From contig NZ_AMPG01000003.1 of assembly GCF_000299415.1 (NCBI RefSeq), forward strand, positions 186,001 to 250,000: a stretch of 64,000 nt of DNA, written 5' to 3'. Source of the stretch: Candidatus Microthrix parvicella Bio17-1 (lineage in GTDB: Bacteria > Actinomycetota > Acidimicrobiia > Acidimicrobiales > Microtrichaceae). Below, piece after piece: positions 1 to 64,000 of this stretch. Position 1 is the stretch's first letter, and each line of letters starts with the position of its first letter. Position numbers and translations under genes: made by a program. Below the pieces are notes generated by a model, which ran no database searches, was not told where the DNA came from, and worked only from the letters and a program-made list of their open reading frames with translations.

Positions 1-1845
1 GGCGATGAGCCGACGAAGGCCGCCGAACACGCCGCCGAGACGCCGCCACACCGCCGGATGGCGGTCGTCTGTCATCGCCTCACACACCTCGACCACACGC
101 GAGACCTCGACTCGGCCCGCCAGGAGATCTGCCCACGTGTCATCCACCACCAGGTACCGCTCGATCGGCTCCAACTCGCCAAGGTGTGCAAGCAGGTTGT
201 CCATCAACTCACCGTCGTGGTGGGTGCGCCAGAAGCCATTTCCCGACGCATTGCCCATCACCCACCGGGCATCGGACGGCACCGTCATGGTCGAGTCGGC
301 CTCCACCAGTTGGTCCAGCACCAGTCGGCCGTCGGGCGTGCCCACCGAGAGCCGCGCGGGGATGGGCCAAGTTCGGGCCTCGGCCTCGTCGGCGCCGAGG
401 GGTACCGCACGCCGCTGCGTGAGCGCCAGAGTGTCGCCGCTGCGAGCCACGTTCAGTGCCGGGTGGCCGCCGCGAAGGATCCAGGCGTCCATGATGTGCC
501 CGACCGGAGCATCGGAGGCCGACTCCAGGGCGCTCCAGAGATCGTGTGTCACCGTGTTGGCGTAGGCGTGGTCGGCCAGGTACCGCCGAATGCCGTCCCT
601 GAAGGTCTCCTCGCCCAGAAACTGCTCCAGCATGCGCAGCACCGAGGCGCCCTTTTCGTAGGTGAGCACGTCGAACATGCCCTCGGCGTCGGCCGGGGTG
701 TGAACCTCAAACTCGATGGGTCGGGTGGTGCTGAGGGCATCCACCGTGAACGCCGCCGACCGCTCCAGCCCGAACTCCGCCCACACCTCCCACTCGGGTC
801 GGAAATGGTCGGTGCAGCGCATCTCCATGAACGTGGCGAAGGCCTCGTTGAGCCACAGGCCCTCCCACCAGGCCATGGTCACCAGGTCGCCGAACCACAT
901 GTGCGCCAGTTCGTGGTTGACGACCGCCGCCAGGCGTCGCTGCTCGGCCCGGGTGGCCCGCGATGGGTCGATCAACAACAGCACCTCGCGGAAGGTCACG
1001 CAGCCCAGGTTTTCCATGGCACCGAAGGCGAAGTCAGGCAGGGCGACCAGGTCGAGCTTGTCGCCCGGGTAGGCGATGCCGTAATAGTCCTCGAAGTACT
1101 CCAGCGCGTGCTCGGCGGCCTCCAACGCAAAGGCGGTGAGGTGGGCCTGGCCGGGTTGATGAACCACGCGCACGGGGGTGGTGCCCACCAGGTGTGGCTC
1201 GGTGGCCTCGAGCGGACCGACCACCCAGGCCACCAGGTAGGTGCTCATCACCATCGTGTCGGCAAAGCTCACCCGCACGAGCCCGCCGTCCACCGGAACC
1301 CGCCCGATTTCGGCGCTGTTGGAGATGGCGAGGTGGTCGTCGTCGGTCACCAGCGAGACACCAAAGGACGCCTTCATGTCCGGTTCGTCGAAGCACGGAA
1401 ACGCCCTCCGGGCATGGGGGGCCTCGAACTGGGTGGCGGCGAGGGTTGCGGTGGTGCCGTCCGCCGCCTCGTAGGTGGACCGGTAGAACCCCACCAGGCC
1501 GTCGGAGATCTCGCCGGTCCAGGCGAGGTGCAACGTGGCCGTGCCTGGGCTCAGCTGGTTTGCGAGGCGCAGCGTGACCGTCTCGGTCTCGTCGTCGTCG
1601 GTCACCTCCGCCGTTTGGGTGGTAACAGCACCCTGACCAGCAGCCTGACCATCGCCCTGGCTCACCTTGGCCAGGGTGATGGTCAGGTCCAACGCGTGCA
1701 GCGTCACCGTGTCGGTCGCCTCGGCGAGGGCAACCTCGATGTCCACCGTGCCGGCGAAGGTGGCGGCCACCAGGTTGGGGGTGATCTCCAGCGCGTAGTG
1801 GCTGGGGACGACGGTGCGGGGTAGCCGGTAGGCGGACTCGGACAC
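1..1845 (-). CDS. pepN: M1 family aminopeptidase N (partial, C-terminus beyond window)
   Basis: Zinc metallopeptidase removing N-terminal residues from peptides in the cytoplasm. 615 codons are visible; the 3' end lies beyond the left edge. The GTG start at 1845 has AAGGAG five bases upstream. The GAMEN substrate-anchoring motif is at residues 275-279, the zinc motif HELAH at 311-315, and the second zinc ligand is the Glu of WLNEAF at 334; this is the normal M1 spacing (HExxH-18-E). CFDEP at 151-155 is also typical. The visible part corresponds to the N-terminal beta domain, the catalytic domain and the start of the helical C-terminal domain of an enzyme of about 850 residues. Diverges from the glutamate dehydrogenase gene. 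The long plus-strand open frame over the same bases is an artefact of GC-rich codons. Confidence 0.95.
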   Translation of the reverse strand, partial: MSESAYRLPRTVVPSHYALEITPNLVAATFAGTVDIEVALAEATDTVTLHALDLTITLAKVSQGDGQAAGQGAVTTQTAEVTDDDETETVTLRLANQLSPGTATLHLAWTGEISDGLVGFYRSTYEAADGTTATLAATQFEAPHARRAFPCFDEPDMKASFGVSLVTDDDHLAISNSAEIGRVPVDGGLVRVSFADTMVMSTYLVAWVVGPLEATEPHLVGTTPVRVVHQPGQAHLTAFALEAAEHALEYFEDYYGIAYPGDKLDLVALPDFAFGAMENLGCVTFREVLLLIDPSRATRAEQRRLAAVVNHELAHMWFGDLVTMAWWEGLWLNEAFATFMEMRCTDHFRPEWEVWAEFGLERSAAFTVDALSTTRPIEFEVHTPADAEGMFDVLTYEKGASVLRMLEQFLGEETFRDGIRRYLADHAYANTVTHDLWSALESASDAPVGHIMDAWILRGGHPALNVARSGDTLALTQRRAVPLGADEAEARTWPIPARLSVGTPDGRLVLDQLVEADSTMTVPSDARWVMGNASGNGFWRTHHDGELMDNLLAHLGELEPIERYLVVDDTWADLLAGRVEVSRVVEVCEAMTDDRHPAVWRRLGGVFGGLRRLIA

Positions 1846-2004
1846 GTGGACTCCTTGGCGCGTGTGCTGCGCGGAACGTTCGAACGATGGCGGCCGCCCA
1901 ACCTACCGCCGCAGATTCGCTGACGGTCTCGGGGCGGGACCCGTGGCGTCTGAGGCGCCAACCTGGTCGATCGGCATCATGGAGAATCCAGATCGGGATT
2001 CCAG

Positions 2005-2010
2005 TACAGT
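2005..2010 (+). promoter_or_regulatory. Predicted -10 box (TACAGT) of the dehydrogenase gene
   Basis: TACAGT lies 20 bases before the ATG at 2031, followed by the AAGGGGG ribosome-binding site at 2021-2027. No convincing -35 box is seen. Supports the start at 2031 over more upstream in-frame codons. Confidence 0.4.
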
Positions 2011-2030
2011 GGCGTCAGCCAAGGGGGCCC

Positions 2031-3263
2031 ATGAAGGTCGACGCAGCCGTCAACGAGTACGTCAGGCGCGGGGCGGAGGTGGCCGGGGTCCACGGTGGGC
2101 TCCTCGAGGTGCTGACCAGCTCGTATCGCGAGCTCGACGTGCAGCTACCGATCCGGTGTGAGTCGGGCGAGCTGCTGTTGTGTCGGGGTTACCGGGTGCA
2201 GCACAACGGTGCGCGTGGCCCGTACAAGGGAGGCATCCGTTACCACCCGTCGGTCAACCTCCCCGAAATGCGGGCGATGGCATCGCTGATGACGTGGAAG
2301 AGCGCGTTGGTGGACGTGCCCTTTGGTGGGGCCAAGGGCGGAGTGGCGGTGGACCCGGACGTGTTGACCGAGTGGGACCTTCAGCAGATCACCCGAAAGT
2401 TCGCGCAGCACATTCATCACGTACTCGGTCCGTATCGTGACATTCCAGCACCGGATGTCAACACCAACGCGCAGACCATGGCGTGGTTCATGGATGCGTA
2501 CTCCGACATCAACGGGTACACCCCGGCCGTCGTCACCGGGAAGCCCGTGAGCCTGGGCGGTGCCCCGGGCAGGGAACAGGCGACCGGGTGGGGCGTGGTT
2601 GACGTGCTGGCCGCGTACTTCGAACACCATGGCGACGACGTGGCGGGTAAGCGCGTGGCCATCCAGGGCTTTGGAAACGTGGGCTCCTGGGCGGCCGAGA
2701 AACTTGGGCGCATCGGCGCCACGGTCGTGGCCGTGTCCGATGTGTACGGCGGCATCCACTGCGCTGATGGCCTCAACATCGAAGCGCTCTCGCGGGACGT
2801 CAAGGAGGGTGCAAGCGTTGGCGAAGTGAGTCAGGGCGAGCTGATCACCAACAACGAACTGCTTGGCCTGACCTGCGACGTGGTGATTCCGGCTGCGCTT
2901 GGCGAGGCCATCACCGAGAAGAACGTGGGACGCATCTCCGCCGAACTGGTGGTTGAGGCCGCCAACTTCCCAGTGACGCCCGAGGCGGACGCGGTGCTGA
3001 ACGACCGGGGCATCCCGGTGATCCCCGACATACTCGCCAACGCCGGTGGGGTCGCCGGAAGCTACTTCGAGTGGACCCAGAACATTCAGCAGTTCACCTG
3101 GAGCGAGGACAGATTTGGCAAGGAGTTGTGCGCCAGGCTCAATACGGCCACTCGAACGACGCTGAGGAGGGCCGAGGATGCGGCGGTCACCATGCGGGAG
3201 GCGGCGTTTGCGATTGGTGTCGAACGGGTGGCAGAGGCCACCCGGTTGCGCGGCTACGTCTGA
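2031..3263 (+). CDS. gdhA: Glu/Leu/Phe/Val dehydrogenase (glutamate dehydrogenase family)
   Basis: Catalyses reversible NAD(P)-dependent oxidative deamination of an amino acid, most likely glutamate. 410 residues, usual for the GDH50 class. The start ATG was chosen because AAGGGGG precedes it and the family match begins there; the open frame extends 48 codons further up without homology. Visible sites: substrate-binding Lys66 in GPYKGG, Lys90, catalytic Lys102 in the GGAKGG motif, and catalytic Asp142 in PAPDVNTN. The Rossmann dinucleotide motif GFGNVG is at 213-218. Leucine dehydrogenases are shorter (about 360), so glutamate is the better substrate guess. It stands alone between pepN and the carotenoid oxygenase. 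Confidence 0.9.
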   Translation: MKVDAAVNEYVRRGAEVAGVHGGLLEVLTSSYRELDVQLPIRCESGELLLCRGYRVQHNGARGPYKGGIRYHPSVNLPEMRAMASLMTWKSALVDVPFGGAKGGVAVDPDVLTEWDLQQITRKFAQHIHHVLGPYRDIPAPDVNTNAQTMAWFMDAYSDINGYTPAVVTGKPVSLGGAPGREQATGWGVVDVLAAYFEHHGDDVAGKRVAIQGFGNVGSWAAEKLGRIGATVVAVSDVYGGIHCADGLNIEALSRDVKEGASVGEVSQGELITNNELLGLTCDVVIPAALGEAITEKNVGRISAELVVEAANFPVTPEADAVLNDRGIPVIPDILANAGGVAGSYFEWTQNIQQFTWSEDRFGKELCARLNTATRTTLRRAEDAAVTMREAAFAIGVERVAEATRLRGYV

Positions 3264-3319
3264 ACACGCACCCGTATGGGTGGGACATCACCTTGGTCGA
3301 GGCGTGACCGGGTTCTAGC

Positions 3320-5065
3320 GTGGCGCTCCGCGAGAGGTGGGGAAACGAGAGCTTTGGGGGGACCTTGGCAACGCTGACCACAAACCTTTTTCACGGTCAG
3401 GGGGAGCGCAGCCATCGGCTTCGGGTGGTGGCGGGCACGTGGCCGTCCGACATGGACGGTTCGGTCGTGGTGGTTGGCCCAAACAAGCGGGCACCCGGTG
3501 GTCACTGGTTCGGCGCACACGGGCTGGTGGAGCGTATTCACCTCAAGCCGAGCCACGACGGCGCCATCACCGTGGAACACAAGCTGGTGAACTCACCGGT
3601 CAACAGGTTGCGCAAGCGCCTGCCATGGCTGTTTCGCAGCGTGGCGTTCGTTGAGGCGTCGCCGTTCGGCATCAGCAACCTGGCCAATACCAACGTGGTC
3701 AGCGTGCAGGACCGCTTGATATTGGGCTACGACGCCGGTCGGCCGGTGGAGATCGATGCCGAGACCCTCGAGTTCATCTCACCCGTCGGCGCCAACGACG
3801 AATGGCTTCAAGGTGTGCCCGGGCTGCTGGAGCCACTGATCGCAGTGGCCGCGCACCCTGCGGTGGACATCGACGAAACGCTGCTTCACTTCGTGAACTA
3901 CTCGCAGGTCTCGATCCCGGGCGAGGTGGCCGAGACCCATCTGGCCAGCTGGGATCTGCACGGACAGATCCAACGGCGACGAATCGACGGTATGTCCCCA
4001 TTCGACTCGATCCACGACATCAAGGTGTCGGATCACTACCTGGTGATCTCGGATCTGCCGTTTGTGATCGAGCCCGAGACGTTCCGCGGCGAGCAACGCC
4101 GGGAACGCAGCCAGGACCACACCAAACTTTGGATCGTTGCCAAGGCCGACCTGGCGTCCACGCCGGAGGGTGGCACGGTGACGGCCACCGAGGTGCGCGT
4201 ACCGATGCCGAGCGGGCACCTGTGGCTCGACGCCGAGGAGGTGGATGGGTGCCTGCGGGTGGTCCTCCAGCAGATCCCGCTCGCCGACCTGACGATCACC
4301 GTGACGTCCGAGGCACGCAACCACACCGATGGCGCCGTCTTCGATGCCGACTTCGAGGGGTGGATCGCCCAGGCCGTGCAACCGTCCGTGATCACCTGCC
4401 TGGTGATCGATCCGGTCACCGGCGTGGTGAAGGAGTCGGAATCGCTGAGCGACCCCGAGCATCTGTGGGGCGGGATTCTGGCCACGACCGACGTCACCCA
4501 TTCGACCTCCCGAGCGCACCTCAGCCAACTCTGGTACGCCAACGTGGGATTCGATCCCGAGCTGGTACCCGAGGAATGGTGGCGGTTGTACTCGACGGCG
4601 ACCGACGGCCTGGTTGCGCCCAGCGAGCTTCCGACGGAGCCGATCCCGGGTGCGCTCGCTCGCTTCGATCTGGACCTGATGCAGATCGCCGAGTCGTGGG
4701 AGTACCCGGCGGGCTCCTTCCCGTCGCCGCCCACGTTCGTCCCTCGAAGCGGCGCCACCGAGGCCGACGACGGCTACATCGTGTGCGTGGTGCATCAGGA
4801 CGGGCCCAAGGAACTGCACGTGTTTGAGGCCGGGAACATCGCTGCCGGGCCGGTGGCGCGGGCGTCATCGGCGACGTTCAACCCCAACCTGATGTTGCAC
4901 TCCTGCTGGTCGCCACCCCGTATCGGCCCCCGCCCAAGCAACTACTCGGTGCCGGTCAAGCGGGACGTGGTCGGCGCCTTGAAGGGTGTGCCCGGGAACA
5001 TGAAGCGGATCGTGGCGATGGGCAAACGCATGGCAGAGTTGCGCCGGGAGGACGCCTCACGTTGA
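3320..5065 (+). CDS. Carotenoid cleavage oxygenase (RPE65/CCD family)
   Basis: Non-haem iron dioxygenase that cleaves double bonds of carotenoids, apocarotenoids or stilbenoids. 581 residues. Family hallmarks: an early GAHGLV segment; AHPAVDIDETLLHFVNY, the usual His-Pro plus Tyr block; SIHDIKVS, equivalent to the M-H-D iron-ligand block; and SGHLWLDAEEVDG, equivalent to the His-x3-N-A-Y-E-E-x-G block though with DAEE. The final iron-ligand His is probably in the LHSCWSPP region. The GTG at 3320 overlaps a TAGCGT -10-like hexamer (3316-3321). If that is the promoter, translation may begin at TTG 3365 after a GGGGGG stretch. The 3' end overlaps the convergent WS/DGAT gene by 9 bases. Substrate cannot be predicted. 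Confidence 0.85.
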   Translation: MALRERWGNESFGGTLATLTTNLFHGQGERSHRLRVVAGTWPSDMDGSVVVVGPNKRAPGGHWFGAHGLVERIHLKPSHDGAITVEHKLVNSPVNRLRKRLPWLFRSVAFVEASPFGISNLANTNVVSVQDRLILGYDAGRPVEIDAETLEFISPVGANDEWLQGVPGLLEPLIAVAAHPAVDIDETLLHFVNYSQVSIPGEVAETHLASWDLHGQIQRRRIDGMSPFDSIHDIKVSDHYLVISDLPFVIEPETFRGEQRRERSQDHTKLWIVAKADLASTPEGGTVTATEVRVPMPSGHLWLDAEEVDGCLRVVLQQIPLADLTITVTSEARNHTDGAVFDADFEGWIAQAVQPSVITCLVIDPVTGVVKESESLSDPEHLWGGILATTDVTHSTSRAHLSQLWYANVGFDPELVPEEWWRLYSTATDGLVAPSELPTEPIPGALARFDLDLMQIAESWEYPAGSFPSPPTFVPRSGATEADDGYIVCVVHQDGPKELHVFEAGNIAAGPVARASSATFNPNLMLHSCWSPPRIGPRPSNYSVPVKRDVVGALKGVPGNMKRIVAMGKRMAELRREDASR

Positions 5066-6679
5066 TGGGGTGCCGGATGCAGGCTTCTTACGTGCCGTGC
5101 GCACGGTGGCACCTCGCTCGGTGACGCGGGTTCCGGCGGGTGCCTTCTTGGCGGCGGCCTTCTTGGCGGGTGCCTTGCGTTTGGCCGATGTCTTCTTGGC
5201 GGGTGCCTTGCGTTTGGCTGGTGTCTTCTTGGTGGCTGCCTTGGGCTTCGGCTCGGTCGGGGCCTGGGCGTTTGGGGCGATGGAACGGGCGGCGGCGAGA
5301 AGTTCGTCGTAGGCGTCCTCGACAGCGCCGGCCAGATCCCACACGTCGGGGGTGAGTTCCCGGTCCACCATGAAGCCGACGTCGATGTTGTCCTCGTAGG
5401 ACAACACCGTGACGTTCATGCCGGCACCCTCCATGATGGGGCCCATCGGGTAGGCGGCGATCAGCTTGGCACCGGCGAAGTACAGAGGAAACGGCGGGCC
5501 GGGCACGTTGGAGATCACCAGGTTGTGGATGGGTCGGTGCATGTTGGCCATGTTCATCTGGCTGTAGAGACGGGCGGCCAATTGGAACGTGCGGGGCGCC
5601 GCATACTCGCCCCAGTCGGTCATCAGCCGGGCGCCGAGGGCGTTGTGTTCCTCCTTGGCGCCCTTGGTGCTGTCGGCGATGAGGCGCAGCCGCTCGGCCG
5701 GGTCGCTCTCTTGGGTTGCCAGGTGGGCGAACATGGCCGAGACCCGGTTGTTGGCCGACCCCTGCTCCTCCTCGGTGCGCACCGACACCGGGATACACGC
5801 CACCAGTGACTCGTCGGGCAGGTCGCCACGATCGCTCAGGTACTTGCGCAGCGTGCCCGACATGATGGCCAACACCACATCGTTCACCTTAACCCCGAAC
5901 GCCTCTTTGATCTCCTTGGCACCCGACAGCGGAACGCGTGCGAAGCCCACCCGTCGGTGGGGCGTGATCGCCGAGTTGAACGGCGTGGGCGGAGCGGTCA
6001 GGGGAAGCGCGCCGTGAGTCTCGGTCTCGTCCGACATGCGGGTGCTCACCACGTTGCTGAGGTTGCCCACGGTGCGCCCGATCAGCGCAGGCATGTTGAT
6101 GATGCGCTTGAAACGAGAGGACATGGCGTAGCCGATGAGCTCCCACTCGTTGGGGATGTGCTCCGGCTCGTGCGGCTGCGGCGGTTCGATCTCGGCGCCC
6201 TCAGGGCTGAGGTCGTACAGCGTGGTCATGATCTCGGCGCCGCTGGCACCGTCGATCGCCGAGTGGTGCACCTTGGTGACGACACCGACGCGGTTCTGCT
6301 TGAGTCCCTCGATCACCCAGATCTCCCAGAGCGGTTTGCTGCGGTCCAGGGGCACCGATGCGATGCGGGCGGCCACATCTGCCAGCTCTCGTCGTCCTCC
6401 TGGTTCCGGTGCGTTGACGCGGTGGATGTGGAAGTCGAGGTCGAAGTCGGGGTCCTCGATCCAAATGGGGTGGTTGAGGTTGAACGGCACGGTCACCAGG
6501 CGACGCCGGAAGGGGGCAACCAGGTGCATGCGCTCTGCGATGAGCCGGCGGATGGCGTCGAAGGAGTACCCGCCGGGCATGGTGTCGGTGTCGAAGATCG
6601 CCGTCATGGCCACGTGCATGTGGGCATTGGGGGTCTCGAGGTAGGTGAATGCGGCGTCGATCCCCGACAGGCGTTCCAT
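5057..6679 (-). CDS. Wax ester synthase/diacylglycerol acyltransferase (WS/DGAT) with Lys-rich tail
   Basis: Acyl-CoA-dependent enzyme making triacylglycerol or wax esters at the membrane/lipid-droplet surface. 540 residues. The start ATG at 6679 is preceded by AAGGGG and begins the conserved MERLSGIDAAF block. The catalytic HHxxxDG motif is at residues 138-144 (HHSAIDG). The C-terminal block NVPGPPFPLY is also typical. From about residue 480 the protein changes to a basic, low-complexity tail of repeated AKK/APAKK/AKRK units followed by an Arg-rich end, resembling histone H1 tails. A second, divergent WS/DGAT with a similar tail is encoded at 59509-61050. Convergent overlap of 9 bases with the carotenoid oxygenase. 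Confidence 0.93.
   Translation of the reverse strand: MERLSGIDAAFTYLETPNAHMHVAMTAIFDTDTMPGGYSFDAIRRLIAERMHLVAPFRRRLVTVPFNLNHPIWIEDPDFDLDFHIHRVNAPEPGGRRELADVAARIASVPLDRSKPLWEIWVIEGLKQNRVGVVTKVHHSAIDGASGAEIMTTLYDLSPEGAEIEPPQPHEPEHIPNEWELIGYAMSSRFKRIINMPALIGRTVGNLSNVVSTRMSDETETHGALPLTAPPTPFNSAITPHRRVGFARVPLSGAKEIKEAFGVKVNDVVLAIMSGTLRKYLSDRGDLPDESLVACIPVSVRTEEEQGSANNRVSAMFAHLATQESDPAERLRLIADSTKGAKEEHNALGARLMTDWGEYAAPRTFQLAARLYSQMNMANMHRPIHNLVISNVPGPPFPLYFAGAKLIAAYPMGPIMEGAGMNVTVLSYEDNIDVGFMVDRELTPDVWDLAGAVEDAYDELLAAARSIAPNAQAPTEPKPKAATKKTPAKRKAPAKKTSAKRKAPAKKAAAKKAPAGTRVTERGATVRTARKKPASGTPST
5130..5250. repeat. Imperfect tandem repeat coding the basic WS/DGAT tail
   Basis: Repeated units of the form TTCTTGGCGGGTGCCTTGCG on the plus strand encode the alternating AKRKAPAKK-type tail on the minus strand. 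Such tracts are prone to length variation. Confidence 0.75.
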
Positions 6680-6698
6680 GTAGTGGGCCCCTTGTGAA

Positions 6699-6710
6699 GC
6701 GAGGCCTCGC
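6699..6710. promoter_or_regulatory. 12-bp perfect palindrome upstream of WS/DGAT
   Basis: GCGAGGCCTCGC is self-complementary and lies about 20 bases upstream of the WS/DGAT start, in the divergent region shared with the esterase gene. It could be a repressor operator or an mRNA hairpin; nothing proves either. Confidence 0.3.
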
Positions 6711-6860
6711 GGTGAGGCGCTCGTCCGGGCAGTATCCCATGTTGAACTCACCTAAGGGAAGGGAGGAGGCCTGTGCCGTTGGCGAGCGCGTGGGTCTGAC
6801 CCGGGGGTGTTGCGGTGCGCACCGGTGGGGGAACCCTGGAAGCAACGTTTCCCGAGTGCG

Positions 6861-6866
6861 TAGACT
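6861..6866 (+). promoter_or_regulatory. Predicted -10 box (TAGACT), leaderless esterase mRNA
   Basis: TAGACT ends 8 bases before the ATG at 6875, so transcription would begin at or next to the start codon. There is no ribosome-binding site. Confidence 0.5.
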
Positions 6867-6874
6867 TCGGGACA

Positions 6875-8143
6875 ATGAGCTTTCTCACTCGTTCCGTCGC
6901 CCGAGGCGCTTTGGCCGCCAATTCGCTGGCCCCCCGATCCAACTCCCGCCTATTCACTGTTCCCTCCTTTTTTGGTAGCTGGTTCACCACCGAGCTGAGC
7001 GCTTCGTTGATTGCGCTCGACGTGATCGACACCGTGAACTTTGTTCGTCAGGGCGGCCTCCGAAGCAATGCCGGCCGTGCGGCCGTGGTCATTCGGGCGT
7101 CGGCTGCCGGTGTCAGCCTGAACCAATGGCGTCAGTCGGTCTCGACCGGGGCGTCGTTTGCCCAGGGCTTTGGTGACTTCGCAGACCTTGACGGGTTGCC
7201 CGATGCGACACCCGCCGACCCCAAGGGTGATCTGCTGCCCATCTTCATGGGTTCGAAGAAGCGCCGTCGCAGCAAGGATGTCGCCTTCGCCGAGGTGGGC
7301 GGGGTGGAACTGCGCCTCGATGTGTACGAGCCGCTCGAACCTGCGCCCGAGGGGGTGACCCGGCCATGCGTGATCTATGTGCATGGAGGTGGTTGGGTGA
7401 TCGGCGACAAGCGCGAGCAGGGGGTTCCTCTGCTGAACCACCTGGCCGCCAACGGCTACGTCGGCTTCAACGTGAACTACCGACTGAGCCCAAAGGTGAA
7501 GGCGCCCCACCACCTGATCGACGTCAAGCGGGCCATCGCCTGGGTGCGTGAGCACGCCGAGGACTATGGCGCCGACCCCGACTTCATCGCCATCGCCGGC
7601 GGATCTGCGGGCGGCCACCTGGCTGCGCTGGCGGCCCTGACCGACGCAGACACCTCCTTCCAGCCCGGCTTCGAGGAGGCGGACTGCTCGCTTCAGGCGG
7701 CGGTGCCGTTCTATGGCGTGTACGACCTCACCGAGCGGGCCCAGGACATGTTGGACCTGCTCGACCCGCTGATGTTCCCCAGCCCGGTTGCGGAGGACCC
7801 CGAGCTGCACCGGGCTTACTCACCGGTGGAGCGGGTGAACGAGGATGCTCCGCCATTCCTCATCATCCAGGGCTCGCTGGACGTGCTCGTGCCGGCGGAG
7901 GGCGCCCGCACCTTCGCGCGAAAGCTCCGGGCCGTGTCATCCCAGCCGGTGCTCTACGTCGAGCTCGAGGGTGCACAACACGCGTTTGACGTGTTCGTGT
8001 CGCCCCGCACCCGCCGAACCCTGGACTGGACCCATCGGTTCCTTGACGCCGCTGTGCTGAGGTTCCGGGATCGCACCGGCGACACGGTGGCACCGGTTGG
8101 AGAGGGCGAAGACCCAGACGAGGTGCTGGCCGCCGCCGGATAG
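6875..8143 (+). CDS. Alpha/beta hydrolase, HSL-type esterase/lipase
   Basis: Serine hydrolase acting on ester bonds, probably acyl glycerides or small lipophilic esters. 422 residues. The ATG at 6875 was chosen over an open frame 20 codons longer because a TAGACT -10 hexamer sits 8 bases before it. The oxyanion-hole motif HGGG is at 170-173 and the nucleophile elbow GGSAGG at 242-247, with Ser244. Candidate Asp and His of the triad lie in GSLDVLVP and GAQHAFD near the C-terminus. The first 120 residues are a hydrophobic, uncharacterised N-terminal extension. Diverges from the WS/DGAT gene, which suggests a synthesis/hydrolysis pair for storage lipid; this is inference. Confidence 0.85.
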   Translation: MSFLTRSVARGALAANSLAPRSNSRLFTVPSFFGSWFTTELSASLIALDVIDTVNFVRQGGLRSNAGRAAVVIRASAAGVSLNQWRQSVSTGASFAQGFGDFADLDGLPDATPADPKGDLLPIFMGSKKRRRSKDVAFAEVGGVELRLDVYEPLEPAPEGVTRPCVIYVHGGGWVIGDKREQGVPLLNHLAANGYVGFNVNYRLSPKVKAPHHLIDVKRAIAWVREHAEDYGADPDFIAIAGGSAGGHLAALAALTDADTSFQPGFEEADCSLQAAVPFYGVYDLTERAQDMLDLLDPLMFPSPVAEDPELHRAYSPVERVNEDAPPFLIIQGSLDVLVPAEGARTFARKLRAVSSQPVLYVELEGAQHAFDVFVSPRTRRTLDWTHRFLDAAVLRFRDRTGDTVAPVGEGEDPDEVLAAAG

Positions 8144-8195
8144 CTCGGCCGTGTGTCGCAGCGCCCCTCGACGGCGGGCGTGAAGCCCGAGCCGA

Positions 8196-9104
8196 TCAGG
8201 CGAGGGCGGCCCGGATGACCGCCGGGGCATCCGTGGGACCGGCGACGGGAATGAGGAGCGCACCGGTGGCTTCGGCGAGCGCCGTGGCATCGGCGACGTC
8301 ATCCTTCGGCGGCAGCAGTACCAACTCCTCGAACAGCCTGGCGGTCGCAGTTGGCTCGGGACCGGCGGTCGATCGGCAGTCCGACAACACCAGGCAGACC
8401 TTGCGACGGGCATCGGAGCGGGCGAGCTGGTGTGCTGCGGCGTCGAGGGCCAGGGACAGGTCGGTCACCCCATGGCCGCGCAGCACCAACAGGTCGTCGA
8501 CCACCTGCTCGGCGGAGCGCGACGAACCCTGCGGGCGCACCACCAAGGCCTCCCGGGCGATGGCCAGCACCGAGGCGTCGGTTGGGCGACTCAGCACCAC
8601 GGTCGATGCAATCACGGCCGCGGTGGCCAGGCGGGAGCCCAGCATGGAACCCGAGCGGTCCACCACGAGGCACAGCGCGGTGCCGGGCCGTTCCCAGGCC
8701 GCCACCGTGAGCTCTTCCGGCGGCGCGGCGGCGCCGGTGACGCGGGAGGTGAGGATCGCGTCCATGGAGGCGTCCAGGTCGAGGTCGCCTTCGGCCACCG
8801 AGGCGCGGCGGCGCGCCAGGCGCCCCACGCCACGCCCGGTGCGGGGGGCGGGCCCGCTGCGTGCCAGGTCGGTGGTGACTCGGCCGGCCAGCCTGGCGGC
8901 CAGGCGCCGGAGCGTAGGATCGGTGGCACCCACCAGGTCGGCCAACAGGGCCATCGCATGGTTGGGGTCCTCGGCCAGAAGTCGGTCGAAGGCCTCGTCA
9001 TCGAGCACGCCCAGCTCGGGGCTGACTTCGGCGAATCCCTGGTGTTGCGCCAATTCGGATCGGCTGGTGGTGCGGCGGGCGGCGTTGGCCACCGCCTCGG
9101 CCAC
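8196..9104 (-). CDS. VWA-domain protein partnered with MoxR
   Basis: 302 residues with a C-terminal von Willebrand factor A domain. The metal-ion-dependent adhesion motif DRSGS is at residues 149-153. The helical N-terminal part is uncharacterised. The GTG start at 9104 was chosen because AAGGAGG lies 8 bases upstream, just after the moxR stop at 9122; a longer in-frame extension would overlap moxR. MoxR-VWA pairs, like the BchI-BchD chelatase pair, form ATPase/adaptor complexes that insert metals or cofactors or activate partner enzymes. Third gene of an apparent adh-moxR-VWA operon, which makes the alcohol dehydrogenase the obvious candidate client. Confidence 0.8.
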   Translation of the reverse strand: MAEAVANAARRTTSRSELAQHQGFAEVSPELGVLDDEAFDRLLAEDPNHAMALLADLVGATDPTLRRLAARLAGRVTTDLARSGPAPRTGRGVGRLARRRASVAEGDLDLDASMDAILTSRVTGAAAPPEELTVAAWERPGTALCLVVDRSGSMLGSRLATAAVIASTVVLSRPTDASVLAIAREALVVRPQGSSRSAEQVVDDLLVLRGHGVTDLSLALDAAAHQLARSDARRKVCLVLSDCRSTAGPEPTATARLFEELVLLPPKDDVADATALAEATGALLIPVAGPTDAPAVIRAALA

Positions 9105-9121
9105 CTCGGCACCCTCCTTGA

Positions 9122-10183
9122 TCAGGTCGTCGGCGCCCCCACCGGGGCCGGGGGTTTTGGGGTGTCGTCGGGATGGTCGCTGGTGGGGGTCGAACGGTCG
9201 GCGTCGGGATCGTCGTCGGGCGCCTCGGCGGCCGGGTCGAGCTGGGCGAGGTGCCGCTGCCACAGACCGGTGAGCAGCGACTCGGCCGTGGTGGCCGACC
9301 CCTCGTGCAACCTGATTCGGCCCGAAAGCGCAGACAGGGTTGCGTCCAGGGTGACGTCGGAACTGAACACGGATCGCCGTCGCAGGGCGGCAAGCTCGCC
9401 CGCCACGATCAACAGGTCGATTGCGCCACGCACCGACGAGCCGCTGCGCAGGTCCGGATGGTCGCGGGTGTCGCGCGCCAGGGCCACCGCCCCGTGCAGC
9501 AGGGGTGCGGCCGCGTCGGCCAACGCACCCAGCTCGGACGAGACCCCGGCGGCCTCACGGGCCACGATGGTTGCCTCGGCCTCGGCGTCCTGGTAGCCGA
9601 TGGCCACCCGGGCGCAGCGGTCGTACACCGCCGATGAAATGCGGGCCGTGCCCACGCTGTCGTGCGGGTTCATGGCCGCCACCAGCCTGAACCCGTCGGA
9701 GGCGGGGATCATGCCCAGCCGAGGCACGTGGAGCTCGCCTTCGCTCATCACGGTGATCAGCACGTTGAGGGTCTCCTCCGGCAACCGGTTGATCTCCTCG
9801 ATGTACAGCAACGATCCGTCCCGCAACGCCCGGGCCAGCGGGCCGTCCAGAAACACGTCGGGGGTGTAGCCGGCATCGAGCACGCGGGCAGGGTCGAACA
9901 TGCCGATCAGCCGAGCCGGGGTGAGCTCGGCGTTGCCCTCGGAAAACTCGAACCCAAGCCCGGCCTCGTCGGCCACCGCCCGCAGCAGCGTGGACTTGCC
10001 GGTGCCCGGGGGGCCTTCCAGCAGCAGGTGGCGGGCGCCCGCCAGGCAGGCGACCACCACCTCCAACTCGCGCCGCCGCCCAACCACCAGGGTGTCCAGG
10101 CGGTCGAGCAGGGCCACGTCAAAGCGGGCCGACCTTGGCCGCGGGGTGTCCGCAACCGGTCGCAGGGGTGGAAACTCGGTCAT
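9122..10183 (-). CDS. MoxR-type AAA+ ATPase
   Basis: 353-residue AAA+ ATPase of the MoxR/magnesium-chelatase group. Walker A GPPGTGKS is at 57-64, Walker B with LLYIEEIN at 125-132, and an Arg-finger-type segment follows. The C-terminal lid carries an acidic, Pro-rich end. The start has a GAGGAG ribosome-binding site. Lies 45 bases downstream of the alcohol dehydrogenase stop and 17 bases upstream of the VWA gene start, so the three are probably cotranscribed. Family members act as chaperones for enzyme maturation, the classic case being methanol dehydrogenase activation. A role in maturing the adjacent mycofactocin-linked alcohol dehydrogenase is inference. Confidence 0.9.
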   Translation of the reverse strand: MTEFPPLRPVADTPRPRSARFDVALLDRLDTLVVGRRRELEVVVACLAGARHLLLEGPPGTGKSTLLRAVADEAGLGFEFSEGNAELTPARLIGMFDPARVLDAGYTPDVFLDGPLARALRDGSLLYIEEINRLPEETLNVLITVMSEGELHVPRLGMIPASDGFRLVAAMNPHDSVGTARISSAVYDRCARVAIGYQDAEAEATIVAREAAGVSSELGALADAAAPLLHGAVALARDTRDHPDLRSGSSVRGAIDLLIVAGELAALRRRSVFSSDVTLDATLSALSGRIRLHEGSATTAESLLTGLWQRHLAQLDPAAEAPDDDPDADRSTPTSDHPDDTPKPPAPVGAPTT

Positions 10184-10228
10184 GGTCGGCTCCTCGTTGG
10201 TGCGTGGATGCCCGAGCTCGGGAGCGAC

Positions 10229-11344
10229 TCAGTCAAAGACGATGACGCCGCGGATGTTCTTGCCGTTGCGCATGTCCTCGTAGCCCTGGTTGATCTCGTC
10301 CAGGGTGTAGGTGTTGGTGATCAGCTCGTCCAGCTTCAGCTTGCCCGCCTGATACATGGCCAGCAGGTTGGGGATCTGGTTGCGCGGGTTGGCCGAACCG
10401 AAGACGGTGCCCTTGATCTCCTTGTTCATCATGGAGAGCATGAACATGTTGAGCTTGGCGTCCTCGTCCACCATGGGGGCCACTGCGGTCACCACCACGG
10501 TGCCGCCCTTGCCGGTGAGGTTCATTGCGGGCTCCAACAACTCGCCCTTCATGACGCCCACCGTGATGATGGTTTGGTTGGCCATCTGGCCCCAGGTCAT
10601 CTCGCCGAGGGCGCCCATCGCCTCGTCCACCGATGCGTAGGTGTGGGTGGCACCGAACTCCATGGCCTGCTCGCGCTTGAACTCCTCCGGGTCGATCACG
10701 ACGACGCGCTGGGCACCGGCGATCGCCGCACCCTGCACTGCGTTCATTCCGACGCCGCCGGCGCCGATGACCACCACGGTGTCGCCCGCCTTCGTGCCGG
10801 CGCGTTCCACGACGGATCCGTACCCGGTGGCCACACCACAGCTCACCAGGGCCACTTGGGGAAATGGGAGATCATCGGCCACCTTGACCACCCCGTCCTC
10901 CGACAACAGCATGTGTTCGGCGAACGAGCCCAACTGGGTCATGCGCGCCGCCGGCTGGTCGCCGATGTGATGGGCCACACGGTCGTCGCCCGGCATGCCC
11001 AGGTTGAACAGCTTGGCGCCCTCGTCGCACAGGAAGCTCTGACCCTGAATGCACGAAGGGCAGCGGCCGCAGGAGGGGATGAACGACATCGACACGTGGT
11101 CGCCGACGGCCACCCGGGTGACCTCGGGGCCAACCGCCTCGACGATGCCCGATCCCTCATGCCCGCCGATGAGCGGGAAGTGCGGCGCCGGCATGTCGCC
11201 GGTGACCACGTGCTCGTCGGAGTGGCACATGCCGGCGGCCTTGGTCTTCACCAACACCTCGCGACCCCGTGGGTCGTCGAGCGTGACCTCCTCGATCTTC
11301 CACTCTTCGCCTACGCCCCACAGCACTGCAGCACGGGTCTTCAT
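10229..11344 (-). CDS. NDMA-dependent (mycofactocin-associated) zinc alcohol dehydrogenase
   Basis: Medium-chain zinc alcohol dehydrogenase of 371 residues. Catalytic zinc ligands Cys40, His62 with Glu63, and Cys169; structural zinc ligands Cys92, Cys95, Cys98 and Cys106; nucleotide motif GAGGVG at 194-199. The sequence reads like the nicotinoprotein group that needs an artificial acceptor such as NDMA in vitro. In that group NAD(H) stays bound and mycofactocin is the physiological acceptor. The divergent mftA gene 218 bases away agrees with this. The start follows an AAGGGG ribosome-binding site. The 14-bp palindrome at 11428-11441 lies in the shared upstream region. The alcohol substrate is not predictable from sequence. 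Confidence 0.9.
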   Translation of the reverse strand: MKTRAAVLWGVGEEWKIEEVTLDDPRGREVLVKTKAAGMCHSDEHVVTGDMPAPHFPLIGGHEGSGIVEAVGPEVTRVAVGDHVSMSFIPSCGRCPSCIQGQSFLCDEGAKLFNLGMPGDDRVAHHIGDQPAARMTQLGSFAEHMLLSEDGVVKVADDLPFPQVALVSCGVATGYGSVVERAGTKAGDTVVVIGAGGVGMNAVQGAAIAGAQRVVVIDPEEFKREQAMEFGATHTYASVDEAMGALGEMTWGQMANQTIITVGVMKGELLEPAMNLTGKGGTVVVTAVAPMVDEDAKLNMFMLSMMNKEIKGTVFGSANPRNQIPNLLAMYQAGKLKLDELITNTYTLDEINQGYEDMRNGKNIRGVIVFD

Positions 11345-11427
11345 AAGTTTTCCCCTTGAGAGTTCCTTGATGGCCGCCCCCGTGGCGACCGCCTTGCTCC
11401 GTTTCTAGTCCAGGTTGGGCTGGGAAG

Positions 11428-11441
11428 TGTCACGCGTGACA
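11428..11441. promoter_or_regulatory. 14-bp perfect palindrome, candidate operator between adh and mftA
   Basis: TGTCACGCGTGACA is perfectly self-complementary, with near-symmetric flanks AAG and AAG. It lies 84 bases upstream of the alcohol dehydrogenase start and 122 bases upstream of mftA, in the divergent promoter region. A dimeric regulator such as a TetR- or GntR-family protein is the likely reader. Its 12-bp core occurs again at 57726-57737. Confidence 0.55.
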
Positions 11442-11495
11442 AGTTCCACCCCGTCGGACCAACCTCGCTCGCCGCCCCACAAGTGCCCTCCCGGG

Positions 11496-11501
11496 TAGGG
11501 T
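11496..11501 (+). promoter_or_regulatory. Predicted -10 box (TAGGGT) of the mft operon
   Basis: TAGGGT is identical to -10 hexamers before the amidase and modA genes here. It would give a leader of about 55 bases before mftA. Confidence 0.4.
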
Positions 11502-11562
11502 GAGGCGGGCCCGTGCGGGCCGCGGCGATGACCATCGCCGATGACACCATCAGGAGGCCACC

Positions 11563-11715
11563 GTGGCAACAGAAACCATGGCACCAGCAACCGCTGCGAC
11601 CACCGACGGATCGAAGCTCGACCCGGCCGCAGACGAGCAGGTGACCGCCGAACTCATCGAAGAAGAGTTGTTGGTAGAAGAGGTGTCGATCGACGGGATG
11701 TGCGGGGTCTACTGA
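11563..11715 (+). CDS. mftA: Mycofactocin precursor peptide MftA
   Basis: 50-residue ribosomal peptide that is the precursor of the redox cofactor mycofactocin. The GTG start has AGGAGG five bases upstream (11552-11557). The N-terminal leader is Ala/Thr-rich, then acidic (EELLVEE). The C-terminus IDGMCGVY is the family signature; the terminal Val-Tyr becomes the cofactor core after MftC decarboxylates and cross-links it. First gene of mftA-mftB-mftC and two OYE-type enzymes. The stop is 14 bases before mftB. Easily missed by gene callers because of its length. Confidence 0.97.
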   Translation: MATETMAPATAATTDGSKLDPAADEQVTAELIEEELLVEEVSIDGMCGVY

Positions 11716-11729
11716 TCCCAAGCGATCTC

Positions 11730-12059
11730 ATGGATCAATCGGTGGCACTCGATGAGGCCTGGTCGCTGAACCCGAGGGTGTCGCTTCGTCCCGAACGTTT
11801 TGGCGCACTCGCCTACCACTTTGGCAATCGCCGCCTGTCGTTCCTTCGCCATCCAGACCTGGTGAGCGTGGCCGAGGGTTTGGCCGACGCCGACTCGGTG
11901 GCGGACGCGCTGCGGGCCGCCGGGGTGGCCGAGGCCCGCTGGCCGTCCTTTCAACGGGCGCTGGCCACCTTGGCCGCCTCGGACATGGTGATACGACGCG
12001 ACGCCGTGGAACATCCCGAGCAAGCGATCAACCTCCAACCCGAGAGGAGTTCCCGGTGA
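11730..12059 (+). CDS. mftB: Mycofactocin biosynthesis chaperone MftB (RRE protein)
   Basis: 109-residue PqqD-like RiPP recognition element that binds the MftA leader and presents it to MftC. The core reads LNPRVSLRPERFGALAYHF and then NRRLSFLRHPDLVSVAEGL, the usual MftB pattern, followed by a short winged-helix-like segment. The ATG at 11730 was chosen because homology starts there; the frame stays open upstream across mftA. The stop overlaps the mftC GTG by four bases (GTGA at 12056-12059), indicating translational coupling. No strong ribosome-binding site, so coupling to mftA translation is likely. Confidence 0.93.
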   Translation: MDQSVALDEAWSLNPRVSLRPERFGALAYHFGNRRLSFLRHPDLVSVAEGLADADSVADALRAAGVAEARWPSFQRALATLAASDMVIRRDAVEHPEQAINLQPERSSR

Positions 12060-13276
12060 GCGATCAGATCACCCCCCTGACCCTTGGCCGCAGTGTTCCC
12101 GCCGTTGCTGATCAACCCCCGTCGGCCACGCGCAGCCTGACCGACGACTTCAAGCTGGGCCTTGAAGCCCCCATCTGCCTGACCTGGGAGCTGACGTACG
12201 CCTGCAACCTGGCCTGCCGTCACTGCCTGTCGTCATCCGGGCGTCGTGACCCCGCCGAGCTGAGCACCGCCGAGTGCTTCGGTGTGGTCGACGAACTGCA
12301 GCGACTTGGTGTGTTCTACGTCAACCTGGGCGGTGGCGAGCCCATGCTGCGCCGTGACTTCTTCGACATCGTGGAGTACTCGACCGCCCACGACGTCGGC
12401 GTGAAGTTCTCCACCAACGGCACCTATATCGACCCGGCGGCAGCCCGCCGTCTCGCCTCGATGGACTACCTCGACATCCAGGTGTCGATCGACGGCGCCA
12501 CCGCCGCGGTGAACGATCACGTGCGTGGGCAGGGCAGCTTCGCCACCGCCAGGACCGCCATGGACAATTTGGCCGCCGCCGACTTCGGCGCGTTCAAGAT
12601 CTCGGTGGTCGTCACGCGTCAGAACGTCGACCAGCTCGACGACTTCCGTGCGGTTGCCGACGAGTACGGCGCCCAGCTGCGCATCACCCGCCTGCGGCCC
12701 TCCGGACGGGGTGCCGACACCTGGGACGAGTTGCACCCGACCCAGCAGCAACAGCGTGACCTCTACCACTGGCTGCTCGACCGCCCCGACGTGCTCACCG
12801 GCGACTCGTTCTTCCACCTGAACGCCTTGGGCTCCGAGCAGTTGCCGGGGCTGAACCTGTGCGGCGCCGGGCGCGTGGTGTGCCTCATCGACCCCATCGG
12901 TGACGTGTACGCCTGCCCGTTCGTGATCCACGACGAGTTCCTGGCCGGCAACGTGCGCGATCAGGGCGGATTCACCGGCGTGTGGAAGGGCTCGGACCTG
13001 TTCACGTCATTGCGGGAGCCCACCTCGGCCGGTGCCTGCGCCAGTTGCGGGGCCTATGACGCATGCCAGGGTGGCTGCATGGCCTCGAAGTTCTTTGTTG
13101 GCCTGGAGATGGACGACCCCGACCCGGAGTGCGTGCTGGGCCATGGTGAGACGGCGCTGGCCGACAAGCGGGCAGCGGGCGAGCTGGTCGGTGTGGGATC
13201 GCCGCCCAGGCCTTCACAGGATCACAGCCGCCCGGGCGCAGCGGTGCCGGTCAGCATCGGTGCCCGGCTGTCCTGA
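12056..13276 (+). CDS. mftC: Mycofactocin radical SAM maturase MftC
   Basis: 406-residue radical SAM/SPASM enzyme. It oxidatively decarboxylates the C-terminal Tyr of MftA and then forms the Val-Tyr carbon-carbon cross-link. The radical SAM cluster motif is Cys50, Cys54, Cys57 (ACNLACRHC). The glycine-rich SAM segment GGGEPMLR follows. SPASM cysteines are visible in NLCGAGRVVC, YACPF and the GACASCGAYDACQGGC block. Overlaps mftB by four bases. In most mft clusters mftD follows immediately; here an OYE-family enzyme follows 66 bases later. Confidence 0.97.
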   Translation: MSDQITPLTLGRSVPAVADQPPSATRSLTDDFKLGLEAPICLTWELTYACNLACRHCLSSSGRRDPAELSTAECFGVVDELQRLGVFYVNLGGGEPMLRRDFFDIVEYSTAHDVGVKFSTNGTYIDPAAARRLASMDYLDIQVSIDGATAAVNDHVRGQGSFATARTAMDNLAAADFGAFKISVVVTRQNVDQLDDFRAVADEYGAQLRITRLRPSGRGADTWDELHPTQQQQRDLYHWLLDRPDVLTGDSFFHLNALGSEQLPGLNLCGAGRVVCLIDPIGDVYACPFVIHDEFLAGNVRDQGGFTGVWKGSDLFTSLREPTSAGACASCGAYDACQGGCMASKFFVGLEMDDPDPECVLGHGETALADKRAAGELVGVGSPPRPSQDHSRPGAAVPVSIGARLS

Positions 13277-13342
13277 CCGGTCAGGCGGCCCCCGAATCGG
13301 CCTCTGTTCGCACCCGGGCCCGCCACCGACGATCATGGAGCG

Positions 13343-15391
13343 GTGACCCTGCTGGACCCAATTGATCTCGGTACCCGGTGCGCTCCGAACCGGGTGATGT
13401 TCGGGCCACACGTTTCCAACCTTGGTCGTGGTCGCTCGATCTCTGACCGCCACGTCGCCTACTACGGGCGCCGAGCCGAGGGCGGTGCCGGAATCATCGT
13501 CACCGAGGAGGCGTCGGTTCACCCGTCGGACTGGCCCTACGAGCGGGCGCCGCTGGCCTCGGAGTGCGTCGCCGGCTGGGCGGCGGTCGCCGACGCCTGC
13601 CATCCTCACGGCTCGCTGGTGCTGGCGGCGCTGGGCCACGCGGGAGGCCAGGGCACCTCGCACTGGAGCCAGCGTGAATTGTGGGCGCCCTCGCGGGTGC
13701 CGGAGGTGGACACCCGCGAGGTCCCGAAGCAGATGGAGGCGGCCGACATCGGTGCAGTGGTGGCCGGGTTCGGGGCAGCAGCCGAAGGCGCCCGTTCGGC
13801 GGGCCTGGACGGCGTCGAGGTCAACGCCGGGCAGCACTCGTTGGTGCGGCAGTTCCTGTCGGGACTGACCAACCAGCGGGGCGATGAGTGGGCCGACCGC
13901 AACCGGTTCGCCACCGACGTGCTGGCCGCCGCCCGCGCCGGGCTGGGGGCCGACGGCGTGCTGGGGATGCGCCTCAGCTGCGACGAGTACGCCCCCTGGG
14001 CGGGTATCACCCCCGAAGCCGCGGCGACGCTGGCCGCTGAGCTGGCCGGGCTGATCGACTACCTGGTGGTGGTGTCGGGGTCGATCTTCACCGTTGGCGC
14101 CACGCGGCCCGACGCTCACGTGCCCGCCGGGTTCAACCTTGGGCTCTGCTCAGCGGTGCGCACCGCTGTTCGAGCGGCCCACGGCGACCGCGTGCCGGTG
14201 GTGGCGCAGGGCTCGATCGTCGACGTGACCATGGCCGAGACGGCGCTTGGCGACGGCACCGCCGACGTGGTGGAAATGACCCGCGCCCAGATCGCCGACC
14301 CAGACCTGGTGTCCAAGGCGGTGGCCGGTCACGTCGAGCGGATCCGGCCATGTGTCCGCTGCAACCAACAGTGCATGGTGCGCGACAACCGCAATCCCAT
14401 CGTCTCCTGCATCGGTGAGCCTCGCTCCGGTCACGAGCTCTCCGATTCGGAGCCCCCTCGACTCTGCGCCGAGCGCGGCGCCGACGACGGGCCACGACGG
14501 CCCGTCACCGTGATCGGTGCCGGGCCCGCCGGCATGGAGGCCGCACGGGTGGCGGCGCTTCGAGGTTTCGGCGTCACCGTGATCGACGCCGCGGACGCCT
14601 GCGGCGCCACGGTGCGCGCCTGGACCACGGCCTCGGGCCGGGAACCGATGGTTCGGTTGGTCGACTGGTTGGAGTCGGAGTGCCGTCGGTTGGGTGTGGA
14701 GTTCGAACTTGGCCGGACGGTCGATCCGGCCGGCGTCGGGGAACTCGGGGCAGGCGGCCCGACCTTGCTGGCAACGGGGGCGCGCCCGGGGGAGCGGTCC
14801 TATGGGACAACATCCGGCGGGGTGGTCGTCGACGCCGCGGCCCTGCTGGAACACCGCCGGGCCCAACCGGACGACGACACCCTGGGTCTCCCCACCGGTG
14901 CTGTGGCGATCTGGGATCCAATCGGCGGGCCGATTGCCGTGTCGATCGCCGAGACCCTCGCCGGGCTGGGGCGATCGGTTCACCTGATCACCGGCGACCA
15001 GATCGTGGGCAACGAGCTGTCCCGCACCGGCGACCTGGCACCGGCCAACGCCCGCCTGGCCCAGGTGGGGGTCACCATGCACCGCCGCCGTATCCTGCGA
15101 AAGGTGCGCAAGCGGGATATCGAGGTGGAGAACCGATTTACGGGAGCAACCGAGACGATCGTCGTCGGCGCCCTGATCGACGCAGGACACCGGTTGCCCG
15201 ACGACACCTTCAACCCGGTGGACCGTTCGGTGGCACGTGCCGGTGATTGCGTGGCACCTCGCACGATCGCTCAGGCCGTGCTCGAAGGCCGACGCTGGGC
15301 GCAGGGCGTTGTGATGGGCATCCCGCACCCCTTCGAGGCAATCCCAGCGGAAGCATCAATCGGGACCGAACCACCGGGGGAATCGTCATGA
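13343..15391 (+). CDS. Mycofactocin-system FadH/OYE-family oxidoreductase (first copy)
   Basis: 682-residue iron-sulfur flavoenzyme of the 2,4-dienoyl-CoA reductase/Old Yellow Enzyme type. An N-terminal FMN barrel (about 1-330) is followed by a 4Fe-4S cluster motif near 337-355 (CVRCNQQC and a further Cys 12 residues on) and a Rossmann domain starting with GAGPAG near 391. The family normally passes hydride from NAD(P)H via FAD, cluster and FMN to an enoyl or enone substrate. Paralogous pairs of this family occur in mycofactocin loci. The start GTG has only a weak GGAG before it. The stop overlaps the next gene's ATG. Confidence 0.88.
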   Translation: MTLLDPIDLGTRCAPNRVMFGPHVSNLGRGRSISDRHVAYYGRRAEGGAGIIVTEEASVHPSDWPYERAPLASECVAGWAAVADACHPHGSLVLAALGHAGGQGTSHWSQRELWAPSRVPEVDTREVPKQMEAADIGAVVAGFGAAAEGARSAGLDGVEVNAGQHSLVRQFLSGLTNQRGDEWADRNRFATDVLAAARAGLGADGVLGMRLSCDEYAPWAGITPEAAATLAAELAGLIDYLVVVSGSIFTVGATRPDAHVPAGFNLGLCSAVRTAVRAAHGDRVPVVAQGSIVDVTMAETALGDGTADVVEMTRAQIADPDLVSKAVAGHVERIRPCVRCNQQCMVRDNRNPIVSCIGEPRSGHELSDSEPPRLCAERGADDGPRRPVTVIGAGPAGMEAARVAALRGFGVTVIDAADACGATVRAWTTASGREPMVRLVDWLESECRRLGVEFELGRTVDPAGVGELGAGGPTLLATGARPGERSYGTTSGGVVVDAAALLEHRRAQPDDDTLGLPTGAVAIWDPIGGPIAVSIAETLAGLGRSVHLITGDQIVGNELSRTGDLAPANARLAQVGVTMHRRRILRKVRKRDIEVENRFTGATETIVVGALIDAGHRLPDDTFNPVDRSVARAGDCVAPRTIAQAVLEGRRWAQGVVMGIPHPFEAIPAEASIGTEPPGESS

Positions 15392-17334
15392 CCGAGCGAC
15401 TGCTGTGGTCGCCGCTGCGGTTGGGGCCGGTCACGCTGCGAAACCGAATCGTGTTCTCTGCCCACCTCACCAACTACGCGGTCGATGGCAAACCGTCACC
15501 TCAGCACGCCGCCTACTACGCCGAACGCGCTGCGGGGGGTGCCGGGCTGATCATCACCGAGGAGCACTCCACCCATCCCACCGACTGGCCCTACGAAAAG
15601 CTGATCCACGGTTTCAACCGGGACGTGATCCCCGGTTACCGGGCGATCACCGAAGCGGTGCACGCACATCGCACGCCGATCTTCGCCCAGATCAACCACA
15701 ACGGTGGGCAGGCCTCGTCGATGTACACCCGGCTACCGGTGTGGGCGCCCTCGGCGGTGGCCGATCCGTTGTTTCGCGAGGTGCCCAAGGCCATCGACCA
15801 CGACGAGATCGCCGAGATCATCGCCGGGTACGCGCTCGTCGCCGCCAACTGCGCCGAGGGCGGCTTCGACGGCATCGAGTTGCAGTGCAGCCACAGCTCG
15901 ATCGTCCGCGGGTTCCTGTCGCCCGCCACCAACCGGCGCACCGACGCCTACGGCGGAACGCTGGCCAACCGGGCCCGACTGCTCCTCGAACTTGTGGCCG
16001 CGGTGAGGGCCGCCATCGGCCCCGACCTGGCATTGGGCGTGCGCCTGTGCGGCGACGAACTGATCGAAGGGGGCACCACCATCGAGGACGCGGTGGAGGT
16101 GGCGAAGATGGTGGAGGCCACCGGCGCAGTCGACTACCTCAACACCTCCATCGGTGTGGCCACCTCGTCGCTGTTCATGATCGAGGCGTCGATGCACATC
16201 CCGCCCGGCTACGCCTCGTTCATCCCCTCGGCCCTGCGCGAGGTGGTCGACCTGCCGGTGGTGGGCGTCGGCCGTTTCAAGGACCCGTTGCAGGCAGAGC
16301 GGGCGCTCACCGAGGGCCACTGCGATTTGGTGGGGGTGGTGCGCGGCCAGATCGCCGATGCCGCCTTCGCCGCCAAGTCGCGTGCGGGCAAAGTCGAGTC
16401 GGTGCGTCTGTGCCTGTCGTGCAACCAGGAGTGCGTCGGCCGGATGGGCCTCAACCGGTGGCTTGGATGTATCGAAAACCCGCGGACCGGCCGGGAGGCC
16501 GAGGGCGTGGGCGCGCCCCGACCGGTGGCGCTGTCCAGGTCGGTGCTGGTGGTCGGCGGCGGACCGGCCGGGCTTCAGGCCGCCATTGCGGCGGCGCGCA
16601 ACGGCCACCGGGTGACGCTCTGCGAGCGCCACGAACTCACCGGTGGGGCCGTTCGCCTGGCGGCCTCGGTGCCCAACCGGGCCGAGTTCGGCGACCTGGT
16701 GCGCAACCAGTTTCACGAGGCCACCCGGCTGGGCGTGGAGATCGAGACCGGGGTGACCCTTGACGCCGCCGAGGTGCTGCGCCGCCGACCTCACAGCGTC
16801 GTGGTGGCCACCGGCGCCCGTCCGGCTCGGCCCTACTGGGCGCCCGGGGACGAGCACCGAATCGTGGACGTGATCGAGGTGCTCGACGGCGCCGCGGCGC
16901 CGTCAGGACGGGTGGTGGTGCTCGACGAGCTGGGCTTCCATCAGGCCACGTCGGTCGCCGAGCTGCTGGCCGATCGGGGCTGTGACGTGGAGGTGATCAC
17001 GCCTGGCATGGTCGTGGGCCAGGACCTGGGCATCACGCTGGACCTGGAGACCTGGTGGATGCGGGCCGAGTCCAAAGGCATCGTTCAGACCACCGAGCTG
17101 GTGCCGATGGGCTGGGATCAGGGCTCGCTGACGCTGCAGCATCACCCCACCGGGACGATGCACGAGCGCACCCCCGACTGGGTGGTGCTGGCCGTGCCCG
17201 CCACCCCCGCCGAGGAGCTCTACCTGGAACTGCTCGATGCCGGCGTGGACGTGCACCGTGCGGGCGATGTGGTGGCTCCCCGCCGCGCGCACGCCGCGGT
17301 GGTCGACGGCGAACGCGTCGGCGCCGCCCTGTAG
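15388..17334 (+). CDS. Mycofactocin-system FadH/OYE-family oxidoreductase (second copy)
   Basis: 648-residue paralogue of the preceding gene with the same layout. The FMN barrel occupies about 1-330, the cluster motif CLSCNQEC plus a later Cys begins near 341, and a second dinucleotide domain opens with GGGPAG near 391. The ATG overlaps the upstream stop (ATGA at 15388-15391) and GGGGG lies just upstream, so the pair is translationally coupled. The two copies differ clearly along their length, pointing to an old duplication and perhaps different substrates or a heteromeric enzyme. Last gene of the first mft block; convergent with pyrE. Confidence 0.88.
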   Translation: MTERLLWSPLRLGPVTLRNRIVFSAHLTNYAVDGKPSPQHAAYYAERAAGGAGLIITEEHSTHPTDWPYEKLIHGFNRDVIPGYRAITEAVHAHRTPIFAQINHNGGQASSMYTRLPVWAPSAVADPLFREVPKAIDHDEIAEIIAGYALVAANCAEGGFDGIELQCSHSSIVRGFLSPATNRRTDAYGGTLANRARLLLELVAAVRAAIGPDLALGVRLCGDELIEGGTTIEDAVEVAKMVEATGAVDYLNTSIGVATSSLFMIEASMHIPPGYASFIPSALREVVDLPVVGVGRFKDPLQAERALTEGHCDLVGVVRGQIADAAFAAKSRAGKVESVRLCLSCNQECVGRMGLNRWLGCIENPRTGREAEGVGAPRPVALSRSVLVVGGGPAGLQAAIAAARNGHRVTLCERHELTGGAVRLAASVPNRAEFGDLVRNQFHEATRLGVEIETGVTLDAAEVLRRRPHSVVVATGARPARPYWAPGDEHRIVDVIEVLDGAAAPSGRVVVLDELGFHQATSVAELLADRGCDVEVITPGMVVGQDLGITLDLETWWMRAESKGIVQTTELVPMGWDQGSLTLQHHPTGTMHERTPDWVVLAVPATPAEELYLELLDAGVDVHRAGDVVAPRRAHAAVVDGERVGAAL

Positions 17335-17371
17335 CCCCAACCCGTCGGTTACCGGGGGCCAGGGTGTGGGC

Positions 17372-17917
17372 TCAGCCCGCGGCGGCGTTGAGATCGTCGC
17401 GGTTGACGACCGATGCCAGGGTGAGCCCCTCGGCGCTGAGCGCCTCGGTGCCGCCCTCCGACCGATCGATGACGCACACCACGTCGGTGATCTGTGCGCC
17501 GATACCCCGTAGGTCGGCGGTTGACAGCACCACCTGTCCGCCGGAGGTGATCACGTCCTCGACGATCAGCACACGCTTGCCGTCCACATCGGCACCCTCG
17601 GCAAACTTGGCGGTGCCGTACTTCTTGGCCGATTTGCGCACGAAGCAGGCGGGCAGGCCCGTCACCCTGGCCAACGCGGTGACCACCGGGATGCCGCCCA
17701 TTTCCAGACCGGCGAGCACTTCAATGCCCTCGGGCACCAGTGTGGCCATCGCCTCGGCCACCTCGGCGAGCAACACCGGGTCGGACTCGAAGCGGTACTT
17801 GTCGAAGTACTCGTTCGACACCCGCCCGGAGCGAAGCGTGAACTCCCCGGTGAGGTGCGAGGTGGCGTAGATGCGGTGGGCCAGGTCGGCTCGGATGGCG
17901 TCGTCGGTGATCGGCAT
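17372..17917 (-). CDS. pyrE: Orotate phosphoribosyltransferase
   Basis: Transfers orotate to PRPP to give orotidine 5'-phosphate in pyrimidine synthesis. 181 residues. The PRPP-binding motif VLIVEDVITSGG is at about 117-128; FTLRSGRVSNEYFDKY near the N-terminus and VRKSAKKYG at 93-101 are family blocks. The ATG at 17917 was chosen because homology starts there and a TAGAGT -10 hexamer lies 8 bases upstream; the long upstream extension of the frame is spurious. It diverges from the DNA glycosylase gene and is monocistronic. Confidence 0.95.
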   Translation of the reverse strand: MPITDDAIRADLAHRIYATSHLTGEFTLRSGRVSNEYFDKYRFESDPVLLAEVAEAMATLVPEGIEVLAGLEMGGIPVVTALARVTGLPACFVRKSAKKYGTAKFAEGADVDGKRVLIVEDVITSGGQVVLSTADLRGIGAQITDVVCVIDRSEGGTEALSAEGLTLASVVNRDDLNAAAG

Positions 17918-17925
17918 GGTTGAGC

Positions 17926-17931
17926 ACTCTA
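17926..17931 (-). promoter_or_regulatory. Predicted -10 box (TAGAGT), leaderless pyrE mRNA
   Basis: On the minus strand TAGAGT ends 8 bases before the pyrE ATG; no ribosome-binding site is present. Confidence 0.5.
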
Positions 17932-17993
17932 CGGGGCGGCGGCACCAGTCCCGGACTCTCCCACCCGGCACTCGCTGGGCCAGACTCTGCACC

Positions 17994-18794
17994 ATGCCCG
18001 AAGGCCACATCATCCACCGTTTGGCTCGACACATCCGGCGAAGCATGGGCGACGAGCCGGTGGTGGTCTCCTCCCCCCAAGGCCGGTTTGCCGGTTCGGC
18101 GGCGCTGCTGAACGGGCAGCGGGTCAGCCGAACCGCGGCATGGGGCAAGGACCTGTTCGTCTTCTGGGAGGCCGATGAGATCCTGCACGTGCACTTGGGC
18201 CTGATCGGCAAGTTTCGGGTTGCCCGGGCGCCCGGTCCGGATCCGAGGGACACGATTCGGCTGCGTCTTGAGGGAGGCGGTGCCGAGGCCGACGTGTGGG
18301 ACCTCACGGGGCCGATGCGCTGCGAGCTGATCACCCCGCAGGAGCAACGGGCGATCACCTCGGCCCTGGGCGCCGACCCGTTGCGGCCCAACGGAGACGT
18401 TGCTGGGGCCCGCACCCGGTTCCTGTCGACCAAAAGGCCGGTCGCCGCAGCGCTGTTGGACCAGCGCATCATCGCCGGTATCGGCAACGTGTACCGGGCC
18501 GAACTGCTGTTTCGGGCCGGGATCCACCCTGAGGTTCCGGCCGCAGCGCTGAGCGAGGCCGACTTCGACTCGCTGTGGAACGACACGGTGAGGCTGATGC
18601 GCATCGGCGCGCGCCTGGGCAACATCGTGACCACCGAACCCGACGAGATCGGGCGAACCCCGGGCCGGATGAAACCCGACGATCGGCTCTACGTGTACAA
18701 GCAGCAGCGATGTCGCCGCTGCGGCACCGACATCGCCATCGCCGAGGTTGCCGGCCGCAACTGCTACTTCTGTCCCACCTGCCAAACCCGGTAG
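17994..18794 (+). CDS. nei: Fpg/Nei-family DNA glycosylase/AP lyase
   Basis: Base-excision repair enzyme removing oxidised bases and nicking the abasic site. 266 residues. The start is fixed by MPEGH: Pro2 is the catalytic nucleophile and Glu3 the general acid. Later blocks GIGNVYRAEL and the C-terminal zinc finger (CRRCGTD followed by CYFCPTCQ) are diagnostic. Pro-Glu-Gly-His rather than Pro-Glu-Leu-Pro favours the endonuclease VIII (Nei) branch over MutM. Divergent from pyrE, convergent with the LLM oxidoreductase. Confidence 0.92.
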   Translation: MPEGHIIHRLARHIRRSMGDEPVVVSSPQGRFAGSAALLNGQRVSRTAAWGKDLFVFWEADEILHVHLGLIGKFRVARAPGPDPRDTIRLRLEGGGAEADVWDLTGPMRCELITPQEQRAITSALGADPLRPNGDVAGARTRFLSTKRPVAAALLDQRIIAGIGNVYRAELLFRAGIHPEVPAAALSEADFDSLWNDTVRLMRIGARLGNIVTTEPDEIGRTPGRMKPDDRLYVYKQQRCRRCGTDIAIAEVAGRNCYFCPTCQTR

Positions 18795-18828
18795 GGCGCT
18801 GACCCGGCTCGCACGGCGCTGTGGCCGG

Positions 18829-19629
18829 CTACGTCTTTGGCGGCGGGCCGGCGACGGCGGCGGCCCACACCGAATCGAACGTCGCGTCGGCCGGATGCAT
18901 GTGCATCGCCCAGGTGACCCCGGGGACCTCCAGCAGCGTCATGTCGTCCTTCGCCGCCACCACCGCCACATCAAAGCCCTCCAACGAACCCCGGACCGCC
19001 ACGACCTGGTCGAGTGCCCGGCCGAGTTGGTCGGCGTCCACCTCGATGAGGAACAGGCCTTCGAAGCGGGCGGCGCGACGAACCGGCCGCAGGGCATCAC
19101 CCCGGGCGGCGCACCAGATGGGGATTCGTGGCCGCTGGAGCGGCGTGGGACGAAAAGCCACCCCGTCGATCAGTCGGTGTTCGCCCCGGTGGGTGACGAC
19201 CTCTCCGGCCCAGGCCTCGACCAGCAGGTCGGCCGACTCGTCCAGGATGTCGGCCCGGGTGCGAGGGTCGGTCACCTCGCCGAACCGGGTCAGCTCACCG
19301 TCGGTGTCGACGCCGAGCCCGATACCCAGGGTGAGCCGGCCGTTGCTGAGGTGGTCGAGGGTGACCGTCTGACGGATGAGGGTGGACATGCGCCGCCTGG
19401 ACAGCGGCGTCACCATGGGACCGATCCGGATCGATTCGGTTGCGGTGGCGACCGCCGCCAACGTGACCCACACGTCGGAGATCTCCGCCACCTCGGCCGG
19501 ATCTCGGTGCACGTGATCCCACAGGTAGAGGCCGTCCCAACCGGCGGCCTCGGCGGCGACGGCCAGGTCGACCATGGCCTTCGGGTCGACCAGTTCGCCA
19601 AACGGGGCGACGGACAGGGCGTGTTGCAT
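18829..19629 (-). CDS. LLM-class (luciferase-like) F420-type oxidoreductase
   Basis: 266-residue TIM-barrel flavin/F420 oxidoreductase of the luciferase-like monooxygenase superfamily. Visible blocks: the N-terminal FGELVDPKAMVDLAVAAE, GWDGLYLWDH, RIGPMVTPLSRRR and LTLGIGLG. In actinobacteria this subfamily usually uses coenzyme F420, but the cofactor cannot be proven from sequence. The ATG at 19629 is preceded 8 bases upstream by TAAGGT, giving a leaderless mRNA; the longer open frame upstream is spurious. Substrate unknown. Confidence 0.82.
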   Translation of the reverse strand: MQHALSVAPFGELVDPKAMVDLAVAAEAAGWDGLYLWDHVHRDPAEVAEISDVWVTLAAVATATESIRIGPMVTPLSRRRMSTLIRQTVTLDHLSNGRLTLGIGLGVDTDGELTRFGEVTDPRTRADILDESADLLVEAWAGEVVTHRGEHRLIDGVAFRPTPLQRPRIPIWCAARGDALRPVRRAARFEGLFLIEVDADQLGRALDQVVAVRGSLEGFDVAVVAAKDDMTLLEVPGVTWAMHMHPADATFDSVWAAAVAGPPPKT

Positions 19630-19637
19630 GAGCCGCG

Positions 19638-19643
19638 ACCTTA
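19638..19643 (-). promoter_or_regulatory. Predicted -10 box (TAAGGT), leaderless LLM mRNA
   Basis: On the minus strand TAAGGT ends 8 bases before the ATG at 19629. No ribosome-binding site. Confidence 0.5.
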
Positions 19644-19704
19644 GCGGCGCGGGTTGGTCCTGGAGCGCCCTACGCTGGCAACTCCACGAGCGAGGAGTAG
19701 CCCC

Positions 19705-20115
19705 ATGGCGATTGAACCGTTGAGATGGACGACCACCGCTGACGCCGGCGCGGTGCTGACCACGGTCGGCACGGCGTTGCAGTCGTTGGGCTACACCGTG
19801 ACGGCGAATGCCGATGGCTGGTCGGGTCGTGCCGAGGTGGGCTCGAAGGTTGGACGCGCCCTGGCGGGTGGCTTTGTGCGACGCATGATCGTGAACTATC
19901 AGGTGGGCCAGGGGGTGCAACCCGAGACGTCGGAGGTGCAGATCGCCCCGGCCATGTCTGGCATCGGTGGCGGAGCGCTGGGCATCTCCAAGGCGAAGAA
20001 GGAGATGGCCTCGATCGCCCAGGCCGTGCACGGTGCGCTGGCCGCCAACGACCAGTTGGCCCAGATCGACAGCCAATTCCTGCCGCCCGCCCCGGGTGCG
20101 CCGCCCCAGGGTTGA
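19705..20115 (+). CDS. Small hypothetical protein
   Basis: 136 residues, function not recognised. The ATG has a GAGGAG ribosome-binding site (19692-19697) and a TACGCT -10-like hexamer at 19671-19676, so it is probably expressed. The first half is predicted beta-rich (PLRWTTTADAGAVL, then a Gly-rich centre); the second half holds one helix and a Pro-rich end. No signal peptide or clear membrane span, though the central AMSGIGGGALGIS segment is mildly hydrophobic. Divergent from the LLM gene, convergent with the aldehyde dehydrogenase. Confidence 0.7.
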   Translation: MAIEPLRWTTTADAGAVLTTVGTALQSLGYTVTANADGWSGRAEVGSKVGRALAGGFVRRMIVNYQVGQGVQPETSEVQIAPAMSGIGGGALGISKAKKEMASIAQAVHGALAANDQLAQIDSQFLPPAPGAPPQG

Positions 20116-20153
20116 CGCCCCAAGGTTGACGCCCCGGCACAGCGACAATTGAG

Positions 20154-21689
20154 CTAGCCGGCACGGCCGTGAAGCAGCTTGATCGCCTTGCCGACCAACT
20201 CGTCGGTCTTCTTGGTGCGATCAAAGCTGGTGAGCGCCAACGGGGCGGCGAAACGCTGACGGGCCACCGACTTGGCCCGCGTGAACTCGCGGATGCCGTC
20301 CGCTCCGTGGATACGGCCGAAGCCTGAATCGCCAATGCCGCCGAAGGGCAGCGCTGCGATCGCGGCAAAGGAGATCACCGAGTTCACCGCGGTCATGCCC
20401 GACCGGATGCGGGCAGCAAGTTCGGCGCCCCGAGCCTTCGAGAAGACGGTGGAGCCCAGCCCAAACGCCGAGTTGTTGGTGCGCTCGATCGCCTCGTCCA
20501 TCGACGCCACCCGGGTGATCACGATGGTGGGGCCAAAGGTTTCCTCGGTCATCGCCAGCGAATCGTCGGGTACGTCCACCAGCACGGTCGGCCCGACCAC
20601 CCGTTCGCCCACGGCGCCCGGCCCGCCCAGCAGCGCCCGGCCGCCCTTGTCGAGCGCATCGGAGATGTGACCGGCGATGATACCGATCTGTTTGGGCATG
20701 GTGATCGGGCCGATCTGGGCGTCGTCGCCGCTGCCCACAGTCAGGGCGGAGGCCTTGTCGACCACCCGGTCGACGAACTCGTCGTACACGTCGCCGTGCA
20801 CGTACACGCGCTCGACGCCAACGCAGGTCTGCCCGGCATTGGACATGGCGCCCCACGTTGCGGCGTCGGCGGCGGCCTCAAGGTCGGCGTCGGCGTCCAC
20901 CAACATGGCGTCCTTGCCGCCGCACTCCATCAGCACCGGCGTGAGGTGCTCGGCCGCGGCCGCCATGATGCGCTTGCCGGTGGCCGTCGATCCGGTGAAT
21001 GCGATCTTGTCGACCTTGGCGTCCACCAGCGCCGCACCGGTGGCGCCCATGCCGGTGACGCACTGCAGCACCGGCTGGGCGCAGGCGGCGGCAAAGCTGT
21101 TGGACAGCCAGTGGCCCACACCCGGGGTGTACTCGGACGGCTTGAACACCACGGCGTTGCCGGCCGCCAAGGCGTACGCGATCGAGCCCATCGGCGTGAA
21201 CACCGGATAGTTCCAGGGGCCGATCACGCCGATCACGCCAAGCGGCTGGTATTCGAGTGTGGCGGCCATGTTGGACATCAGCAGGCCGGGGAACACGCTG
21301 CGGCGCTTCATGACCTTGGGTGCGTACTTGGTTGCCCAGGCCAGGTGCTCGACCGCCAACACCACCTCCAGTTGGGCGTCACCACGGGGCTTGCCGGTCT
21401 CGTTGTGCACCACGTCGATGAGGTGGTCGGCATGGTTCACCAGGTGCGAACGCCACCGCTTCAGCACTCTCGTGCGGCCGGCGGTGCCCTGAGCTCGCCA
21501 CCAGGCTGCGGCAAGCCGGGCTCGCTCGACCACGGCGCGTACCTCGTCGGGTCCGGCGGCCGGGTAGGTGTTGACCACCTCGCCGGAACCCGGGTTGAGC
21601 ACGTCAAACGTCTCGCCCGGTGATGCCGACTGCGTTGCCGATGACACGGCGGAAGCCTGGCCGGTCGTTGAGGTTTCGGTGATGCTCAT
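20154..21689 (-). CDS. NAD(P)-dependent aldehyde dehydrogenase
   Basis: 511-residue aldehyde dehydrogenase superfamily enzyme oxidising an aldehyde to the acid. Conserved blocks: PWNYPVFTPMGSIAYALAAG, KPSEYTP, the cofactor motif FTGSTATGKRI, MECGGKD carrying the catalytic Glu, and NAGQTCVGVERV with the catalytic Cys. The ATG at 21689 is preceded by AAAGGGG; the upstream extension of the frame is spurious. Closest in feel to succinate-semialdehyde or coniferyl aldehyde dehydrogenases. It could act downstream of the alcohol dehydrogenase at 10.2 kb; that link is inference. Confidence 0.93.
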   Translation of the reverse strand: MSITETSTTGQASAVSSATQSASPGETFDVLNPGSGEVVNTYPAAGPDEVRAVVERARLAAAWWRAQGTAGRTRVLKRWRSHLVNHADHLIDVVHNETGKPRGDAQLEVVLAVEHLAWATKYAPKVMKRRSVFPGLLMSNMAATLEYQPLGVIGVIGPWNYPVFTPMGSIAYALAAGNAVVFKPSEYTPGVGHWLSNSFAAACAQPVLQCVTGMGATGAALVDAKVDKIAFTGSTATGKRIMAAAAEHLTPVLMECGGKDAMLVDADADLEAAADAATWGAMSNAGQTCVGVERVYVHGDVYDEFVDRVVDKASALTVGSGDDAQIGPITMPKQIGIIAGHISDALDKGGRALLGGPGAVGERVVGPTVLVDVPDDSLAMTEETFGPTIVITRVASMDEAIERTNNSAFGLGSTVFSKARGAELAARIRSGMTAVNSVISFAAIAALPFGGIGDSGFGRIHGADGIREFTRAKSVARQRFAAPLALTSFDRTKKTDELVGKAIKLLHGRAG

Positions 21690-21798
21690 GGGTGCCCCTT
21701 TGGAAGCTGTTGTGCCCAGACTGGCATGGCCCGTCGGTCGGGCATCGTGTGGTGCAGTCCAACACGTCGGCATCGGCGCTGCCACGCGGGAGATGGGC

Positions 21799-22065
21799 TC
21801 AGGCGTAGCGCTTGGCCGCCCGGGCGCGGGCCGCGGCAGCAAACTCCTCGCGATCCAGGGGTGCGGCCGACGTGGTCAGGGCGCCCAGCAGACGCTCGGT
21901 GGTGGCCGTGATCTCTGAGACGGCGATGGCGTAGGCGGCCTCGTTGGCCATGGACGGCTTGGACGACCCGCCGACCTTTCGGACGAACTGCAGCGCAGCG
22001 GACTCGATCTCGTCGTGGGTGGCCGGGGGCTCGAAGTTGTGGAGGCGTCGGATGTTTCGGCACAT
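21799..22065 (-). CDS. DUF2277 family protein
   Basis: 88 residues with the DUF2277 signature: N-terminal MCRNIRRLHNFEPPAT, then a helical segment ALQFVRKVGGSSKPS. The function of the family is unknown; members are small, Arg-rich and cytoplasmic. The ATG is fixed by the conserved MCRNIR start and by TAGCGT seven bases upstream (leaderless). Divergent from the DUF2237 gene with 49 bases between starts. Confidence 0.88.
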   Translation of the reverse strand: MCRNIRRLHNFEPPATHDEIESAALQFVRKVGGSSKPSMANEAAYAIAVSEITATTERLLGALTTSAAPLDREEFAAAARARAAKRYA

Positions 22066-22072
22066 GGGGGCC

Positions 22073-22078
22073 ACGCTA
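22073..22078 (-). promoter_or_regulatory. Predicted -10 box (TAGCGT), leaderless DUF2277 mRNA
   Basis: On the minus strand TAGCGT ends 7 bases before the ATG at 22065. Confidence 0.5.
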
Positions 22079-22114
22079 CGGGCACGAGGGCCGCCGATGT
22101 GCTGCGATGGGGTG

Positions 22115-22483
22115 ATGGCCACCAACGTGCTCGGCACCGACCTGCAGACCTGTTCCACCGATCCGATGACGGGGTTCTACCGCAACGGCTGCTGCGATAC
22201 GGGAGGTCAGGATCAGGGCGTGCACACGGTGTGCGCGGTGATGACCGCCGAGTTTCTGGAGTTTTCGGCGGCGGCCGGCAACGACCTGTCGACGTCTCGA
22301 CCGGAGTTTGGTTTCGTCGGGCTGAACCCGGGCGACCGGTGGTGCCTCTGCGCAAGCCGGTGGACCGACGCACTCGAGGCCGACTGCGCGCCGTCGGTGG
22401 TGTTGGCCGCCACCCACGCCCGGACCCTTGAGTGGGCCGACCTGGCCGATCTGAAACGTCACGCCGTCGACGAAACGCTGTGA
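22115..22483 (+). CDS. DUF2237 family protein
   Basis: 122 residues matching DUF2237: NVLGTDLQTCSTDPMTGFYR, RNGCCDTGGQDQGVHTVCAVMT, and PGDRWCLCASRW. The family is widespread and uncharacterised; the many conserved Cys and the DxGxHxVCA motif suggest metal or cofactor binding, which is inference. The ATG at 22115 begins the conserved block. The stop overlaps the next gene's GTG (GTGA at 22480-22483). Confidence 0.85.
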   Translation: MATNVLGTDLQTCSTDPMTGFYRNGCCDTGGQDQGVHTVCAVMTAEFLEFSAAAGNDLSTSRPEFGFVGLNPGDRWCLCASRWTDALEADCAPSVVLAATHARTLEWADLADLKRHAVDETL

Positions 22484-23088
22484 AGCGACGCAACATCGTG
22501 GGGGTGGTCCTGGTGATTCTGGTGGTCGTGGTCGTCGGCGCAGGTCTCGCAATCGCCGGGATGGGGCCATGGGCAACGCCGCTGACGCTGGTGGTGGGGG
22601 ATTCGGTGACCAACCTGTCGCGCGTGGAGATCGAGGCCACCACCGGCGCCAGGGTCGATGCGCAGAACGGCTACACGTGGGCCGAGATGGCGCCCAAGGT
22701 TCGAGGCTCGTTGGCCGTGATGAAGTCGGAGCGCGGCGTGCCCGAGCGGGTGGGTGTCCTCCTGGGGTACAACGACGTGCTGACCGACCGGCAGGACCTC
22801 GAGGCCACCCGCACGGTGTTGGAGGAGTTCTCCGACGTTCCGTGCGTGGTGGTGCTGACGTTGCCGAAGCTGTGGAACCGGGATGCTGCCGGGTACAACG
22901 CCGAGGTGCGGGCGATCGTCGACGATCTCCCCAACACCTCGACCGATGATGGCTGGGCCCGGTTTGTCAACGACAACCTGGACAATGGGGCAGCGCTCTT
23001 GGAGGCCGACCTGGTGCATCCGAAGCCCGGGGCCGCCCGCCAGGCGGTGGCCGATTCCTACCAGCAGGCTTTCGATCGGCACTGTTGA
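22480..23088 (+). CDS. Membrane-anchored SGNH/GDSL-type hydrolase
   Basis: 202 residues. The N-terminal basic stretch KRR and a hydrophobic span (about 6-27) form a signal anchor, so the domain would face outside. SGNH blocks: VVGDSVTNLS with the nucleophile Ser, LGYND (block III Asn) and EADLVHPKPG, supplying the Asp and His of block V. Members cleave acyl esters or de-acylate glycans. The GTG start overlaps the DUF2237 stop by four bases, so the two are coupled. Convergent with hrpB. Small for the family but all catalytic blocks are present. Confidence 0.78.
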   Translation: MKRRNIVGVVLVILVVVVVGAGLAIAGMGPWATPLTLVVGDSVTNLSRVEIEATTGARVDAQNGYTWAEMAPKVRGSLAVMKSERGVPERVGVLLGYNDVLTDRQDLEATRTVLEEFSDVPCVVVLTLPKLWNRDAAGYNAEVRAIVDDLPNTSTDDGWARFVNDNLDNGAALLEADLVHPKPGAARQAVADSYQQAFDRHC

Positions 23089-23110
23089 GGGCGCCGGCTG
23101 AACACAGGGT

Positions 23111-25693
23111 TCAGCGTCGCCGTGGTTTGGCCGTCGCCGGATGCTCCGGCCAGTCGTGTTTGGGGTAGCGGCCCCGCAGCTCTCGACGCACCTCGCCCCA
23201 GGTGCCCGCCCAGAACCCGGCGAGGTCCGATGTGATCTGCACCGGCCGTCCGGCAGGGTTGAGCAGTTCCAGGCGTAACGGAAGTGCTCCATCGAGCAGC
23301 GACGGGGTGACGTTGGAGCCGAACATCTCCCCGAGGCGAACCGCCAGCGCGGGCGGGTCGGTCAGGTAGTTCACCGCCAGGTCCCGCCCGGACGGAACCG
23401 CAACCGTCTTTGGTGCCAGGCGGGCCAAGTCCATTTGGGTGTCCCAACCCAGGGTGAGCGCCAGGGCGCCGGCGACGTCGACCTTTTGGAGGTCGCGCCG
23501 GCCGGTGGCGTTGCCCAGCAGCGGCGCCAGCCACGACTCCAGCGAGTCCTTCAGCGAGGTCTCCGACCAGTCGGGCCATGCCTCGCCTCGATGATGACGC
23601 AGGAACGCCACCCGCGCCCGGAGCCCGTCGGCCTGGTCCCAACGGTCCAGGATGGTGCTTGGGCCCACCTCCCGAACCCGTTCGATCAGCGCCTGCACCG
23701 TGGCGGGGCCGGCAGATGGGCGCCGTTCGGTGAAGTCGAGTTCCAGGCTGTCGATCGCCCGCTCGACCCGTTCGGTCAGGTCGTCGCGCGTGCGATCCCA
23801 GCGCAGGTAGGTGCGACGGATCACCTGGTCGCCCAGCGCATCGACCACCTGATCGACGTCGATGGGGGTGGCCACCCTCACCAGCGCATCCTTGCGTTTG
23901 CCGTCGGTGTCGGCGACCACCACGAACTGCGACGAGGCAAGCGGGTCCGTGGCTGCGGTGGACACCCCGGAGCCCGACCGAAGCCGCCATCGGCCACCGG
24001 CAAGGCTCCGGGACCGACCCAACCGATCCGGATAGCCGACCAACAACAGTGGCCCCAACGCATCGGTGATGTCGTCGGGCACGTCGCCGGTGGTGGCGCC
24101 GCGCAACCCTGCCCGTCGCATCAACTCGTCGGCCCGACGGCGCACGGTGCCGATCGCCCGCCCGTCGGCCAGGGGGTGGTGTCGGCCGCGGTCGGTCACC
24201 AGGGCGACCCGGTCGGCCAGCGAGGTGGGCCGTTCGTTGGGACGGCCGCCAAACACATCGCGCTCCTCCAGCAACGACGCGACCACGCAGGCGAGCGCAG
24301 CGTTGGGCCCGGCGGCGGCGGCCACCACCATGCGGGCCAGCCGTGGGTGAAGCGGCAGCCGCACCATCGCCTTGCCGGTGTCGGTGATGCGTCCCGCGTG
24401 GTCGATGGCGCCGAGCAGGCCGAGCAGGGTGCGGGCCTCCTCCCAGGTGCGCTGCGGGGGCTGGTCCAGCAGTGCAAGCGAGGAGGGATCGGAGGCACCC
24501 CATGCGGCCAGCTCGAGGGCCAGACCCGCCAGCTCCACCTGGGTGATCTCCGGCTGGATGTGACGGGGACGAGTGTTGTGTTCCGACTTGGACCACAGCC
24601 GGTAGGCCAGGCCCGGCTGAACCCGTCCGGCCCGCCCCGCCCGCTGCTCGGCCGAGGCGCGCGATGCCGACACGGTGGTCAGCCGGGTCATGCCCACCCC
24701 TGCGTCGAAGCGGGGCACCCGCGCCAGGCCCGAGTCGACCACGGCGGTGACCCCCTCCACGGTCAGCGACGTCTCGGCCAGGTCGGTGGACAGCACCACC
24801 TTTCGGCGGCCCACCGGCGCGGGCGCAACCGCCGAGTCCTGCTCGTCTGCGGGCAGCGAGCCGTGCAGCAGGTGGACGTCGATGGCGGCTGCGCCGAGCG
24901 CACCGCTGCGGCCGAGTGCCTGGGCGGTGCGCTTGATTTCGCCCATGCCGGGCAGAAACACCAACACATCGCCCGACGACTCGCCCAGCGCGGTCTCGAT
25001 GGCCGCCGTGGTGACCGCCTCCAACCGGTCTCGTTTCTGGCGAGGTCGCCAGCGCACCGTCACCGGATGGGTCCGTCCCGGCGCCGAGATCACGGGCGCA
25101 GCAGCGGTCACGGCGTCAGCGCCTGGATCGCCGGCGCCTGGAGCGCTTGCGCCCAGCAGCGACGCCACGTCGCCCACGTTGAGGGTGGCCGACATCACCA
25201 TGACGCGAAGGTCGGGGCGCAGCAGCGAGCGTGCCTCCAGGGTGAGCGCCAGGCCCAGGTCAGCCGGCAGGGAACGCTCGTGAAACTCGTCGAAGATCAC
25301 CAGCGCGGTGCCTTCCAGACCGGGATCGGCCTGCACCCGTCTGGTCAGGATGCCCTCGGTGACCACCTCGATGCGGGTGGCCCGGCTCACCTTGGCGTCG
25401 TCGCGCGTGCGGTACCCGACGATGTTGCCCACCCGGTCGCCCAACAGGCTCGCCATGCGCGCCGCGGCCGCCCGTGCGGCCAACCGGCGAGGCTCCAACA
25501 TGACGATGCGTCCGTCGCCCAGCCACGGCTCGTCCAACAGCCGCAGCGGCACCACCGTGGTCTTGCCGGCGCCGGGCTCGGCCTCCAGCACGGCGACGCC
25601 CGGGTCGACCAGCGCCCGACGAACCTCGCCGATCACCCCCTCGATCGGCAGCCCGGTGGGGTCCGCTCGGGGTGGTGGCGAGGCGGTGGGCAT
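23111..25693 (-). CDS. hrpB: ATP-dependent RNA helicase HrpB
   Basis: 860-residue DEAH-type helicase. Walker A GAGKTT near residue 42, motif II DEFH followed by ERS, motif III MSATLN, motif V TDLAETSLTVEGV and motif VI QRAGRAGR are all visible. The HrpB-specific C-terminal domain is present and ends with LRLELLNPAGRPVQIT and an HDWPEHP tail block. The ATG at 25693 starts the family match; the frame is open far upstream without homology. Single gene, convergent with the SGNH gene and divergent from the DinB-type gene. Biological role in actinobacteria is unclear. Confidence 0.93.
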   Translation of the reverse strand: MPTASPPPRADPTGLPIEGVIGEVRRALVDPGVAVLEAEPGAGKTTVVPLRLLDEPWLGDGRIVMLEPRRLAARAAAARMASLLGDRVGNIVGYRTRDDAKVSRATRIEVVTEGILTRRVQADPGLEGTALVIFDEFHERSLPADLGLALTLEARSLLRPDLRVMVMSATLNVGDVASLLGASAPGAGDPGADAVTAAAPVISAPGRTHPVTVRWRPRQKRDRLEAVTTAAIETALGESSGDVLVFLPGMGEIKRTAQALGRSGALGAAAIDVHLLHGSLPADEQDSAVAPAPVGRRKVVLSTDLAETSLTVEGVTAVVDSGLARVPRFDAGVGMTRLTTVSASRASAEQRAGRAGRVQPGLAYRLWSKSEHNTRPRHIQPEITQVELAGLALELAAWGASDPSSLALLDQPPQRTWEEARTLLGLLGAIDHAGRITDTGKAMVRLPLHPRLARMVVAAAAGPNAALACVVASLLEERDVFGGRPNERPTSLADRVALVTDRGRHHPLADGRAIGTVRRRADELMRRAGLRGATTGDVPDDITDALGPLLLVGYPDRLGRSRSLAGGRWRLRSGSGVSTAATDPLASSQFVVVADTDGKRKDALVRVATPIDVDQVVDALGDQVIRRTYLRWDRTRDDLTERVERAIDSLELDFTERRPSAGPATVQALIERVREVGPSTILDRWDQADGLRARVAFLRHHRGEAWPDWSETSLKDSLESWLAPLLGNATGRRDLQKVDVAGALALTLGWDTQMDLARLAPKTVAVPSGRDLAVNYLTDPPALAVRLGEMFGSNVTPSLLDGALPLRLELLNPAGRPVQITSDLAGFWAGTWGEVRRELRGRYPKHDWPEHPATAKPRRR

Positions 25694-25784
25694 CGGCCCA
25701 GTGTGGTGCCTGCTGTCGCCCCGGGGAAGTTTGGGGTCGGGGGTGCCATCGTGGTGGTGGGCCGACCCGGCTGGTGGCTGCTGG

Positions 25785-25790
25785 TACGTT
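25785..25790 (+). promoter_or_regulatory. Predicted -10 box (TACGTT), leaderless start
   Basis: TACGTT ends 8 bases before the GTG at 25799. Confidence 0.4.
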
Positions 25791-25798
25791 CGGCCGTC

Positions 25799-26437
25799 GT
25801 GGAAGGTGACGTCGTGGACATCGACACGATTTGGGCGTGGACAGCCGAAGAACGGCGGCGCGCTTCGAGTGACATGCGGATCATCGCAGAGGAGGCATGG
25901 AATCTGCCCAGCCTGTGCGACGGGTGGCGCTGTCGGGACGTGCTGGGCCACCTGGTGTGGCTCGCCGAATCGACCACGCCGAGGGCGCTCCGTGACCTGA
26001 CACTGGCGTGTCGCCCCCCGAATCTGGCGATCAGGCACATCGGCAGGCGCCTGGGTGATGGCGATGTCGATCGGCTGCTCGACCGACTGGATGCCGCGGC
26101 CGCCGGCAGGTTTCATCTTCCCGGCGTCGGGCCGCAGGCCGCGTTGGCCGAGGTGCTCATCCACCGCGCGGACATCGTCCGGGCGACCGAGGGGCTGGTC
26201 CGCAGCAGCGATGAGCGCACGCGGCTGGCGATCGAGACCTGCCTGGAGCACTGGTGGTTCTACAGGATGCCCCGTCGGGTGCGCTCGGCCCACCTGATTG
26301 CAGATGATGCTGGCTTTGAGGTGGGTCCGGCTGACGGGCCGGAGGTGCGAGGGCCCGGCTGGGCGCTGCTTTTGGCCCTGGCCGGTCGGCAGCGGGCGCT
26401 GCCTGAACTGCACGGTGCGGTCGAGGTGCTGAGGTAG
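25799..26437 (+). CDS. Maleylpyruvate isomerase-family (mycothiol-dependent DinB-like) protein
   Basis: 212 residues of the actinobacterial TIGR03083/DinB-like four-helix family. Typical opening: W followed 20-30 residues later by LPSLCDGWRCRDVLGHLVWL, with a likely metal-ligand His. A second conserved block ALAEVLIHRADIVRA carries another His. Family members include mycothiol-dependent maleylpyruvate isomerase and many of unknown substrate. The GTG at 25799 is favoured by a TACGTT -10 hexamer 8 bases before it; GTG 25814 with GGAAGG upstream is a good alternative. The rest of the very long plus-strand frame upstream is a shadow of hrpB. Confidence 0.8.
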   Translation: MEGDVVDIDTIWAWTAEERRRASSDMRIIAEEAWNLPSLCDGWRCRDVLGHLVWLAESTTPRALRDLTLACRPPNLAIRHIGRRLGDGDVDRLLDRLDAAAAGRFHLPGVGPQAALAEVLIHRADIVRATEGLVRSSDERTRLAIETCLEHWWFYRMPRRVRSAHLIADDAGFEVGPADGPEVRGPGWALLLALAGRQRALPELHGAVEVLR

Positions 26438-26484
26438 TTCCCCATGGTGGGTGGTGCCGGTGCTTCGGCACGCGACGGGCTCGG

Positions 26485-26490
26485 TAGGGT
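26485..26490 (+). promoter_or_regulatory. Predicted -10 box (TAGGGT), leaderless amidase-etfA mRNA
   Basis: TAGGGT ends 8 bases before the ATG at 26499. A short hairpin (GTGCCG and CGGCAC arms) at 26454-26471 precedes it. Confidence 0.5.
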
Positions 26491-26498
26491 TGCCCCCA

Positions 26499-28427
26499 AT
26501 GGCCGGTCCCCCAGGAGTCACCCCGAGCCATGGCGGAGACGATGTGCCCCATGGCGATCAGCGGGCGGCGCGGCGCGCCCCGGCACTCCCAGCAACCACC
26601 AGCCGACGGAGCCTGCTTGCGGCAGCGATGCTGTCGCCGGCGGTGATCGCCGCCGCTCGTCCCGGCAGTGCCCCGCGCCAGGACGACACGACGGCGCCCA
26701 AACCCGCCGACGCCACAGCGGCACCCGACGGTGCTGCTGGGCCGGGCACGACCGCTGCCGCATCCGACGCAAGCGCTTCGCGGGCCGGTCGGCCCGCCAT
26801 CCGCCCTCGCAAAGACTGGGGCTCGGCTGCGCCGCCCAGCGGCACGCTGCGCGCCATCGACAACCAACTGTTGGTGGTCCACCACACCGAGGCCCCCGGC
26901 AAGGCCTACGAGCCGTCTGCGGTGCCCGGGCTGATCGAAGGCATCTACGCGTTTCACACGTCCGACGAGTTGGGTTGGCCCGACATTGGGTTCAACTTCA
27001 TCGTCGATGAGTTCGGCACCATCTGGGAGGGCCGGCAGGGCAGCATCGATACCGCCATCGCGTGTGAGATCGAGGGCGGCGACGTCGGCCACAGCCAGCA
27101 CTGCGCCTTTCTGGGCGATTTCAACGTGTCGGCGCCGACCCCGTTGGCCATCGAGGCCATGGTGTCGTTGCTGGCATGGTTGGCCAACCGCGATCGCGTC
27201 CCGACCGGTGTGGGAGACACCACCAGTTTCATCTCGGAGGGCAACGACAAGTTCCCCGCCGGGCAGAAGGTGACCGTGCCCACCATCGCGGGCCACCGGG
27301 CCATAGCGGACGTGGGCTGCCCCGGGGATGCCACGCAGACCGAGGTGGTGCCACAGCTGCAGGGGCTGGTCAGCGGTGAGCGGTTGCGGATCGACCCCGA
27401 CGGTGATGGTGGCGGAACAACACCGGCCACCCCGACGGGTGACACGTCCTTGCCGGCGGCGGAGGACGACGCCACCACCACATCGGTCTTCGAGACCACA
27501 CCGGTGACCCGGCGCACGGTGGGCTTCGAGGCCTCGCCCCTGCCCGAGGCGCAGGTCAACGACCAGGTCGAGGGCAATGAGTGGGCGCCGGCGGCGATCA
27601 CCGGCGGCCTGGCAGCTGCGGCGGTGGGCGCCGGGGCGGTCTACGCGGCGCATCGACACCGGACCAACCGGCCGGCTCAACTGCCGGACCGCACCACGGC
27701 CGGTGATGCCCTTGGCGTCGGAGAGAGCGCTCGCCGTGCGGCGGACGCCCGAACCGTGGACGACGCCCGAGCGCTCGTCGTGCGGCCTGATGGCATCGAT
27801 GGCGGCTCGGCCGGGTGGATGCCTGCGGGGTCGGCCGCATCGGTGGGGTGGGTGATCTCTGCGGGGTGGAGCGATGATGCGCACGACAACGCGCTTCGGG
27901 AGTTGCGTGGGTTGGTCAAGGACCTGGAGATCGATCCGTCAACCCCGGAGGGGCGGGCCTTCGGCGATGCGGTCACCGCATCGCTGTCGGCCCTGGTGTC
28001 GGGCACGGCCGGCTCGGCGGCCCACGCCGCTGGGGAGGGCCCCGGGGCGGTGGTGTTCCTGCACAGCCGCAGGGCAACGTCGGTGGTCCGGCTGGGCAGC
28101 GGAGGGTTTGTGCTGCCCGGGGAAGGCGAGCAACCCGAGTGGGTGCCGGTTCGGGCCCGACTGCCGCTGCCTGCCGGGACGGGCGCAGGCGCCCCGGCGG
28201 AGGTCACCACGCTTGCTCGCCAGTGGCACCACCCCGAGCGCATGCCCGTGGCGGTGGCGTGGTTGGGATCGGCCGACGATGATGTGGTGATCGATGCATT
28301 GACCAGGGCTCACGACGGCACAATGGGCGAGGCCCCCAGCGGGGACGCGCTGGTTGACGACACCGTCAAGGTTCGGCAGGCGCTGTTGCGCGCAGGCGTG
28401 GACGATCTGGGCCTGGTGGTGCTGTGA
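26499..28427 (+). CDS. PGRP/N-acetylmuramoyl-L-alanine amidase-like exported protein
   Basis: 642 residues. A Tat-like signal (TSRRSLLAAAMLSPAVIAAA) lies near residues 33-52. A peptidoglycan-recognition/amidase_2 domain follows at about 100-290: VVHHTEAPG supplies one zinc His, and AGHRAIADVGCPGD the second His and the Cys. A Pro/Thr-rich linker and a hydrophobic span near 370-385 (GGLAAAAVGAGAVYAAH) follow, then a C-terminal domain of about 250 residues that I do not recognise. The start is supported by TAGGGT 8 bases upstream. The stop overlaps the ETF-alpha GTG by four bases, an unexpected coupling of a cell-wall enzyme to an electron-transfer gene. With this topology the C-terminal domain would be cytoplasmic. 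Confidence 0.82.
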   Translation: MAGPPGVTPSHGGDDVPHGDQRAARRAPALPATTSRRSLLAAAMLSPAVIAAARPGSAPRQDDTTAPKPADATAAPDGAAGPGTTAAASDASASRAGRPAIRPRKDWGSAAPPSGTLRAIDNQLLVVHHTEAPGKAYEPSAVPGLIEGIYAFHTSDELGWPDIGFNFIVDEFGTIWEGRQGSIDTAIACEIEGGDVGHSQHCAFLGDFNVSAPTPLAIEAMVSLLAWLANRDRVPTGVGDTTSFISEGNDKFPAGQKVTVPTIAGHRAIADVGCPGDATQTEVVPQLQGLVSGERLRIDPDGDGGGTTPATPTGDTSLPAAEDDATTTSVFETTPVTRRTVGFEASPLPEAQVNDQVEGNEWAPAAITGGLAAAAVGAGAVYAAHRHRTNRPAQLPDRTTAGDALGVGESARRAADARTVDDARALVVRPDGIDGGSAGWMPAGSAASVGWVISAGWSDDAHDNALRELRGLVKDLEIDPSTPEGRAFGDAVTASLSALVSGTAGSAAHAAGEGPGAVVFLHSRRATSVVRLGSGGFVLPGEGEQPEWVPVRARLPLPAGTGAGAPAEVTTLARQWHHPERMPVAVAWLGSADDDVVIDALTRAHDGTMGEAPSGDALVDDTVKVRQALLRAGVDDLGLVVL

Positions 28428-29371
28428 CCGACGCTGCCGCTGGCACGGTTGCGGTCCTCGCGGTACGTGGTGGCGAGTTGCCGACGGGAGCGCTCGAGTG
28501 CGTCGCCGAGGCGAACGGGGCCGCCGTCGTGGTGGGCGATGGCCTGGACGAGGCGATTGCGGCGTTGGGCGCCTTGGCGGCAGAGGTGTGGGCGTTGGAG
28601 TGGCCGGGGCGATGGTCGCCGCATGCGATCGCAGCGGCTGTGGCCGACCTGCTGAGCTCCACCGAGGTCGTGCTGACCCCCGCCACCCCCGACGGCCGTG
28701 ACCTGGCCCCGCACCTGGCGTTGGTGCTTGGCCGTGCGCTTTACGCCGGTGCGATCTCGGTTGGGTCGCACCGGGTGGTGCAGCACGGGCACGGCGGCCG
28801 GTCGCAGCTGACCTCCTCGCCACCTGGACCGTTTGTGGCCACGATGACCCCTGGCGTGCGGGCCATCCCCGCAACCACGGGTGCCGACACCATCCGCCAC
28901 GACCTGCCCGGACCCGTCGTCGGGTCGCCCGCTGAGGGTCCGGAGCCGCCCGAGTTGGTGGCGATTCACCCGCCCGACGCGTCCACCATGGATCTGTCCG
29001 AGGCGAAGAGCATCCTGGGTGGCGGCGCCGGGCTGGGCGGCGCCACCGAGTTTGGGCTGCTCGCCAAGGTGGCCGGGTTGCTCGGAGCATCGGTGGGTGC
29101 CACCCGGGTGGTCACCGACCAGGGCACGTTGGGTCACGAACGTCAGATTGGGACCACCGGCGTGGTGGTCAACCCCGATCGATATCTGGCGCTGGGCATT
29201 TCCGGTGCCGTGCAGCACACCGCCGGGTTGGGTGGCCCCGACCTGATCGTGTCGGTCAACACCGATGCGCACGCGCCCATGATGGCCATGGCCGACCTGG
29301 CGCTCACCGCCGATGCGCCGGCCACGCTGCGCGCCCTGGCCCGGCTGCTCGGTATCGACGTTCCCGGGTAG
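28424..29371 (+). CDS. etfA: Electron transfer flavoprotein alpha subunit (mycofactocin-associated type)
   Basis: 315 residues. The C-terminal FAD domain is clear: GGGAGLGG, GATRVVTDQG, IGTTGVVVNPDRYLALGISG, AVQHTAG and VNTDAHAPMMAMADLALTAD. The N-terminal domain is divergent and Ala/Val-rich. It pairs with ETF-beta at 32525, 3.2 kb away. The two subunit genes are separated by an acyl-CoA dehydrogenase and the fixCX-like genes, whereas most genomes keep etfBA adjacent. The GTG overlaps the amidase stop (GTGA). Divergence from housekeeping ETF and its neighbours indicate a dedicated, mycofactocin-linked ETF. Confidence 0.88.
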   Translation: MTDAAAGTVAVLAVRGGELPTGALECVAEANGAAVVVGDGLDEAIAALGALAAEVWALEWPGRWSPHAIAAAVADLLSSTEVVLTPATPDGRDLAPHLALVLGRALYAGAISVGSHRVVQHGHGGRSQLTSSPPGPFVATMTPGVRAIPATTGADTIRHDLPGPVVGSPAEGPEPPELVAIHPPDASTMDLSEAKSILGGGAGLGGATEFGLLAKVAGLLGASVGATRVVTDQGTLGHERQIGTTGVVVNPDRYLALGISGAVQHTAGLGGPDLIVSVNTDAHAPMMAMADLALTADAPATLRALARLLGIDVPG

Positions 29372-29417
29372 AGCTGGTTTCAGCCCCCGGGGGTTGCTTC
29401 CGGCGAAGGCGGAGCCA

Positions 29418-30680
29418 TCAGTTCTTGAGCAGGTCCTTAAAGGCGCTCGTGGTGTCGATGCCCAGCTCTTTGGGCAGGCCCAGAACCCGCTCGGCGACGA
29501 TGTTGCGCAAGGTCTCATCGCTGCCGCCCGCGATGCGCATGCCGGGGGTGCCGCACACGAACGTTGACCAGGCGTAGGTGCCCCACTCGCCCGAGTCGGC
29601 GATGAGGCGGGGCCCGAGCAACGAGGCCACCAGCTCGGCGGTGGCGGTGAGGTTGGCGGTCAGGGCCAGCTTGCCGATCGACATCTCCGGCCCGGGCACG
29701 CCCCCTGCCCGCACCTTGGCCATCGCCCGCTGGGACGTCATCCTGGCCACCTGGAAGCCCGTGTACACCTTGGCCAACTCGTTTCGCAGCACCCGGTCAT
29801 CCGCCAGGTCGAAGTGTCGCATCATCTCGATCAGCCGGGTGGATGAGCCCGTGCCGCCGCCCCCGCCCCCGCCGATGGAGGCTCGCTCGTTCATCAGCGT
29901 GGTGAGCGCCACGGTCCAACCCTGGTTGACATCGCCCAGGCGATGGTCGTCGGGCACCCTCACGTTCTCGAAGAACACCTCGTTGAACGCGGTGCCGCCG
30001 GTCATCTGGCGCAGCGGCCGCACCTCGACGCCCGGTGCGTGCATGTCGACCACAAATCCGGTGAGGCCCCGGTGCTTGGGCAGATTGGGATCGGTGCGGC
30101 AGATCACCTCGCCCACGTCGGCGTAGTGGGCGCCCGACGTCCAGACCTTCTGCCCGTTGAGCAGCCATTCGTCGCCATCCCGCTCGGCCCGCATCTGAAG
30201 CCCGGCAAGGTCGGATCCGGCGGCGGGCTCGCTGAACAGCTGGCAGCCCACCAGGTCGCCCCGGTACATGCCGGGAAGCACCCTTGCCTTCACCGGCTCG
30301 GTGGCGTGAGCCAGGATCGTCGGTGCAACCATGCCGAAGCCGATGCCGAAGAACGACATGTTGGGGATCCGGTATTTGCTTTCCAGAGTCCGGTAGACGG
30401 CCTCGTGGGAGCGGGACAGGCCACGGCCGCCCAGCTCGGGCGGCCCGGTGATCCACGACAGGTTGGCATCGTTGCGGGTGGCCAGCCAGGCCTTGCCCTC
30501 GGCCAACTGCCGGGCCTCGGTCTCGGGGTCGAGTTCCTCAAACAGCGCGACGTCATCGTCGCCGTCACCCCACACGAACTCGGTGGCCGTGGGCCTTGGT
30601 GAGGAGTTGGCCTCGAGGAAGTCGGTGACCTCGGCGGTGAACTCTTCGACCGTCGGTGCCTCCGGGTTGCTCTGGTGCAT
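29418..30680 (-). CDS. Acyl-CoA dehydrogenase family protein
   Basis: 420-residue FAD flavoenzyme; classical members oxidise acyl-CoA to enoyl-CoA and pass electrons to ETF. Blocks visible: LGGRGLSRSHEAVYRTLE, QLFSEPAAGSDLAGL, LNGQKVWTSGAHYAD, MTGGTAFNEVFFENVRVPD and the C-terminal GSDETLRNIVAERVLGLP. A run of seven glycines near residue 270 (ERASIGGGGGGG) is unusual. The start has a GAGGGGA ribosome-binding site. Divergent from the fixC-like gene across a 113-base region holding a perfect inverted repeat. Likely an electron donor to the surrounding ETF; substrate unknown. Confidence 0.9.
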   Translation of the reverse strand: MHQSNPEAPTVEEFTAEVTDFLEANSSPRPTATEFVWGDGDDDVALFEELDPETEARQLAEGKAWLATRNDANLSWITGPPELGGRGLSRSHEAVYRTLESKYRIPNMSFFGIGFGMVAPTILAHATEPVKARVLPGMYRGDLVGCQLFSEPAAGSDLAGLQMRAERDGDEWLLNGQKVWTSGAHYADVGEVICRTDPNLPKHRGLTGFVVDMHAPGVEVRPLRQMTGGTAFNEVFFENVRVPDDHRLGDVNQGWTVALTTLMNERASIGGGGGGGTGSSTRLIEMMRHFDLADDRVLRNELAKVYTGFQVARMTSQRAMAKVRAGGVPGPEMSIGKLALTANLTATAELVASLLGPRLIADSGEWGTYAWSTFVCGTPGMRIAGGSDETLRNIVAERVLGLPKELGIDTTSAFKDLLKN

Positions 30681-30704
30681 CTCGTCCCCTCACGCTGACC
30701 TAAT

Positions 30705-30726
30705 CACTTGACCAGGCGGTCAAGTG
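30705..30726. promoter_or_regulatory. Perfect 9+9 inverted repeat, candidate operator
   Basis: Arms CACTTGACC (30705-30713) and GGTCAAGTG (30718-30726) are exact reverse complements around the spacer AGGC. It sits 25 bases upstream of the acyl-CoA dehydrogenase start and about 55 bases before the fixC-like -10 box. This is the layout expected for a TetR-family operator controlling both divergent units. No regulator gene is encoded next to it. Confidence 0.65.
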
Positions 30727-30780
30727 TCAGCGGCAAAGCTAGCGCAGCGCTGCGGAATCCGATCCGTGGCGTTGCAGCGG

Positions 30781-30786
30781 TACTCT
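30781..30786 (+). promoter_or_regulatory. Predicted -10 box (TACTCT), leaderless fixC-like operon
   Basis: TACTCT ends 7 bases before the GTG at 30794. It would drive the run from fixC-like to the FAD oxidase. Confidence 0.5.
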
Positions 30787-30793
30787 GCAGGCC

Positions 30794-32158
30794 GTGCCGA
30801 CGATCGATCCCAACCCCTCCCCAGAGGCTGCGGCCGCGCCCGGCGCGGCGAATCGGATCGATGCCGTGGTGGTCGGCGCGGGCCCGGCGGGCTCTGCAGC
30901 GGCGCTGCAGTTGGCGCGGGCCGGCCGGTCGGTGGTGCTCCTGGAGCGGGGCCTGTTTCCCGGTTCGAAGAACATGTACGGCGGGGTGATCTACGGCCGC
31001 ATTCTCGATGACCTGGTGCCCAACTGGACCGAGGAGATGCCGATCCAGCGATGGGTGACCCGCCGCCAGACCATGATGCTCACCGACTCCCAGGCGATGA
31101 CGGTGGACTTCCGGACCGAGGCGTGGGGCAGGCCCCCCTACAACGGGGCCACGGCGTTTCGGGGTGACTTCGACGCCTGGCTCGCCGGCCATGCGGTGGA
31201 CGCGGGGGCCCGGCTGGTGTGCTCCACCACCGCCACCGGGTTGATCTTCGACGAATCCGGTCCGTCCAGGCGGGTGGTTGGCGTCCGGACGGACCGTCCC
31301 GACGGCGACCTGTACGCGGATGTGGTCATCGCAGCCGACGGGGTCAACTCGTTCCTGGCCAAAGAGGCCGGGATGTACCCGCACACCGACCCGGCCAACT
31401 TCACGGTTGGCATCAAAGAGGTGGTGGCGCTGCCGCGAACGGTGATCGAGGATCGTTTCGGGGTGCGGGGGCGGGAGGGCGTCGACATCGAGATCATCGG
31501 CGCCACCGGTGACGTGCCAGGCGGCGGGTTCGTCTACACCAACCTCGACTCGGTGGCGATCGGGCTCGTGTTGTCGCTGCCCGCCCTGGCGGCGGGTGGC
31601 AAACGCCCGGAGGAACTGCTGGCGCAGTTGAAGGCCCATCCTGCCATCGCCCCGCTGATCGACGGCGGGGACGTCAAGGAGTTCTCCGCTCACGTCATCC
31701 CCGAAGCGGGCTACGACATGATGCCCGACCTGGTCACCGACGGCATGGTGGTCTGCGGTGACGCCGCGGCCATGTGCCTGGCGGCCGGCATCTGGCTGGA
31801 GGGCGTCAACTTTGCGATCGGGGCCGGAGCCGCCGCGGGCCGGGCCGCAGCGGTGGCGTTGGATGCCGGCGACACGAGCGCCGATGGTTTGGGGAGCTAC
31901 GTCGACCGCCTGGAGCGGAGCTTTGTGATGACCGACCACCGACGCCTGCGCCAGGCGCCGCATCTGGTGATGAGCGACCGTATGCAGCAGTCCTACCCGC
32001 AGTTGGTGTGTAACACGGTTGAGCGTCTGTTCCGGGTGGACAACCCAACGCCGAAGCTGCCGATGCACGAGATCGTTCTGGACGAGGTGCGCCGTAGCGG
32101 CCTGCGCGCCTTCGACCTGGCACGCGACGGCCTGGCTGCCCTGCGAACCTTTGGATGA
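30794..32158 (+). CDS. FixC-like ETF:quinone oxidoreductase flavoprotein
   Basis: 454-residue geranylgeranyl-reductase/FixC-type FAD protein. The FAD-binding GAGPAGSAAA motif is near residues 28-37, followed by LLERG. GGVIYGR, the GDAAAMC block and a C-terminal segment YPQLVCNTVERLFRVDNPTPK resemble FixC and ETF-QO. These proteins accept electrons from ETF and pass them via a FixX-type ferredoxin to quinone. The next gene is that ferredoxin. The start GTG is supported by TACTCT 7 bases upstream. First gene of the operon that continues through mftE and mftF. Confidence 0.88.
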   Translation: MPTIDPNPSPEAAAAPGAANRIDAVVVGAGPAGSAAALQLARAGRSVVLLERGLFPGSKNMYGGVIYGRILDDLVPNWTEEMPIQRWVTRRQTMMLTDSQAMTVDFRTEAWGRPPYNGATAFRGDFDAWLAGHAVDAGARLVCSTTATGLIFDESGPSRRVVGVRTDRPDGDLYADVVIAADGVNSFLAKEAGMYPHTDPANFTVGIKEVVALPRTVIEDRFGVRGREGVDIEIIGATGDVPGGGFVYTNLDSVAIGLVLSLPALAAGGKRPEELLAQLKAHPAIAPLIDGGDVKEFSAHVIPEAGYDMMPDLVTDGMVVCGDAAAMCLAAGIWLEGVNFAIGAGAAAGRAAAVALDAGDTSADGLGSYVDRLERSFVMTDHRRLRQAPHLVMSDRMQQSYPQLVCNTVERLFRVDNPTPKLPMHEIVLDEVRRSGLRAFDLARDGLAALRTFG

Positions 32159-32219
32159 TGGGCGACTGTTGGATGACCGGTGACCTGGGATGCCGGGGGT
32201 CTGGATGAGTGGAGCAGCG

Positions 32220-32528
32220 ATGACCAGCGCAGCGATCGTCAGCCGCGAGATCAACTTCGAAACCCTCATGGGCCACACCGAGTTTCGTGTTGATCCAGAT
32301 CGGGCCCACATCACCGTGGACTCCGACATCTGTCGCGACTGCTCGGTTCGGGGCTGTCTGATCGCCTGCCCGGCACAACTGTTTGTGCTCACCTCGGAGG
32401 GCGGCATCTTGTTCAACTACGAGCAGTGCTTTGAGTGCGGCACCTGCTACATGGTGTGCAACGAGGAGGGGGCCATCACCTGGACCTATCCCGAGGGGGG
32501 CCACGGCGTGGTGTTCCACCGAGCATGA
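32220..32528 (+). CDS. FixX-like ferredoxin
   Basis: 102-residue ferredoxin-like partner of the FixC-like protein. Cys motifs CRDCSVRGCLIAC and CFECGTCYMVC give eight cysteines, enough for two clusters, although canonical FixX carries one 4Fe-4S. The end YPEGGHGVVFHRA resembles FixX. The ATG at 32220 has GGAG five bases upstream; in-frame ATGs at 32190 and 32205 are possible. The stop overlaps the ETF-beta ATG (ATGA at 32525-32528). Confidence 0.86.
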   Translation: MTSAAIVSREINFETLMGHTEFRVDPDRAHITVDSDICRDCSVRGCLIACPAQLFVLTSEGGILFNYEQCFECGTCYMVCNEEGAITWTYPEGGHGVVFHRA

Positions 32529-33508
32529 GTGCAACGACAACATCGGCCGCCCCGGGCGTCGTGGTGGCCGCCCTGAAATGGGCCGACCTGTTTGTGGACG
32601 TCGACCCGCTGACGGGCGAGGCGAGTGCCGACCGAAGGGCTCGTGGCCTCTCGGCCGCAGACGAGGCCGCGCTCGAGTTGGCGCTGACCCTGGGTGAGGC
32701 GCTGGGCCGTCGGGTGGTGGCGATCACCGTCGGCGGCCCCGACGCAGCCGCAGGCCTTCGTGGGGCCCTCGCTGTTGGCGCCGACCGGGCGGTGCTGGCA
32801 ACGCCTGCCAATGGCGCCGAGGCGCACTCGCTCGGCGTGGCCCGAGCCCTGGCATGGGCGCTTGATGCCGCCTCCTTGCTCGATCCGGTGGTGGTGTGCG
32901 GCGACTACTCGGCCGACCGGGGCAGCGGGTCGGTACCCGCCGCCCTGGCGGCGTTGGCCGGGCTGCCTCAGGCGTTGGGCCTGGTGCAGGTGGACGTTGC
33001 CGTCAACGGGGGCGGTGACCCGGCCATCAGCGTGCAACGCCGGTTGGACGGCGCCCGGCGTGAGGAGTTGCTGGTGCGCCCTCCGGCGGTCTTGTCGGTG
33101 GAGGGAGCGGTGGCGCGGTTGCGTCGGGCCCCCCTCAGCGGAACGTTGGCGGGTGGCGCGGCTGCCGTTGAAACGCTGACCGTGCCCGCCGACGTGTTTG
33201 CAGCGGTGCCCCCACGTGGCATGGGCGAGGTCGGCCCGGCAGTTCCCAGGACCAAGGTGATGCCCTCACCGGTGGGCGACGCGGCGCTGGCCCGCTTGGA
33301 ACAACTCACCGACACCCAGTCGGTGGCCGCGCCCGCCCAGGCGTTGGTCGTGTCGCCGGAGGAGGCGGCCCGGCACCTGCTGGAGGCGTGGGCGGCCAGC
33401 GGGGGAACCGTGCCCGAGGGCGTAGTCGGCGACGGTGTGGTTGCCGACGGCGTGGTGGGCGGGGCGACGTCCGAGAACACCGCGAGCGATGGGCCCGAAG
33501 GTCGTTAG
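32525..33508 (+). CDS. etfB: Electron transfer flavoprotein beta subunit (mycofactocin-associated type)
   Basis: 327 residues, against about 250-260 for usual ETF-beta. AMP/FAD-site blocks: VVAALKWADLFVDVDPLTG at the N-terminus, VGADRAVLAT, and CGDYSADRGSGSVPAALAAL, matching the G-x-Q-x2-D block with Tyr-Ser changes. The extra C-terminal 60-70 residues include a Val/Gly-rich repeat (GVVGDGVVADGVVGG) with no obvious fold. ATG overlaps fixX-like; the 3' end overlaps mftE by 20 bases. Partner is the ETF-alpha at 28424. Confidence 0.86.
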   Translation: MSATTTSAAPGVVVAALKWADLFVDVDPLTGEASADRRARGLSAADEAALELALTLGEALGRRVVAITVGGPDAAAGLRGALAVGADRAVLATPANGAEAHSLGVARALAWALDAASLLDPVVVCGDYSADRGSGSVPAALAALAGLPQALGLVQVDVAVNGGGDPAISVQRRLDGARREELLVRPPAVLSVEGAVARLRRAPLSGTLAGGAAAVETLTVPADVFAAVPPRGMGEVGPAVPRTKVMPSPVGDAALARLEQLTDTQSVAAPAQALVVSPEEAARHLLEAWAASGGTVPEGVVGDGVVADGVVGGATSENTASDGPEGR

Positions 33509-34226
33509 CGGGACCGCCCTCGGCGGGATGATCTCGACCGACGTCCCGGACGATGCGGTGTTGCTGGTTCCCGTTGGATCCACCGAGCAACACGGGCCGC
33601 ACCTGCCGCTCGACACCGACACCCGCATCGCCGCCGCAATCGCGCACGCGGTGGCCCTCGATCCGCCCAAACCCTTGCGACGCGGACAGGCGCTGGTGGC
33701 GCCTGCGTTGCCGGTCGGCTCGTCGGGCGAACACGCCGGGTTTCCCGGCACGTTGTCCATCGGCTCGGCCGCCCTCGAGCTGGTGCTCCTCGAGCTGGTT
33801 CGCTCGGCCACCTCGCCGGGAGGGGGCCCGTTCAGGGCCGTGCTGATCATCAACGGTCATGGCGGCAATGCCGGCCCGGTGGTGTCTGCGCTGCGCACCC
33901 TGGAGGGCGAGGGTCGCCACGTGTCGGCCTGGGCGCCCCACGTTGAAGGCGGTGACGCTCATGCCGGTTTCACCGAGACTTCGTTGGGCCTGCACCTGTT
34001 CGGCGATCTCGTCCGAACCGAGGCCTCAGAGCCGGGAGCGTTGCGGCCCGTCGCCGAGTTGATGGCTCAGCTGCGCACCGGCGGCGTGGCCGCCGTTGCC
34101 CCCAACGGGGTGCTCGGCGACCCCACCAGAGCCAATGCTCAAGAAGGCGCCGCCCTGTTCGCCCACCTGGTCCTCTCAGCACATGGCGCGCTCGCCGCCC
34201 TGGTCAAGGCTGCATGGAGGAGTTGA
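33489..34226 (+). CDS. mftE: Mycofactocin biosynthesis peptidyl-dipeptidase MftE (creatininase family)
   Basis: 245-residue metal-dependent amidohydrolase that releases the cross-linked Val-Tyr dipeptide core from MftC-processed MftA. Creatininase motifs: LLVPVGSTEQHGPHLPLDTDT with metal-binding Glu, His and Asp; SSGEHAGFPGTLSI; and INGHGGN. The ATG at 33489 lies inside the ETF-beta 3' end, giving a 20-base overlap. It lies 20 kb from mftABC, whereas in mycobacteria all six genes are adjacent. Confidence 0.93.
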   Translation: MGPKVVSGTALGGMISTDVPDDAVLLVPVGSTEQHGPHLPLDTDTRIAAAIAHAVALDPPKPLRRGQALVAPALPVGSSGEHAGFPGTLSIGSAALELVLLELVRSATSPGGGPFRAVLIINGHGGNAGPVVSALRTLEGEGRHVSAWAPHVEGGDAHAGFTETSLGLHLFGDLVRTEASEPGALRPVAELMAQLRTGGVAAVAPNGVLGDPTRANAQEGAALFAHLVLSAHGALAALVKAAWRS

Positions 34227-34260
34227 GGGTGAGGCAATCCATCGTGGCAATCTGAGGTCG

Positions 34261-35073
34261 ATGGAGAATCCCAAATCACCCGATGACAACCCCCGCGTTG
34301 CCCTGATCACCGGGGCCGCCCGCGGGATCGGCGCAGCAGTGGCTCGCCGCCTGGCCTCCGACGGTTGGTCGTTGGTGCTCACCGATCTCGTCGGCCATGA
34401 GAAGGTGCTGACCTACGCCCTGCCCACCCTGGCCGACCTCGAGGCCGTGGCGGCCGATTGCGGTCCGGACACGATGGTCTACGTGGCCGACGTGCGTGAA
34501 CAGGGTCAGATGGACGCTGCGACCGCGCTGGCCGTCGGCCGGTTTGGGGGCCTCGATGCCGCCATTGGGGCGGCGGGCGTGATCTGGGGTGGCGAGCCGC
34601 TGTGGCGCACGCCGGATGCGGCCTGGAGAACGATGATCGACGTCAACCTGGGTGGCATCTGGAAGCTCGCACACGCCGCGATTCCGGCCCTCCTACAGCG
34701 ACCACAGCCCCGCAGCGGACGGTTTGTGGCGCTGGCATCGGCGGCAAGCGTCCGGGGTATGCCGCAACTCGCCGCCTACAGCGCATCAAAGGCCGGTGTC
34801 GCCGGTCTGGTGCGCTCGTTGGCCGCCGAGCTGGGACCCGACAACATCACGGCCAACGCCGTGGGCCCGGGCTCCACCCGGACCGCCATGTTGGAGGCGT
34901 CCGCGGGCGTGTACGGCCTGCGACGAGTTGAAGACTTCGGTCGTCAACAACCGATCGGCCGGCTGCTGGAGCCCGAGGAGGTGGCCGACGCGGTCGCCTG
35001 GCTGTGCTCGCCCGGCTCCTCAGGGGTCACAGGGGCGCTCCTACCGGTGGACGGCGGCATGACGGCGGCGTGA
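34261..35073 (+). CDS. Mycofactocin-coupled SDR family oxidoreductase
   Basis: 270-residue short-chain dehydrogenase. The cofactor motif TGAARGIG is at 17-24 and the catalytic pair is YSASK with Tyr173 and Lys177. An insertion after the first beta-alpha unit (about residues 42-62) is typical of the mycofactocin-coupled SDR subfamily, in which NAD is thought to stay bound and to be reoxidised by mycofactocin. Position between mftE and mftF supports that assignment. The stop overlaps the mftF GTG (GTGA at 35070-35073). Alcohol substrate unknown. Confidence 0.88.
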   Translation: MENPKSPDDNPRVALITGAARGIGAAVARRLASDGWSLVLTDLVGHEKVLTYALPTLADLEAVAADCGPDTMVYVADVREQGQMDAATALAVGRFGGLDAAIGAAGVIWGGEPLWRTPDAAWRTMIDVNLGGIWKLAHAAIPALLQRPQPRSGRFVALASAASVRGMPQLAAYSASKAGVAGLVRSLAAELGPDNITANAVGPGSTRTAMLEASAGVYGLRRVEDFGRQQPIGRLLEPEEVADAVAWLCSPGSSGVTGALLPVDGGMTAA

Positions 35074-36707
35074 CCGCGCCCCGCGCTTGCCACGCCGCCT
35101 GGGTCTTGGCTCCCGGGGTTCGTCGCGTCGAGGACGGCCGTGTGCTTATCGGCGGTTCGCCCACCACGCTGACGCGGTTGAGTGCGACGGGCTCCCAGGT
35201 GCTCGACGCCGCACTCGGTGGCGGGGAAGTGTCCTCGGCTGAAGAGCCTGCGACCGTGAAGCTGCTCGCTCGACTGGAGCGCAGCGGCTTGTTGATCGCC
35301 ACGCCTCCGCCGCCGTCCGCCGCTGCCGTCCGTGGTCTCCTCGATCAGCTCACCGTCGTCGTGCCGGTGCACAACGATGCCACTGGGCTGAACGTGCTGC
35401 TGGCGTCGTTTCTGGAAGCCGAACGCGAGCTGGGGATGGTCGGCCCTCAAGGGAGACTGTCGACGCGCTGCGTCCTGGTCGACGATGGCTCCGACGCACC
35501 CGGCGACGTCTCCGTGGTGGCGCGGCGCTTTGGGGCGGAGGTGATCCGCCGTCGACGCAGCGGCGGGCCGGGGGCGGCCCGCACGACCGGCCTTGAGGTG
35601 GTGGGTACGCCGCTGGTGGCTTTTCTCGATGCCGACGTGTCGGTGACGCCGGGCTGGTTGGCCGGCGTTGCGGGCCACTTTTCCGAGCGGTCGGGCGCCG
35701 CCGTCCCGGCCATCGTCGCCCCCCGGGTGTCGGTTTGGCCAGGGGGGGCGCCCGGGACTGTGTCGAATGGCGTGATCGAGGTCTACGAGCGGCACCACTC
35801 ACCCCTGGACCTCGGGACCATCGGTGGTGCCATCGCGCCGGGTGCCCGGCTGGCATATGCGCCGTCGGCGGCCTGGGTGGCCCGGGCGGGGGCGATCCGC
35901 GTCGTCGGAGGGTTCGACCCCGACCTTCGCTACGGCGAGGACGTCGATCTGATCTGGAGGCTGGTGGAAGCGGGCCTCACCGCCAGGTACGAGCCCCGCA
36001 GCGTGGTGTACCACCGGACCAGACCGACGGCGCGGGCGTGGGCCGAGCAGCGCGTTCGCTATGGCACCTCGGCCGCACCGTTGGCGGTGCGCCACCCCGG
36101 TTCGCTCGCGCCGGTTGCCGTGTCGCCGTGGTCGCTGATCGCGTGGTTGGCGGTGGGCCTTGGTCACCCCGGCGTCGGCGTTGCGTTGGGCGCCGGGTCC
36201 ACCGCCGCGCTGGCCCGACGCCTGAAGGTGGCCAACCCGGGGAGCGAGGCGCTCAGGCTGGCCGGCCGGGGCAACCTGTTGGCCGGCCCGCAGCTGGCAC
36301 GCGGCTTGATCCGTCCGTGGTGGCCAATCACCCTTGCGCTGGCATTGCGAAGCCCACGGTGGCGAAGGTTGGCCTTCGGCGCAGTCGCGGCCACGGTCGG
36401 ACGTGCATTGATGCAGGGTCGGCACCGCTCCCCGGTCGCTGGCAATGGCGATGTGGCCCGCTCCGATCGGCCACAGCGACCCCAGAGGGTGCGGCGAGCA
36501 CGTTCCGTCGGTTTCGTCGCGTCTCTGGCGGTTGCTGACGACGTCGCCTACTCGGCCGGTGTCTGGTGGGGCGTTGCACTGGAGCTGCGCCATCGTCCTC
36601 GCACCGCGCATCTCGCCGTTGGGGCGTTGTTACCGCGGGTCGGCGGCACCGGTGACGGAGCGCTCGAACGACTACGGTCGGCACGCAAACGAGGGGAGAC
36701 GCGGTGA
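35070..36707 (+). CDS. mftF: Mycofactocin glycosyltransferase MftF
   Basis: 545-residue glycosyltransferase that adds a glucose chain to the mycofactocin core. Family-2 fold: VVPVHND near 98, DDG at 138-140 and the metal-binding DADVSVTP at 187-194; YGEDVDLIWRL is the acceptor-side ED block. C-terminal hydrophobic segments (about 345-365 and 420-450) suggest membrane association. Residues 10-78 (VLAPGVRRVEDGRVLIGGSP, LTRLSATGSQVLDAAL, LLARLERSGLL) resemble a PqqD/MftB-like recognition domain. GTG overlaps the SDR stop; the stop overlaps the next gene (GTGA at 36704-36707). Confidence 0.92.
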   Translation: MTAPRACHAAWVLAPGVRRVEDGRVLIGGSPTTLTRLSATGSQVLDAALGGGEVSSAEEPATVKLLARLERSGLLIATPPPPSAAAVRGLLDQLTVVVPVHNDATGLNVLLASFLEAERELGMVGPQGRLSTRCVLVDDGSDAPGDVSVVARRFGAEVIRRRRSGGPGAARTTGLEVVGTPLVAFLDADVSVTPGWLAGVAGHFSERSGAAVPAIVAPRVSVWPGGAPGTVSNGVIEVYERHHSPLDLGTIGGAIAPGARLAYAPSAAWVARAGAIRVVGGFDPDLRYGEDVDLIWRLVEAGLTARYEPRSVVYHRTRPTARAWAEQRVRYGTSAAPLAVRHPGSLAPVAVSPWSLIAWLAVGLGHPGVGVALGAGSTAALARRLKVANPGSEALRLAGRGNLLAGPQLARGLIRPWWPITLALALRSPRWRRLAFGAVAATVGRALMQGRHRSPVAGNGDVARSDRPQRPQRVRRARSVGFVASLAVADDVAYSAGVWWGVALELRHRPRTAHLAVGALLPRVGGTGDGALERLRSARKRGETR

Positions 36708-38098
36708 ACGAAACCAAACAGGACGGTGCCGGCGACGTGGTCGAGGCGCTCTGTGCCGTCGTGCCATCGGAGCGCGTCACAGCGGCCGCCGATATCGGAG
36801 AGGATCTGCTCCACGACGAGGCCATCGGCATCTTTGGGGTGCGCCCGCTCGCCATGGTGGCGCCGCAGTCATCCGCCGAGGTGGCGGCCGTGCTCGCCTG
36901 GGCCAATGGCACCGGAACCCCGGTCACGGTTCGAGGCGCCGGTACCGGGCTGTCCGGCGGGGCGGTCCCGGAGGCCGAGGGCATTTTGCTGAGCACCGAC
37001 GCCATGGCCGACATCATCGAGATCGATACCGACAACTCCATGGCCGTCGTGGGCCCCGGCGTGCGGCTCGACCAGCTCGACGAAGCGCTCGCTCCGCTTG
37101 GGCTCGTCTATCCGGTGTTTCCCGGCGAGTACTCCTCCAGCCTCGGCGGCAACGTGGCCACCAATGCCGGCGGTATGCGGGCGGTGAAGTACGGGGTCAC
37201 CCGACATCACGTGCTCGGTGTCGAGGCGGTGCTGGCCTCGGGCGAGGTCATCACCACCGGCGGCAAGTTTGTGAAGGCCACCACCGGCTACGACCTGACC
37301 CAACTGATTCTGGGTTCGGAGGGCACCCTGGCGGTGGTCACCCAGGCCACGTTGAAGCTCAGCCCAAGGTTGCCGCACGCGGCCACGGTGCTGGCCCCGT
37401 TCGCCGGCATGGAGGAGGTGACCGAGGCGGTGCCCAAGGTGGTGGCTTCGGGCGCCGACCCGATGATCCTCGAGTACATCGACATGATCACGCTGGCTGC
37501 CATGGGCACCACGCTCGGCCTCGACCTGGGCATCCCCCAGGAGGTCAAGGACACGGCGCTTGCGTACCTGGTGGTCGTGCTGGAGTCGGCCCACGAGGAC
37601 CGGTTGGAAGCCGACACCCAGGGGGTGGCCGAACAGCTGGCCGAACTGGGCGCGATCGACGTGTACGTGTTGCCGCCCAAGGCGGCCACCGAGCTGATCG
37701 ACGCCCGTGAGAAGGCGTTCTGGGTGGCCAAGGCCAACAACGCCAACGAGATCATCGATGTTGTCGTGCCCCGATCGGCCATGCCCGAGTTCATGAACCG
37801 CATCAGCGAGTTGGCCTCCGAAACCGCCTCCTGGATCGCGGGTTGCGGGCACGCCGGCGACGGCAACGTTCACATGTCGGTGTTTCAGGGCGATCCCGAG
37901 GTGCTCGCGGACGTGATGAAACGCCTGTACGCCATCGGCATGGAGCTCGGCGGGGCCATTTCGGGCGAGCATGGCCTGGGTACCGCCAAGCGGGGCTACT
38001 TCCTCGAACTGGAGGACCCGGCCAAGATCGAGCTGATGCGCCGGATCAAAGTTGCGTTCGATCCCAACGACATTCTGAATCCCGGCAAGGTGCTGTAA
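36704..38098 (+). CDS. GlcD-like FAD-linked oxidase (glycolate/D-lactate dehydrogenase type)
   Basis: 464-residue VAO-fold flavoprotein. The FAD-binding domain has VRGAGTGLSGGAVP, FPGEYSSSLGGNVATNAGG and LGSEGTLAVVT. The C-terminal domain has ASWIAGCGHAGDGNVHMSVF and SGEHGLGTAKRG with metal/substrate histidines, ending FDPNDILNPGKVL. Such enzymes oxidise 2-hydroxy acids and pass electrons to quinone or ETF. The GTG overlaps the mftF stop by four bases, so it is translationally coupled to a mycofactocin gene. MftD, an unrelated FMN 2-hydroxy-acid-oxidase homologue, is absent from the window. Whether this enzyme substitutes for it or is a client is open. Confidence 0.9.
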   Translation: MNETKQDGAGDVVEALCAVVPSERVTAAADIGEDLLHDEAIGIFGVRPLAMVAPQSSAEVAAVLAWANGTGTPVTVRGAGTGLSGGAVPEAEGILLSTDAMADIIEIDTDNSMAVVGPGVRLDQLDEALAPLGLVYPVFPGEYSSSLGGNVATNAGGMRAVKYGVTRHHVLGVEAVLASGEVITTGGKFVKATTGYDLTQLILGSEGTLAVVTQATLKLSPRLPHAATVLAPFAGMEEVTEAVPKVVASGADPMILEYIDMITLAAMGTTLGLDLGIPQEVKDTALAYLVVVLESAHEDRLEADTQGVAEQLAELGAIDVYVLPPKAATELIDAREKAFWVAKANNANEIIDVVVPRSAMPEFMNRISELASETASWIAGCGHAGDGNVHMSVFQGDPEVLADVMKRLYAIGMELGGAISGEHGLGTAKRGYFLELEDPAKIELMRRIKVAFDPNDILNPGKVL

Positions 38099-38147
38099 CC
38101 GGCAGATTCCCGGAGTCCTGAGTCCTGTGAACAGAGAGGTTTTCTAG

Positions 38148-39719
38148 ATGAGCGATCCAACCCCCAATGGCGCACAATCCCTGATCCGCACGCTGGTCGA
38201 CTCCGGCGTCGAGGTGTGCTTCGCCAACCCCGGCACGTCCGAGATGCACTTCGTGGCCGCACTCGACGAGGTGCCGGGCATGCGGGCGGTGCTCGGGCTT
38301 TTCGAGGGTGTCGTCACCGGCGCCGCCGATGGTTACGCCCGCATCGCCGGTAAGCCCGCCTGCACCCTGTTGCACCTGGGCCCCGGCCTTGGCAACGGCT
38401 TCGCCAACCTGCACAACGCCCGGCGGGCTCACACCCCGATCGTCAACATCGTTGGTGACCACGCCACATATCACAAGCGTTTTGATGCGCCGCTCGAGAG
38501 CGACATCGACGCTGTCGCCGGCGCGGTATCCACCTGGGTGCACCGGTCGATGACCCCGGAGTCGGCGCCTACGGACGGCGCCCGGGCGGTGGCCGAGGCC
38601 ATGCGCTCCCCCGGAGGGGTGGCCACGCTGATCCTGCCGGCCGACGTCTGCTGGCTGGAGTCCACACCACCGGCCGCCCCGGTGATGCCACAACCGCCCG
38701 CGATCGTGCCCCAGGAGGTGGTCGACGCCGCCGCCCGTGCGCTGCGCAGCGATGGCTCGTCGGTGCTGTTTCTGGGTGGCCGCACGCTGGACGAGCGGGG
38801 CCAGCGCGCAGCGCTGCGCATCGCAGCGGCCACCGGCGCCAAGGTGTTTGGTGAGGTGTTCCCGCGCGTGCAACGTCGTGGTGCCGGCGTGCCGGTGGTC
38901 GAACGGCTCACCTATCTCGCCGAGTTCGCTCAGATGCAGTTGGGCGATGCCACCTCGATGGTGCTGGTCGACGTGCCTGAGCCCGCCTCGTTCTTCGCCT
39001 ATCCGGGCAAACCCAGTTCGCTGGTGCCCGAAGGGTGTGCCGTGTCCACGCTGGCCACCGGTACCGACGATGCGGTCGCTGCGCTCGAGGCCCTGGCCGA
39101 CGCGCTTGGCGCCCCGGACGACGTACCGGTCGCCGAGGCAGGTCGGCCCGAGCGCCCCACCGGCGAGCTCACGATCGAGTCGGTGGCATCTGCGATCGGC
39201 GCGTTGTTGCCCGAGAACGCCATCGTGATCGACGAGGCACAAACCTCCGGGATCTTCAATCAGGGGGCCACCGCAGGAGCGCCTCCTCACGATTGGCTGA
39301 CGCTCACCGGTGGCGCCATCGGTATTGGCGTGCCCCTGGCGCTCGGTGCCTCGATCGCTGCGCCGGATCGGCCGGTGCTCAATCTTCAGGCGGATGGTTC
39401 GGCGATGTACACCCTGCAGGGGTGGTGGAGCCAGGCCCGCGAGGGCACCAACGTCACCACGGTGATTTACAACAACTCGTCGTATGCCATTCTGCGTATG
39501 GAGTTGGCACGGGTCGGCGCGGACGAGCCGGGTCCTCAGGCGTTGGGAATGCTCGATCTGGCCAGGCCGGACCTCGACTTTGTTCAGTTGGCCCAGGGCA
39601 TGGGGGTGGCGGCGGAGCGGGCGCAGACCGCCGAGGAGTTCACCGAGGCGCTCGAACGGGCGCTTGCCAACGATGGTCCCAACCTGATCGAGGCGATCGT
39701 GCCGCCGCTCGGCCTGTAG
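38148..39719 (+). CDS. Thiamine-diphosphate enzyme, acetolactate synthase/benzoylformate decarboxylase-like
   Basis: 523-residue ThDP enzyme with the usual Pyr, central and PP domains. The catalytic Glu of the Pyr domain is Glu53 (LFEGVVTGAADGYAR). The ThDP/Mg motif runs from ADGSAMYT near 415 to the NN pair near 443, with Ala in place of the first Gly of GDG. Length is shorter than IlvB (about 570-600) and no regulatory subunit gene is near, so an oxo-acid decarboxylase/carboligase is more likely than biosynthetic acetolactate synthase. It follows the FAD oxidase by 49 bases with AGAGAGG upstream and may be cotranscribed. An oxidase making a 2-oxo acid followed by a decarboxylase is plausible but unproven. 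Confidence 0.85.
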   Translation: MSDPTPNGAQSLIRTLVDSGVEVCFANPGTSEMHFVAALDEVPGMRAVLGLFEGVVTGAADGYARIAGKPACTLLHLGPGLGNGFANLHNARRAHTPIVNIVGDHATYHKRFDAPLESDIDAVAGAVSTWVHRSMTPESAPTDGARAVAEAMRSPGGVATLILPADVCWLESTPPAAPVMPQPPAIVPQEVVDAAARALRSDGSSVLFLGGRTLDERGQRAALRIAAATGAKVFGEVFPRVQRRGAGVPVVERLTYLAEFAQMQLGDATSMVLVDVPEPASFFAYPGKPSSLVPEGCAVSTLATGTDDAVAALEALADALGAPDDVPVAEAGRPERPTGELTIESVASAIGALLPENAIVIDEAQTSGIFNQGATAGAPPHDWLTLTGGAIGIGVPLALGASIAAPDRPVLNLQADGSAMYTLQGWWSQAREGTNVTTVIYNNSSYAILRMELARVGADEPGPQALGMLDLARPDLDFVQLAQGMGVAAERAQTAEEFTEALERALANDGPNLIEAIVPPLGL

Positions 39720-39779
39720 CCACCTTCGGTTCGGCGGGGTCACCCGGGTTGGTGTCGGAGCGAGCGGACCGTTGTCGGC

Positions 39780-41570
39780 TCAGGAATCTTGATCGTCGGT
39801 CACTTCGGGAGCGTACCGAGTGGCGACCGGTGGTGAGCGGGTGATCGTGTAGTTGGAACCTGCGATGAGGCGGCTCAGCCGACGTCGCCAGTCGAGGGCG
39901 ATCGCGCCCTCGAGTTTGGCGACCATCCTGACGATGGCGATCAGATCACGTCTGGCCTTGAACGCCCCGTAGCGCGGCACCCAGTCGGGGCCGAACCTGT
40001 CGTTGTAGGCATACAGCGAGTCGATGTAGAACGTCTTCTTGAGGCTGGGAGGCAGCGCGTTGGCGGCGCGACCCAGAAGTGACGGCCCCCCGGCGGTCTC
40101 CGCCAGGGGAGCAAAGTTCAAGCTGACCGTGTCGCGGCCGTGATAGCCGATGACCTGAAGGGTGTGAACCAGCAGAAAGTCGTTGATGCCATTTAGGGCC
40201 TGCCGGGTGCGCCGCATCATATCGAGCGAGTAACTGTTTCGGTTGTAGACCGGTACGAAGCTGAGGTACGCCACCACCCGCGGCAGCCCGGGGACGGAGG
40301 GATCCAGCGCTACGGCGAACGCCGCATCCTGGTCCTCGAAGTCCGGCAGCCGGCTGAGCGTCATCGAGAAGCCCTTTTCGTCGGTACCACCGAATTCTTG
40401 AAGCCAGCTGCGGTCGAGGTCATCCATTTGGGAATACACGTGACCGGGCACCTCCTCGAGACGGTAGAAGGCAAACTCGATGCCGTGGGCCTCAACGCTT
40501 CGCACGGCACGCTTGAGCGCCGACCCGCGAGCGCCCAGGTTTTCCAGGCTGAAGCGGTCGACCTCGAGGCTGGCCTCCTCTCCCAGTTTCACGGTGCGAA
40601 ACCCGCGCTTGCCCAGATCGTCGGCCAGGGTCTGATCGATGGCCCAGAAGGCCACGACGTAGCCGTCTCGTTCCATGTCATGTAGAAAGTCGTTTAACAG
40701 CGTGGCGCGGTGTTGCGGGGCGCAGATGGGGTTGCCTGACGCCAGCACGAGACCGTTGGCAAGGTCGTAGCCGATCAGACCCCGGCCGTCGCGCCAGATG
40801 TAGTGACGCTTTTTTTCGTTGGTGACGAAGTAGTCGAGGCTGTCGGCGCCGCAGCGGCGCAGCAGATCCCGGGTGGCCGCCACACTCAGGCGGACATCGT
40901 CGGGCCGCAACGATTTCAGCAGGCGGATGAGGAAGGCCAGACAGGCCACAAAGAATGCGATCGTCGCCAGCAGTTGCAGGCGTTGCAGGTTGTCGATCGT
41001 CGAGGTCGGGTCCCCCAGCGAGTAGGTCCGCGCCTGGTCCCAGGTGACGTCCAGCACCAGCATGGACACCCCCCAGTAGACGCCCGAGATCACTGCCAGC
41101 GACGCCAACCAGCCGAGGTAGACCGACGCTCGCATCAGGTTCGAGCCGCGCACCGTGTACCGGTTGCGTGTTGACAACAACGATCCGACGAGCGCCAGGT
41201 TGGTGATCAAGGCCACCACGTCCATGCCGCCGCCGCCGCCCCGGCTCACCGCCGAGAGTGGGGCCCAACTGACGAAGGTGAACCCTGCGATCATCCCCAC
41301 CGACAGCAGCCAGATGTCGCGGCGCCGTTGCTTGAGGCCGACGGCGATTCCCACCAGTGCCACCCCGAGCAGCGGCAACAGCAGGTCGGCGAACGTGATT
41401 GACGTGCCGGCGGGCTCGTTGAAGAACCATTCGGTGGCTCCCACCAACTCTGCGATACCCAGTAGGAGGTACAGCCCGCCGACCACGGCAAACAGCGTGG
41501 GCACCAGGTTGGTGACGATCGCCATCACCATCCGCGGGAGGAGTGCCCGCAGCCGGGTGGCGGTCGGCAT
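39780..41570 (-). CDS. Lysyl-phosphatidylglycerol synthase (MprF/LysX N-terminal type)
   Basis: 596 residues. About six hydrophobic spans occupy residues 10-230 (for example LFAVVGGLYLLLGIAEL and LLPLLGVALVGIAVGL), followed by a soluble DUF2156 aminoacyl transfer domain with LGEEASLEVDRFSLENLGARG, RAVRSVEAHGI and LSFVPVYNRNSYSLDMMR. Transfers lysine from Lys-tRNA to phosphatidylglycerol, lowering membrane negative charge. In mycobacteria LysX this region is fused N-terminal to a LysRS. Here the LysRS gene lies immediately upstream in a different, overlapping frame, so the order is reversed. The ATG at 41570 is internal to the open LysRS frame. Convergent with the ThDP enzyme. Confidence 0.87.
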   Translation of the reverse strand: MPTATRLRALLPRMVMAIVTNLVPTLFAVVGGLYLLLGIAELVGATEWFFNEPAGTSITFADLLLPLLGVALVGIAVGLKQRRRDIWLLSVGMIAGFTFVSWAPLSAVSRGGGGGMDVVALITNLALVGSLLSTRNRYTVRGSNLMRASVYLGWLASLAVISGVYWGVSMLVLDVTWDQARTYSLGDPTSTIDNLQRLQLLATIAFFVACLAFLIRLLKSLRPDDVRLSVAATRDLLRRCGADSLDYFVTNEKKRHYIWRDGRGLIGYDLANGLVLASGNPICAPQHRATLLNDFLHDMERDGYVVAFWAIDQTLADDLGKRGFRTVKLGEEASLEVDRFSLENLGARGSALKRAVRSVEAHGIEFAFYRLEEVPGHVYSQMDDLDRSWLQEFGGTDEKGFSMTLSRLPDFEDQDAAFAVALDPSVPGLPRVVAYLSFVPVYNRNSYSLDMMRRTRQALNGINDFLLVHTLQVIGYHGRDTVSLNFAPLAETAGGPSLLGRAANALPPSLKKTFYIDSLYAYNDRFGPDWVPRYGAFKARRDLIAIVRMVAKLEGAIALDWRRRLSRLIAGSNYTITRSPPVATRYAPEVTDDQDS

Positions 41571-43179
41571 CAGAAGCGCGGCAACCGGTGTGTGCGCGGT
41601 AGATGTTTGACTCCAGCTCGATTGCGGGGAAGATGGCGCGGTTCAACGGGTTGACGAAATGCCTGGTGGCCGGAAACGGCACGCCCTCGCGGGCGGTGAC
41701 CCCTTCAAAGAACCAGAAGTTGCGTTCGCTGTGGCCGTACCCGGCGGTGGGCGCCATGCCGTATTCCAACATTTCGATGAAGTCGATGTCGAGCATCTGC
41801 GCCTCGCTGTCGCCCGAGTCTCGCAGCGCCTGCTGCTCGCGGAAGCGATCGAGTTGCTCCACCGGGTCGTTCAGTTCCGAGTAGCCGTTGCCCAGCTCGG
41901 AGCCACCGATCACCGGGTGGAAGCGTTGCGTCACCAGCGGGTTCGCAGCCACTTTGGCCAGCGGCGAGAGGAAGGTTGGTTCGTGAACCATGAACGCCGG
42001 GCCGCCGATCGTGGCGCGGATGGACTTCCAAAGCAGGTCGATGCCGCGGTTGACGTTGACGGTCTCGGGGGCGAACCCGATGTCGTGGTGTTGGAGGGCG
42101 GCGGTGACCTCGTCGATCGAGGTGTCAAACACGTCGAGGTTGAAGCGCTCGGCCACCGCCTGCCCGTAATCGATCAGTGTCCAGTCGTCGTCGAGGTTGA
42201 CGTCGAAACCCCGGATGGTGAACCGTTGGCGACCCCACACCTCCTGCGCGACATAACCGAAGAGTTCCCGCACCAGGTCCATGGCGTCGCGGTAGTCGGC
42301 GTAGGCCCAGTACAGCTCCATGGCCACATGCTCGGGCAGGTGCTCGGGCCCGATGCCCTCGTTGCGAAAGCGCGGGCCGATCTCGTACACCCGCTCGTAC
42401 CCGGCACCGATCAGACGCTTCAGGTAGAGCTCCTGGCTGATGCGCAGGTAGAAGTCGGTGTCGATCGTGTCCATGTGGGTCATGAACGCCTTGGCGTCGG
42501 CGCCACCCGTGGTGTGCTCCAGCACCGGGATGTTCATTTCCAGGAAGCCACGTTCGGCAAAGAACCGCCGGTGGGCCTCCCAGAAACGGGCGCGTCGCTC
42601 GTAGCGGCCCCGGAGCTGAGGGTTGACGTTGATGTCGACGTAGCGCCGACGCTGGCGGTCGCCGGGGTCGTTCATGCGGTGGGGATGCGGGCGTAGCGCC
42701 TTGGTCAACATTCGAAGTGACGTCACCAACACCGAGCGTTCGCCCTTCCTGGTCGTGGTGACCGGCCCGGTCGCGCCCACCAGGTCGCCGCGGTCCACCA
42801 GGTCGCTCACTTCGGCGAACCCCAATGCAGCGGTCGCCGGGTCGGCCGGGGTGAGGCACGACTGGTCGACCATCAACTGGATTCGACCGCTCTGGTCGGC
42901 AAGTTCCATGAAGATCAAACGGCCGAAGTTGCGCACGTGTCGGATTCGTCCGGTGACCGTGACCGTTGCCGCTTCGTCGGCCAGGGCATCGAAGTTGGCC
43001 AGCACCTCGGCGCTGGTGTGCGAGCGGTGGCTCGTCGCCGGATACGGGTCGTAGCCCAGTTGCCGCAGCCGGGCCGCCTTGGCCAGGCGTAGACGCCGTT
43101 CCCGGATGAGCCCCGGCGCCCCTCCCGGCGACTCATCGTCGGGATCGGACGACGTGTCGGGCGGACCGTCGATGGGCAT
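40678..43179 (-). CDS. lysS: Class II lysyl-tRNA synthetase-like protein (3' end uncertain)
   Basis: Charges tRNA-Lys; may supply the adjacent MprF-type protein. The OB-fold anticodon domain (about 60-180) includes ANFDALADEAATVTVTGRIR. The catalytic core has motif 2 FRNEGIGPEHLPEHVAMEL and AYADYRD. Motif 3 is odd: TAGYGHSERNFWFF replaces the usual GLGIGIDRL, one residue shorter. Recognisable sequence ends near 41585 (about 530 residues). The frame then stays open to the stop at 40678, running 893 bases out of frame through the downstream MprF gene; that part is probably not real protein. Start ATG 43179 is supported by TACCAT 7 bases upstream. See the finding on this overlap. Confidence 0.7.
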   Translation of the reverse strand: MPIDGPPDTSSDPDDESPGGAPGLIRERRLRLAKAARLRQLGYDPYPATSHRSHTSAEVLANFDALADEAATVTVTGRIRHVRNFGRLIFMELADQSGRIQLMVDQSCLTPADPATAALGFAEVSDLVDRGDLVGATGPVTTTRKGERSVLVTSLRMLTKALRPHPHRMNDPGDRQRRRYVDINVNPQLRGRYERRARFWEAHRRFFAERGFLEMNIPVLEHTTGGADAKAFMTHMDTIDTDFYLRISQELYLKRLIGAGYERVYEIGPRFRNEGIGPEHLPEHVAMELYWAYADYRDAMDLVRELFGYVAQEVWGRQRFTIRGFDVNLDDDWTLIDYGQAVAERFNLDVFDTSIDEVTAALQHHDIGFAPETVNVNRGIDLLWKSIRATIGGPAFMVHEPTFLSPLAKVAANPLVTQRFHPVIGGSELGNGYSELNDPVEQLDRFREQQALRDSGDSEAQMLDIDFIEMLEYGMAPTAGYGHSERNFWFFEGVTAREGVPFPATRHFVNPLNRAIFPAIELESNIYRAHTGCRASDADRHPAAGTPPADGDGDRHQPGAHAVCRGRRAVPPTGYRRVGGSHRMVLQRARRHVNHVRRPAVAAARGGTGGNRRRPQATAPRHLAAVGGDDRRVHLRQLGPTLGGEPGRRRRHGRGGLDHQPGARRIVVVNTQPVHGARLEPDASVGLPRLVGVAGSDLGRLLGGVHAGAGRHLGPGADLLAGGPDLDDRQPATPATAGDDRILCGLSGLPHPPAEIVAARRCPPECGGHPGSAAPLRRRQPRLLRHQRKKASLHLARRPGSDRLRPCQRSRAGVRQPHLRPATPRHAVKRLST

Positions 43180-43186
43180 TCCAAGA

Positions 43187-43192
43187 ATGGTA
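43187..43192 (-). promoter_or_regulatory. Predicted -10 box (TACCAT), leaderless lysS mRNA
   Basis: On the minus strand TACCAT ends 7 bases before the ATG at 43179. Confidence 0.45.
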
Positions 43193-43227
43193 CCGAGGTC
43201 GAGGCTCCGGCACTCGGCGTCGAACGC

Positions 43228-43938
43228 GTGCACACTGGAGCGAATGACCGCGTATTGCAGGGTACGGTTTTGTTGAGCAGGTCGATCGTGCGGCGCGAAC
43301 GCGCCTACGGGCCGTCCGACGGGATTCCGGTGGCCTTCTACTGCGGGGCCGGTACCACCGGGCGCAGCTACGAGCTCTGGCTCCGGTTACTCGGTCGCCG
43401 CGGTCTTCGGGTGTGCCCGTACTCTTTTGCCGTCGACGCGTATTCCGACGACGTGGACCACACCTGCGCGAGGCTGTTGTCGGCAGCGGACGAGTTGGCC
43501 GGCGACTTGGAGGGTCCGGCGGTGATGGGGCTCAGCCTGGGTGCCGACCTGGCGTTCATGGTGGCCAACCGTCGCAGCGACGTGCGCAACCTGGTGGCCA
43601 TCGCCACCGGTGCCAGTTTTGCCCGGTGTGCCTGGCAGGATCGGCCCCTTCGTCGTCGGCTGATCGAGAGGGGCTGGACGTTGCCGAGGTTGGAGATCGC
43701 CTGGCGCGAGCTGTCGCCCGAACACAACCTCCCCGATGGGCCCAACCGGCGCGTGAGGTTCTCCTACTCCGCCTACGATCGGCTGATCGGTGCTGCCAAC
43801 GCCAGTGAACTCGCTGCTGCGCTGCGTGCCTCCGGCGCTGTGGTCGACGTTCGCCGAGGTCACGCCCCCGGGCACCTCGCCGCGTGCGCCGCCGGTTTGT
43901 CGGCCCCTGCATCCCTCGCCAACGCGCTGAAGCGATGA
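43228..43938 (+). CDS. Alpha/beta hydrolase-fold protein
   Basis: 236 residues in the longest form. The nucleophile elbow GLSLGAD (Ser) and the preceding PVAFYCGAGTTGRSY indicate an alpha/beta hydrolase; the C-terminal RRGHAPGHLAA supplies the likely catalytic His. The start is uncertain: GTG 43228 is the longest, but a TACGGT -10-like hexamer at 43263-43268 suggests a later start, TTG 43270/43273 or GTG 43288. The stop overlaps the GH38 ATG (ATGA at 43935-43938), so the two are translated together. Divergent from lysS. Substrate unknown; might de-acylate a glycan handled by the GH38 enzyme. Confidence 0.72.
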   Translation: MHTGANDRVLQGTVLLSRSIVRRERAYGPSDGIPVAFYCGAGTTGRSYELWLRLLGRRGLRVCPYSFAVDAYSDDVDHTCARLLSAADELAGDLEGPAVMGLSLGADLAFMVANRRSDVRNLVAIATGASFARCAWQDRPLRRRLIERGWTLPRLEIAWRELSPEHNLPDGPNRRVRFSYSAYDRLIGAANASELAAALRASGAVVDVRRGHAPGHLAACAAGLSAPASLANALKR

Positions 43939-46406
43939 CCAACTCAACCGAGGCGGTCGTGCGCTCACTCCTCGGCATCCCGTCGGCCGCCACCGAGGTG
44001 GTCGTCGTGGCCGAGACGTCCCATTGGGACCCCAATTGGCTGCTGACCGCTGATCGTTACTACCGCTGGTGTGTGCGCCCGGCCCTCGATCGCACCCTCG
44101 ACGAGTTGGCGTCCGATCCCAGGCGCGTCTTCAGCCTGGAGTGCCTCTTTTTCGTCGACCTGTATTGGCGTGACCGACCCGAACGGCGCCCCGAGCTGGT
44201 TCGCCTGGTGAACGAGGGACGGCTGCGGTTCACCGGCAGCGGGGTCACCACGCCGGACACACTTTTGCCCGAGGACGAGTTGTTGCTGCGGGATCTGCTG
44301 GTGGGCCAGGAGTGGTTGCGAACGCGGGGCATGACCCAGGAGCCTCGGCTGCTCTACCTGCCCGACAGCTTCGGGCATTCGCCCGGCCTGCCGGCGTTGC
44401 TGCGGGCGGGCGGGTTCGACTACGCAGCGGTGTGCCGCATCGACGGCATGCGGTTTCCGGGTGCCGACCTGGAGCCGGCCGCCAACTTCCCCCGGCCGGG
44501 CACCAGCGCGGCGCATCTGTTGGCCGAGGGCACCGCCGACTTTGTCTGGCGCTCCGCCGACGGGAGCGAGGTGCTCACCCACTGGATGGCCCACGGCTAC
44601 GGCCATGGCGACATGATCGCCAGCGGTGGCCTGAGCCGGGTCCTGGGCCTGCCCGCAGCGTGGCCCGATCGCCGCCCCGTCCACGTCGATGCCCGAATCG
44701 ACGGCTACCTCGCCGACCTGCGCCTCGTGGCGAAGACCCCGTACCGGCTGCTGGGCATCGGCTACGACTTCGTTCGGCCGGTCCCTCGCCTGGTTGCACT
44801 GCTCGACGATTGGAACGAACGCCACTACCACCGCACCGGAACCTGGCTGGTGAACGCGGCGATCGACGATTATCTCGACCTCGTTGCGCACCACCGACAC
44901 CTGCTGCCCACCATCGACCTTGATCCCAACCCCTATTGGATGGGCTTCTACGCCACCCGTCCCGAGCTCAAGGCTCAAGCCCGGGATTTGGGGCGGCGGC
45001 TCCTTGCCGCAGATGCGCACGATGCGACCGTGGCGCTTGTCGAAGGCGGCCCGGTTGAGCGCCCGTCGGCCCAGCGGCATGCGCGGTGGATCGCCGCCAC
45101 CTCCAACCATCACGACTTTGTCACCGGCACCGCCCCCGACCGTGTGGCGCGCACTGAGCAGGCGGGCTGGCTCGCCTCGGCCATCGACGAGACGCCATGG
45201 CCCAACCCGGGCGATGGGCCCAACCCGAAAGAGGACCGTGGGCAGGGTGCCGATCTCCGGCCGGGGGCCGACGCCCGCCCAGGTCCGCTGTCCGTTCGCA
45301 GCGACGGCCACCTCGTGGTTGTGGCGGCACCGTGGGGCACCGCCGTGTTCGACCCCCGGAGGGGCGGCGCACTCGTCAGCCTCACCGGCCCCGGCGGAGC
45401 GGAACTGCTGGAGGGGCCCAGCCTCGAGCTGCGCTCCTACACCGACAGCGGAGGCCTGTGGCGTCTCGGCAACGAGTTGCACGGGGGACGCTGGTCGCTG
45501 AGCGATTGCAGCACCGATCACCCGGCAACCATCCAGGTCGATCACGACGGCGGGGTCGCGCAGGTCCATGTGCGCACGAGGCTGGCCGGGCGCTCCAGTT
45601 TGCTGCAGCACACGATTCGGTCCGGTGACCCGGCCATCGTCACCCGCAGCTCCGTCGACGTCCCCAACCGGCGCACCGTCACCCTCGCGGTTCACCAGCG
45701 GGCCGCACCGGCCAGGGTCACCATGCACCAGCCGGGCGGGGTCGTCGAACGTCCGCTCAGCCGCTACTACGAGCCGACCTACTGGCCGCTCCACTCGTTC
45801 GCCGTCACCAGACCCGTCAGCTCTGATCGATCAGCGCTGGCGGTTGCCACCGCCTCCCCGACCGGGCTCCACGTCGACGCCGGGGGCATCACCGAGGTCG
45901 TGGTCGCCCGCACCGCGGTGAAGGAGGTCGCCTTTCGCGTGGTGCCGGTGATGGCCCCCGCTTGGGGACTCAGCTGGGAGAGCCAGGACGCAGTCGTTGC
46001 ATGGGGTTGGCACGATGCCGATACCGATGCCGATGCCGATGCCGATCGCTCCCGCAGCGCCGTTGGCGTCGGGCGTCATCTGGCCTCGGTCGTGGACCGC
46101 TCCGTCGGCCACGGCGCCCCCAACCGCCCGGTTCACGTGAGCGACCTGGACGTCGAGATCGCCGCGGTCAAGCCCGCCGACCGGGGTGCGGGTACCATCG
46201 TTCGACTTCGCAGTTGGGCATCCCCGTCGGTCCCGAGAACGGTGAGCGTTCTGCTGAACGAGCACCTCGACGTCGACCTGGTTGCGGCCTGGCTGACCGA
46301 CAGCCGGGAGCGTGACCTCTGCACGCTTGACGTTGCTCCACGAGGCCTTGGGGTGCCCATCGATGGGCACCTCACCACCGTCCGTCTCGCAACCCGCCCA
46401 CGCTGA
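43935..46406 (+). CDS. GH38-family alpha-mannosidase-like glycoside hydrolase
   Basis: 823 residues. The N-terminal catalytic domain has SHWDPNWLLTADRYY with the zinc-binding His-x-Asp, a nucleophile-region block near SLECLFFVDLYWRDRPE, and LPDSFGHSPGLPALLRAGGFD, the diagnostic GH38 stretch. NHHDFVTGT supplies another zinc His. The C-terminal half is beta-rich, as in family members. No signal peptide, so it is probably cytoplasmic and acts on imported or recycled mannose glycans. A Asp/Ala/Thr run (DADTDADADAD) near residue 694 comes from a hexanucleotide repeat. Coupled to the preceding hydrolase gene. Confidence 0.85.
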   Translation: MTNSTEAVVRSLLGIPSAATEVVVVAETSHWDPNWLLTADRYYRWCVRPALDRTLDELASDPRRVFSLECLFFVDLYWRDRPERRPELVRLVNEGRLRFTGSGVTTPDTLLPEDELLLRDLLVGQEWLRTRGMTQEPRLLYLPDSFGHSPGLPALLRAGGFDYAAVCRIDGMRFPGADLEPAANFPRPGTSAAHLLAEGTADFVWRSADGSEVLTHWMAHGYGHGDMIASGGLSRVLGLPAAWPDRRPVHVDARIDGYLADLRLVAKTPYRLLGIGYDFVRPVPRLVALLDDWNERHYHRTGTWLVNAAIDDYLDLVAHHRHLLPTIDLDPNPYWMGFYATRPELKAQARDLGRRLLAADAHDATVALVEGGPVERPSAQRHARWIAATSNHHDFVTGTAPDRVARTEQAGWLASAIDETPWPNPGDGPNPKEDRGQGADLRPGADARPGPLSVRSDGHLVVVAAPWGTAVFDPRRGGALVSLTGPGGAELLEGPSLELRSYTDSGGLWRLGNELHGGRWSLSDCSTDHPATIQVDHDGGVAQVHVRTRLAGRSSLLQHTIRSGDPAIVTRSSVDVPNRRTVTLAVHQRAAPARVTMHQPGGVVERPLSRYYEPTYWPLHSFAVTRPVSSDRSALAVATASPTGLHVDAGGITEVVVARTAVKEVAFRVVPVMAPAWGLSWESQDAVVAWGWHDADTDADADADRSRSAVGVGRHLASVVDRSVGHGAPNRPVHVSDLDVEIAAVKPADRGAGTIVRLRSWASPSVPRTVSVLLNEHLDVDLVAAWLTDSRERDLCTLDVAPRGLGVPIDGHLTTVRLATRPR
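46014..46047 (+). repeat. Hexanucleotide repeat GATGCC
   Basis: Five consecutive GATGCC-type units (one is GATACC) inside the GH38 gene encode alternating Asp-Ala. In frame, so length changes would alter the protein by two residues per unit. Confidence 0.8.
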
Positions 46407-46498
46407 GGGTGCGCCGTTGGTCGTGAGATCCGACGTTGTTCGGATGCCTACCAGCCTGGAGCCCCATGTCCAAAGGTCTCCGGTGGATACGGGCTGGG

Positions 46499-46504
46499 TA
46501 GGGT
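46499..46504 (+). promoter_or_regulatory. Predicted -10 box (TAGGGT) of modABC
   Basis: TAGGGT lies 27 bases before the modA ATG, with GAGGAG at 46522-46527 between them. Confidence 0.4.
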
Positions 46505-46531
46505 TCACACTTGGCCCTCTTGAGGAGTGCA

Positions 46532-47332
46532 ATGACCAAGCGGTTGTGGACGGTTTTGTTGGTGGGAGCGATGGCTCTCGCTTCGGTCGGCTGCGGAGGT
46601 GACGAAGAGGGCTCGGCGAGCACGGGTACCACCGCCCAGGCGGCGGACGACACGGTTGACGGTCCGGTACTGGTGTTTGCGGCGGCCTCGCTCACCGATG
46701 CGTTCGGTGAGATGAAGACCTCCTTTGAGGCCGACAATCCCGGGGCTGAGGTGCAGCTGAACTTCGCCGGCAGCTCGGCGCTCCGTGAGCAGATTCTCGA
46801 GGGCGCCCCGGCCGACGTCTTTGCCTCGGCCAACGGTTCGAACATGGACGCCGTGGTCGAAGCGGACCAGGTCTCCGGGAAACCGGACGCGTTCGTCACC
46901 AACAGCCTGCAGATCGCTGTGCCGCCGAAGAACCCCGGCAAGGTCAAGGGTCTGGCCGACTTCGCCAACGAGGAGCTGCTGATCGGGCTGTGCGCCGAAG
47001 CGGTTCCGTGTGGCGACTTTGGTCGGGAGGCGTTGGCCAACGCCGACGTGAAGGCATCGGTCGACACCAACGAGCCCGACGTTCGGGCTTTGCTCACCAA
47101 GGTTGGTGCCGATGAATTGGACGCCGGCATTGTGTACGTCACCGACGTGAAGGCGGCGGGCGACGACGTGCTGGGCATCGATATTCCCAAGGCGGACAAC
47201 GTGGTTGCGACCTACCCCATCGCCGCACTTGCGGAGGCTCCCAACCCTGATGGGGCTGCGGCCTTCACCAAGTTCGTGTTGTCGGAGCAGGGCCAGGCCA
47301 TCCTGGTCGACTTTGGCTTTGGCGCACCGTGA
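46532..47332 (+). CDS. modA: Molybdate ABC transporter substrate-binding lipoprotein
   Basis: 266 residues. A signal peptide with lipobox (LASVGC) places the acylated Cys near residue 21. ModA blocks: LVFAAASLTDAF, NFAGSSALREQILEGAPADVFASA and a periplasmic-binding-protein type II fold. Binds molybdate or tungstate outside the cell and delivers it to ModBC. The ATG is preceded by GAGGAG. First gene of modABC. Its product would feed molybdenum cofactor enzymes, none of which is in the window. Confidence 0.95.
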   Translation: MTKRLWTVLLVGAMALASVGCGGDEEGSASTGTTAQAADDTVDGPVLVFAAASLTDAFGEMKTSFEADNPGAEVQLNFAGSSALREQILEGAPADVFASANGSNMDAVVEADQVSGKPDAFVTNSLQIAVPPKNPGKVKGLADFANEELLIGLCAEAVPCGDFGREALANADVKASVDTNEPDVRALLTKVGADELDAGIVYVTDVKAAGDDVLGIDIPKADNVVATYPIAALAEAPNPDGAAAFTKFVLSEQGQAILVDFGFGAP

Positions 47333-47370
47333 ACGCGCTTTGTTGAGCGCGATTTTGTGATCACGGTTCC

Positions 47371-48177
47371 ATGAGCGCGGCGCGCCGGCAGCGGGTTGGC
47401 CAACGGCCCCCGCTCGTGCTGGTAACTCTTGGTGGCATCGGCGCGGCGGTGTTCATCATTCCGTTGTTGGGGCTGGCCAGTCGCACGCCGTGGCGCAAAC
47501 TCCCCGAGTTGGTGTCCTCCGATGTCGTGGTCGACGCATTGCGGCTGTCGCTGTTCACCTCGTTGCTGGCGGGGATCATCTCGTTGATGTTGGGGGTGCC
47601 GCTGGCCTGGCTCTTGGCTCGGGTGGAGTTTCCGGGCCGCAGCATCGTCCGGGCGGTCGTCACGCTGCCGATGGTGTTGCCGCCCGTCGTCGGCGGTGCA
47701 GCGTTGCTGTTTGCGTTTGGCCGTCGCGGTCTGGTGGGGGAGCCCCTCAACGCGGCGACCGGGTTCCTCATGCCGTTCTCGGTCTGGGGTGTGGTGGCGG
47801 CCAACGTGTTCGTGGCGATGCCGTTTCTGGTCGTCACGGTGGAGGGCGCGCTTGCCGGCCTGGACACGCGCTATGAGCATGCAGCGGCAAGCCTGGGGGC
47901 CTCGCGGCTCACCGTGTTCAGGCGAGTGACGCTGCCGATGATCGCCCCGTCGCTGCGTGCGGGCCTGGTGCTGGCCTGGGCCCGGGCATTGGGAGAGTTC
48001 GGCGCCACCATCACCTTCGCCGGCAACCTCCAGGGACGCACGCAGACCCTGCCCCTGGCGGTGTTCGTCGCCCTCGAATCCAATCGGGACGCTGCGGTGG
48101 CGATGAGCCTGGTGCTGGTGGCGGTGTCGCTGGTGGTGCTGTTGTCGTTGCGTGACCGCTGGTGGACCCGGCCGTGA
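47371..48177 (+). CDS. modB: Molybdate ABC transporter permease
   Basis: 268 residues with about five or six membrane spans. The cytoplasmic coupling motif is EHAAASLGASRLTVFRRVTLPMIAP. The N-terminal span follows a basic stretch (RRQRVGQR). The stop overlaps the modC GTG (GTGA at 48174-48177). Lies 38 bases after modA. Confidence 0.94.
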   Translation: MSAARRQRVGQRPPLVLVTLGGIGAAVFIIPLLGLASRTPWRKLPELVSSDVVVDALRLSLFTSLLAGIISLMLGVPLAWLLARVEFPGRSIVRAVVTLPMVLPPVVGGAALLFAFGRRGLVGEPLNAATGFLMPFSVWGVVAANVFVAMPFLVVTVEGALAGLDTRYEHAAASLGASRLTVFRRVTLPMIAPSLRAGLVLAWARALGEFGATITFAGNLQGRTQTLPLAVFVALESNRDAAVAMSLVLVAVSLVVLLSLRDRWWTRP

Positions 48178-49262
48178 CCAGCGTGGCGCAGACGACCGCC
48201 GGCCTGTCGGCCCGCATCGTCGTGAGTCGCAGCGACACGTTCACGCTCGACCTCGAGGTGGCGATCGAACCCGGCACCACCGCCGCGCTGCTCGGCCCAA
48301 ACGGCTCGGGCAAGTCCACCACGGTGGACGCACTGGCCGGCATCGTGCCGCTCGACGAGGGGCGCATTCAACTGGACGGTCGGGTGCTCGACGATCCCGA
48401 TGCCGGGGTGTTTGTGCCGACCGAGCAGCGGGGGCTGGGCGTGGTGTTTCAGCAGGGGCTGTTGTTCGACCACCTGGACGTCGCCGCCAACATTGCCTTT
48501 GGGCCCCGCTCGGCCGGACGGCCATCCAAGCAGGCCGATGCGATCGCCCGCCGGTGGATCGACACGCTCGACCTGGCTGACCTGGCCGATCGGCACCCCA
48601 ACCGATTGTCCGGCGGGCAGGCCCAACGGGTGGCGTTGGCCCGGGCCCTGGCCACCGACCCGGACCTGCTGATGCTCGACGAGCCGCTCGCCGCACTCGA
48701 CATCGCCACCCGCACCAGGCTTCGCCGAACCCTTGCCGCCCACCTTGACTACTACGAGGGTCCTCGGTTGTTGATCACGCACGACCCCGTCGACGCGTTC
48801 CTTCTCGCCGATTGCATCTACATCCTGGAGGGGGGATCGGTGACGCAGGCCGGCAGCGTGGAGGACATCCGTCGCCGGCCGGCCACCCCCTATGTCGCTG
48901 CGCTGGCCGGGCTCAATTTGCTGAGCGGAATCAACAACAACGGCATGGTGAAGCTGAACGACCACCCGTCCCAAACCTTGCAGAGCGCCGACAGGGCCAC
49001 CACCGGCTCGGTGCTGGTGACCATCCACCCAACCGCCGTGGCGTTGCATGCCGAGCAGCCTCACGGAAGCCCCCGCAATGTCTGGGGGAGCACGGTTGTC
49101 GCCGTCGAGCCGCTGGGGGACATCACCCGCATCATCCTCGGTGAGCCATTGCCGCTGAACGTTGACATCACCCCGGCGTCCACCGAGTTGTTGCAGCTGA
49201 AACCCGGCGCAACGGTGTGGGCATCGGTGAAGGCCACCGAGGTCAACCTCAACCCGGCGTAG
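48174..49262 (+). CDS. modC: Molybdate ABC transporter ATP-binding protein
   Basis: 362 residues. Walker A GPNGSGKST, signature LSGGQAQR, Walker B LLMLDEPLAALD and the switch His in LLITHDP are intact. The C-terminal 110 residues form a TOBE-type domain (GSVLVTIHPTAVAL, TVWASVKATEV) that in this family senses molybdate. The GTG is coupled to modB. An upstream in-frame GTG at 48162 is possible but overlaps modB further. Confidence 0.95.
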   Translation: MTSVAQTTAGLSARIVVSRSDTFTLDLEVAIEPGTTAALLGPNGSGKSTTVDALAGIVPLDEGRIQLDGRVLDDPDAGVFVPTEQRGLGVVFQQGLLFDHLDVAANIAFGPRSAGRPSKQADAIARRWIDTLDLADLADRHPNRLSGGQAQRVALARALATDPDLLMLDEPLAALDIATRTRLRRTLAAHLDYYEGPRLLITHDPVDAFLLADCIYILEGGSVTQAGSVEDIRRRPATPYVAALAGLNLLSGINNNGMVKLNDHPSQTLQSADRATTGSVLVTIHPTAVALHAEQPHGSPRNVWGSTVVAVEPLGDITRIILGEPLPLNVDITPASTELLQLKPGATVWASVKATEVNLNPA

Positions 49263-49292
49263 CGGGTTGGCCTGGAATGACCGGTGACGCGT

Positions 49293-50210
49293 TCAGGCCG
49301 GGAGTTCCTGCAGGAACAGGTCGTAGCTCTCCTTGAAACCCACCTGACCGGCGGGGGTCTTGGCGCTGACGTTGGCGTCGAGGGTTCGCCGCACGACGAC
49401 GCCCTCCTCGGTGACCCAGAAGTCGTTGTCGTAGGTGCCGTAGGTGGTCGTGCCCTTGGTGCCGACCACGGTGCTGATGCGAAGGCGTTGGGTGTCGACC
49501 TTGGTGCCGTCGACGGTGACCGACTCGTGGCCCAACACCTCGCTGGTCAAGACGGCGGGGACCGTCCCCACCATGTCCCCGCTGGCGGTGCACTTCACCG
49601 TCGCCTTGGGGCGGGTGTCCAGCTGGAAGAGACCGGCGGGCCAAACGGTGGCCTCGGGGCAGGTGGTGATCGTTTCATCCTTGACCCCGACGAACTCGTG
49701 GCGGGTGGTGAAGCTTTGCAGCGACAGGTCGCCTTCCTCCGTTGCGCACAACACCAGTTCGTCGTCGCGTTGTTCGAACAGCTTCAGCCTGACGGTGGAA
49801 CCGCCGCAGTCGTTGCCGGTCGTTGTGGTGACCACCTCGGGTGGAAACTCGTGCAGCGGCCCGCCCAGCAGGTCGACGTATTCGGTTCCTTTGGCGTTGT
49901 ACACGAAGGCACCCGATGCGAGTTCTGTCTCGGCGTTGCCGTCGCTGCCGCCCTCGGCTTCGTCGAACTGCTTGACGATGGCTGCGGTGTCCACCGGATC
50001 GGACCGGTCGCGCACCTCGACGACGATCTTGACCAGCGCCAGCACGATGGCCGCCGCGCCCAATGCCACGATCGCCATCCGAAGCCTGCGCGGCAGTGCC
50101 GCCCATCTTCCGGGTTGGTCGGGTGCCGGTTGGCTCTCCTCGGGCGGTGCCGCTGCGGCTGCGTTGGGTTCGTCGGGAGTGTTGGAGTCGTCGTCGATCG
50201 ATGCGGTCAT
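49293..50210 (-). CDS. Single-pass membrane protein of unknown function
   Basis: 305 residues, not recognised. The N-terminal 45 residues are acidic, Pro/Ala-rich and disordered. A basic patch (ALPRRLRM) and one hydrophobic span (about 46-64, AIVALGAAAIVLALVKIVV) follow, so the remaining 240 residues are extracytoplasmic. That part is beta-rich with five or six Cys (for example GNDCGGST, LVLCATEE, TTCPEATVWP, TVKCTAS), suggesting disulfides. ATG 50210 is the start of compositionally normal sequence. Divergent from cydA. Confidence 0.75.
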   Translation of the reverse strand: MTASIDDDSNTPDEPNAAAAAPPEESQPAPDQPGRWAALPRRLRMAIVALGAAAIVLALVKIVVEVRDRSDPVDTAAIVKQFDEAEGGSDGNAETELASGAFVYNAKGTEYVDLLGGPLHEFPPEVVTTTTGNDCGGSTVRLKLFEQRDDELVLCATEEGDLSLQSFTTRHEFVGVKDETITTCPEATVWPAGLFQLDTRPKATVKCTASGDMVGTVPAVLTSEVLGHESVTVDGTKVDTQRLRISTVVGTKGTTTYGTYDNDFWVTEEGVVVRRTLDANVSAKTPAGQVGFKESYDLFLQELPA

Positions 50211-50428
50211 GACGCTGCATCGTCGCGCGATTCGGTGTGTCGGGCGAGTAGATCCCGTCGATGTCACTGAACCGGCTATCTCATCAAGTCACTGCTTGTC
50301 ACCGAATCAACGCAATATCGTGTACCGAGAGGGTGGCGCAATGCACAGGCTGAGGATGGCGGAAGGAATGCCCTCGCTCCCTAGAGTCACCGTGACCAGA
50401 AGTTTTCGGACCTACGCAAGGACGCGTG

Positions 50429-51877
50429 ATGGAGTCTCTCAACCTGGCCAGGTGGCAGTTCGGTATCACCACGGTGTACCACTACTTCTTCGTGCCGATC
50501 ACGATTGGGCTGTCACTCGTCGTGGCCCTGATGCAGACCTTTTGGATGCGCTCCCGCAATCCCGAGTGGCTGCGCCTCACCAAGTTCTTCGGCAAGTTGT
50601 TCACGATCAACTTCATCCTCGGGTTGGCCACCGGCATCGTTCAAGAGTTCCAGTTCGGCATGAACTGGTCGGACTACTCCCGCTTCGTCGGCGACATCTT
50701 CGGCGCGCCGCTGGCCATCGAGGCGCTTCTGGCCTTCTTCCTCGAAAGCACGTTCCTCGGTCTGTGGATCTTCGGGTGGGGTCGCATCAACGAGAAGGTT
50801 CACCTCGGGGCGATCTGGCTGGTGCACATCGGCACCGTGCTGTCCGCCTTCTTCATCCTGGCCGCCAACTCGTTCATGCAAAACCCGGTTGGCTACACCA
50901 ACAATCCGGTCACCGGCCGTGCCGAGCTCACCGACTTTGTTGCGGTCCTCACCAACAAGGTGCAGTTGGTCGCGTTTCCGCACGTGATCGCGGCCGCCTG
51001 GATGAGCGGTGGTGCGTTCGTGTTGGGCATCGCGTTGTGGCTGATGTGGCGCTCGCAGACCCCCGAGGGCGACCTGGGCATGTATCGCCGCTCCGCAAGG
51101 CTGGGTGCGATCATCCTGCTGCTGGGTGGTGTCGCCGTGACGATCACCGGCGACCTCCAGAGCCGGGTGATGACCCAGGTGCAGCCGATGAAGATGGCGG
51201 CGGCCGAGGCGCTGTACGACACCTCGCCCGAGGGCAAGGGTGCGTCCTTCTCGATCATCTCGGTCGGCACGCCGGACGGTCAGCATGAGACCTGGGCGAT
51301 CCGGGTTCCGAAGCTGCTGTCGTTCCTGTCCACCGGCACGCTCGACGGCCGGGTCGAGGGCATCAACGACCTGCAGGCCGAGTACGAGTTGGCCTTCAGT
51401 GGCAATGCGCTGACCGAGGCGGCGAACTACCGCCCGATCATCCCGGTCACCTACTGGACCTTCCGCTGGATGATCGGCACCGGCATGGCTGCGATGGCCA
51501 TTGGGGCCTTTGCCCTCTGGGCCCTGCGGGGAGATGTCCGCCGCCTGACGTCCAAGCGCTGGCTGTGGACCAGCCTGGCGGTGATCCTGCTGCCGCTGTT
51601 GGCCAACTCCTTCGGCTGGATCTTCACCGAGATGGGCCGCCAACCGTGGCTGGTCTTCGGCGTGATCACCACCAAGATGGGCGTCAGCCCGGGGGTATCG
51701 GCCTGGGAGGTGGCGGCGTCGCTGGGCACCTTCACCCTGCTCTACGGCGCACTGGCGGTCGTCGAGGTGGGGCTGATCCTCCGCTACGGACGCACCGGAG
51801 CCGAGCCGGCCCCGCCACCCGAGTCGCTCGACCCGAGCGAACGCGACGACGACGAACCATTCGTGTTCTCCTACTAA
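50429..51877 (+). CDS. cydA: Cytochrome bd ubiquinol/menaquinol oxidase subunit I
   Basis: 482 residues, haem-bearing subunit of the high-affinity terminal oxidase. The N-terminus ARWQFGITTVYHYFFVPITIGLS carries haem ligand His19-type residues, then FGMNWSDYSRFVGDIFGAPLAIE, and the Q-loop region is short (CIO-like). GRQPWLV is conserved. About nine membrane spans. The ATG at 50429 has AAGGA six bases upstream; the adjacent GTG 50426 is the longer alternative. TAGAGT at 50382-50387 is a likely -10 box. Forms an operon with cydB and cydDC. Confidence 0.96.
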   Translation: MESLNLARWQFGITTVYHYFFVPITIGLSLVVALMQTFWMRSRNPEWLRLTKFFGKLFTINFILGLATGIVQEFQFGMNWSDYSRFVGDIFGAPLAIEALLAFFLESTFLGLWIFGWGRINEKVHLGAIWLVHIGTVLSAFFILAANSFMQNPVGYTNNPVTGRAELTDFVAVLTNKVQLVAFPHVIAAAWMSGGAFVLGIALWLMWRSQTPEGDLGMYRRSARLGAIILLLGGVAVTITGDLQSRVMTQVQPMKMAAAEALYDTSPEGKGASFSIISVGTPDGQHETWAIRVPKLLSFLSTGTLDGRVEGINDLQAEYELAFSGNALTEAANYRPIIPVTYWTFRWMIGTGMAAMAIGAFALWALRGDVRRLTSKRWLWTSLAVILLPLLANSFGWIFTEMGRQPWLVFGVITTKMGVSPGVSAWEVAASLGTFTLLYGALAVVEVGLILRYGRTGAEPAPPPESLDPSERDDDEPFVFSY

Positions 51878-51886
51878 GGCGCTGAT

Positions 51887-53011
51887 ATGGAACTCACCAC
51901 CGTTTGGTTCATCCTGATCGCCGTCCTGTGGATCGGCTACTTCGTCCTCGAAGGCTTCGACTTCGGCGTCGGCATCCTCTTCCCCGTACTGGGCCGAGAC
52001 GACCCGGACCTCGGTTCCAATGACCTGGCCGAGACCGGCGAGATCCGGCGGCGCGTGATGCTGTCGACGGTCGGGCCGGTGTGGGACGGCAACGAGGTGT
52101 GGCTGCTCACCGCCGGCGGCGCCACCTTTGCTGCGTTCCCGCACTGGTACGCCACCCTGTTCTCGGGCTTCTACCTGCCCCTGCTGCTCATCCTCGTCGC
52201 CCTGATCATGCGGGCGCTCGCCTTTGACTACCGCGGCAAGGTGGACGACCCGGTGTGGCGCCGGCGTTGGGACTGGGCCATCTTCGGTGGTTCCCTGGCC
52301 CCCGCGTTGCTGTGGGGCGTTGCGTTCACCAACATCGTGCGCGGCGTGCCGATCGACGCCGAGATGGAGTACACGGGCAACCTGTTCACGCTGCTCAACC
52401 CCGCAGCGCTGCTCGGCGGGGTGACGACCGTGGCGCTGTTCACCGCCTACGGGGCGATGTTCCTGGCGCTGAAGACCGACGGTGCCATCCGCGCCAAGGC
52501 ACGGGACATCGCCCTGCGCGTCGGCCTGGCGGCCGCCGTGTTGGCGGTGGCCTGGCTGGCGGTCATCCACGCCACCACCGGCTCGGTGGAGTCGTGGATC
52601 ATGGCCGGCGCCGGTGCGGTCTTGCTGCTCGGGGCGCTGGCGATGCTGCCATCGGGCCGAGAGGGTTGGGCGTTTGCCCTGGCGTTCGCGGCGATCGGGA
52701 TGAGCGTCGGCTCGCTGTTCGTCGCATTGTTCCCCGACGTGATGCCGAGCACCACCGACCCGGCGTTCTCGCTGACGACGACCAATGCGTCGTCCACCGA
52801 TTACACCCTGAAGATCATGACGTGGGTGGCCGTCGTGTTCACCCCGATCGTGATCGGTTACCAGGGCTGGAGCTACTGGACGTTCCGCAAGCGGGTGTCG
52901 GGCCACCACATCCCCACCGAGGTGGCCCTGGCCGCCCGTCCCGAGGCGGGCCGCAGGCCAAAGCCCGCCGCCACTGCCGGCACCTCGGCCGGAGGCAGCA
53001 CCGACGCCTGA
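51887..53011 (+). CDS. cydB: Cytochrome bd oxidase subunit II
   Basis: 374 residues, about eight or nine membrane spans. Family blocks: WFILIAVLWIGYFVLEGFDFGVG at the start, GPVWDGNEVWLL, and TAFPHWYATLFS-type AAFPHWYATLFSGFYLPL. The C-terminal 35 residues are hydrophilic, Ala/Pro/Gly-rich. Lies 9 bases after cydA. The stop overlaps the cydDC ATG (TGATG). Confidence 0.95.
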   Translation: MELTTVWFILIAVLWIGYFVLEGFDFGVGILFPVLGRDDPDLGSNDLAETGEIRRRVMLSTVGPVWDGNEVWLLTAGGATFAAFPHWYATLFSGFYLPLLLILVALIMRALAFDYRGKVDDPVWRRRWDWAIFGGSLAPALLWGVAFTNIVRGVPIDAEMEYTGNLFTLLNPAALLGGVTTVALFTAYGAMFLALKTDGAIRAKARDIALRVGLAAAVLAVAWLAVIHATTGSVESWIMAGAGAVLLLGALAMLPSGREGWAFALAFAAIGMSVGSLFVALFPDVMPSTTDPAFSLTTTNASSTDYTLKIMTWVAVVFTPIVIGYQGWSYWTFRKRVSGHHIPTEVALAARPEAGRRPKPAATAGTSAGGSTDA

Positions 53012-56000
53012 TGGGCCCGATCGATCCGTCGCTGCTGCGAGCGCTGCCCGGCGCCCGCAGCCGGGTGGCCCGACTCGCCGGGATGGGCGTCATCTCGGGC
53101 GTCCTCGCCCTGGGGCAGGCCATTGCGGTGGCCGCCTCGGTGACCGCAATCGTGCGTGGCTCCTCGCTGGCCATGCCCCTTGCGGTGTTGGGCGCCGTCC
53201 TGGTGCTTCGTGGCCTGGTGTCGGCGGGGGACGAGGTGGTCAGCCGCGAGGCCGGCCACCAGGTGAGCGGTCAGATTCGGGTTGGTCTGCTTCAGCGTTG
53301 GCTGGCCAGTCCGCCTGAGCGGCGACCGAACCCCGCCGAGGCGGTGGCGTTGGCCGGCCCGGGCGCCCAGAGCGTCGAGCCCTACGTCGCCGCGTACCTT
53401 CCGGCGTTGGTCACGGCAGTCACCGTCCCGGTGTTGGCCGTGCTGGTGCTCGCCTGGGTGGATATCTGGAGCGCTGCGATTTTGGTGTGCACCTTGCCGT
53501 TGCTGCCGTTCTTTGCGGCCTTGATCGGCATGCACACCGAGGCGGAGACCGCTCGTCGCTGGGGCGCCTTGCACGCGCTGGCCGGGCACTTCCTCGATGT
53601 TGTGCGGGGCCTGCCCACCCTGGTTGCCTACGGTCGGGCCGATCACCAGGTGGAGCACATCTCGACGGTTGGCGATGCTCACCGACGGGCCACCGTCCGT
53701 ACGTTGCGCACTGCGTTCCTCTCGTCGGCCGCCCTCGAGTTGTTGGCGACGATCTCGGTGGCGATGGTGGCGGTGGCGGTTGGCCTGCGGCTGGCCAACG
53801 GGTCGATGGACCTGAAGGTGGGGCTGACCGCCATCCTGTTGGCCCCCGAGGCCTACTGGCCGGTGCGACGGGTGGGTCAGGAGTTTCACAATGCGGCGGA
53901 CGGCTCCGCTGCGCTCGATGCCGCGCGGCCGTACCTAGAAACCGCTGACCAGCAGATTCCGGCGGCCGAGGCCGACGAAGCGGAACGCCGGGTGGCTGTC
54001 GCCGACGTGACCTTTGGCTATCCCGATCATCCCCACATCCTCAATCGGCTCAGCCTCGACACCTCGGCCGACGTGGGTTTGACCGTGCTCACCGGGCCGT
54101 CAGGCAGCGGCAAGAGCACCCTGTTGGATCTGATCGCCGGGATTCGAACGCCCACGTCGGGTTCGATCCGTGCGAGGCGAGCGCACCTGGCCACCCAGCG
54201 ACCCCTCGTGCTGCCGGGCCCCGTGGCCGACGTCGTGCGGTTGGGGGCGCCCGATGCAAGCGATTCAGCCTGCCAGGACGCGTTGCGAACGGTGGGGCTT
54301 TGGTCGGCGTTGGCCGAACGCCAGGGGTTGGACACGCCGTTGGGCGATGACGGGTTCGGGCTGTCGGCCGGACAACGCACCAGGCTGGCGTTGGCACGAG
54401 CGCAGCTGAGCGACGCCCCGCTGCTGCTCCTCGACGAGCCCACCGCGCACGTCGACGTCGACGACGTCGGTGCCTTGCGGGCGGTGGTGATGGGGTTGGC
54501 CCAGGAACGGCGGGTGATCGTGGCCACCCACGATGCAGCGCTGATCGAGCTCGCCGATGATCGCTGGAACCTGACCGACCAACCCGCCGGCGTCCCGTTG
54601 CCGCGCTATGCGTCGCTCAAGGTGGAGCGCAATGTGGAGAGCAAGGTGGTCGGCAAGACGGCGTCAACCACCGCATCCGCTCCGGGCCTGGTCACACACC
54701 CGGACCAGGAATCGGACAAACCGACTGATGTGTCCGGCTTGGCGGGCACCGCCCTGGCCTGGTGGCAACGTCGATCGACAGCCGCTCGTCTTCGGCTGTC
54801 CTGCCTGCTCGGTGGCCTGTCGGTCACAGCGGGCGTCGCCCTGACGGCCACTTCGGGATGGCTGATCGTGCAGGCATCGACCCAGCCGGTGGTGCTGACG
54901 CTGCTGGTGGCGATCGTGGGCGTGCGCACCTTCGGTATCGCCCGCCCGGTGCTGCACTACGGCGAGCGGGTTGTGTCCCATGATGCGGCGTTGGAGACGC
55001 TGGCCAAACGCCGGGTCGATGTGTACCGACGTCTCGTACCACTCACGCCCGCCCGCCTGGGTCGCCGCCACCGGGGCGATCTGTTGACCGCGGTGGTGAC
55101 CGATCTCGACGACGCGATCGACGCTCAGGTGCGTGTGCTGGTGCCGTGGTGGTCCACCGTGATCGCCGGGGGCTGCGCCGTTGCCATCGTTGCGGTGGCC
55201 GTGCCGGTGGCGGCCCTGGTGCTTGCTGTGGGTGGCGCGCTCGCTTTTGGTGTTGCAGCGCTGGGTTCGCGGGCCGAGCAGTCGGCACAAAACGATGCGG
55301 TCCGGGCACGCGGCGAGGCGCTGCGGATCACCACGGATCTGGTCGATCGGCTCGATCAGGTGCGTGCGGTCGCGGGTCCGTACCCGCGTGCCGCTGCCGC
55401 GCCGATCGGCCGGGTTGAGGATGCCCACGTCCGGCAGGGTGAGGCCGAGGCTCGGCTGATTCGATCGCGCGCGCTCACCTTGGCGATGTTGTGGGCGGTT
55501 CTGGCGGCGACGGTGGTCGGCATCATGATGCTCGCATCCGGTGGCCTCAACGGGGGAGCGGTGTCTGCCCCGATTGCAGCACTGGTGGCGTTGGCTCCCA
55601 TCGCACTCGCCGATGCGTGGGTGGGCTTGGCGGAGATCGGTGGCGCTCGGGCGCGGGCCCGGCAGGCGGAGGTTCGGCTTGATGGCGTGCTCAACCAGAA
55701 GCCGGCGGTGAGCGACGACGGCGCCTTGGGGTTGCCCGACGGGGTGCTTCCGGTGACCGCCGAAGCCATCAGTGCTGCGTGGACCGCCGAGCAGCAACCG
55801 TTGGGACCCTTCACGCTGCCCATCCTTGGGCCGGGTGTGCGTGCCCAGATCTCGGGGTCAAACGGCATCGGCAAGTCGACGATGCTGGCGGTGCTCGCCC
55901 GGCAACTCGAACCGGTCACCGGCACCCACCTGCTGGACGGCATATCCGCCGCCGATGTGCGCCTCGATGTTGCCCGGGCGGACATCGCCGTTGTGGATGA

Positions 56001-56388
56001 TGAACCCCACGCCTTCGCCGGTACCATCCGAGCCAACCTGGCGCTCGCCCGCCCGACGGCGACCGACCATGACCTGTTCGCCGCGGTGGACTCGGCTGAC
56101 CTGTCGGCCTGGCTCGCCCGTCAGCCCGACGGGCTCGACACGCCGCTGGCCGGGCTCAGCGGGGGCGAGCGAACCCGCCTGGCATTGGCCCGGGCGATCC
56201 TGTCGCGGCGCCGGCTGGTGCTGCTGGACGAACCCATCGCCCACTTGGACGAGGCAACCGCCCAGCGAGCGCTCGTTGGGCTTCTGGCCGATGGCGACCT
56301 GGCGGTGGTGGCGGTCAGTCACCAGCAGCTGCCCATGATCGACGCCGAGATCGCCCCGCCACCGGTCGAGGCGGTGGGCGCACCGTAG
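53011..56388 (+). CDS. cydDC: Fused heterodimeric ABC exporter CydDC
   Basis: 1125 residues joining CydD-like and CydC-like halves, each a six-span membrane domain plus an ATPase. It exports cysteine/glutathione-type thiols or haem-related factors needed for cytochrome bd assembly. First Walker A GPSGSGKST near 362, signature LSAGQRTRL, Walker B LLLLDEPTAHVD. Second Walker A GSNGIGKST near 950, signature LSGGERTRL, Walker B LVLLDEPIAHLD. A linker near 540-580 joins the halves. Fusion is common in actinobacteria. The ATG overlaps the cydB stop. A decayed copy of this gene's last 66 bases occurs at 58803-58868. Confidence 0.93.
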   Translation: MGPIDPSLLRALPGARSRVARLAGMGVISGVLALGQAIAVAASVTAIVRGSSLAMPLAVLGAVLVLRGLVSAGDEVVSREAGHQVSGQIRVGLLQRWLASPPERRPNPAEAVALAGPGAQSVEPYVAAYLPALVTAVTVPVLAVLVLAWVDIWSAAILVCTLPLLPFFAALIGMHTEAETARRWGALHALAGHFLDVVRGLPTLVAYGRADHQVEHISTVGDAHRRATVRTLRTAFLSSAALELLATISVAMVAVAVGLRLANGSMDLKVGLTAILLAPEAYWPVRRVGQEFHNAADGSAALDAARPYLETADQQIPAAEADEAERRVAVADVTFGYPDHPHILNRLSLDTSADVGLTVLTGPSGSGKSTLLDLIAGIRTPTSGSIRARRAHLATQRPLVLPGPVADVVRLGAPDASDSACQDALRTVGLWSALAERQGLDTPLGDDGFGLSAGQRTRLALARAQLSDAPLLLLDEPTAHVDVDDVGALRAVVMGLAQERRVIVATHDAALIELADDRWNLTDQPAGVPLPRYASLKVERNVESKVVGKTASTTASAPGLVTHPDQESDKPTDVSGLAGTALAWWQRRSTAARLRLSCLLGGLSVTAGVALTATSGWLIVQASTQPVVLTLLVAIVGVRTFGIARPVLHYGERVVSHDAALETLAKRRVDVYRRLVPLTPARLGRRHRGDLLTAVVTDLDDAIDAQVRVLVPWWSTVIAGGCAVAIVAVAVPVAALVLAVGGALAFGVAALGSRAEQSAQNDAVRARGEALRITTDLVDRLDQVRAVAGPYPRAAAAPIGRVEDAHVRQGEAEARLIRSRALTLAMLWAVLAATVVGIMMLASGGLNGGAVSAPIAALVALAPIALADAWVGLAEIGGARARARQAEVRLDGVLNQKPAVSDDGALGLPDGVLPVTAEAISAAWTAEQQPLGPFTLPILGPGVRAQISGSNGIGKSTMLAVLARQLEPVTGTHLLDGISAADVRLDVARADIAVVDDEPHAFAGTIRANLALARPTATDHDLFAAVDSADLSAWLARQPDGLDTPLAGLSGGERTRLALARAILSRRRLVLLDEPIAHLDEATAQRALVGLLADGDLAVVAVSHQQLPMIDAEIAPPPVEAVGAP

Positions 56389-56450
56389 GTGTACCGCCGG
56401 GCAGCGGGTTCGCTACGCACCGCCTGACGGAAGATTCCGGTCAGGTTGAT

Positions 56451-57650
56451 GTGAGACACTCGACGTGGATGAGCATCCCGACTCGATCAATGACGATCAC
56501 AGGGGTGGTTGCCATCCTGCTCGCCATGTGGGGTGTGGCCGGATGTGGCTCCGACGCCGACGAGGTCGTGGCGCGGCCCGGGCAACGCCGTCAGACGGAC
56601 GGCCCAGCGGCGGTTGCCGGGCGGGCGGGGGGCGAGCGGGCCGCCTTGAGACCGGCCCGCGGCCTGCTCCGCGGCGTTCCGGTATTCAACGGTGACTTCG
56701 CTGACCCGTACGTGTTGCGGGTGGGCGATTCCTTCTTTGCGTACAGCACCAACACCGACGACGCGAACGTCCCGATTCTGGTGGTGGAGGACCCCCTCGC
56801 AGCGCGGTATCTCGGCGATGCGCTCCCCAAGCTTCCGGAATGGTCCGACCCTGGGTTCGTTTGGGCGCCGGCGGTTCTGGCCGACGTTGAGCGCTATGTC
56901 CTCTACTACGTGACGCGTCTTGCCGATACCGAAACGCAGTGCATCTCCAGCGCTGTTTCGGCGGCTCCCTCCGGTCCGTTTGTGGACGACTCGGAGGGGC
57001 CCATGGTGTGCCAACGGGACTTGGGCGGGTCGATCGACCCGAGCATCGTCACCGATCGGGATGGGGCGAACTGGCTGCTGTTCAAGAACGATGGCAACTG
57101 TTGCGGACTCCCCACGTCGCTCTGGTCCCAGGAACTGGCCCCCGGCGGCCGGTCGCTGCTTGGCGATCCTGCGCGACTGCTCGATGCTCGGGCGGGCTGG
57201 GAGGGTGAACTGATCGAAGGACCATCAATGGTGGTGACTCCGGACGACTACCTGCTGTTCTATTCGGCCAACGCCTGGGACAGCGAGCGTTACGCGATTG
57301 GCTGGGCGACGTGTGAGTCCGTCTCCGGCCCGTGCCGGCGATCGACGGCGGACCCGTGGATGGACTCCACAAAGTTCGCCCGCGGGCCGGGAGGCCAGGA
57401 GTTCTTCGGGGCGCTTGGCGACGTGTGGATGGTGTACCACGGCTGGGAGCCGGGAGACCTCGAAGTGCCTGGGGCGCAGCGCCGTTTATACCTCGAGGTC
57501 GTTGAGGTCGCCGACGGTGAACCCCGCCGCGTTGGTGCCCGCAACTCCGGCACTCTTGTTGGGGCGGTCATCGGCGCCACGGTCCTGGTTGGCGGCACGG
57601 TTCTCTGGCGGTGGCGGAAGCGACGCGGCCGGTCGCCAGGCCGGGGGTAG
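56451..57650 (+). CDS. GH43-like five-bladed beta-propeller lipoprotein
   Basis: 399 residues. A lipobox (GVAGC) ends the hydrophobic signal near residue 32, so the protein is exported and probably lipid-anchored. The glycosidase family 43 pattern is clear: FADPYVLRVGDSFFAYST with the general base Asp, GSIDPSIV with the second Asp, and EGELIEGPSMV with the general acid Glu. A C-terminal hydrophobic span (GAVIGATVLVGGTVLW) followed by WRKRRGRSPGRG gives a second anchor. Likely an arabinan- or xylan-type glycosidase acting at the cell surface. The start could also be ATG 56469. It directly follows cydDC and may be part of inserted DNA. Confidence 0.8.
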   Translation: MRHSTWMSIPTRSMTITGVVAILLAMWGVAGCGSDADEVVARPGQRRQTDGPAAVAGRAGGERAALRPARGLLRGVPVFNGDFADPYVLRVGDSFFAYSTNTDDANVPILVVEDPLAARYLGDALPKLPEWSDPGFVWAPAVLADVERYVLYYVTRLADTETQCISSAVSAAPSGPFVDDSEGPMVCQRDLGGSIDPSIVTDRDGANWLLFKNDGNCCGLPTSLWSQELAPGGRSLLGDPARLLDARAGWEGELIEGPSMVVTPDDYLLFYSANAWDSERYAIGWATCESVSGPCRRSTADPWMDSTKFARGPGGQEFFGALGDVWMVYHGWEPGDLEVPGAQRRLYLEVVEVADGEPRRVGARNSGTLVGAVIGATVLVGGTVLWRWRKRRGRSPGRG

Positions 57651-57683
57651 GCCACGCTCGACCACCTCCTTGGTGAATCGCTC

Positions 57684-57689
57684 TAATCT
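57684..57689 (+). promoter_or_regulatory. Predicted -10 box (TAATCT)
   Basis: TAATCT ends 6 bases before the GTG of the short open frame at 57696, the same spacing as other leaderless genes here. Confidence 0.35.
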
Positions 57690-57695
57690 CCCCCG

Positions 57696-57818
57696 GTGGC
57701 TATCGAGCTGGATCACCTGGTGAGCGTCACGCGTGACAACCGTGAGGGCTCCCACCCCGCAATCCTGGTCTCCATGGAACTGATCACCGTTCCCTGGGGT
57801 GGCGGAGCGGCGGCGTAG
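57696..57818 (+). pseudogene. Fragment resembling the N-terminus of a VOC/glyoxalase-fold protein
   Basis: 40-codon frame starting GTG. The first residues MAIELDHLVSVTRDN look like the first strand and metal-ligand His of a vicinal-oxygen-chelate protein (pattern I-x-L-D-H-L-V-x-x-x-R-D). Sequence after residue 20 no longer fits and the frame stops. A -10-like TAATCT sits 6 bases upstream. I read it as the surviving promoter and 5' end of a truncated gene. It could instead be a functional small protein. Confidence 0.35.
57726..57737. promoter_or_regulatory. Second copy of the GTCACGCGTGAC palindrome
   Basis: Identical to the 12-bp core of the adh/mftA palindrome. Here it lies 88 bases upstream of the YczE-like gene and inside the VOC-like fragment, where it reads Val-Thr-Arg-Asp. 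It may be coincidence of coding sequence. Confidence 0.3.
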
Positions 57819-57824
57819 GTCCCA

Positions 57825-58424
57825 ATGGAACGGCTTGTTCGCTGCGTGTTTGGACTGTTCTTGTTCGCCGTGGGAATCACGCTGCTGATTCGGGCCAAGC
57901 TTGGAGCCGCCCCCTGGGATGTCTTCCACACGGGCGTTAGCGAACTCACCGGCATCGGCGTTGGAACGGTCATCGTGATCACCGGCGTAGTGCTGCTGTT
58001 GTTGTGGATCCCCCTGCGGGTCAGGCCTGGTCTTGGAACGGTCCTGAACGCAGTGCTCATTGGTGCCTTCGTCGACATGATGATGCCGATCGTGCCCGAC
58101 CTCGATCTGCTACTGCCGCGGGTGCTGATGATGCTCGGGGGAGTGGTCACGATCGCCATCGGGTCCGGCTTTTACATCGGAGCCGGTCTGGGACCTGGGC
58201 CACGTGATGGGTTGATGACGGGGCTCTCTGGTCTCAGGCTTGCAGGACGACCGATCTCAATTCGGGTTGCACGGACGTCCGTCGAGGTCGCCGCTTTGGC
58301 GATCGGCGTGGCGCTCGGGGGAGCGATCGGCGTGGGCACAGCGGTCTTTGCCTTGGGGATCGGTCCGTTGGTCCAGGTGTTCCTCCCGCCACTCACCATG
58401 CCGGAGCGGTCGGGCTTGGCATGA
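57825..58424 (+). CDS. YczE/YitT-like integral membrane protein
   Basis: 199 residues, about five membrane spans. Two internally similar loops, LGAAPWDVFHTGVSELTG and LGPGPRDGLMTGLSGLRL, are the signature of the YczE/YyaS group, whose function is unknown. The N-terminus MERLVRCVFGLFLFAVGITLLIRAKLG also fits. No ribosome-binding site is evident. The 3' end runs over the PPOX fragment in another frame: the last residues after VFLPPL may not be the native C-terminus. The stop overlaps the fragment's ATG. Confidence 0.82.
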   Translation: MERLVRCVFGLFLFAVGITLLIRAKLGAAPWDVFHTGVSELTGIGVGTVIVITGVVLLLLWIPLRVRPGLGTVLNAVLIGAFVDMMMPIVPDLDLLLPRVLMMLGGVVTIAIGSGFYIGAGLGPGPRDGLMTGLSGLRLAGRPISIRVARTSVEVAALAIGVALGGAIGVGTAVFALGIGPLVQVFLPPLTMPERSGLA

Positions 58425-58684
58425 TGCCGGACTCACACAAGCTCGCCGATGTTGGTCGAGACCCACGGGTGGAACTGCACTCTGCGCCGATCGAGGATGA
58501 CCTCAGCTCGGGGGACGCAAAATTGGCAGGAGTGCTTGTAGCGGATGCCGCTACCGGGGGCGAGGAGGGAGCGGCTTTCATCCTTGATGTGACAAAGGCC
58601 AGCGTCGTGAAAGTCATCGACAAACAACTGGAGTTCACCACCTGGTCGCCTGCTGACGGTCTACGGGTGCAGTACCGCACCTAA
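58406..58684 (+). pseudogene. Pyridoxamine 5'-phosphate oxidase-like gene, N-terminus missing
   Basis: The frame carries the C-terminal part of a PPOX/FMN-binding split-barrel protein. GLGMMPDSHKL, DPRVELHSAP and GDAKLAGVL match the strands after the usual dGxLwLGm block, and the end SVVKVIDKQLEFTTWSP is also typical. The N-terminal half (about 50-60 residues) is absent: the bases upstream encode the YczE-like protein. An ATG at 58421 could give an 87-residue product, but the flavin-binding half would be lost. I call it a remnant of a rearrangement. Confidence 0.6.
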
Positions 58685-58712
58685 GGCCTCGACTTCGGCC
58701 TCGACTTCGGCC
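58685..58712. repeat. Short tandem repeat (CCTCGACTTCGG)
   Basis: CCTCGACTTCGG occurs twice in tandem just after the PPOX fragment, followed by a partial third copy. No function evident. Confidence 0.7.
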
Positions 58713-58802
58713 TCGGAAAGGCGGGCCGGCCCCAACTGGACCGGTGCGTCACGTATGGGCACCATCTCACCGTGGGCCCACCGACCGAGGTCGAGCAACT
58801 CA

Positions 58803-58868
58803 TTGGCCGACCACCACCTGGCCGTCGTGGCGGTCAGCCATCAGGAGCCACCGATGATCGGCGGCGAT
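58803..58868 (+). pseudogene. Decayed duplicate of the cydDC 3' end
   Basis: Read from 58803 in frame, the bases encode LAD followed by LAVVAVSHQ and then PMI, matching the final residues of CydDC (56284-56349). About 50 of 66 bases are identical. The copy starts abruptly upstream and has no start codon. The rest of 58685-58908 holds nothing else recognisable. Confidence 0.65.
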
Positions 58869-58908
58869 TTTCAAGCGACTGCGGTCCCGGCGAAGTGTGG
58901 GGGCGCGC

Positions 58909-59373
58909 TCAGCCGAATTTGAGGTCTGTGGCCTTGACCCAGGCGGTCGTGGTGCCCTTGACGACCAGGAATTCTGGCCCCGAGCCCTGTTGGGCGTTGC
59001 GGATGGCGACGGCCTTCCAACCCGGGTTGTCCTCTCCAGCGGTCTGCACACACTTCAGCGGTGTAGGCAAGGCAGAGAAGGCCTGCGCCGCAGCCTGTGC
59101 CGGATCTGTTGCCTTGGTGGCCAGCCCCCGCGCGAGCGAATCGGCGGCGCTGACAATCGCCCAGATGAATCCGGCGGCGATTGCCGCCAGAAACTTTCGC
59201 TCATCGGTCAGCCATTTGATGTCGGTGACCGCGTCGAGCGCGTAGAAGATCGGCAGAATTGAAGCGAGGACGAGTGCGGTTCCACGAGTGGTTCGGAGCG
59301 TTCCGGCCTGGATCACATCGACGCTCTTGTCGTCTGCGAATGCGTCCAAAAGGCTTGCCAGCGGAGTTGCCAC
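58909..59373 (-). CDS. Small membrane protein of unknown function
   Basis: 154 residues, not recognised. The GTG start has AAGGAG seven to eight bases upstream, so it is probably translated. Two hydrophobic spans (about 32-50, TALVLASILPIFYALDAV, and 61-78, FLAAIAAGFIWAIVSAAD) flank a short charged loop (KWLTDERK). The C-terminal 70 residues are soluble, with one Cys, and end in TTAWVKATDLKFG. Divergent from the second WS/DGAT gene. Confidence 0.7.
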   Translation of the reverse strand: MATPLASLLDAFADDKSVDVIQAGTLRTTRGTALVLASILPIFYALDAVTDIKWLTDERKFLAAIAAGFIWAIVSAADSLARGLATKATDPAQAAAQAFSALPTPLKCVQTAGEDNPGWKAVAIRNAQQGSGPEFLVVKGTTTAWVKATDLKFG

Positions 59374-59508
59374 GACCAGACTCCTTTTGGATGCCGCCCG
59401 AATGATTCACTGTAAGTTGCCTGTCAAGGCGGAGCATCCAAGCGAGGCATGGCGGTTTCGACCGGGCCAGCGTGACGGCCGCTGCCGGCGCTGACAGACT
59501 GAGCGTCC

Positions 59509-61050
59509 ATGGAACGAACGACTGCCGCCGACGCCTCATTTCTCTATATGGAAAACCCGGTGGTCCACATGCATGTCACCGGGGTCATGCTGATCGACCC
59601 ATCCACCGCCCCCGACGGCTTCTCCTTCGATCTCTTCCGCAGGTTCGTCACGTCGCGGTTGCATCGAATTCCGCCGTTTCGACGCCGGTTGAGGATCGTT
59701 CCGCTGGGAATCGATCATCCGGTCCTGGTGGACGACCCCGACTTCGACCTCGATAACCACCTTCATTCCGACTCGCTCGTCGACGGCAGCCGGGCGGGTT
59801 TGGCCGAGTGGGTGGGGCGGTATGCGTCCGAGCCGCTGGACCGCGATCGTCCGCTGTGGGACATGGTGCTGCTGGAGGGGCTCGAAGACGGCAAGGTGGC
59901 GATGGTCTCAAAGATCCATCACATTCTGGTCGACGGCACGAGTGGCACCGACCTGATGGTGCAACTGGTCGACCTCAAGCCGGAGTTCGAAATGGAGGAT
60001 CCGCCCCCGTTTGAGCCCGAGGATTCGGTGCCGAACTTTGTGCGGTTGATGGCAGGTGCCGTGGCATCGCGAGTGGTCGATCCGCTGCGCGGCGTCCGGG
60101 CCCTTGGCCGAGGCCTTGGCTCGGTTGGGCGGGTGATGCTCAACGTCACCGGCAGCTCGGACGGCCCCACGATGGCCCGCCCATTCGATGCGCCCCGTAC
60201 GTTGTTCAACCGTTCGATCACCGCCCGTCGTTCGGTGGCGTTCTCCATGTGTGCGTTGGACGATCTGAAGTTCGTGAAGTCCACCTTTGGTGCCACGGTC
60301 AACGACGTGGTGCTGGCGGCGTGCACCCAGTCGTTGCGCTCCTACCTGGCCAACCGGGGCGAAACCTTCGAGCGTCCGCTGGTGGTCAGCGTGCCGGTGT
60401 CGGTGCGGGGCAAGGTGACCGACGGGTCGTCGGCCAATCAGGTGTCCAACATGTTTGTGCGCCTGCCGGTGCACCTGACCGACCCGGTCGACCAGTTGCG
60501 GGCGGTTCGGGTGGACACCCGGGATGCCAAGGCGGTACACGGTGCGATCGGGGCCGACATGATCGGCGACGTCACCGAGGTGACCCCTCCGGCCATCTTC
60601 AACCTGGCCAGCCGCCTCTACAGCTCGGCCGGTCTGGCCGATCGACTCGCACCGATCCACAACCTGGTCATCTCCAACGTTCCCGGCCCCCCGTTTCCTC
60701 TCTACATCGCCGGGGCCCAACTGGTGGGCATGTATCCGTTTGGGCCGTTGATCGAGGGGTCGGGGTTGAACATCACGGTGTTGTCCAACATGGGCAACAT
60801 GGACATCGGGGTGATCGCCTGCCCCGACATCGCCCCCGACGTCGACGAGGTGACCGACGGTATCGTCGATGCCATCGAAGTGCTGCGGCAGGCCGCGGTG
60901 GCGGCGGTGGAAGCCGAGGCGACCGAGCCCAAGACGCCGGCCGTGAAGAAGAGTCCGGCGAGGAAGGCTCCGGCCAAGAAGGCTCCGGCCAAGAAGAGCC
61001 CTGCCAAGAAGGCTCCGGCCAAGAAGGCTCCGGCCAAGAAGGCGACATGA
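59509..61050 (+). CDS. Second wax ester synthase/diacylglycerol acyltransferase with Lys-rich tail
   Basis: 513 residues, paralogue of the WS/DGAT at 5057. Catalytic HHxxxDG at 137-143 (HHILVDG), N-terminal ERTTAADASFLYMEN, and the C-terminal block NVPGPPFPLY with AYP replaced by MYP. From about residue 478 the protein ends in a basic tail of repeated APAKK/SPAKK units. A CAGACT -10-like hexamer 8 bases before the ATG suggests leaderless expression. The stop overlaps the next gene's ATG (ATGA at 61047-61050), coupling it to an alpha/beta hydrolase. Confidence 0.93.
   Translation: MERTTAADASFLYMENPVVHMHVTGVMLIDPSTAPDGFSFDLFRRFVTSRLHRIPPFRRRLRIVPLGIDHPVLVDDPDFDLDNHLHSDSLVDGSRAGLAEWVGRYASEPLDRDRPLWDMVLLEGLEDGKVAMVSKIHHILVDGTSGTDLMVQLVDLKPEFEMEDPPPFEPEDSVPNFVRLMAGAVASRVVDPLRGVRALGRGLGSVGRVMLNVTGSSDGPTMARPFDAPRTLFNRSITARRSVAFSMCALDDLKFVKSTFGATVNDVVLAACTQSLRSYLANRGETFERPLVVSVPVSVRGKVTDGSSANQVSNMFVRLPVHLTDPVDQLRAVRVDTRDAKAVHGAIGADMIGDVTEVTPPAIFNLASRLYSSAGLADRLAPIHNLVISNVPGPPFPLYIAGAQLVGMYPFGPLIEGSGLNITVLSNMGNMDIGVIACPDIAPDVDEVTDGIVDAIEVLRQAAVAAVEAEATEPKTPAVKKSPARKAPAKKAPAKKSPAKKAPAKKAPAKKAT
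60967..61041 (+). repeat. 15-bp tandem repeat (GCTCCGGCCAAGAAG)
   Basis: About five units, one with AGCCCTGCCAAGAAG, encode the (A/S)PAKK tail of the second WS/DGAT. Nearly identical units suggest recent expansion or slippage. Confidence 0.85.
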
Positions 61051-62348
61051 CCATGGCGCTGCGCCCCAATCGCACTTCACCCGACCCCGACGCCCAGCTC
61101 GAGGACGTGACCGCTGTTTCCGAAGAGGAGGAGGCCGGGTCGATCACGTTGGTGAATCGGGTGGAGAAGGGCCTGGCGCGCATGCCCCTGGCGCGGCTGA
61201 CCACCGTGGGCCCACGTACCGCTCGCTGGGCCATTCAGGCGGTACTGACCGAGGCCGGTCACATCCCGGGCGCTCCCAAGATCCGCATGACGGCCGCCCT
61301 CGCCGGCCAGGTGGCGATGGACGAGGCCGTCGTGGCGCTGATGCAGGGCCCCAGCCGATTTCCCCGACGTGCCGACTATCACCGTGTCTCAGCCGAGTTG
61401 GAGGAGGCCGCAGCACTGTTCGAGCAACGCGGCTGGCTGGACGACCCCCGCAGCTATCACGATGATCCTCGACCGTTGGCCGACGTGGTCTCCACCTGGG
61501 GTTGGGCGCTCGGGCAGCGCTACCGGCGTATCAGCTGGGACAGCGACTTTCACGCACGTCCGGAGGAGCCGGGGGCAGAGCGGTGGGAGGCGTTCCAACA
61601 AAACCACACGGCTTCCGCCTGGGTGCTTGAACACGACGATGGACCGCGCCCCTGGGTGGTGTGTGTGCACGGGTTCGGCACGGGTGCAGCCGTCGCTGAC
61701 ATGATCACCTTTCGGGCCCAGCATCTGCATCACGACCTGGGCTGGAACGTGGCGGCCATCGTCCTGCCGGTGCACGGCAGCCGTCGCCCGTCCCGCCTGG
61801 GCGGTGAACAGTTCCTCGGGTTCGACATGATGAACGGCGTACACGCATTGGCTCAGTCGGCGTGGGACATGCGCCGCCTGCTCAGTTGGGTGCGTGCCCA
61901 GGACCCCACGTCGGTGGTGTTGCACGGCGTGTCGCTGGGAGGGTACGTGGCCTCGCTGACCACCTGCCTCGACGGTGATCTCGACGCCGCGATCGCCGGC
62001 ATCCCCGTGAGCGACTTCCCCGGATTGTTCTCCCACCAGGCGCCCCAGCACGTGCGGGAGCGGTCGGTCGAACATGGCATTCTCGAAGGTAACGCCGAGC
62101 GGGTCTACCGCGCGGTGTCGCCGCTGGCCATGCCCACGCTCGTGCCGTTTGAGAAGCGGTTCATCTTCGCCGGGTTGGGCGACCGCATGGCGGTGCCCAG
62201 CCAAACCCAGGCGTTGTGGCATCACTGGGAGGAACCCACCATCAGTTGGTTCCCGGGTAACCACGTCGGTTACCTGTGGTCGAAGAAGGTGGCGGGTTTC
62301 GTCGACGGCATCCTCGAGGATGTCACCCCGTCGCCGCTGGACGACTGA
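61047..62348 (+). CDS. Alpha/beta hydrolase (putative lipase) coupled to WS/DGAT
   Basis: 433 residues. Serine hydrolase with VCVHGFGTG (oxyanion region), nucleophile elbow HGVSLGGYVA, candidate acid Asp in AGLGDRMAVPS and His in PGNHVGYLW. The N-terminal 190 residues are an extra helical region with no clear span. The ATG overlaps the WS/DGAT stop; ATG 61053 is an alternative. Coupling to a triacylglycerol/wax synthase suggests lipid turnover or supply of acyl groups, but the substrate is not shown by the sequence. Confidence 0.85.
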   Translation: MTMALRPNRTSPDPDAQLEDVTAVSEEEEAGSITLVNRVEKGLARMPLARLTTVGPRTARWAIQAVLTEAGHIPGAPKIRMTAALAGQVAMDEAVVALMQGPSRFPRRADYHRVSAELEEAAALFEQRGWLDDPRSYHDDPRPLADVVSTWGWALGQRYRRISWDSDFHARPEEPGAERWEAFQQNHTASAWVLEHDDGPRPWVVCVHGFGTGAAVADMITFRAQHLHHDLGWNVAAIVLPVHGSRRPSRLGGEQFLGFDMMNGVHALAQSAWDMRRLLSWVRAQDPTSVVLHGVSLGGYVASLTTCLDGDLDAAIAGIPVSDFPGLFSHQAPQHVRERSVEHGILEGNAERVYRAVSPLAMPTLVPFEKRFIFAGLGDRMAVPSQTQALWHHWEEPTISWFPGNHVGYLWSKKVAGFVDGILEDVTPSPLDD

Positions 62349-62358
62349 CCTTTGGCGG

Positions 62359-62364
62359 TACGGT
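62359..62364 (+). promoter_or_regulatory. Predicted -10 box (TACGGT) near the aldolase start
   Basis: TACGGT ends 5 bases before the ATG at 62370, suggesting an own, leaderless transcript. Confidence 0.4.
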
Positions 62365-62369
62365 CGGGC

Positions 62370-63440
62370 ATGCCCCTGACCGCTGCGGCGCCAAGCCGTT
62401 CATTTGCCAGCGACAACGCCGCCGGAGCCCACCCCGCCGTGATCGAGGCGGTGGTCGCCGCCAACGCGGGCCATGCCCTGGCCTACGGCGAGGACGCACA
62501 CACCGCGCGTTGCGAGGCGGCGTTCAGCGAGCTCTTCGATGCCGACGTCGTCACGCGCCTGACGTTCAACGGCACCGGCGCCAACGTGGCGGCGCTGGCC
62601 ACCCTGATGGCCTCGCTGCGCGGGCCGCACCACGCCGTGGTGTGCAGCAGTTGGGCCCACATCAACATCGATGAAACCGCTGCGCCCGAGCGCATCCTGG
62701 GCACCAAACTCATCGACCTGCCCGCCGAAGATGCCAAGGTCACTCCCGCCCAGCTGCGGGTGGTCGGCGCCGATCTGGGGGCTGTGCACCATGCGCAACC
62801 GGGGGTGCTCAGCATGACTCAGCCGACCGAGCTGGGCACCCTGTACACGGCGGCGGAGATCGCAGCGTTGTGCGACACCGCCCACGAGCTGGGCATGCTG
62901 GTGCATCTTGACGGTGCCCGCATCGCCAACGCCACCGCGTCGTTGGGTGGAACCCGCGAGGCGCTGCGGTCCTTCACCCTCGACGCCGGGGTGGACGCCG
63001 TCTCGTTTGGCGGAACCAAAAACGGTCTGTTGGGCGCCGACGCTGTCGTGTTCCTCAACCGCGAGGCGGCCGTGGGGTCGGAGTACGTGCGCAAGCAGGT
63101 GACCCAGCTGCCGTCGAAGATGCGGTTCCTCGCAGCACAGTTCAACGCGGTGCTGGCAGACGATCTCTGGCTGTGTCTGGGCGAGCACTCCAACACCATG
63201 GCGCAGCTGTTGCACGATCGGGTGGCCGTCCTCCCTGGCGTCGAGGCCGGGCCATCGCCCGCTGTCAACAGCATCTATCCCGCTCTGCCGCCCTCCATCA
63301 TCAAGCCGCTTCAGGCCTGGAGCTTCTTCTGGGACTGGGATGTGACCAAACACCAGGTGCGATGGATGACCGCATGGGACACCACCATCGAGGATGTCGA
63401 GGCATTCGTCGCCGGGGTGGCGGAGCTTGCCGGGCGGTGA
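62370..63440 (+). CDS. ltaE: Low-specificity L-threonine aldolase (beta-eliminating lyase family)
   Basis: 356-residue PLP enzyme cleaving L-threonine/allo-threonine to glycine and acetaldehyde. N-terminal SDNAAGAHPAVIEAV, LVHLDGARIANA carrying the PLP-pyridine Asp, and SFGGTKNG with the Schiff-base Lys are all present. The ATG at 62370 is preceded 5 bases upstream by TACGGT. Ends at the aldolase-type DWDVTKHQVRWMTAWDTT. Convergent with the enoyl-CoA hydratase gene with one base between stops. Confidence 0.92.
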   Translation: MPLTAAAPSRSFASDNAAGAHPAVIEAVVAANAGHALAYGEDAHTARCEAAFSELFDADVVTRLTFNGTGANVAALATLMASLRGPHHAVVCSSWAHINIDETAAPERILGTKLIDLPAEDAKVTPAQLRVVGADLGAVHHAQPGVLSMTQPTELGTLYTAAEIAALCDTAHELGMLVHLDGARIANATASLGGTREALRSFTLDAGVDAVSFGGTKNGLLGADAVVFLNREAAVGSEYVRKQVTQLPSKMRFLAAQFNAVLADDLWLCLGEHSNTMAQLLHDRVAVLPGVEAGPSPAVNSIYPALPPSIIKPLQAWSFFWDWDVTKHQVRWMTAWDTTIEDVEAFVAGVAELAGR

Positions 63441-63441
63441 C

Positions 63442-64000
63442 TCAGGACCCGATCCAGGTGGGAGATCGCTTGTCGAGGAACGCTCCGATGCCTTCTGCGG
63501 CGTCGTTGGTTGCCAGGTTGTCCACCATCACGCGTGAGGTGTGCGCGTAAGCGTCGGCCAAGGGTAGGTCGCGCTGTTTCCAGTATGCGGCCTTGCCGAG
63601 GGCCACGGTCATGGGTGATTTGGAGGCGATGGTCCGCGCCAGCTCCTCGGTGGCATCTGCCAGCCGCGGGTCGGGAACGACCCGGTTGATCAGCCCGATG
63701 CGGTGGGCCTCGGTGGCATCGATCATGTCGCCGGTCAGCAACATTTCAAGGGCGTGCTTGGGAGCAACCGTGCGGGTAAGGGCAACCATCGGTGTCGAGC
63801 AGAACAGGCCGATGTTCACACCTGGGGTGGCGAAGCGGGACGACTCGCCTGCGACCGCCAGGTCGCAGCTGGCAACCAGCTGGCACCCGGCTGCGGTGGC
63901 CACGCCCGCCACCTGTGCGATCACCGGCCGGCGCAGGCGGGTGAGTTGCATCATCACGTTGGAGCAGCGGGCAAAGAGGCGTTCGCGAAACTCGGGTTCT
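63442..64000 (-). CDS. Enoyl-CoA hydratase/isomerase (partial, N-terminus beyond window)
   Basis: 186 codons visible; the gene continues past the right edge, since the frame remains open and carries family sequence (EFRERLFARCSNVMMQL) upstream of the first internal ATGs. Crotonase blocks: RPVIAQVAGVATAAGCQLVASCDLAVAGESSRF forming the oxyanion hole, then PGVNIGLFCSTPMVALTRTV. The usual catalytic Glu position near PGVNIG is Asn, as in several non-hydratase members, so the reaction is uncertain. C-terminal AAEGIGAFLDKRSPTW is typical. Confidence 0.9.
   Translation of the reverse strand, partial: EPEFRERLFARCSNVMMQLTRLRRPVIAQVAGVATAAGCQLVASCDLAVAGESSRFATPGVNIGLFCSTPMVALTRTVAPKHALEMLLTGDMIDATEAHRIGLINRVVPDPRLADATEELARTIASKSPMTVALGKAAYWKQRDLPLADAYAHTSRVMVDNLATNDAAEGIGAFLDKRSPTWIGS

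Follow-up and report, generated by a model that had tools for sequence, protein, structure and literature searches.

The electron transfer flavoprotein (ETF) genes in the mycofactocin locus of Candidatus Microthrix parvicella Bio17-1 belong to a module of six proteins, OYE1-OYE2-EtfA-FixC-FixX-EtfB, which probably acts as a non-homologous replacement of MftD in mycofactocin biosynthesis. The gene that the ETF genes exclude is MftD: among 53 Actinomycetota genomes with mftC, MftD scores over its cut-off in 44 and the ETF module in eight, and none carries both (p 1e-8). The original prediction, made on the 64,000-nucleotide stretch analysed here (the window), was that the ETF and FixC/FixX-like proteins take the place of MftG. 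The distribution of these genes and the features of the two OYE proteins point to MftD, and not MftG, as the protein most likely replaced by the module. An mftD deletion mutant of M. smegmatis makes no mycofactocins and accumulates AHDP (PMC7491314), and genomes without MftD should therefore need another enzyme.

The mycofactocin locus and its ETF module

The components of the locus are listed in Table 1, where membership of an NCBIfam family means a score over the curated cut-off. Of the gene series first described, EtfA, FixC-like, FixX-like and EtfB followed by mftE, SDR and mftF, all stand; an acyl-CoA dehydrogenase counted among them is encoded on the opposite strand. The span given for the series, 28424-36707, proved too narrow, as mftA-mftC and the two OYE genes (11563-17334), about 11 kb upstream of the etfA block, are part of the same unit. 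The fixX and etfB genes overlap in ATGA, and the SDR and mftF genes in GTGA. The IDGMCGVY ending of the precursor peptide has been reported for mycofactocin precursors (PMC11162802).

Table 1. Mycofactocin and ETF module genes in the window.
Feature	Position	Strand	Basis
mftA precursor peptide, C-terminal IDGMCGVY	11563..11715	+	ORF translation
mftB-like protein	inside ORF 11541..12059	+	placed between mftA and mftC; start internal
mftC radical SAM maturase	12056..13276	+	TIGR03962, 595 bits (cut-off 265)
OYE1, mycofactocin-system FadH/OYE family oxidoreductase 1	13349..15391, start approximate	+	TIGR03996, 734 bits (cut-off 628)
OYE2, mycofactocin-system FadH/OYE family oxidoreductase 2	15403..17334, start approximate	+	TIGR03997, 973 bits (cut-off 793)
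mft_etfA, ETF alpha subunit	28424..29371	+	NF038209 equivalog, 315 bits (cut-off 240)
fixC-like ETF:quinone oxidoreductase flavoprotein (predicted)	30794..32158	+	FixC families, 337 and 326 bits, below curated cut-offs
fixX-like ferredoxin	32190..32528	+	FixX family, 56 bits, below cut-off 166; Fer4 domains
mft_etfB, ETF beta subunit	32525..33508	+	TIGR04503, 333 bits (cut-off 200)
mftE peptidase	33489..34226, start approximate	+	TIGR03964, 255 bits (cut-off 172)
Mycofactocin-coupled SDR	ORF 34096..35073, domain from ~34294	+	TIGR04504, 370 bits (cut-off 250)
mftF glycosyltransferase	35070..36707	+	TIGR03965, 296 bits (cut-off 280)
NDMA-dependent alcohol dehydrogenase, mycofactocin client family	10229..11404	-	TIGR03989, 540 bits (cut-off 440)

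EtfA, EtfB, FixC and FixX are encoded together here as they are in FixABCX/EtfABCX systems. The window differs from these in that its FixC and FixX proteins fall below the NCBIfam cut-offs (326 against 610 bits and 56 against 166 bits, respectively), and they are hence called FixC-like and FixX-like only. In a search of solved structures, the best relative of the FixC-like protein was FixC of EtfABCX (7koe_C, 3e-68), which agrees with the earlier proposal of quinone as the likely end point of the electrons. The translation of the FixX-like protein contains two four-Cys motifs. The part of PMC6085437 available to us yielded no usable ETF motif diagnostic of bifurcation.

The predicted link to mycofactocin is borne out by the distribution of the ETF genes: all eight genomes with mft_etfB among 396 sampled Actinomycetota genomes carry mftC, as do 23 of the 24 with mft_etfA in a sample of the window's order. 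The window proteins are members of the NCBIfam families mft_etfA, mft_etfB, mycofact_OYE_1 and mycofact_OYE_2, whose model names give an association and no role.

Two neighbouring genes were considered and rejected as electron donors to the ETF. The acyl-CoA dehydrogenase (29418-30680, minus strand) is divergent from fixC, lies beside the ETF genes in none of the seven other genomes of the phylum sample, and has no counterpart above 100 bits in 80 named ETF loci. The GlcD-like oxidase at 36704-38098 is likewise found above 100 bits in 0/80 named loci.

Across related loci the conserved unit is mftC-OYE1-OYE2-etfA-fixC-fixX-etfB-mftE, and OYE2 often adjoins etfA. Where mftC is in view (24 named loci), the first of the sought genes to follow it on its own strand is always OYE1, with a gap of at most 200 bp in 22; etfB lies upstream of mftE on one strand in all 57 loci holding both. 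This count leaves out the order of OYE1 to OYE2, since in it OYE2 proteins can score over the threshold set for OYE1. M. tuberculosis keeps mftD between mftC and mftE (Rv0693-Rv0695; PMC3023750), and the module occupies this same mftC-mftE interval. The slot is not universal, because only 27 of the 44 MftD genomes have the MftD gene less than 5 kb from mftC and because some ETF genomes have mftC at a distance from OYE/ETF, 17 kb away in G294 and on a different contig in G091, G188 and G516.

Distribution of MftD, MftG and the ETF module

MftD (TIGR03966) is absent over its cut-off from the genome of the window, the best match reaching 280 bits on contig C10 against a cut-off of 471. Three further genomes, G091, G188 and G252, contain no MftD-family match at E 1e-20. 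The ninth MftD-less genome of the phylum sample, G186, has a divergent rSAM-OYE-etfA-fixC-fixX-mftF cluster. The exclusion recurs in the window's order, where 40 of 69 mftC genomes have MftD only, 22 have ETF only, one has both and six have neither (p 1.3e-11); the two samples overlap, with the ETF genomes G000, G294, G322, G091 and G284 common to both. Two of the six with neither (G464 and G548) hold a divergent module beside mftC. A genome with mftC-mftE, G459, has neither MftD nor the module nearby.

MftD and the ETF module occur together in three genomes. G453 has two mftC loci, and no mftC lies within 5.3 kb upstream of its ETF genes; Saccharopolyspora flava and S. ipomoeae each have a lone mftD, with no mftC within the 20 kb read. 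Among the named ETF loci, the check for MftD covered 50 of 80; nine of these 50 (L107, L117, L120, L122, L138, L149, L151, L174 and L180) are likely duplicates of sampled genomes. Amycolatopsis acidicola, a cultivable species of the ETF type, showed no MftD over the cut-off in this check.

Switching between MftD and the ETF module happened repeatedly. Mapped onto a 102-row mftC tree, the MftD/ETF states need 14 changes, at least six of them forced by starred branches (ETF group). The tree omits genomes with a partial mftC (G237, G409 and G540) or with none, and scores G464, G548 and G186 as ETF-less despite their divergent modules. In nine independent pairs differing in MftD, ETF changes in the opposite direction in five to six, in the same direction in none, and is unchanged in three to four (p 0.031-0.0625). 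Eight family codes in the order sample hold both MftD and ETF genes, f87 only through G453 and MftD relatives.

The distribution of MftG is different. In agreement with the original prediction, which had noted its absence from the window, no MftG over the cut-off of 387 bits was found in the whole genome by TIGR03970, the best GMC frame scoring 253 + 78 bits in two pieces. This search used TIGR03970 only, one of three models, with the smaller TIGR04542 and NF038210 outside it. A role of ETF/FixCX in place of MftG, oxidising mycofactocinol and so restoring the cofactor with quinone as the electron acceptor, would fit what these families do, namely pass electrons from ETF through FixC/X to quinone, and the module does travel with mft genes. 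MftG (TIGR03970) was moreover found in none of the eight ETF genomes of the phylum sample and coexists with ETF genes in just two of 62 further ETF entries, a set that omits genomes already tested and the doubles G473, G482 and G502 and retains at least two double entries. A published survey found MftG in 234 of 311 mftC genomes and, in the part available, leaves open what serves the others (PMC11778925). However, the ETF genes mark no gap in MftG, because its 12 occurrences among the 53 mftC genomes all fall in family f37 (12/14) and it is absent from all 39 mftC genomes outside f37, with or without ETF. The association of ETF with MftG gives p 0.17 against 1e-8 for MftD, and replacement of MftG leaves the loss of MftD unexplained. 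We therefore consider this reading unlikely: of the co-occurrence and mutual exclusion originally expected, the former is seen with mftC and the latter is not seen with mftG outside f37. The share of MftG genomes here (12/53) is far under the published one, in a sample spread over the phylum and searched with one MftG model of three.

OYE1 and OYE2

Both OYE proteins align over their full length with trimethylamine dehydrogenase (TMADH) and histamine dehydrogenase, and have the layout of the trimethylamine dehydrogenase class, a TIM barrel followed by a 4Fe-4S and a dinucleotide domain. The four cluster Cys are kept in 63/63 OYE2 homologues and in 31-37 of 37 OYE1 homologues, C338 being missing in six; the 4Fe-4S Cys motif is present in OYE1 of the window. 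All 37 OYE1 and all 63 OYE2 sequences retain an intact first dinucleotide motif. The second GxGxxG motif of FadH, which is that for NADPH (G502/G504/G507), was found in neither family: in OYE2 it is lost, with G, F and A at these positions in 63/63, and in OYE1 it is altered, being one residue short yet reading GGxx[GA] in 30/37. A GxGxxG pattern occurs elsewhere at residues 480-560 in five OYE2 sequences and one OYE1 sequence, in linkers in all cases.

The FMN-linking Cys of TMADH, which we take to be Cys30, is absent from OYE2, where position C30A of 1djq aligns with Leu22, invariant in 63 sequences. Non-covalent FMN is also present in an enzyme 82% identical to Pno, a characterised amine dehydrogenase of the TMADH class (PMC7688666). 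By sequence, OYE2 scores higher with FadH (256 bits) and 2-naphthoyl-CoA reductase (246 bits) than with amine dehydrogenases (177-187 bits). AlphaFold models (pLDDT 75 for OYE2 and 79 for OYE1) confirm the fold class and show no favourite, as the Z scores of 2-naphthoyl-CoA reductase, TMADH, FadH and histamine dehydrogenase differ by no more than about 3.5 units with OYE2 and 1.6 with OYE1.

The likeness of OYE2 to reductases, FadH and 2-naphthoyl-CoA reductase being its closest solved relatives by sequence, could point to a different cofactor, in which OYE1/OYE2 alter AHDP otherwise (desaturation or reduction, for instance) with the help of the ETF. Against this, the usual clients are encoded beside the module (SDR in 20/80 and NDMA-dependent alcohol dehydrogenase in 14/80 named loci), the precursor keeps the usual VY core, and S. 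erythraea is said, after another paper, to make methylated mycofactocin (PMC11162802); such a cofactor appears very unlikely. Two other Saccharopolyspora have a lone mftD, and the mycofactocin of S. erythraea would thus be no proof that MftD is replaced if a stray mftD is present there.

The need for two OYE proteins is not explained by replacement of MftD. They could have a double role, one producing premycofactocin and the other oxidising mycofactocinol, with ETF and FixCX shared. Two divergent OYEs are kept together, the cluster Cys vary in OYE1 and not in OYE2, and G186 holds an OYE2-like gene only, all of which would suit a division of labour. We regard it as improbable, however, given that there is no direct sign of mycofactocinol oxidation and that genomes with MftD and no MftG get by in the absence of the module. 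Similarly improbable is a second, MftD-independent mycofactocin type, in which the TMADH-like pair and ETF/FixCX would both make premycofactocin and reoxidise mycofactocinol via menaquinone, free of oxygen; it would range over many Acidimicrobiia lineages and some Pseudonocardiaceae.

Proposed role of the module in place of MftD

For the favoured replacement of MftD, we infer as follows which cofactors, substrate, partners and quinone the module uses and which way its electrons flow. AHDP would be made by MftC and MftE as usual. OYE2 and/or OYE1, predicted to carry FMN, a 4Fe-4S cluster and an ADP/FAD domain and related to trimethylamine, histamine and 6-hydroxypseudooxynicotine dehydrogenases, would act on AHDP at its amine carbon, where oxidation would yield an imine; hydrolysis of this imine would release ammonia and leave premycofactocin, an alpha-keto amide. 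The OYE 4Fe-4S cluster would hand the electrons to EtfAB, from which they would pass through FixC/FixX to menaquinone, and not to oxygen as with MftD. Premycofactocin would be glycosylated by MftF and used by the nicotinoprotein SDR and NDMA-type dehydrogenases.

The module thus resembles MftD (TIGR03966) in its proposed reaction, the oxidative deamination of AHDP, and in its place in the cluster of many genomes. In contrast, MftD is an unrelated single protein of the FMN dehydrogenase type, whereas the module has six proteins and an ETF/quinone outlet. A parallel in composition is offered by Pno, TMADH and histamine dehydrogenase, three-domain Fe-S flavoproteins whose genes accompany etfAB and the gene of a quinone oxidoreductase; for Pno, which shares a cluster with etfAB and the ETF-QO gene, amine oxidation feeds EtfAB, ETF-QO and quinone in turn (PMC7688666). 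Unlike that class, OYE2 lacks the flavin-linking Cys, both OYEs of the window are tied to mycofactocin genes, and FixC and FixX are separate, not fused as ETF-QO. Several points count against replacement of MftD: the genomes with both genes, the non-universal slot, G459, the closer sequence match of OYE2 to reductases, the still glycine-rich motif of OYE1, the missing cluster Cys in some OYE1, and the absence of the flavin-linking Cys from OYE2.

Implications for mycofactocin biology

The combination of a missing mftD and an OYE gene is already known in Saccharopolyspora, where 17 mycofactocin-like clusters without mftD contain an OYE gene (TIGR03997) to which no function is assigned (PMC11162802). 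Section 28 of that paper, on these clusters, contains no ETF/FixCX, no exclusion test and no mechanism. Replacement of MftD by OYE/ETF was not proposed among the literature matches listed, and earlier proposals in the original MftD paper, the MftM paper or a 2019 review are possible.

It is MftD that gives mycofactocin its redox-active centre. This reaction has been described as aerobic (PMC8406134). If the module does replace MftD, a respiratory chain-linked enzyme system would explain how the cofactor could be made in mftC genomes without MftD, and four NCBIfam families named by association alone would gain a role. Such clusters in Saccharopolyspora were missed by antiSMASH 6.1.1 (PMC11162802, section 28), and mycofactocin cluster rules that demand mftD would miss a whole type.

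Organisation of the locus

The original prediction placed etfA, FixC-like, FixX-like and etfB genes upstream of mftE, a mycofactocin-coupled SDR gene and mftF, and profile scans and coordinates bear this out, with neighbouring genes overlapping or almost touching from fixX through mftF. The window spans positions 186001-250000 of one contig in a 4.2 Mb genome of 13 contigs.

Features of the mycofactocin locus and its ETF module
Feature	Position in window	Strand	Remarks
mftA	11563-11715		upstream of etfA; C-terminal end IDGMCGVY
mftB-like ORF			upstream, with mftA and mftC
mftC	12056-13276		upstream of etfA
OYE1, OYE2 (mycofactocin-system FadH/OYE oxidoreductases)	3′ limit 17334		upstream
mft_etfA	28424-29371	+	profile scan
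acyl-CoA dehydrogenase gene	29418-30680	-	between etfA and fixC
FixC-like protein	30794-32158	+	profile scan
FixX-like ferredoxin	32190-32528	+	profile scan
mft_etfB	32525-33508	+	profile scan
mftE, mycofactocin-coupled SDR, mftF	after mft_etfB, ending 36707	+	profile scan

The acyl-CoA dehydrogenase, earlier counted as a member of the set, does not appear to belong to it: the gene lies on the opposite strand, interrupts etfA and fixC in no other genome that was examined, and has no counterpart above 100 bits in the 80 named loci (the best 80 of 218 relatives). It scores well under the cut-offs of named families. Between it and the divergent fixC gene lies a perfect palindrome, CACTTGACC-AGGC-GGTCAAGTG (30705-30726), a putative TetR-operator-like element. 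Its core, TTGACCN4GGTCAA, has a single copy in the window (0.05 copies expected with one mismatch allowed). OYE2 and etfA are separated by 11 kb that, judged from other genomes, lie outside the conserved unit and carry, among other genes, HrpB and an aldehyde dehydrogenase-like gene. A GlcD-like FAD-linked oxidase gene (36704-38098) starts 4 bp inside mftF, and no such gene above 100 bits was found in the same 80 loci. Cytochrome bd genes are present at 50396-53011; no tie to the mycofactocin genes was found.

The order etfA-fixC-fixX-etfB-mftE recurs in the seven other ETF genomes of the phylum sample, with breaks: the cluster is divided into two divergent parts in one (G284) and spread over contigs in another (G322), and mftC is located elsewhere than the ETF genes in three (G091, G188, G294). 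Among the best 80 of 218 relatives, where many contigs or fetched stretches stop early, we found fixC in 74, fixX in 71, etfB in 67, mftE in 57, OYE2 in 56, mftF in 55, OYE1 in 31 and mftC in 24, and mftD above 200 bits in none. OYE1 is the next sought gene after mftC, on the same strand, in all 24 loci showing mftC (within about 200 bp in 22), and etfB and mftE share a strand in 57 of 57 (within about 200 bp in 41). Residues 241-246 of mft_etfA (window numbering) read QIGTTG in 8/8 sequences, and QVGQTG in the three ETF alpha subunits of known structure used for comparison.

Association with mycofactocin and exclusion of MftD

The ETF genes are not distributed independently of mftC. Above cut-off, mft_etfB was found in eight of 396 phylum genomes (207-333 bits; next best 110), all among the 53 with mftC (p = 6e-8). 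The same eight are marked by mft_etfA, and OYE1 is above cut-off in seven of the 53, every one an ETF genome; in the eighth ETF genome OYE1 is interrupted by a contig end. Within the window's order, 23 of the 24 genomes with mft_etfA (188 sampled) carry mftC, the sole exception, G483, being 74% complete.

The proposal that the module replaces MftG, with the two mutually exclusive, is not supported. MftG (TIGR03970) is above cut-off in 12/53 mftC genomes, all in one family, f37 (12/14), and is equally missing from ETF and non-ETF mftC genomes outside it (0/39; ETF against MftG, p = 0.17); it was found in 2/62 further ETF entries. A published count of 234/311 mftC genomes used three models (as reported in PMC11778925), whereas ours used one and a sample spread across the phylum.

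It is MftD (TIGR03966) that the module excludes. MftD is above cut-off in 44/53 mftC genomes and in none of the eight ETF genomes. The ninth MftD-less genome, G186, bears a divergent rSAM-OYE-etfA-fixC-fixX-mftF cluster (L220), whose mftC-like, OYE, EtfA, FixC, FixX and mftF-like genes share roughly 29-46% identity with those of the window; it could represent a sister system that makes a different product. MftD occurs in 43/188 order-sample genomes, and the 69 with mftC divide into 40 with MftD only, 22 with ETF only, one with both and six with neither (p = 1.3e-11). The one with both (G453) has two mftC loci, one bearing mftD. Surroundings were inspected for five of the six with neither (all but G509): two (G464, G548) have a divergent module adjoining mftC, in two (G496, G519) contigs stop close by, and G459 has mftC-mftE with no MftD or ETF module nearby. 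Presence calls follow curated cut-offs, below which divergent modules score; many sampled genomes are incomplete and the samples overlap. Among 50 named ETF genomes drawn from the 80, MftD is above cut-off in two, both Saccharopolyspora: besides its ETF-type cluster, S. flava (L221) has a lone mftD, and S. ipomoeae (L222) a second cluster, mftC-mftD-mftE, plus a lone mftD, the lone copies being without mftC across the 20 kb read.

Shared ancestry alone does not account for this exclusion. On an mftC tree of 102 rows, built by a quick method with SH-aLRT support only, the MftD/ETF states require 14 changes, at least six of them for the ETF group being forced by starred branches; the count excludes seven rows with neither gene and one ambiguous row, and the method is less reliable on long branches, such as G186 and G446. 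Among nine independent pairs differing in MftD, ETF differs in the opposite direction in 5-6, in the same direction in none and not at all in 3-4 (p = 0.031-0.0625).

A candidate route for the MftD step

MftD deaminates AHDP to premycofactocin, and without it mycofactocins are reported to vanish and AHDP to accumulate (PMC7491314); the step is described as aerobic in PMC8406134. Since ETF-type genomes retain mftC, mftE and mftF and, in those examined for them, client dehydrogenases, some other enzyme should supply this step; no MftD relative at E 1e-20 was found in three of them. On sequence grounds, we consider it rather probable that the OYE/ETF/FixCX module replaces MftD. OYE1 and OYE2 occupy the place held by mftD in M. 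tuberculosis (Rv0693-Rv0695; PMC3023750), and would carry out the deamination in its stead.

Both proteins fall in a class with trimethylamine dehydrogenase (TMADH), histamine dehydrogenase and Pno, although two reductases, FadH and 2-naphthoyl-CoA reductase, give somewhat better scores with OYE2 than the amine dehydrogenases do. OYE1 and OYE2 both retain an intact first dinucleotide motif. The NADPH motif of FadH is missing from 63/63 OYE2, whereas in OYE1 it is shorter by one residue and still glycine-rich in 30/37; this counts strongly against NADPH for OYE2 but only weakly for OYE1. His164 of OYE2 is invariant and aligns with the His of the TMADH A-H-S stretch, which we take to be its catalytic His172. 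Cluster cysteines are kept in 63/63 OYE2 and 31-37 of 37 OYE1; at least one of the 4Fe-4S cysteines (residues 335-354 of the window's OYE1) is lost in several OYE1, and none in the 63 OYE2.

In the Pno system, as reported in PMC7688666, electrons pass from an amine dehydrogenase through EtfAB and ETF-QO to quinone, with the genes in one cluster. The module has matching parts, FixC and FixX substituting for the fused ETF-QO, and on this model electrons would pass from OYE through EtfAB and FixC/FixX to quinone. The reported midpoint potentials of premycofactocin (-255 mV) and menaquinone (-74 mV; PMC11778925) bear on reoxidation of the cofactor, not on deamination.

Parts of this picture are known. 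NCBIfam already ties both the ETF and the OYE families to mycofactocin by name; TIGR03966 was reported in most, not all, species (Haft 2011, PMC3023750); and PMC11162802 reports 17 Saccharopolyspora clusters without mftD and with an OYE gene of unknown function, citing a methylated mycofactocin from S. erythraea. Our literature search found no paper combining 'mycofactocin' with 'electron transfer flavoprotein', and none joining it with EtfB or FixC among the matches listed. This analysis adds the exclusion of MftD across the phylum, the ETF/FixCX component and a proposed mechanism, by which OYE1 and OYE2 would act in MftD's stead.
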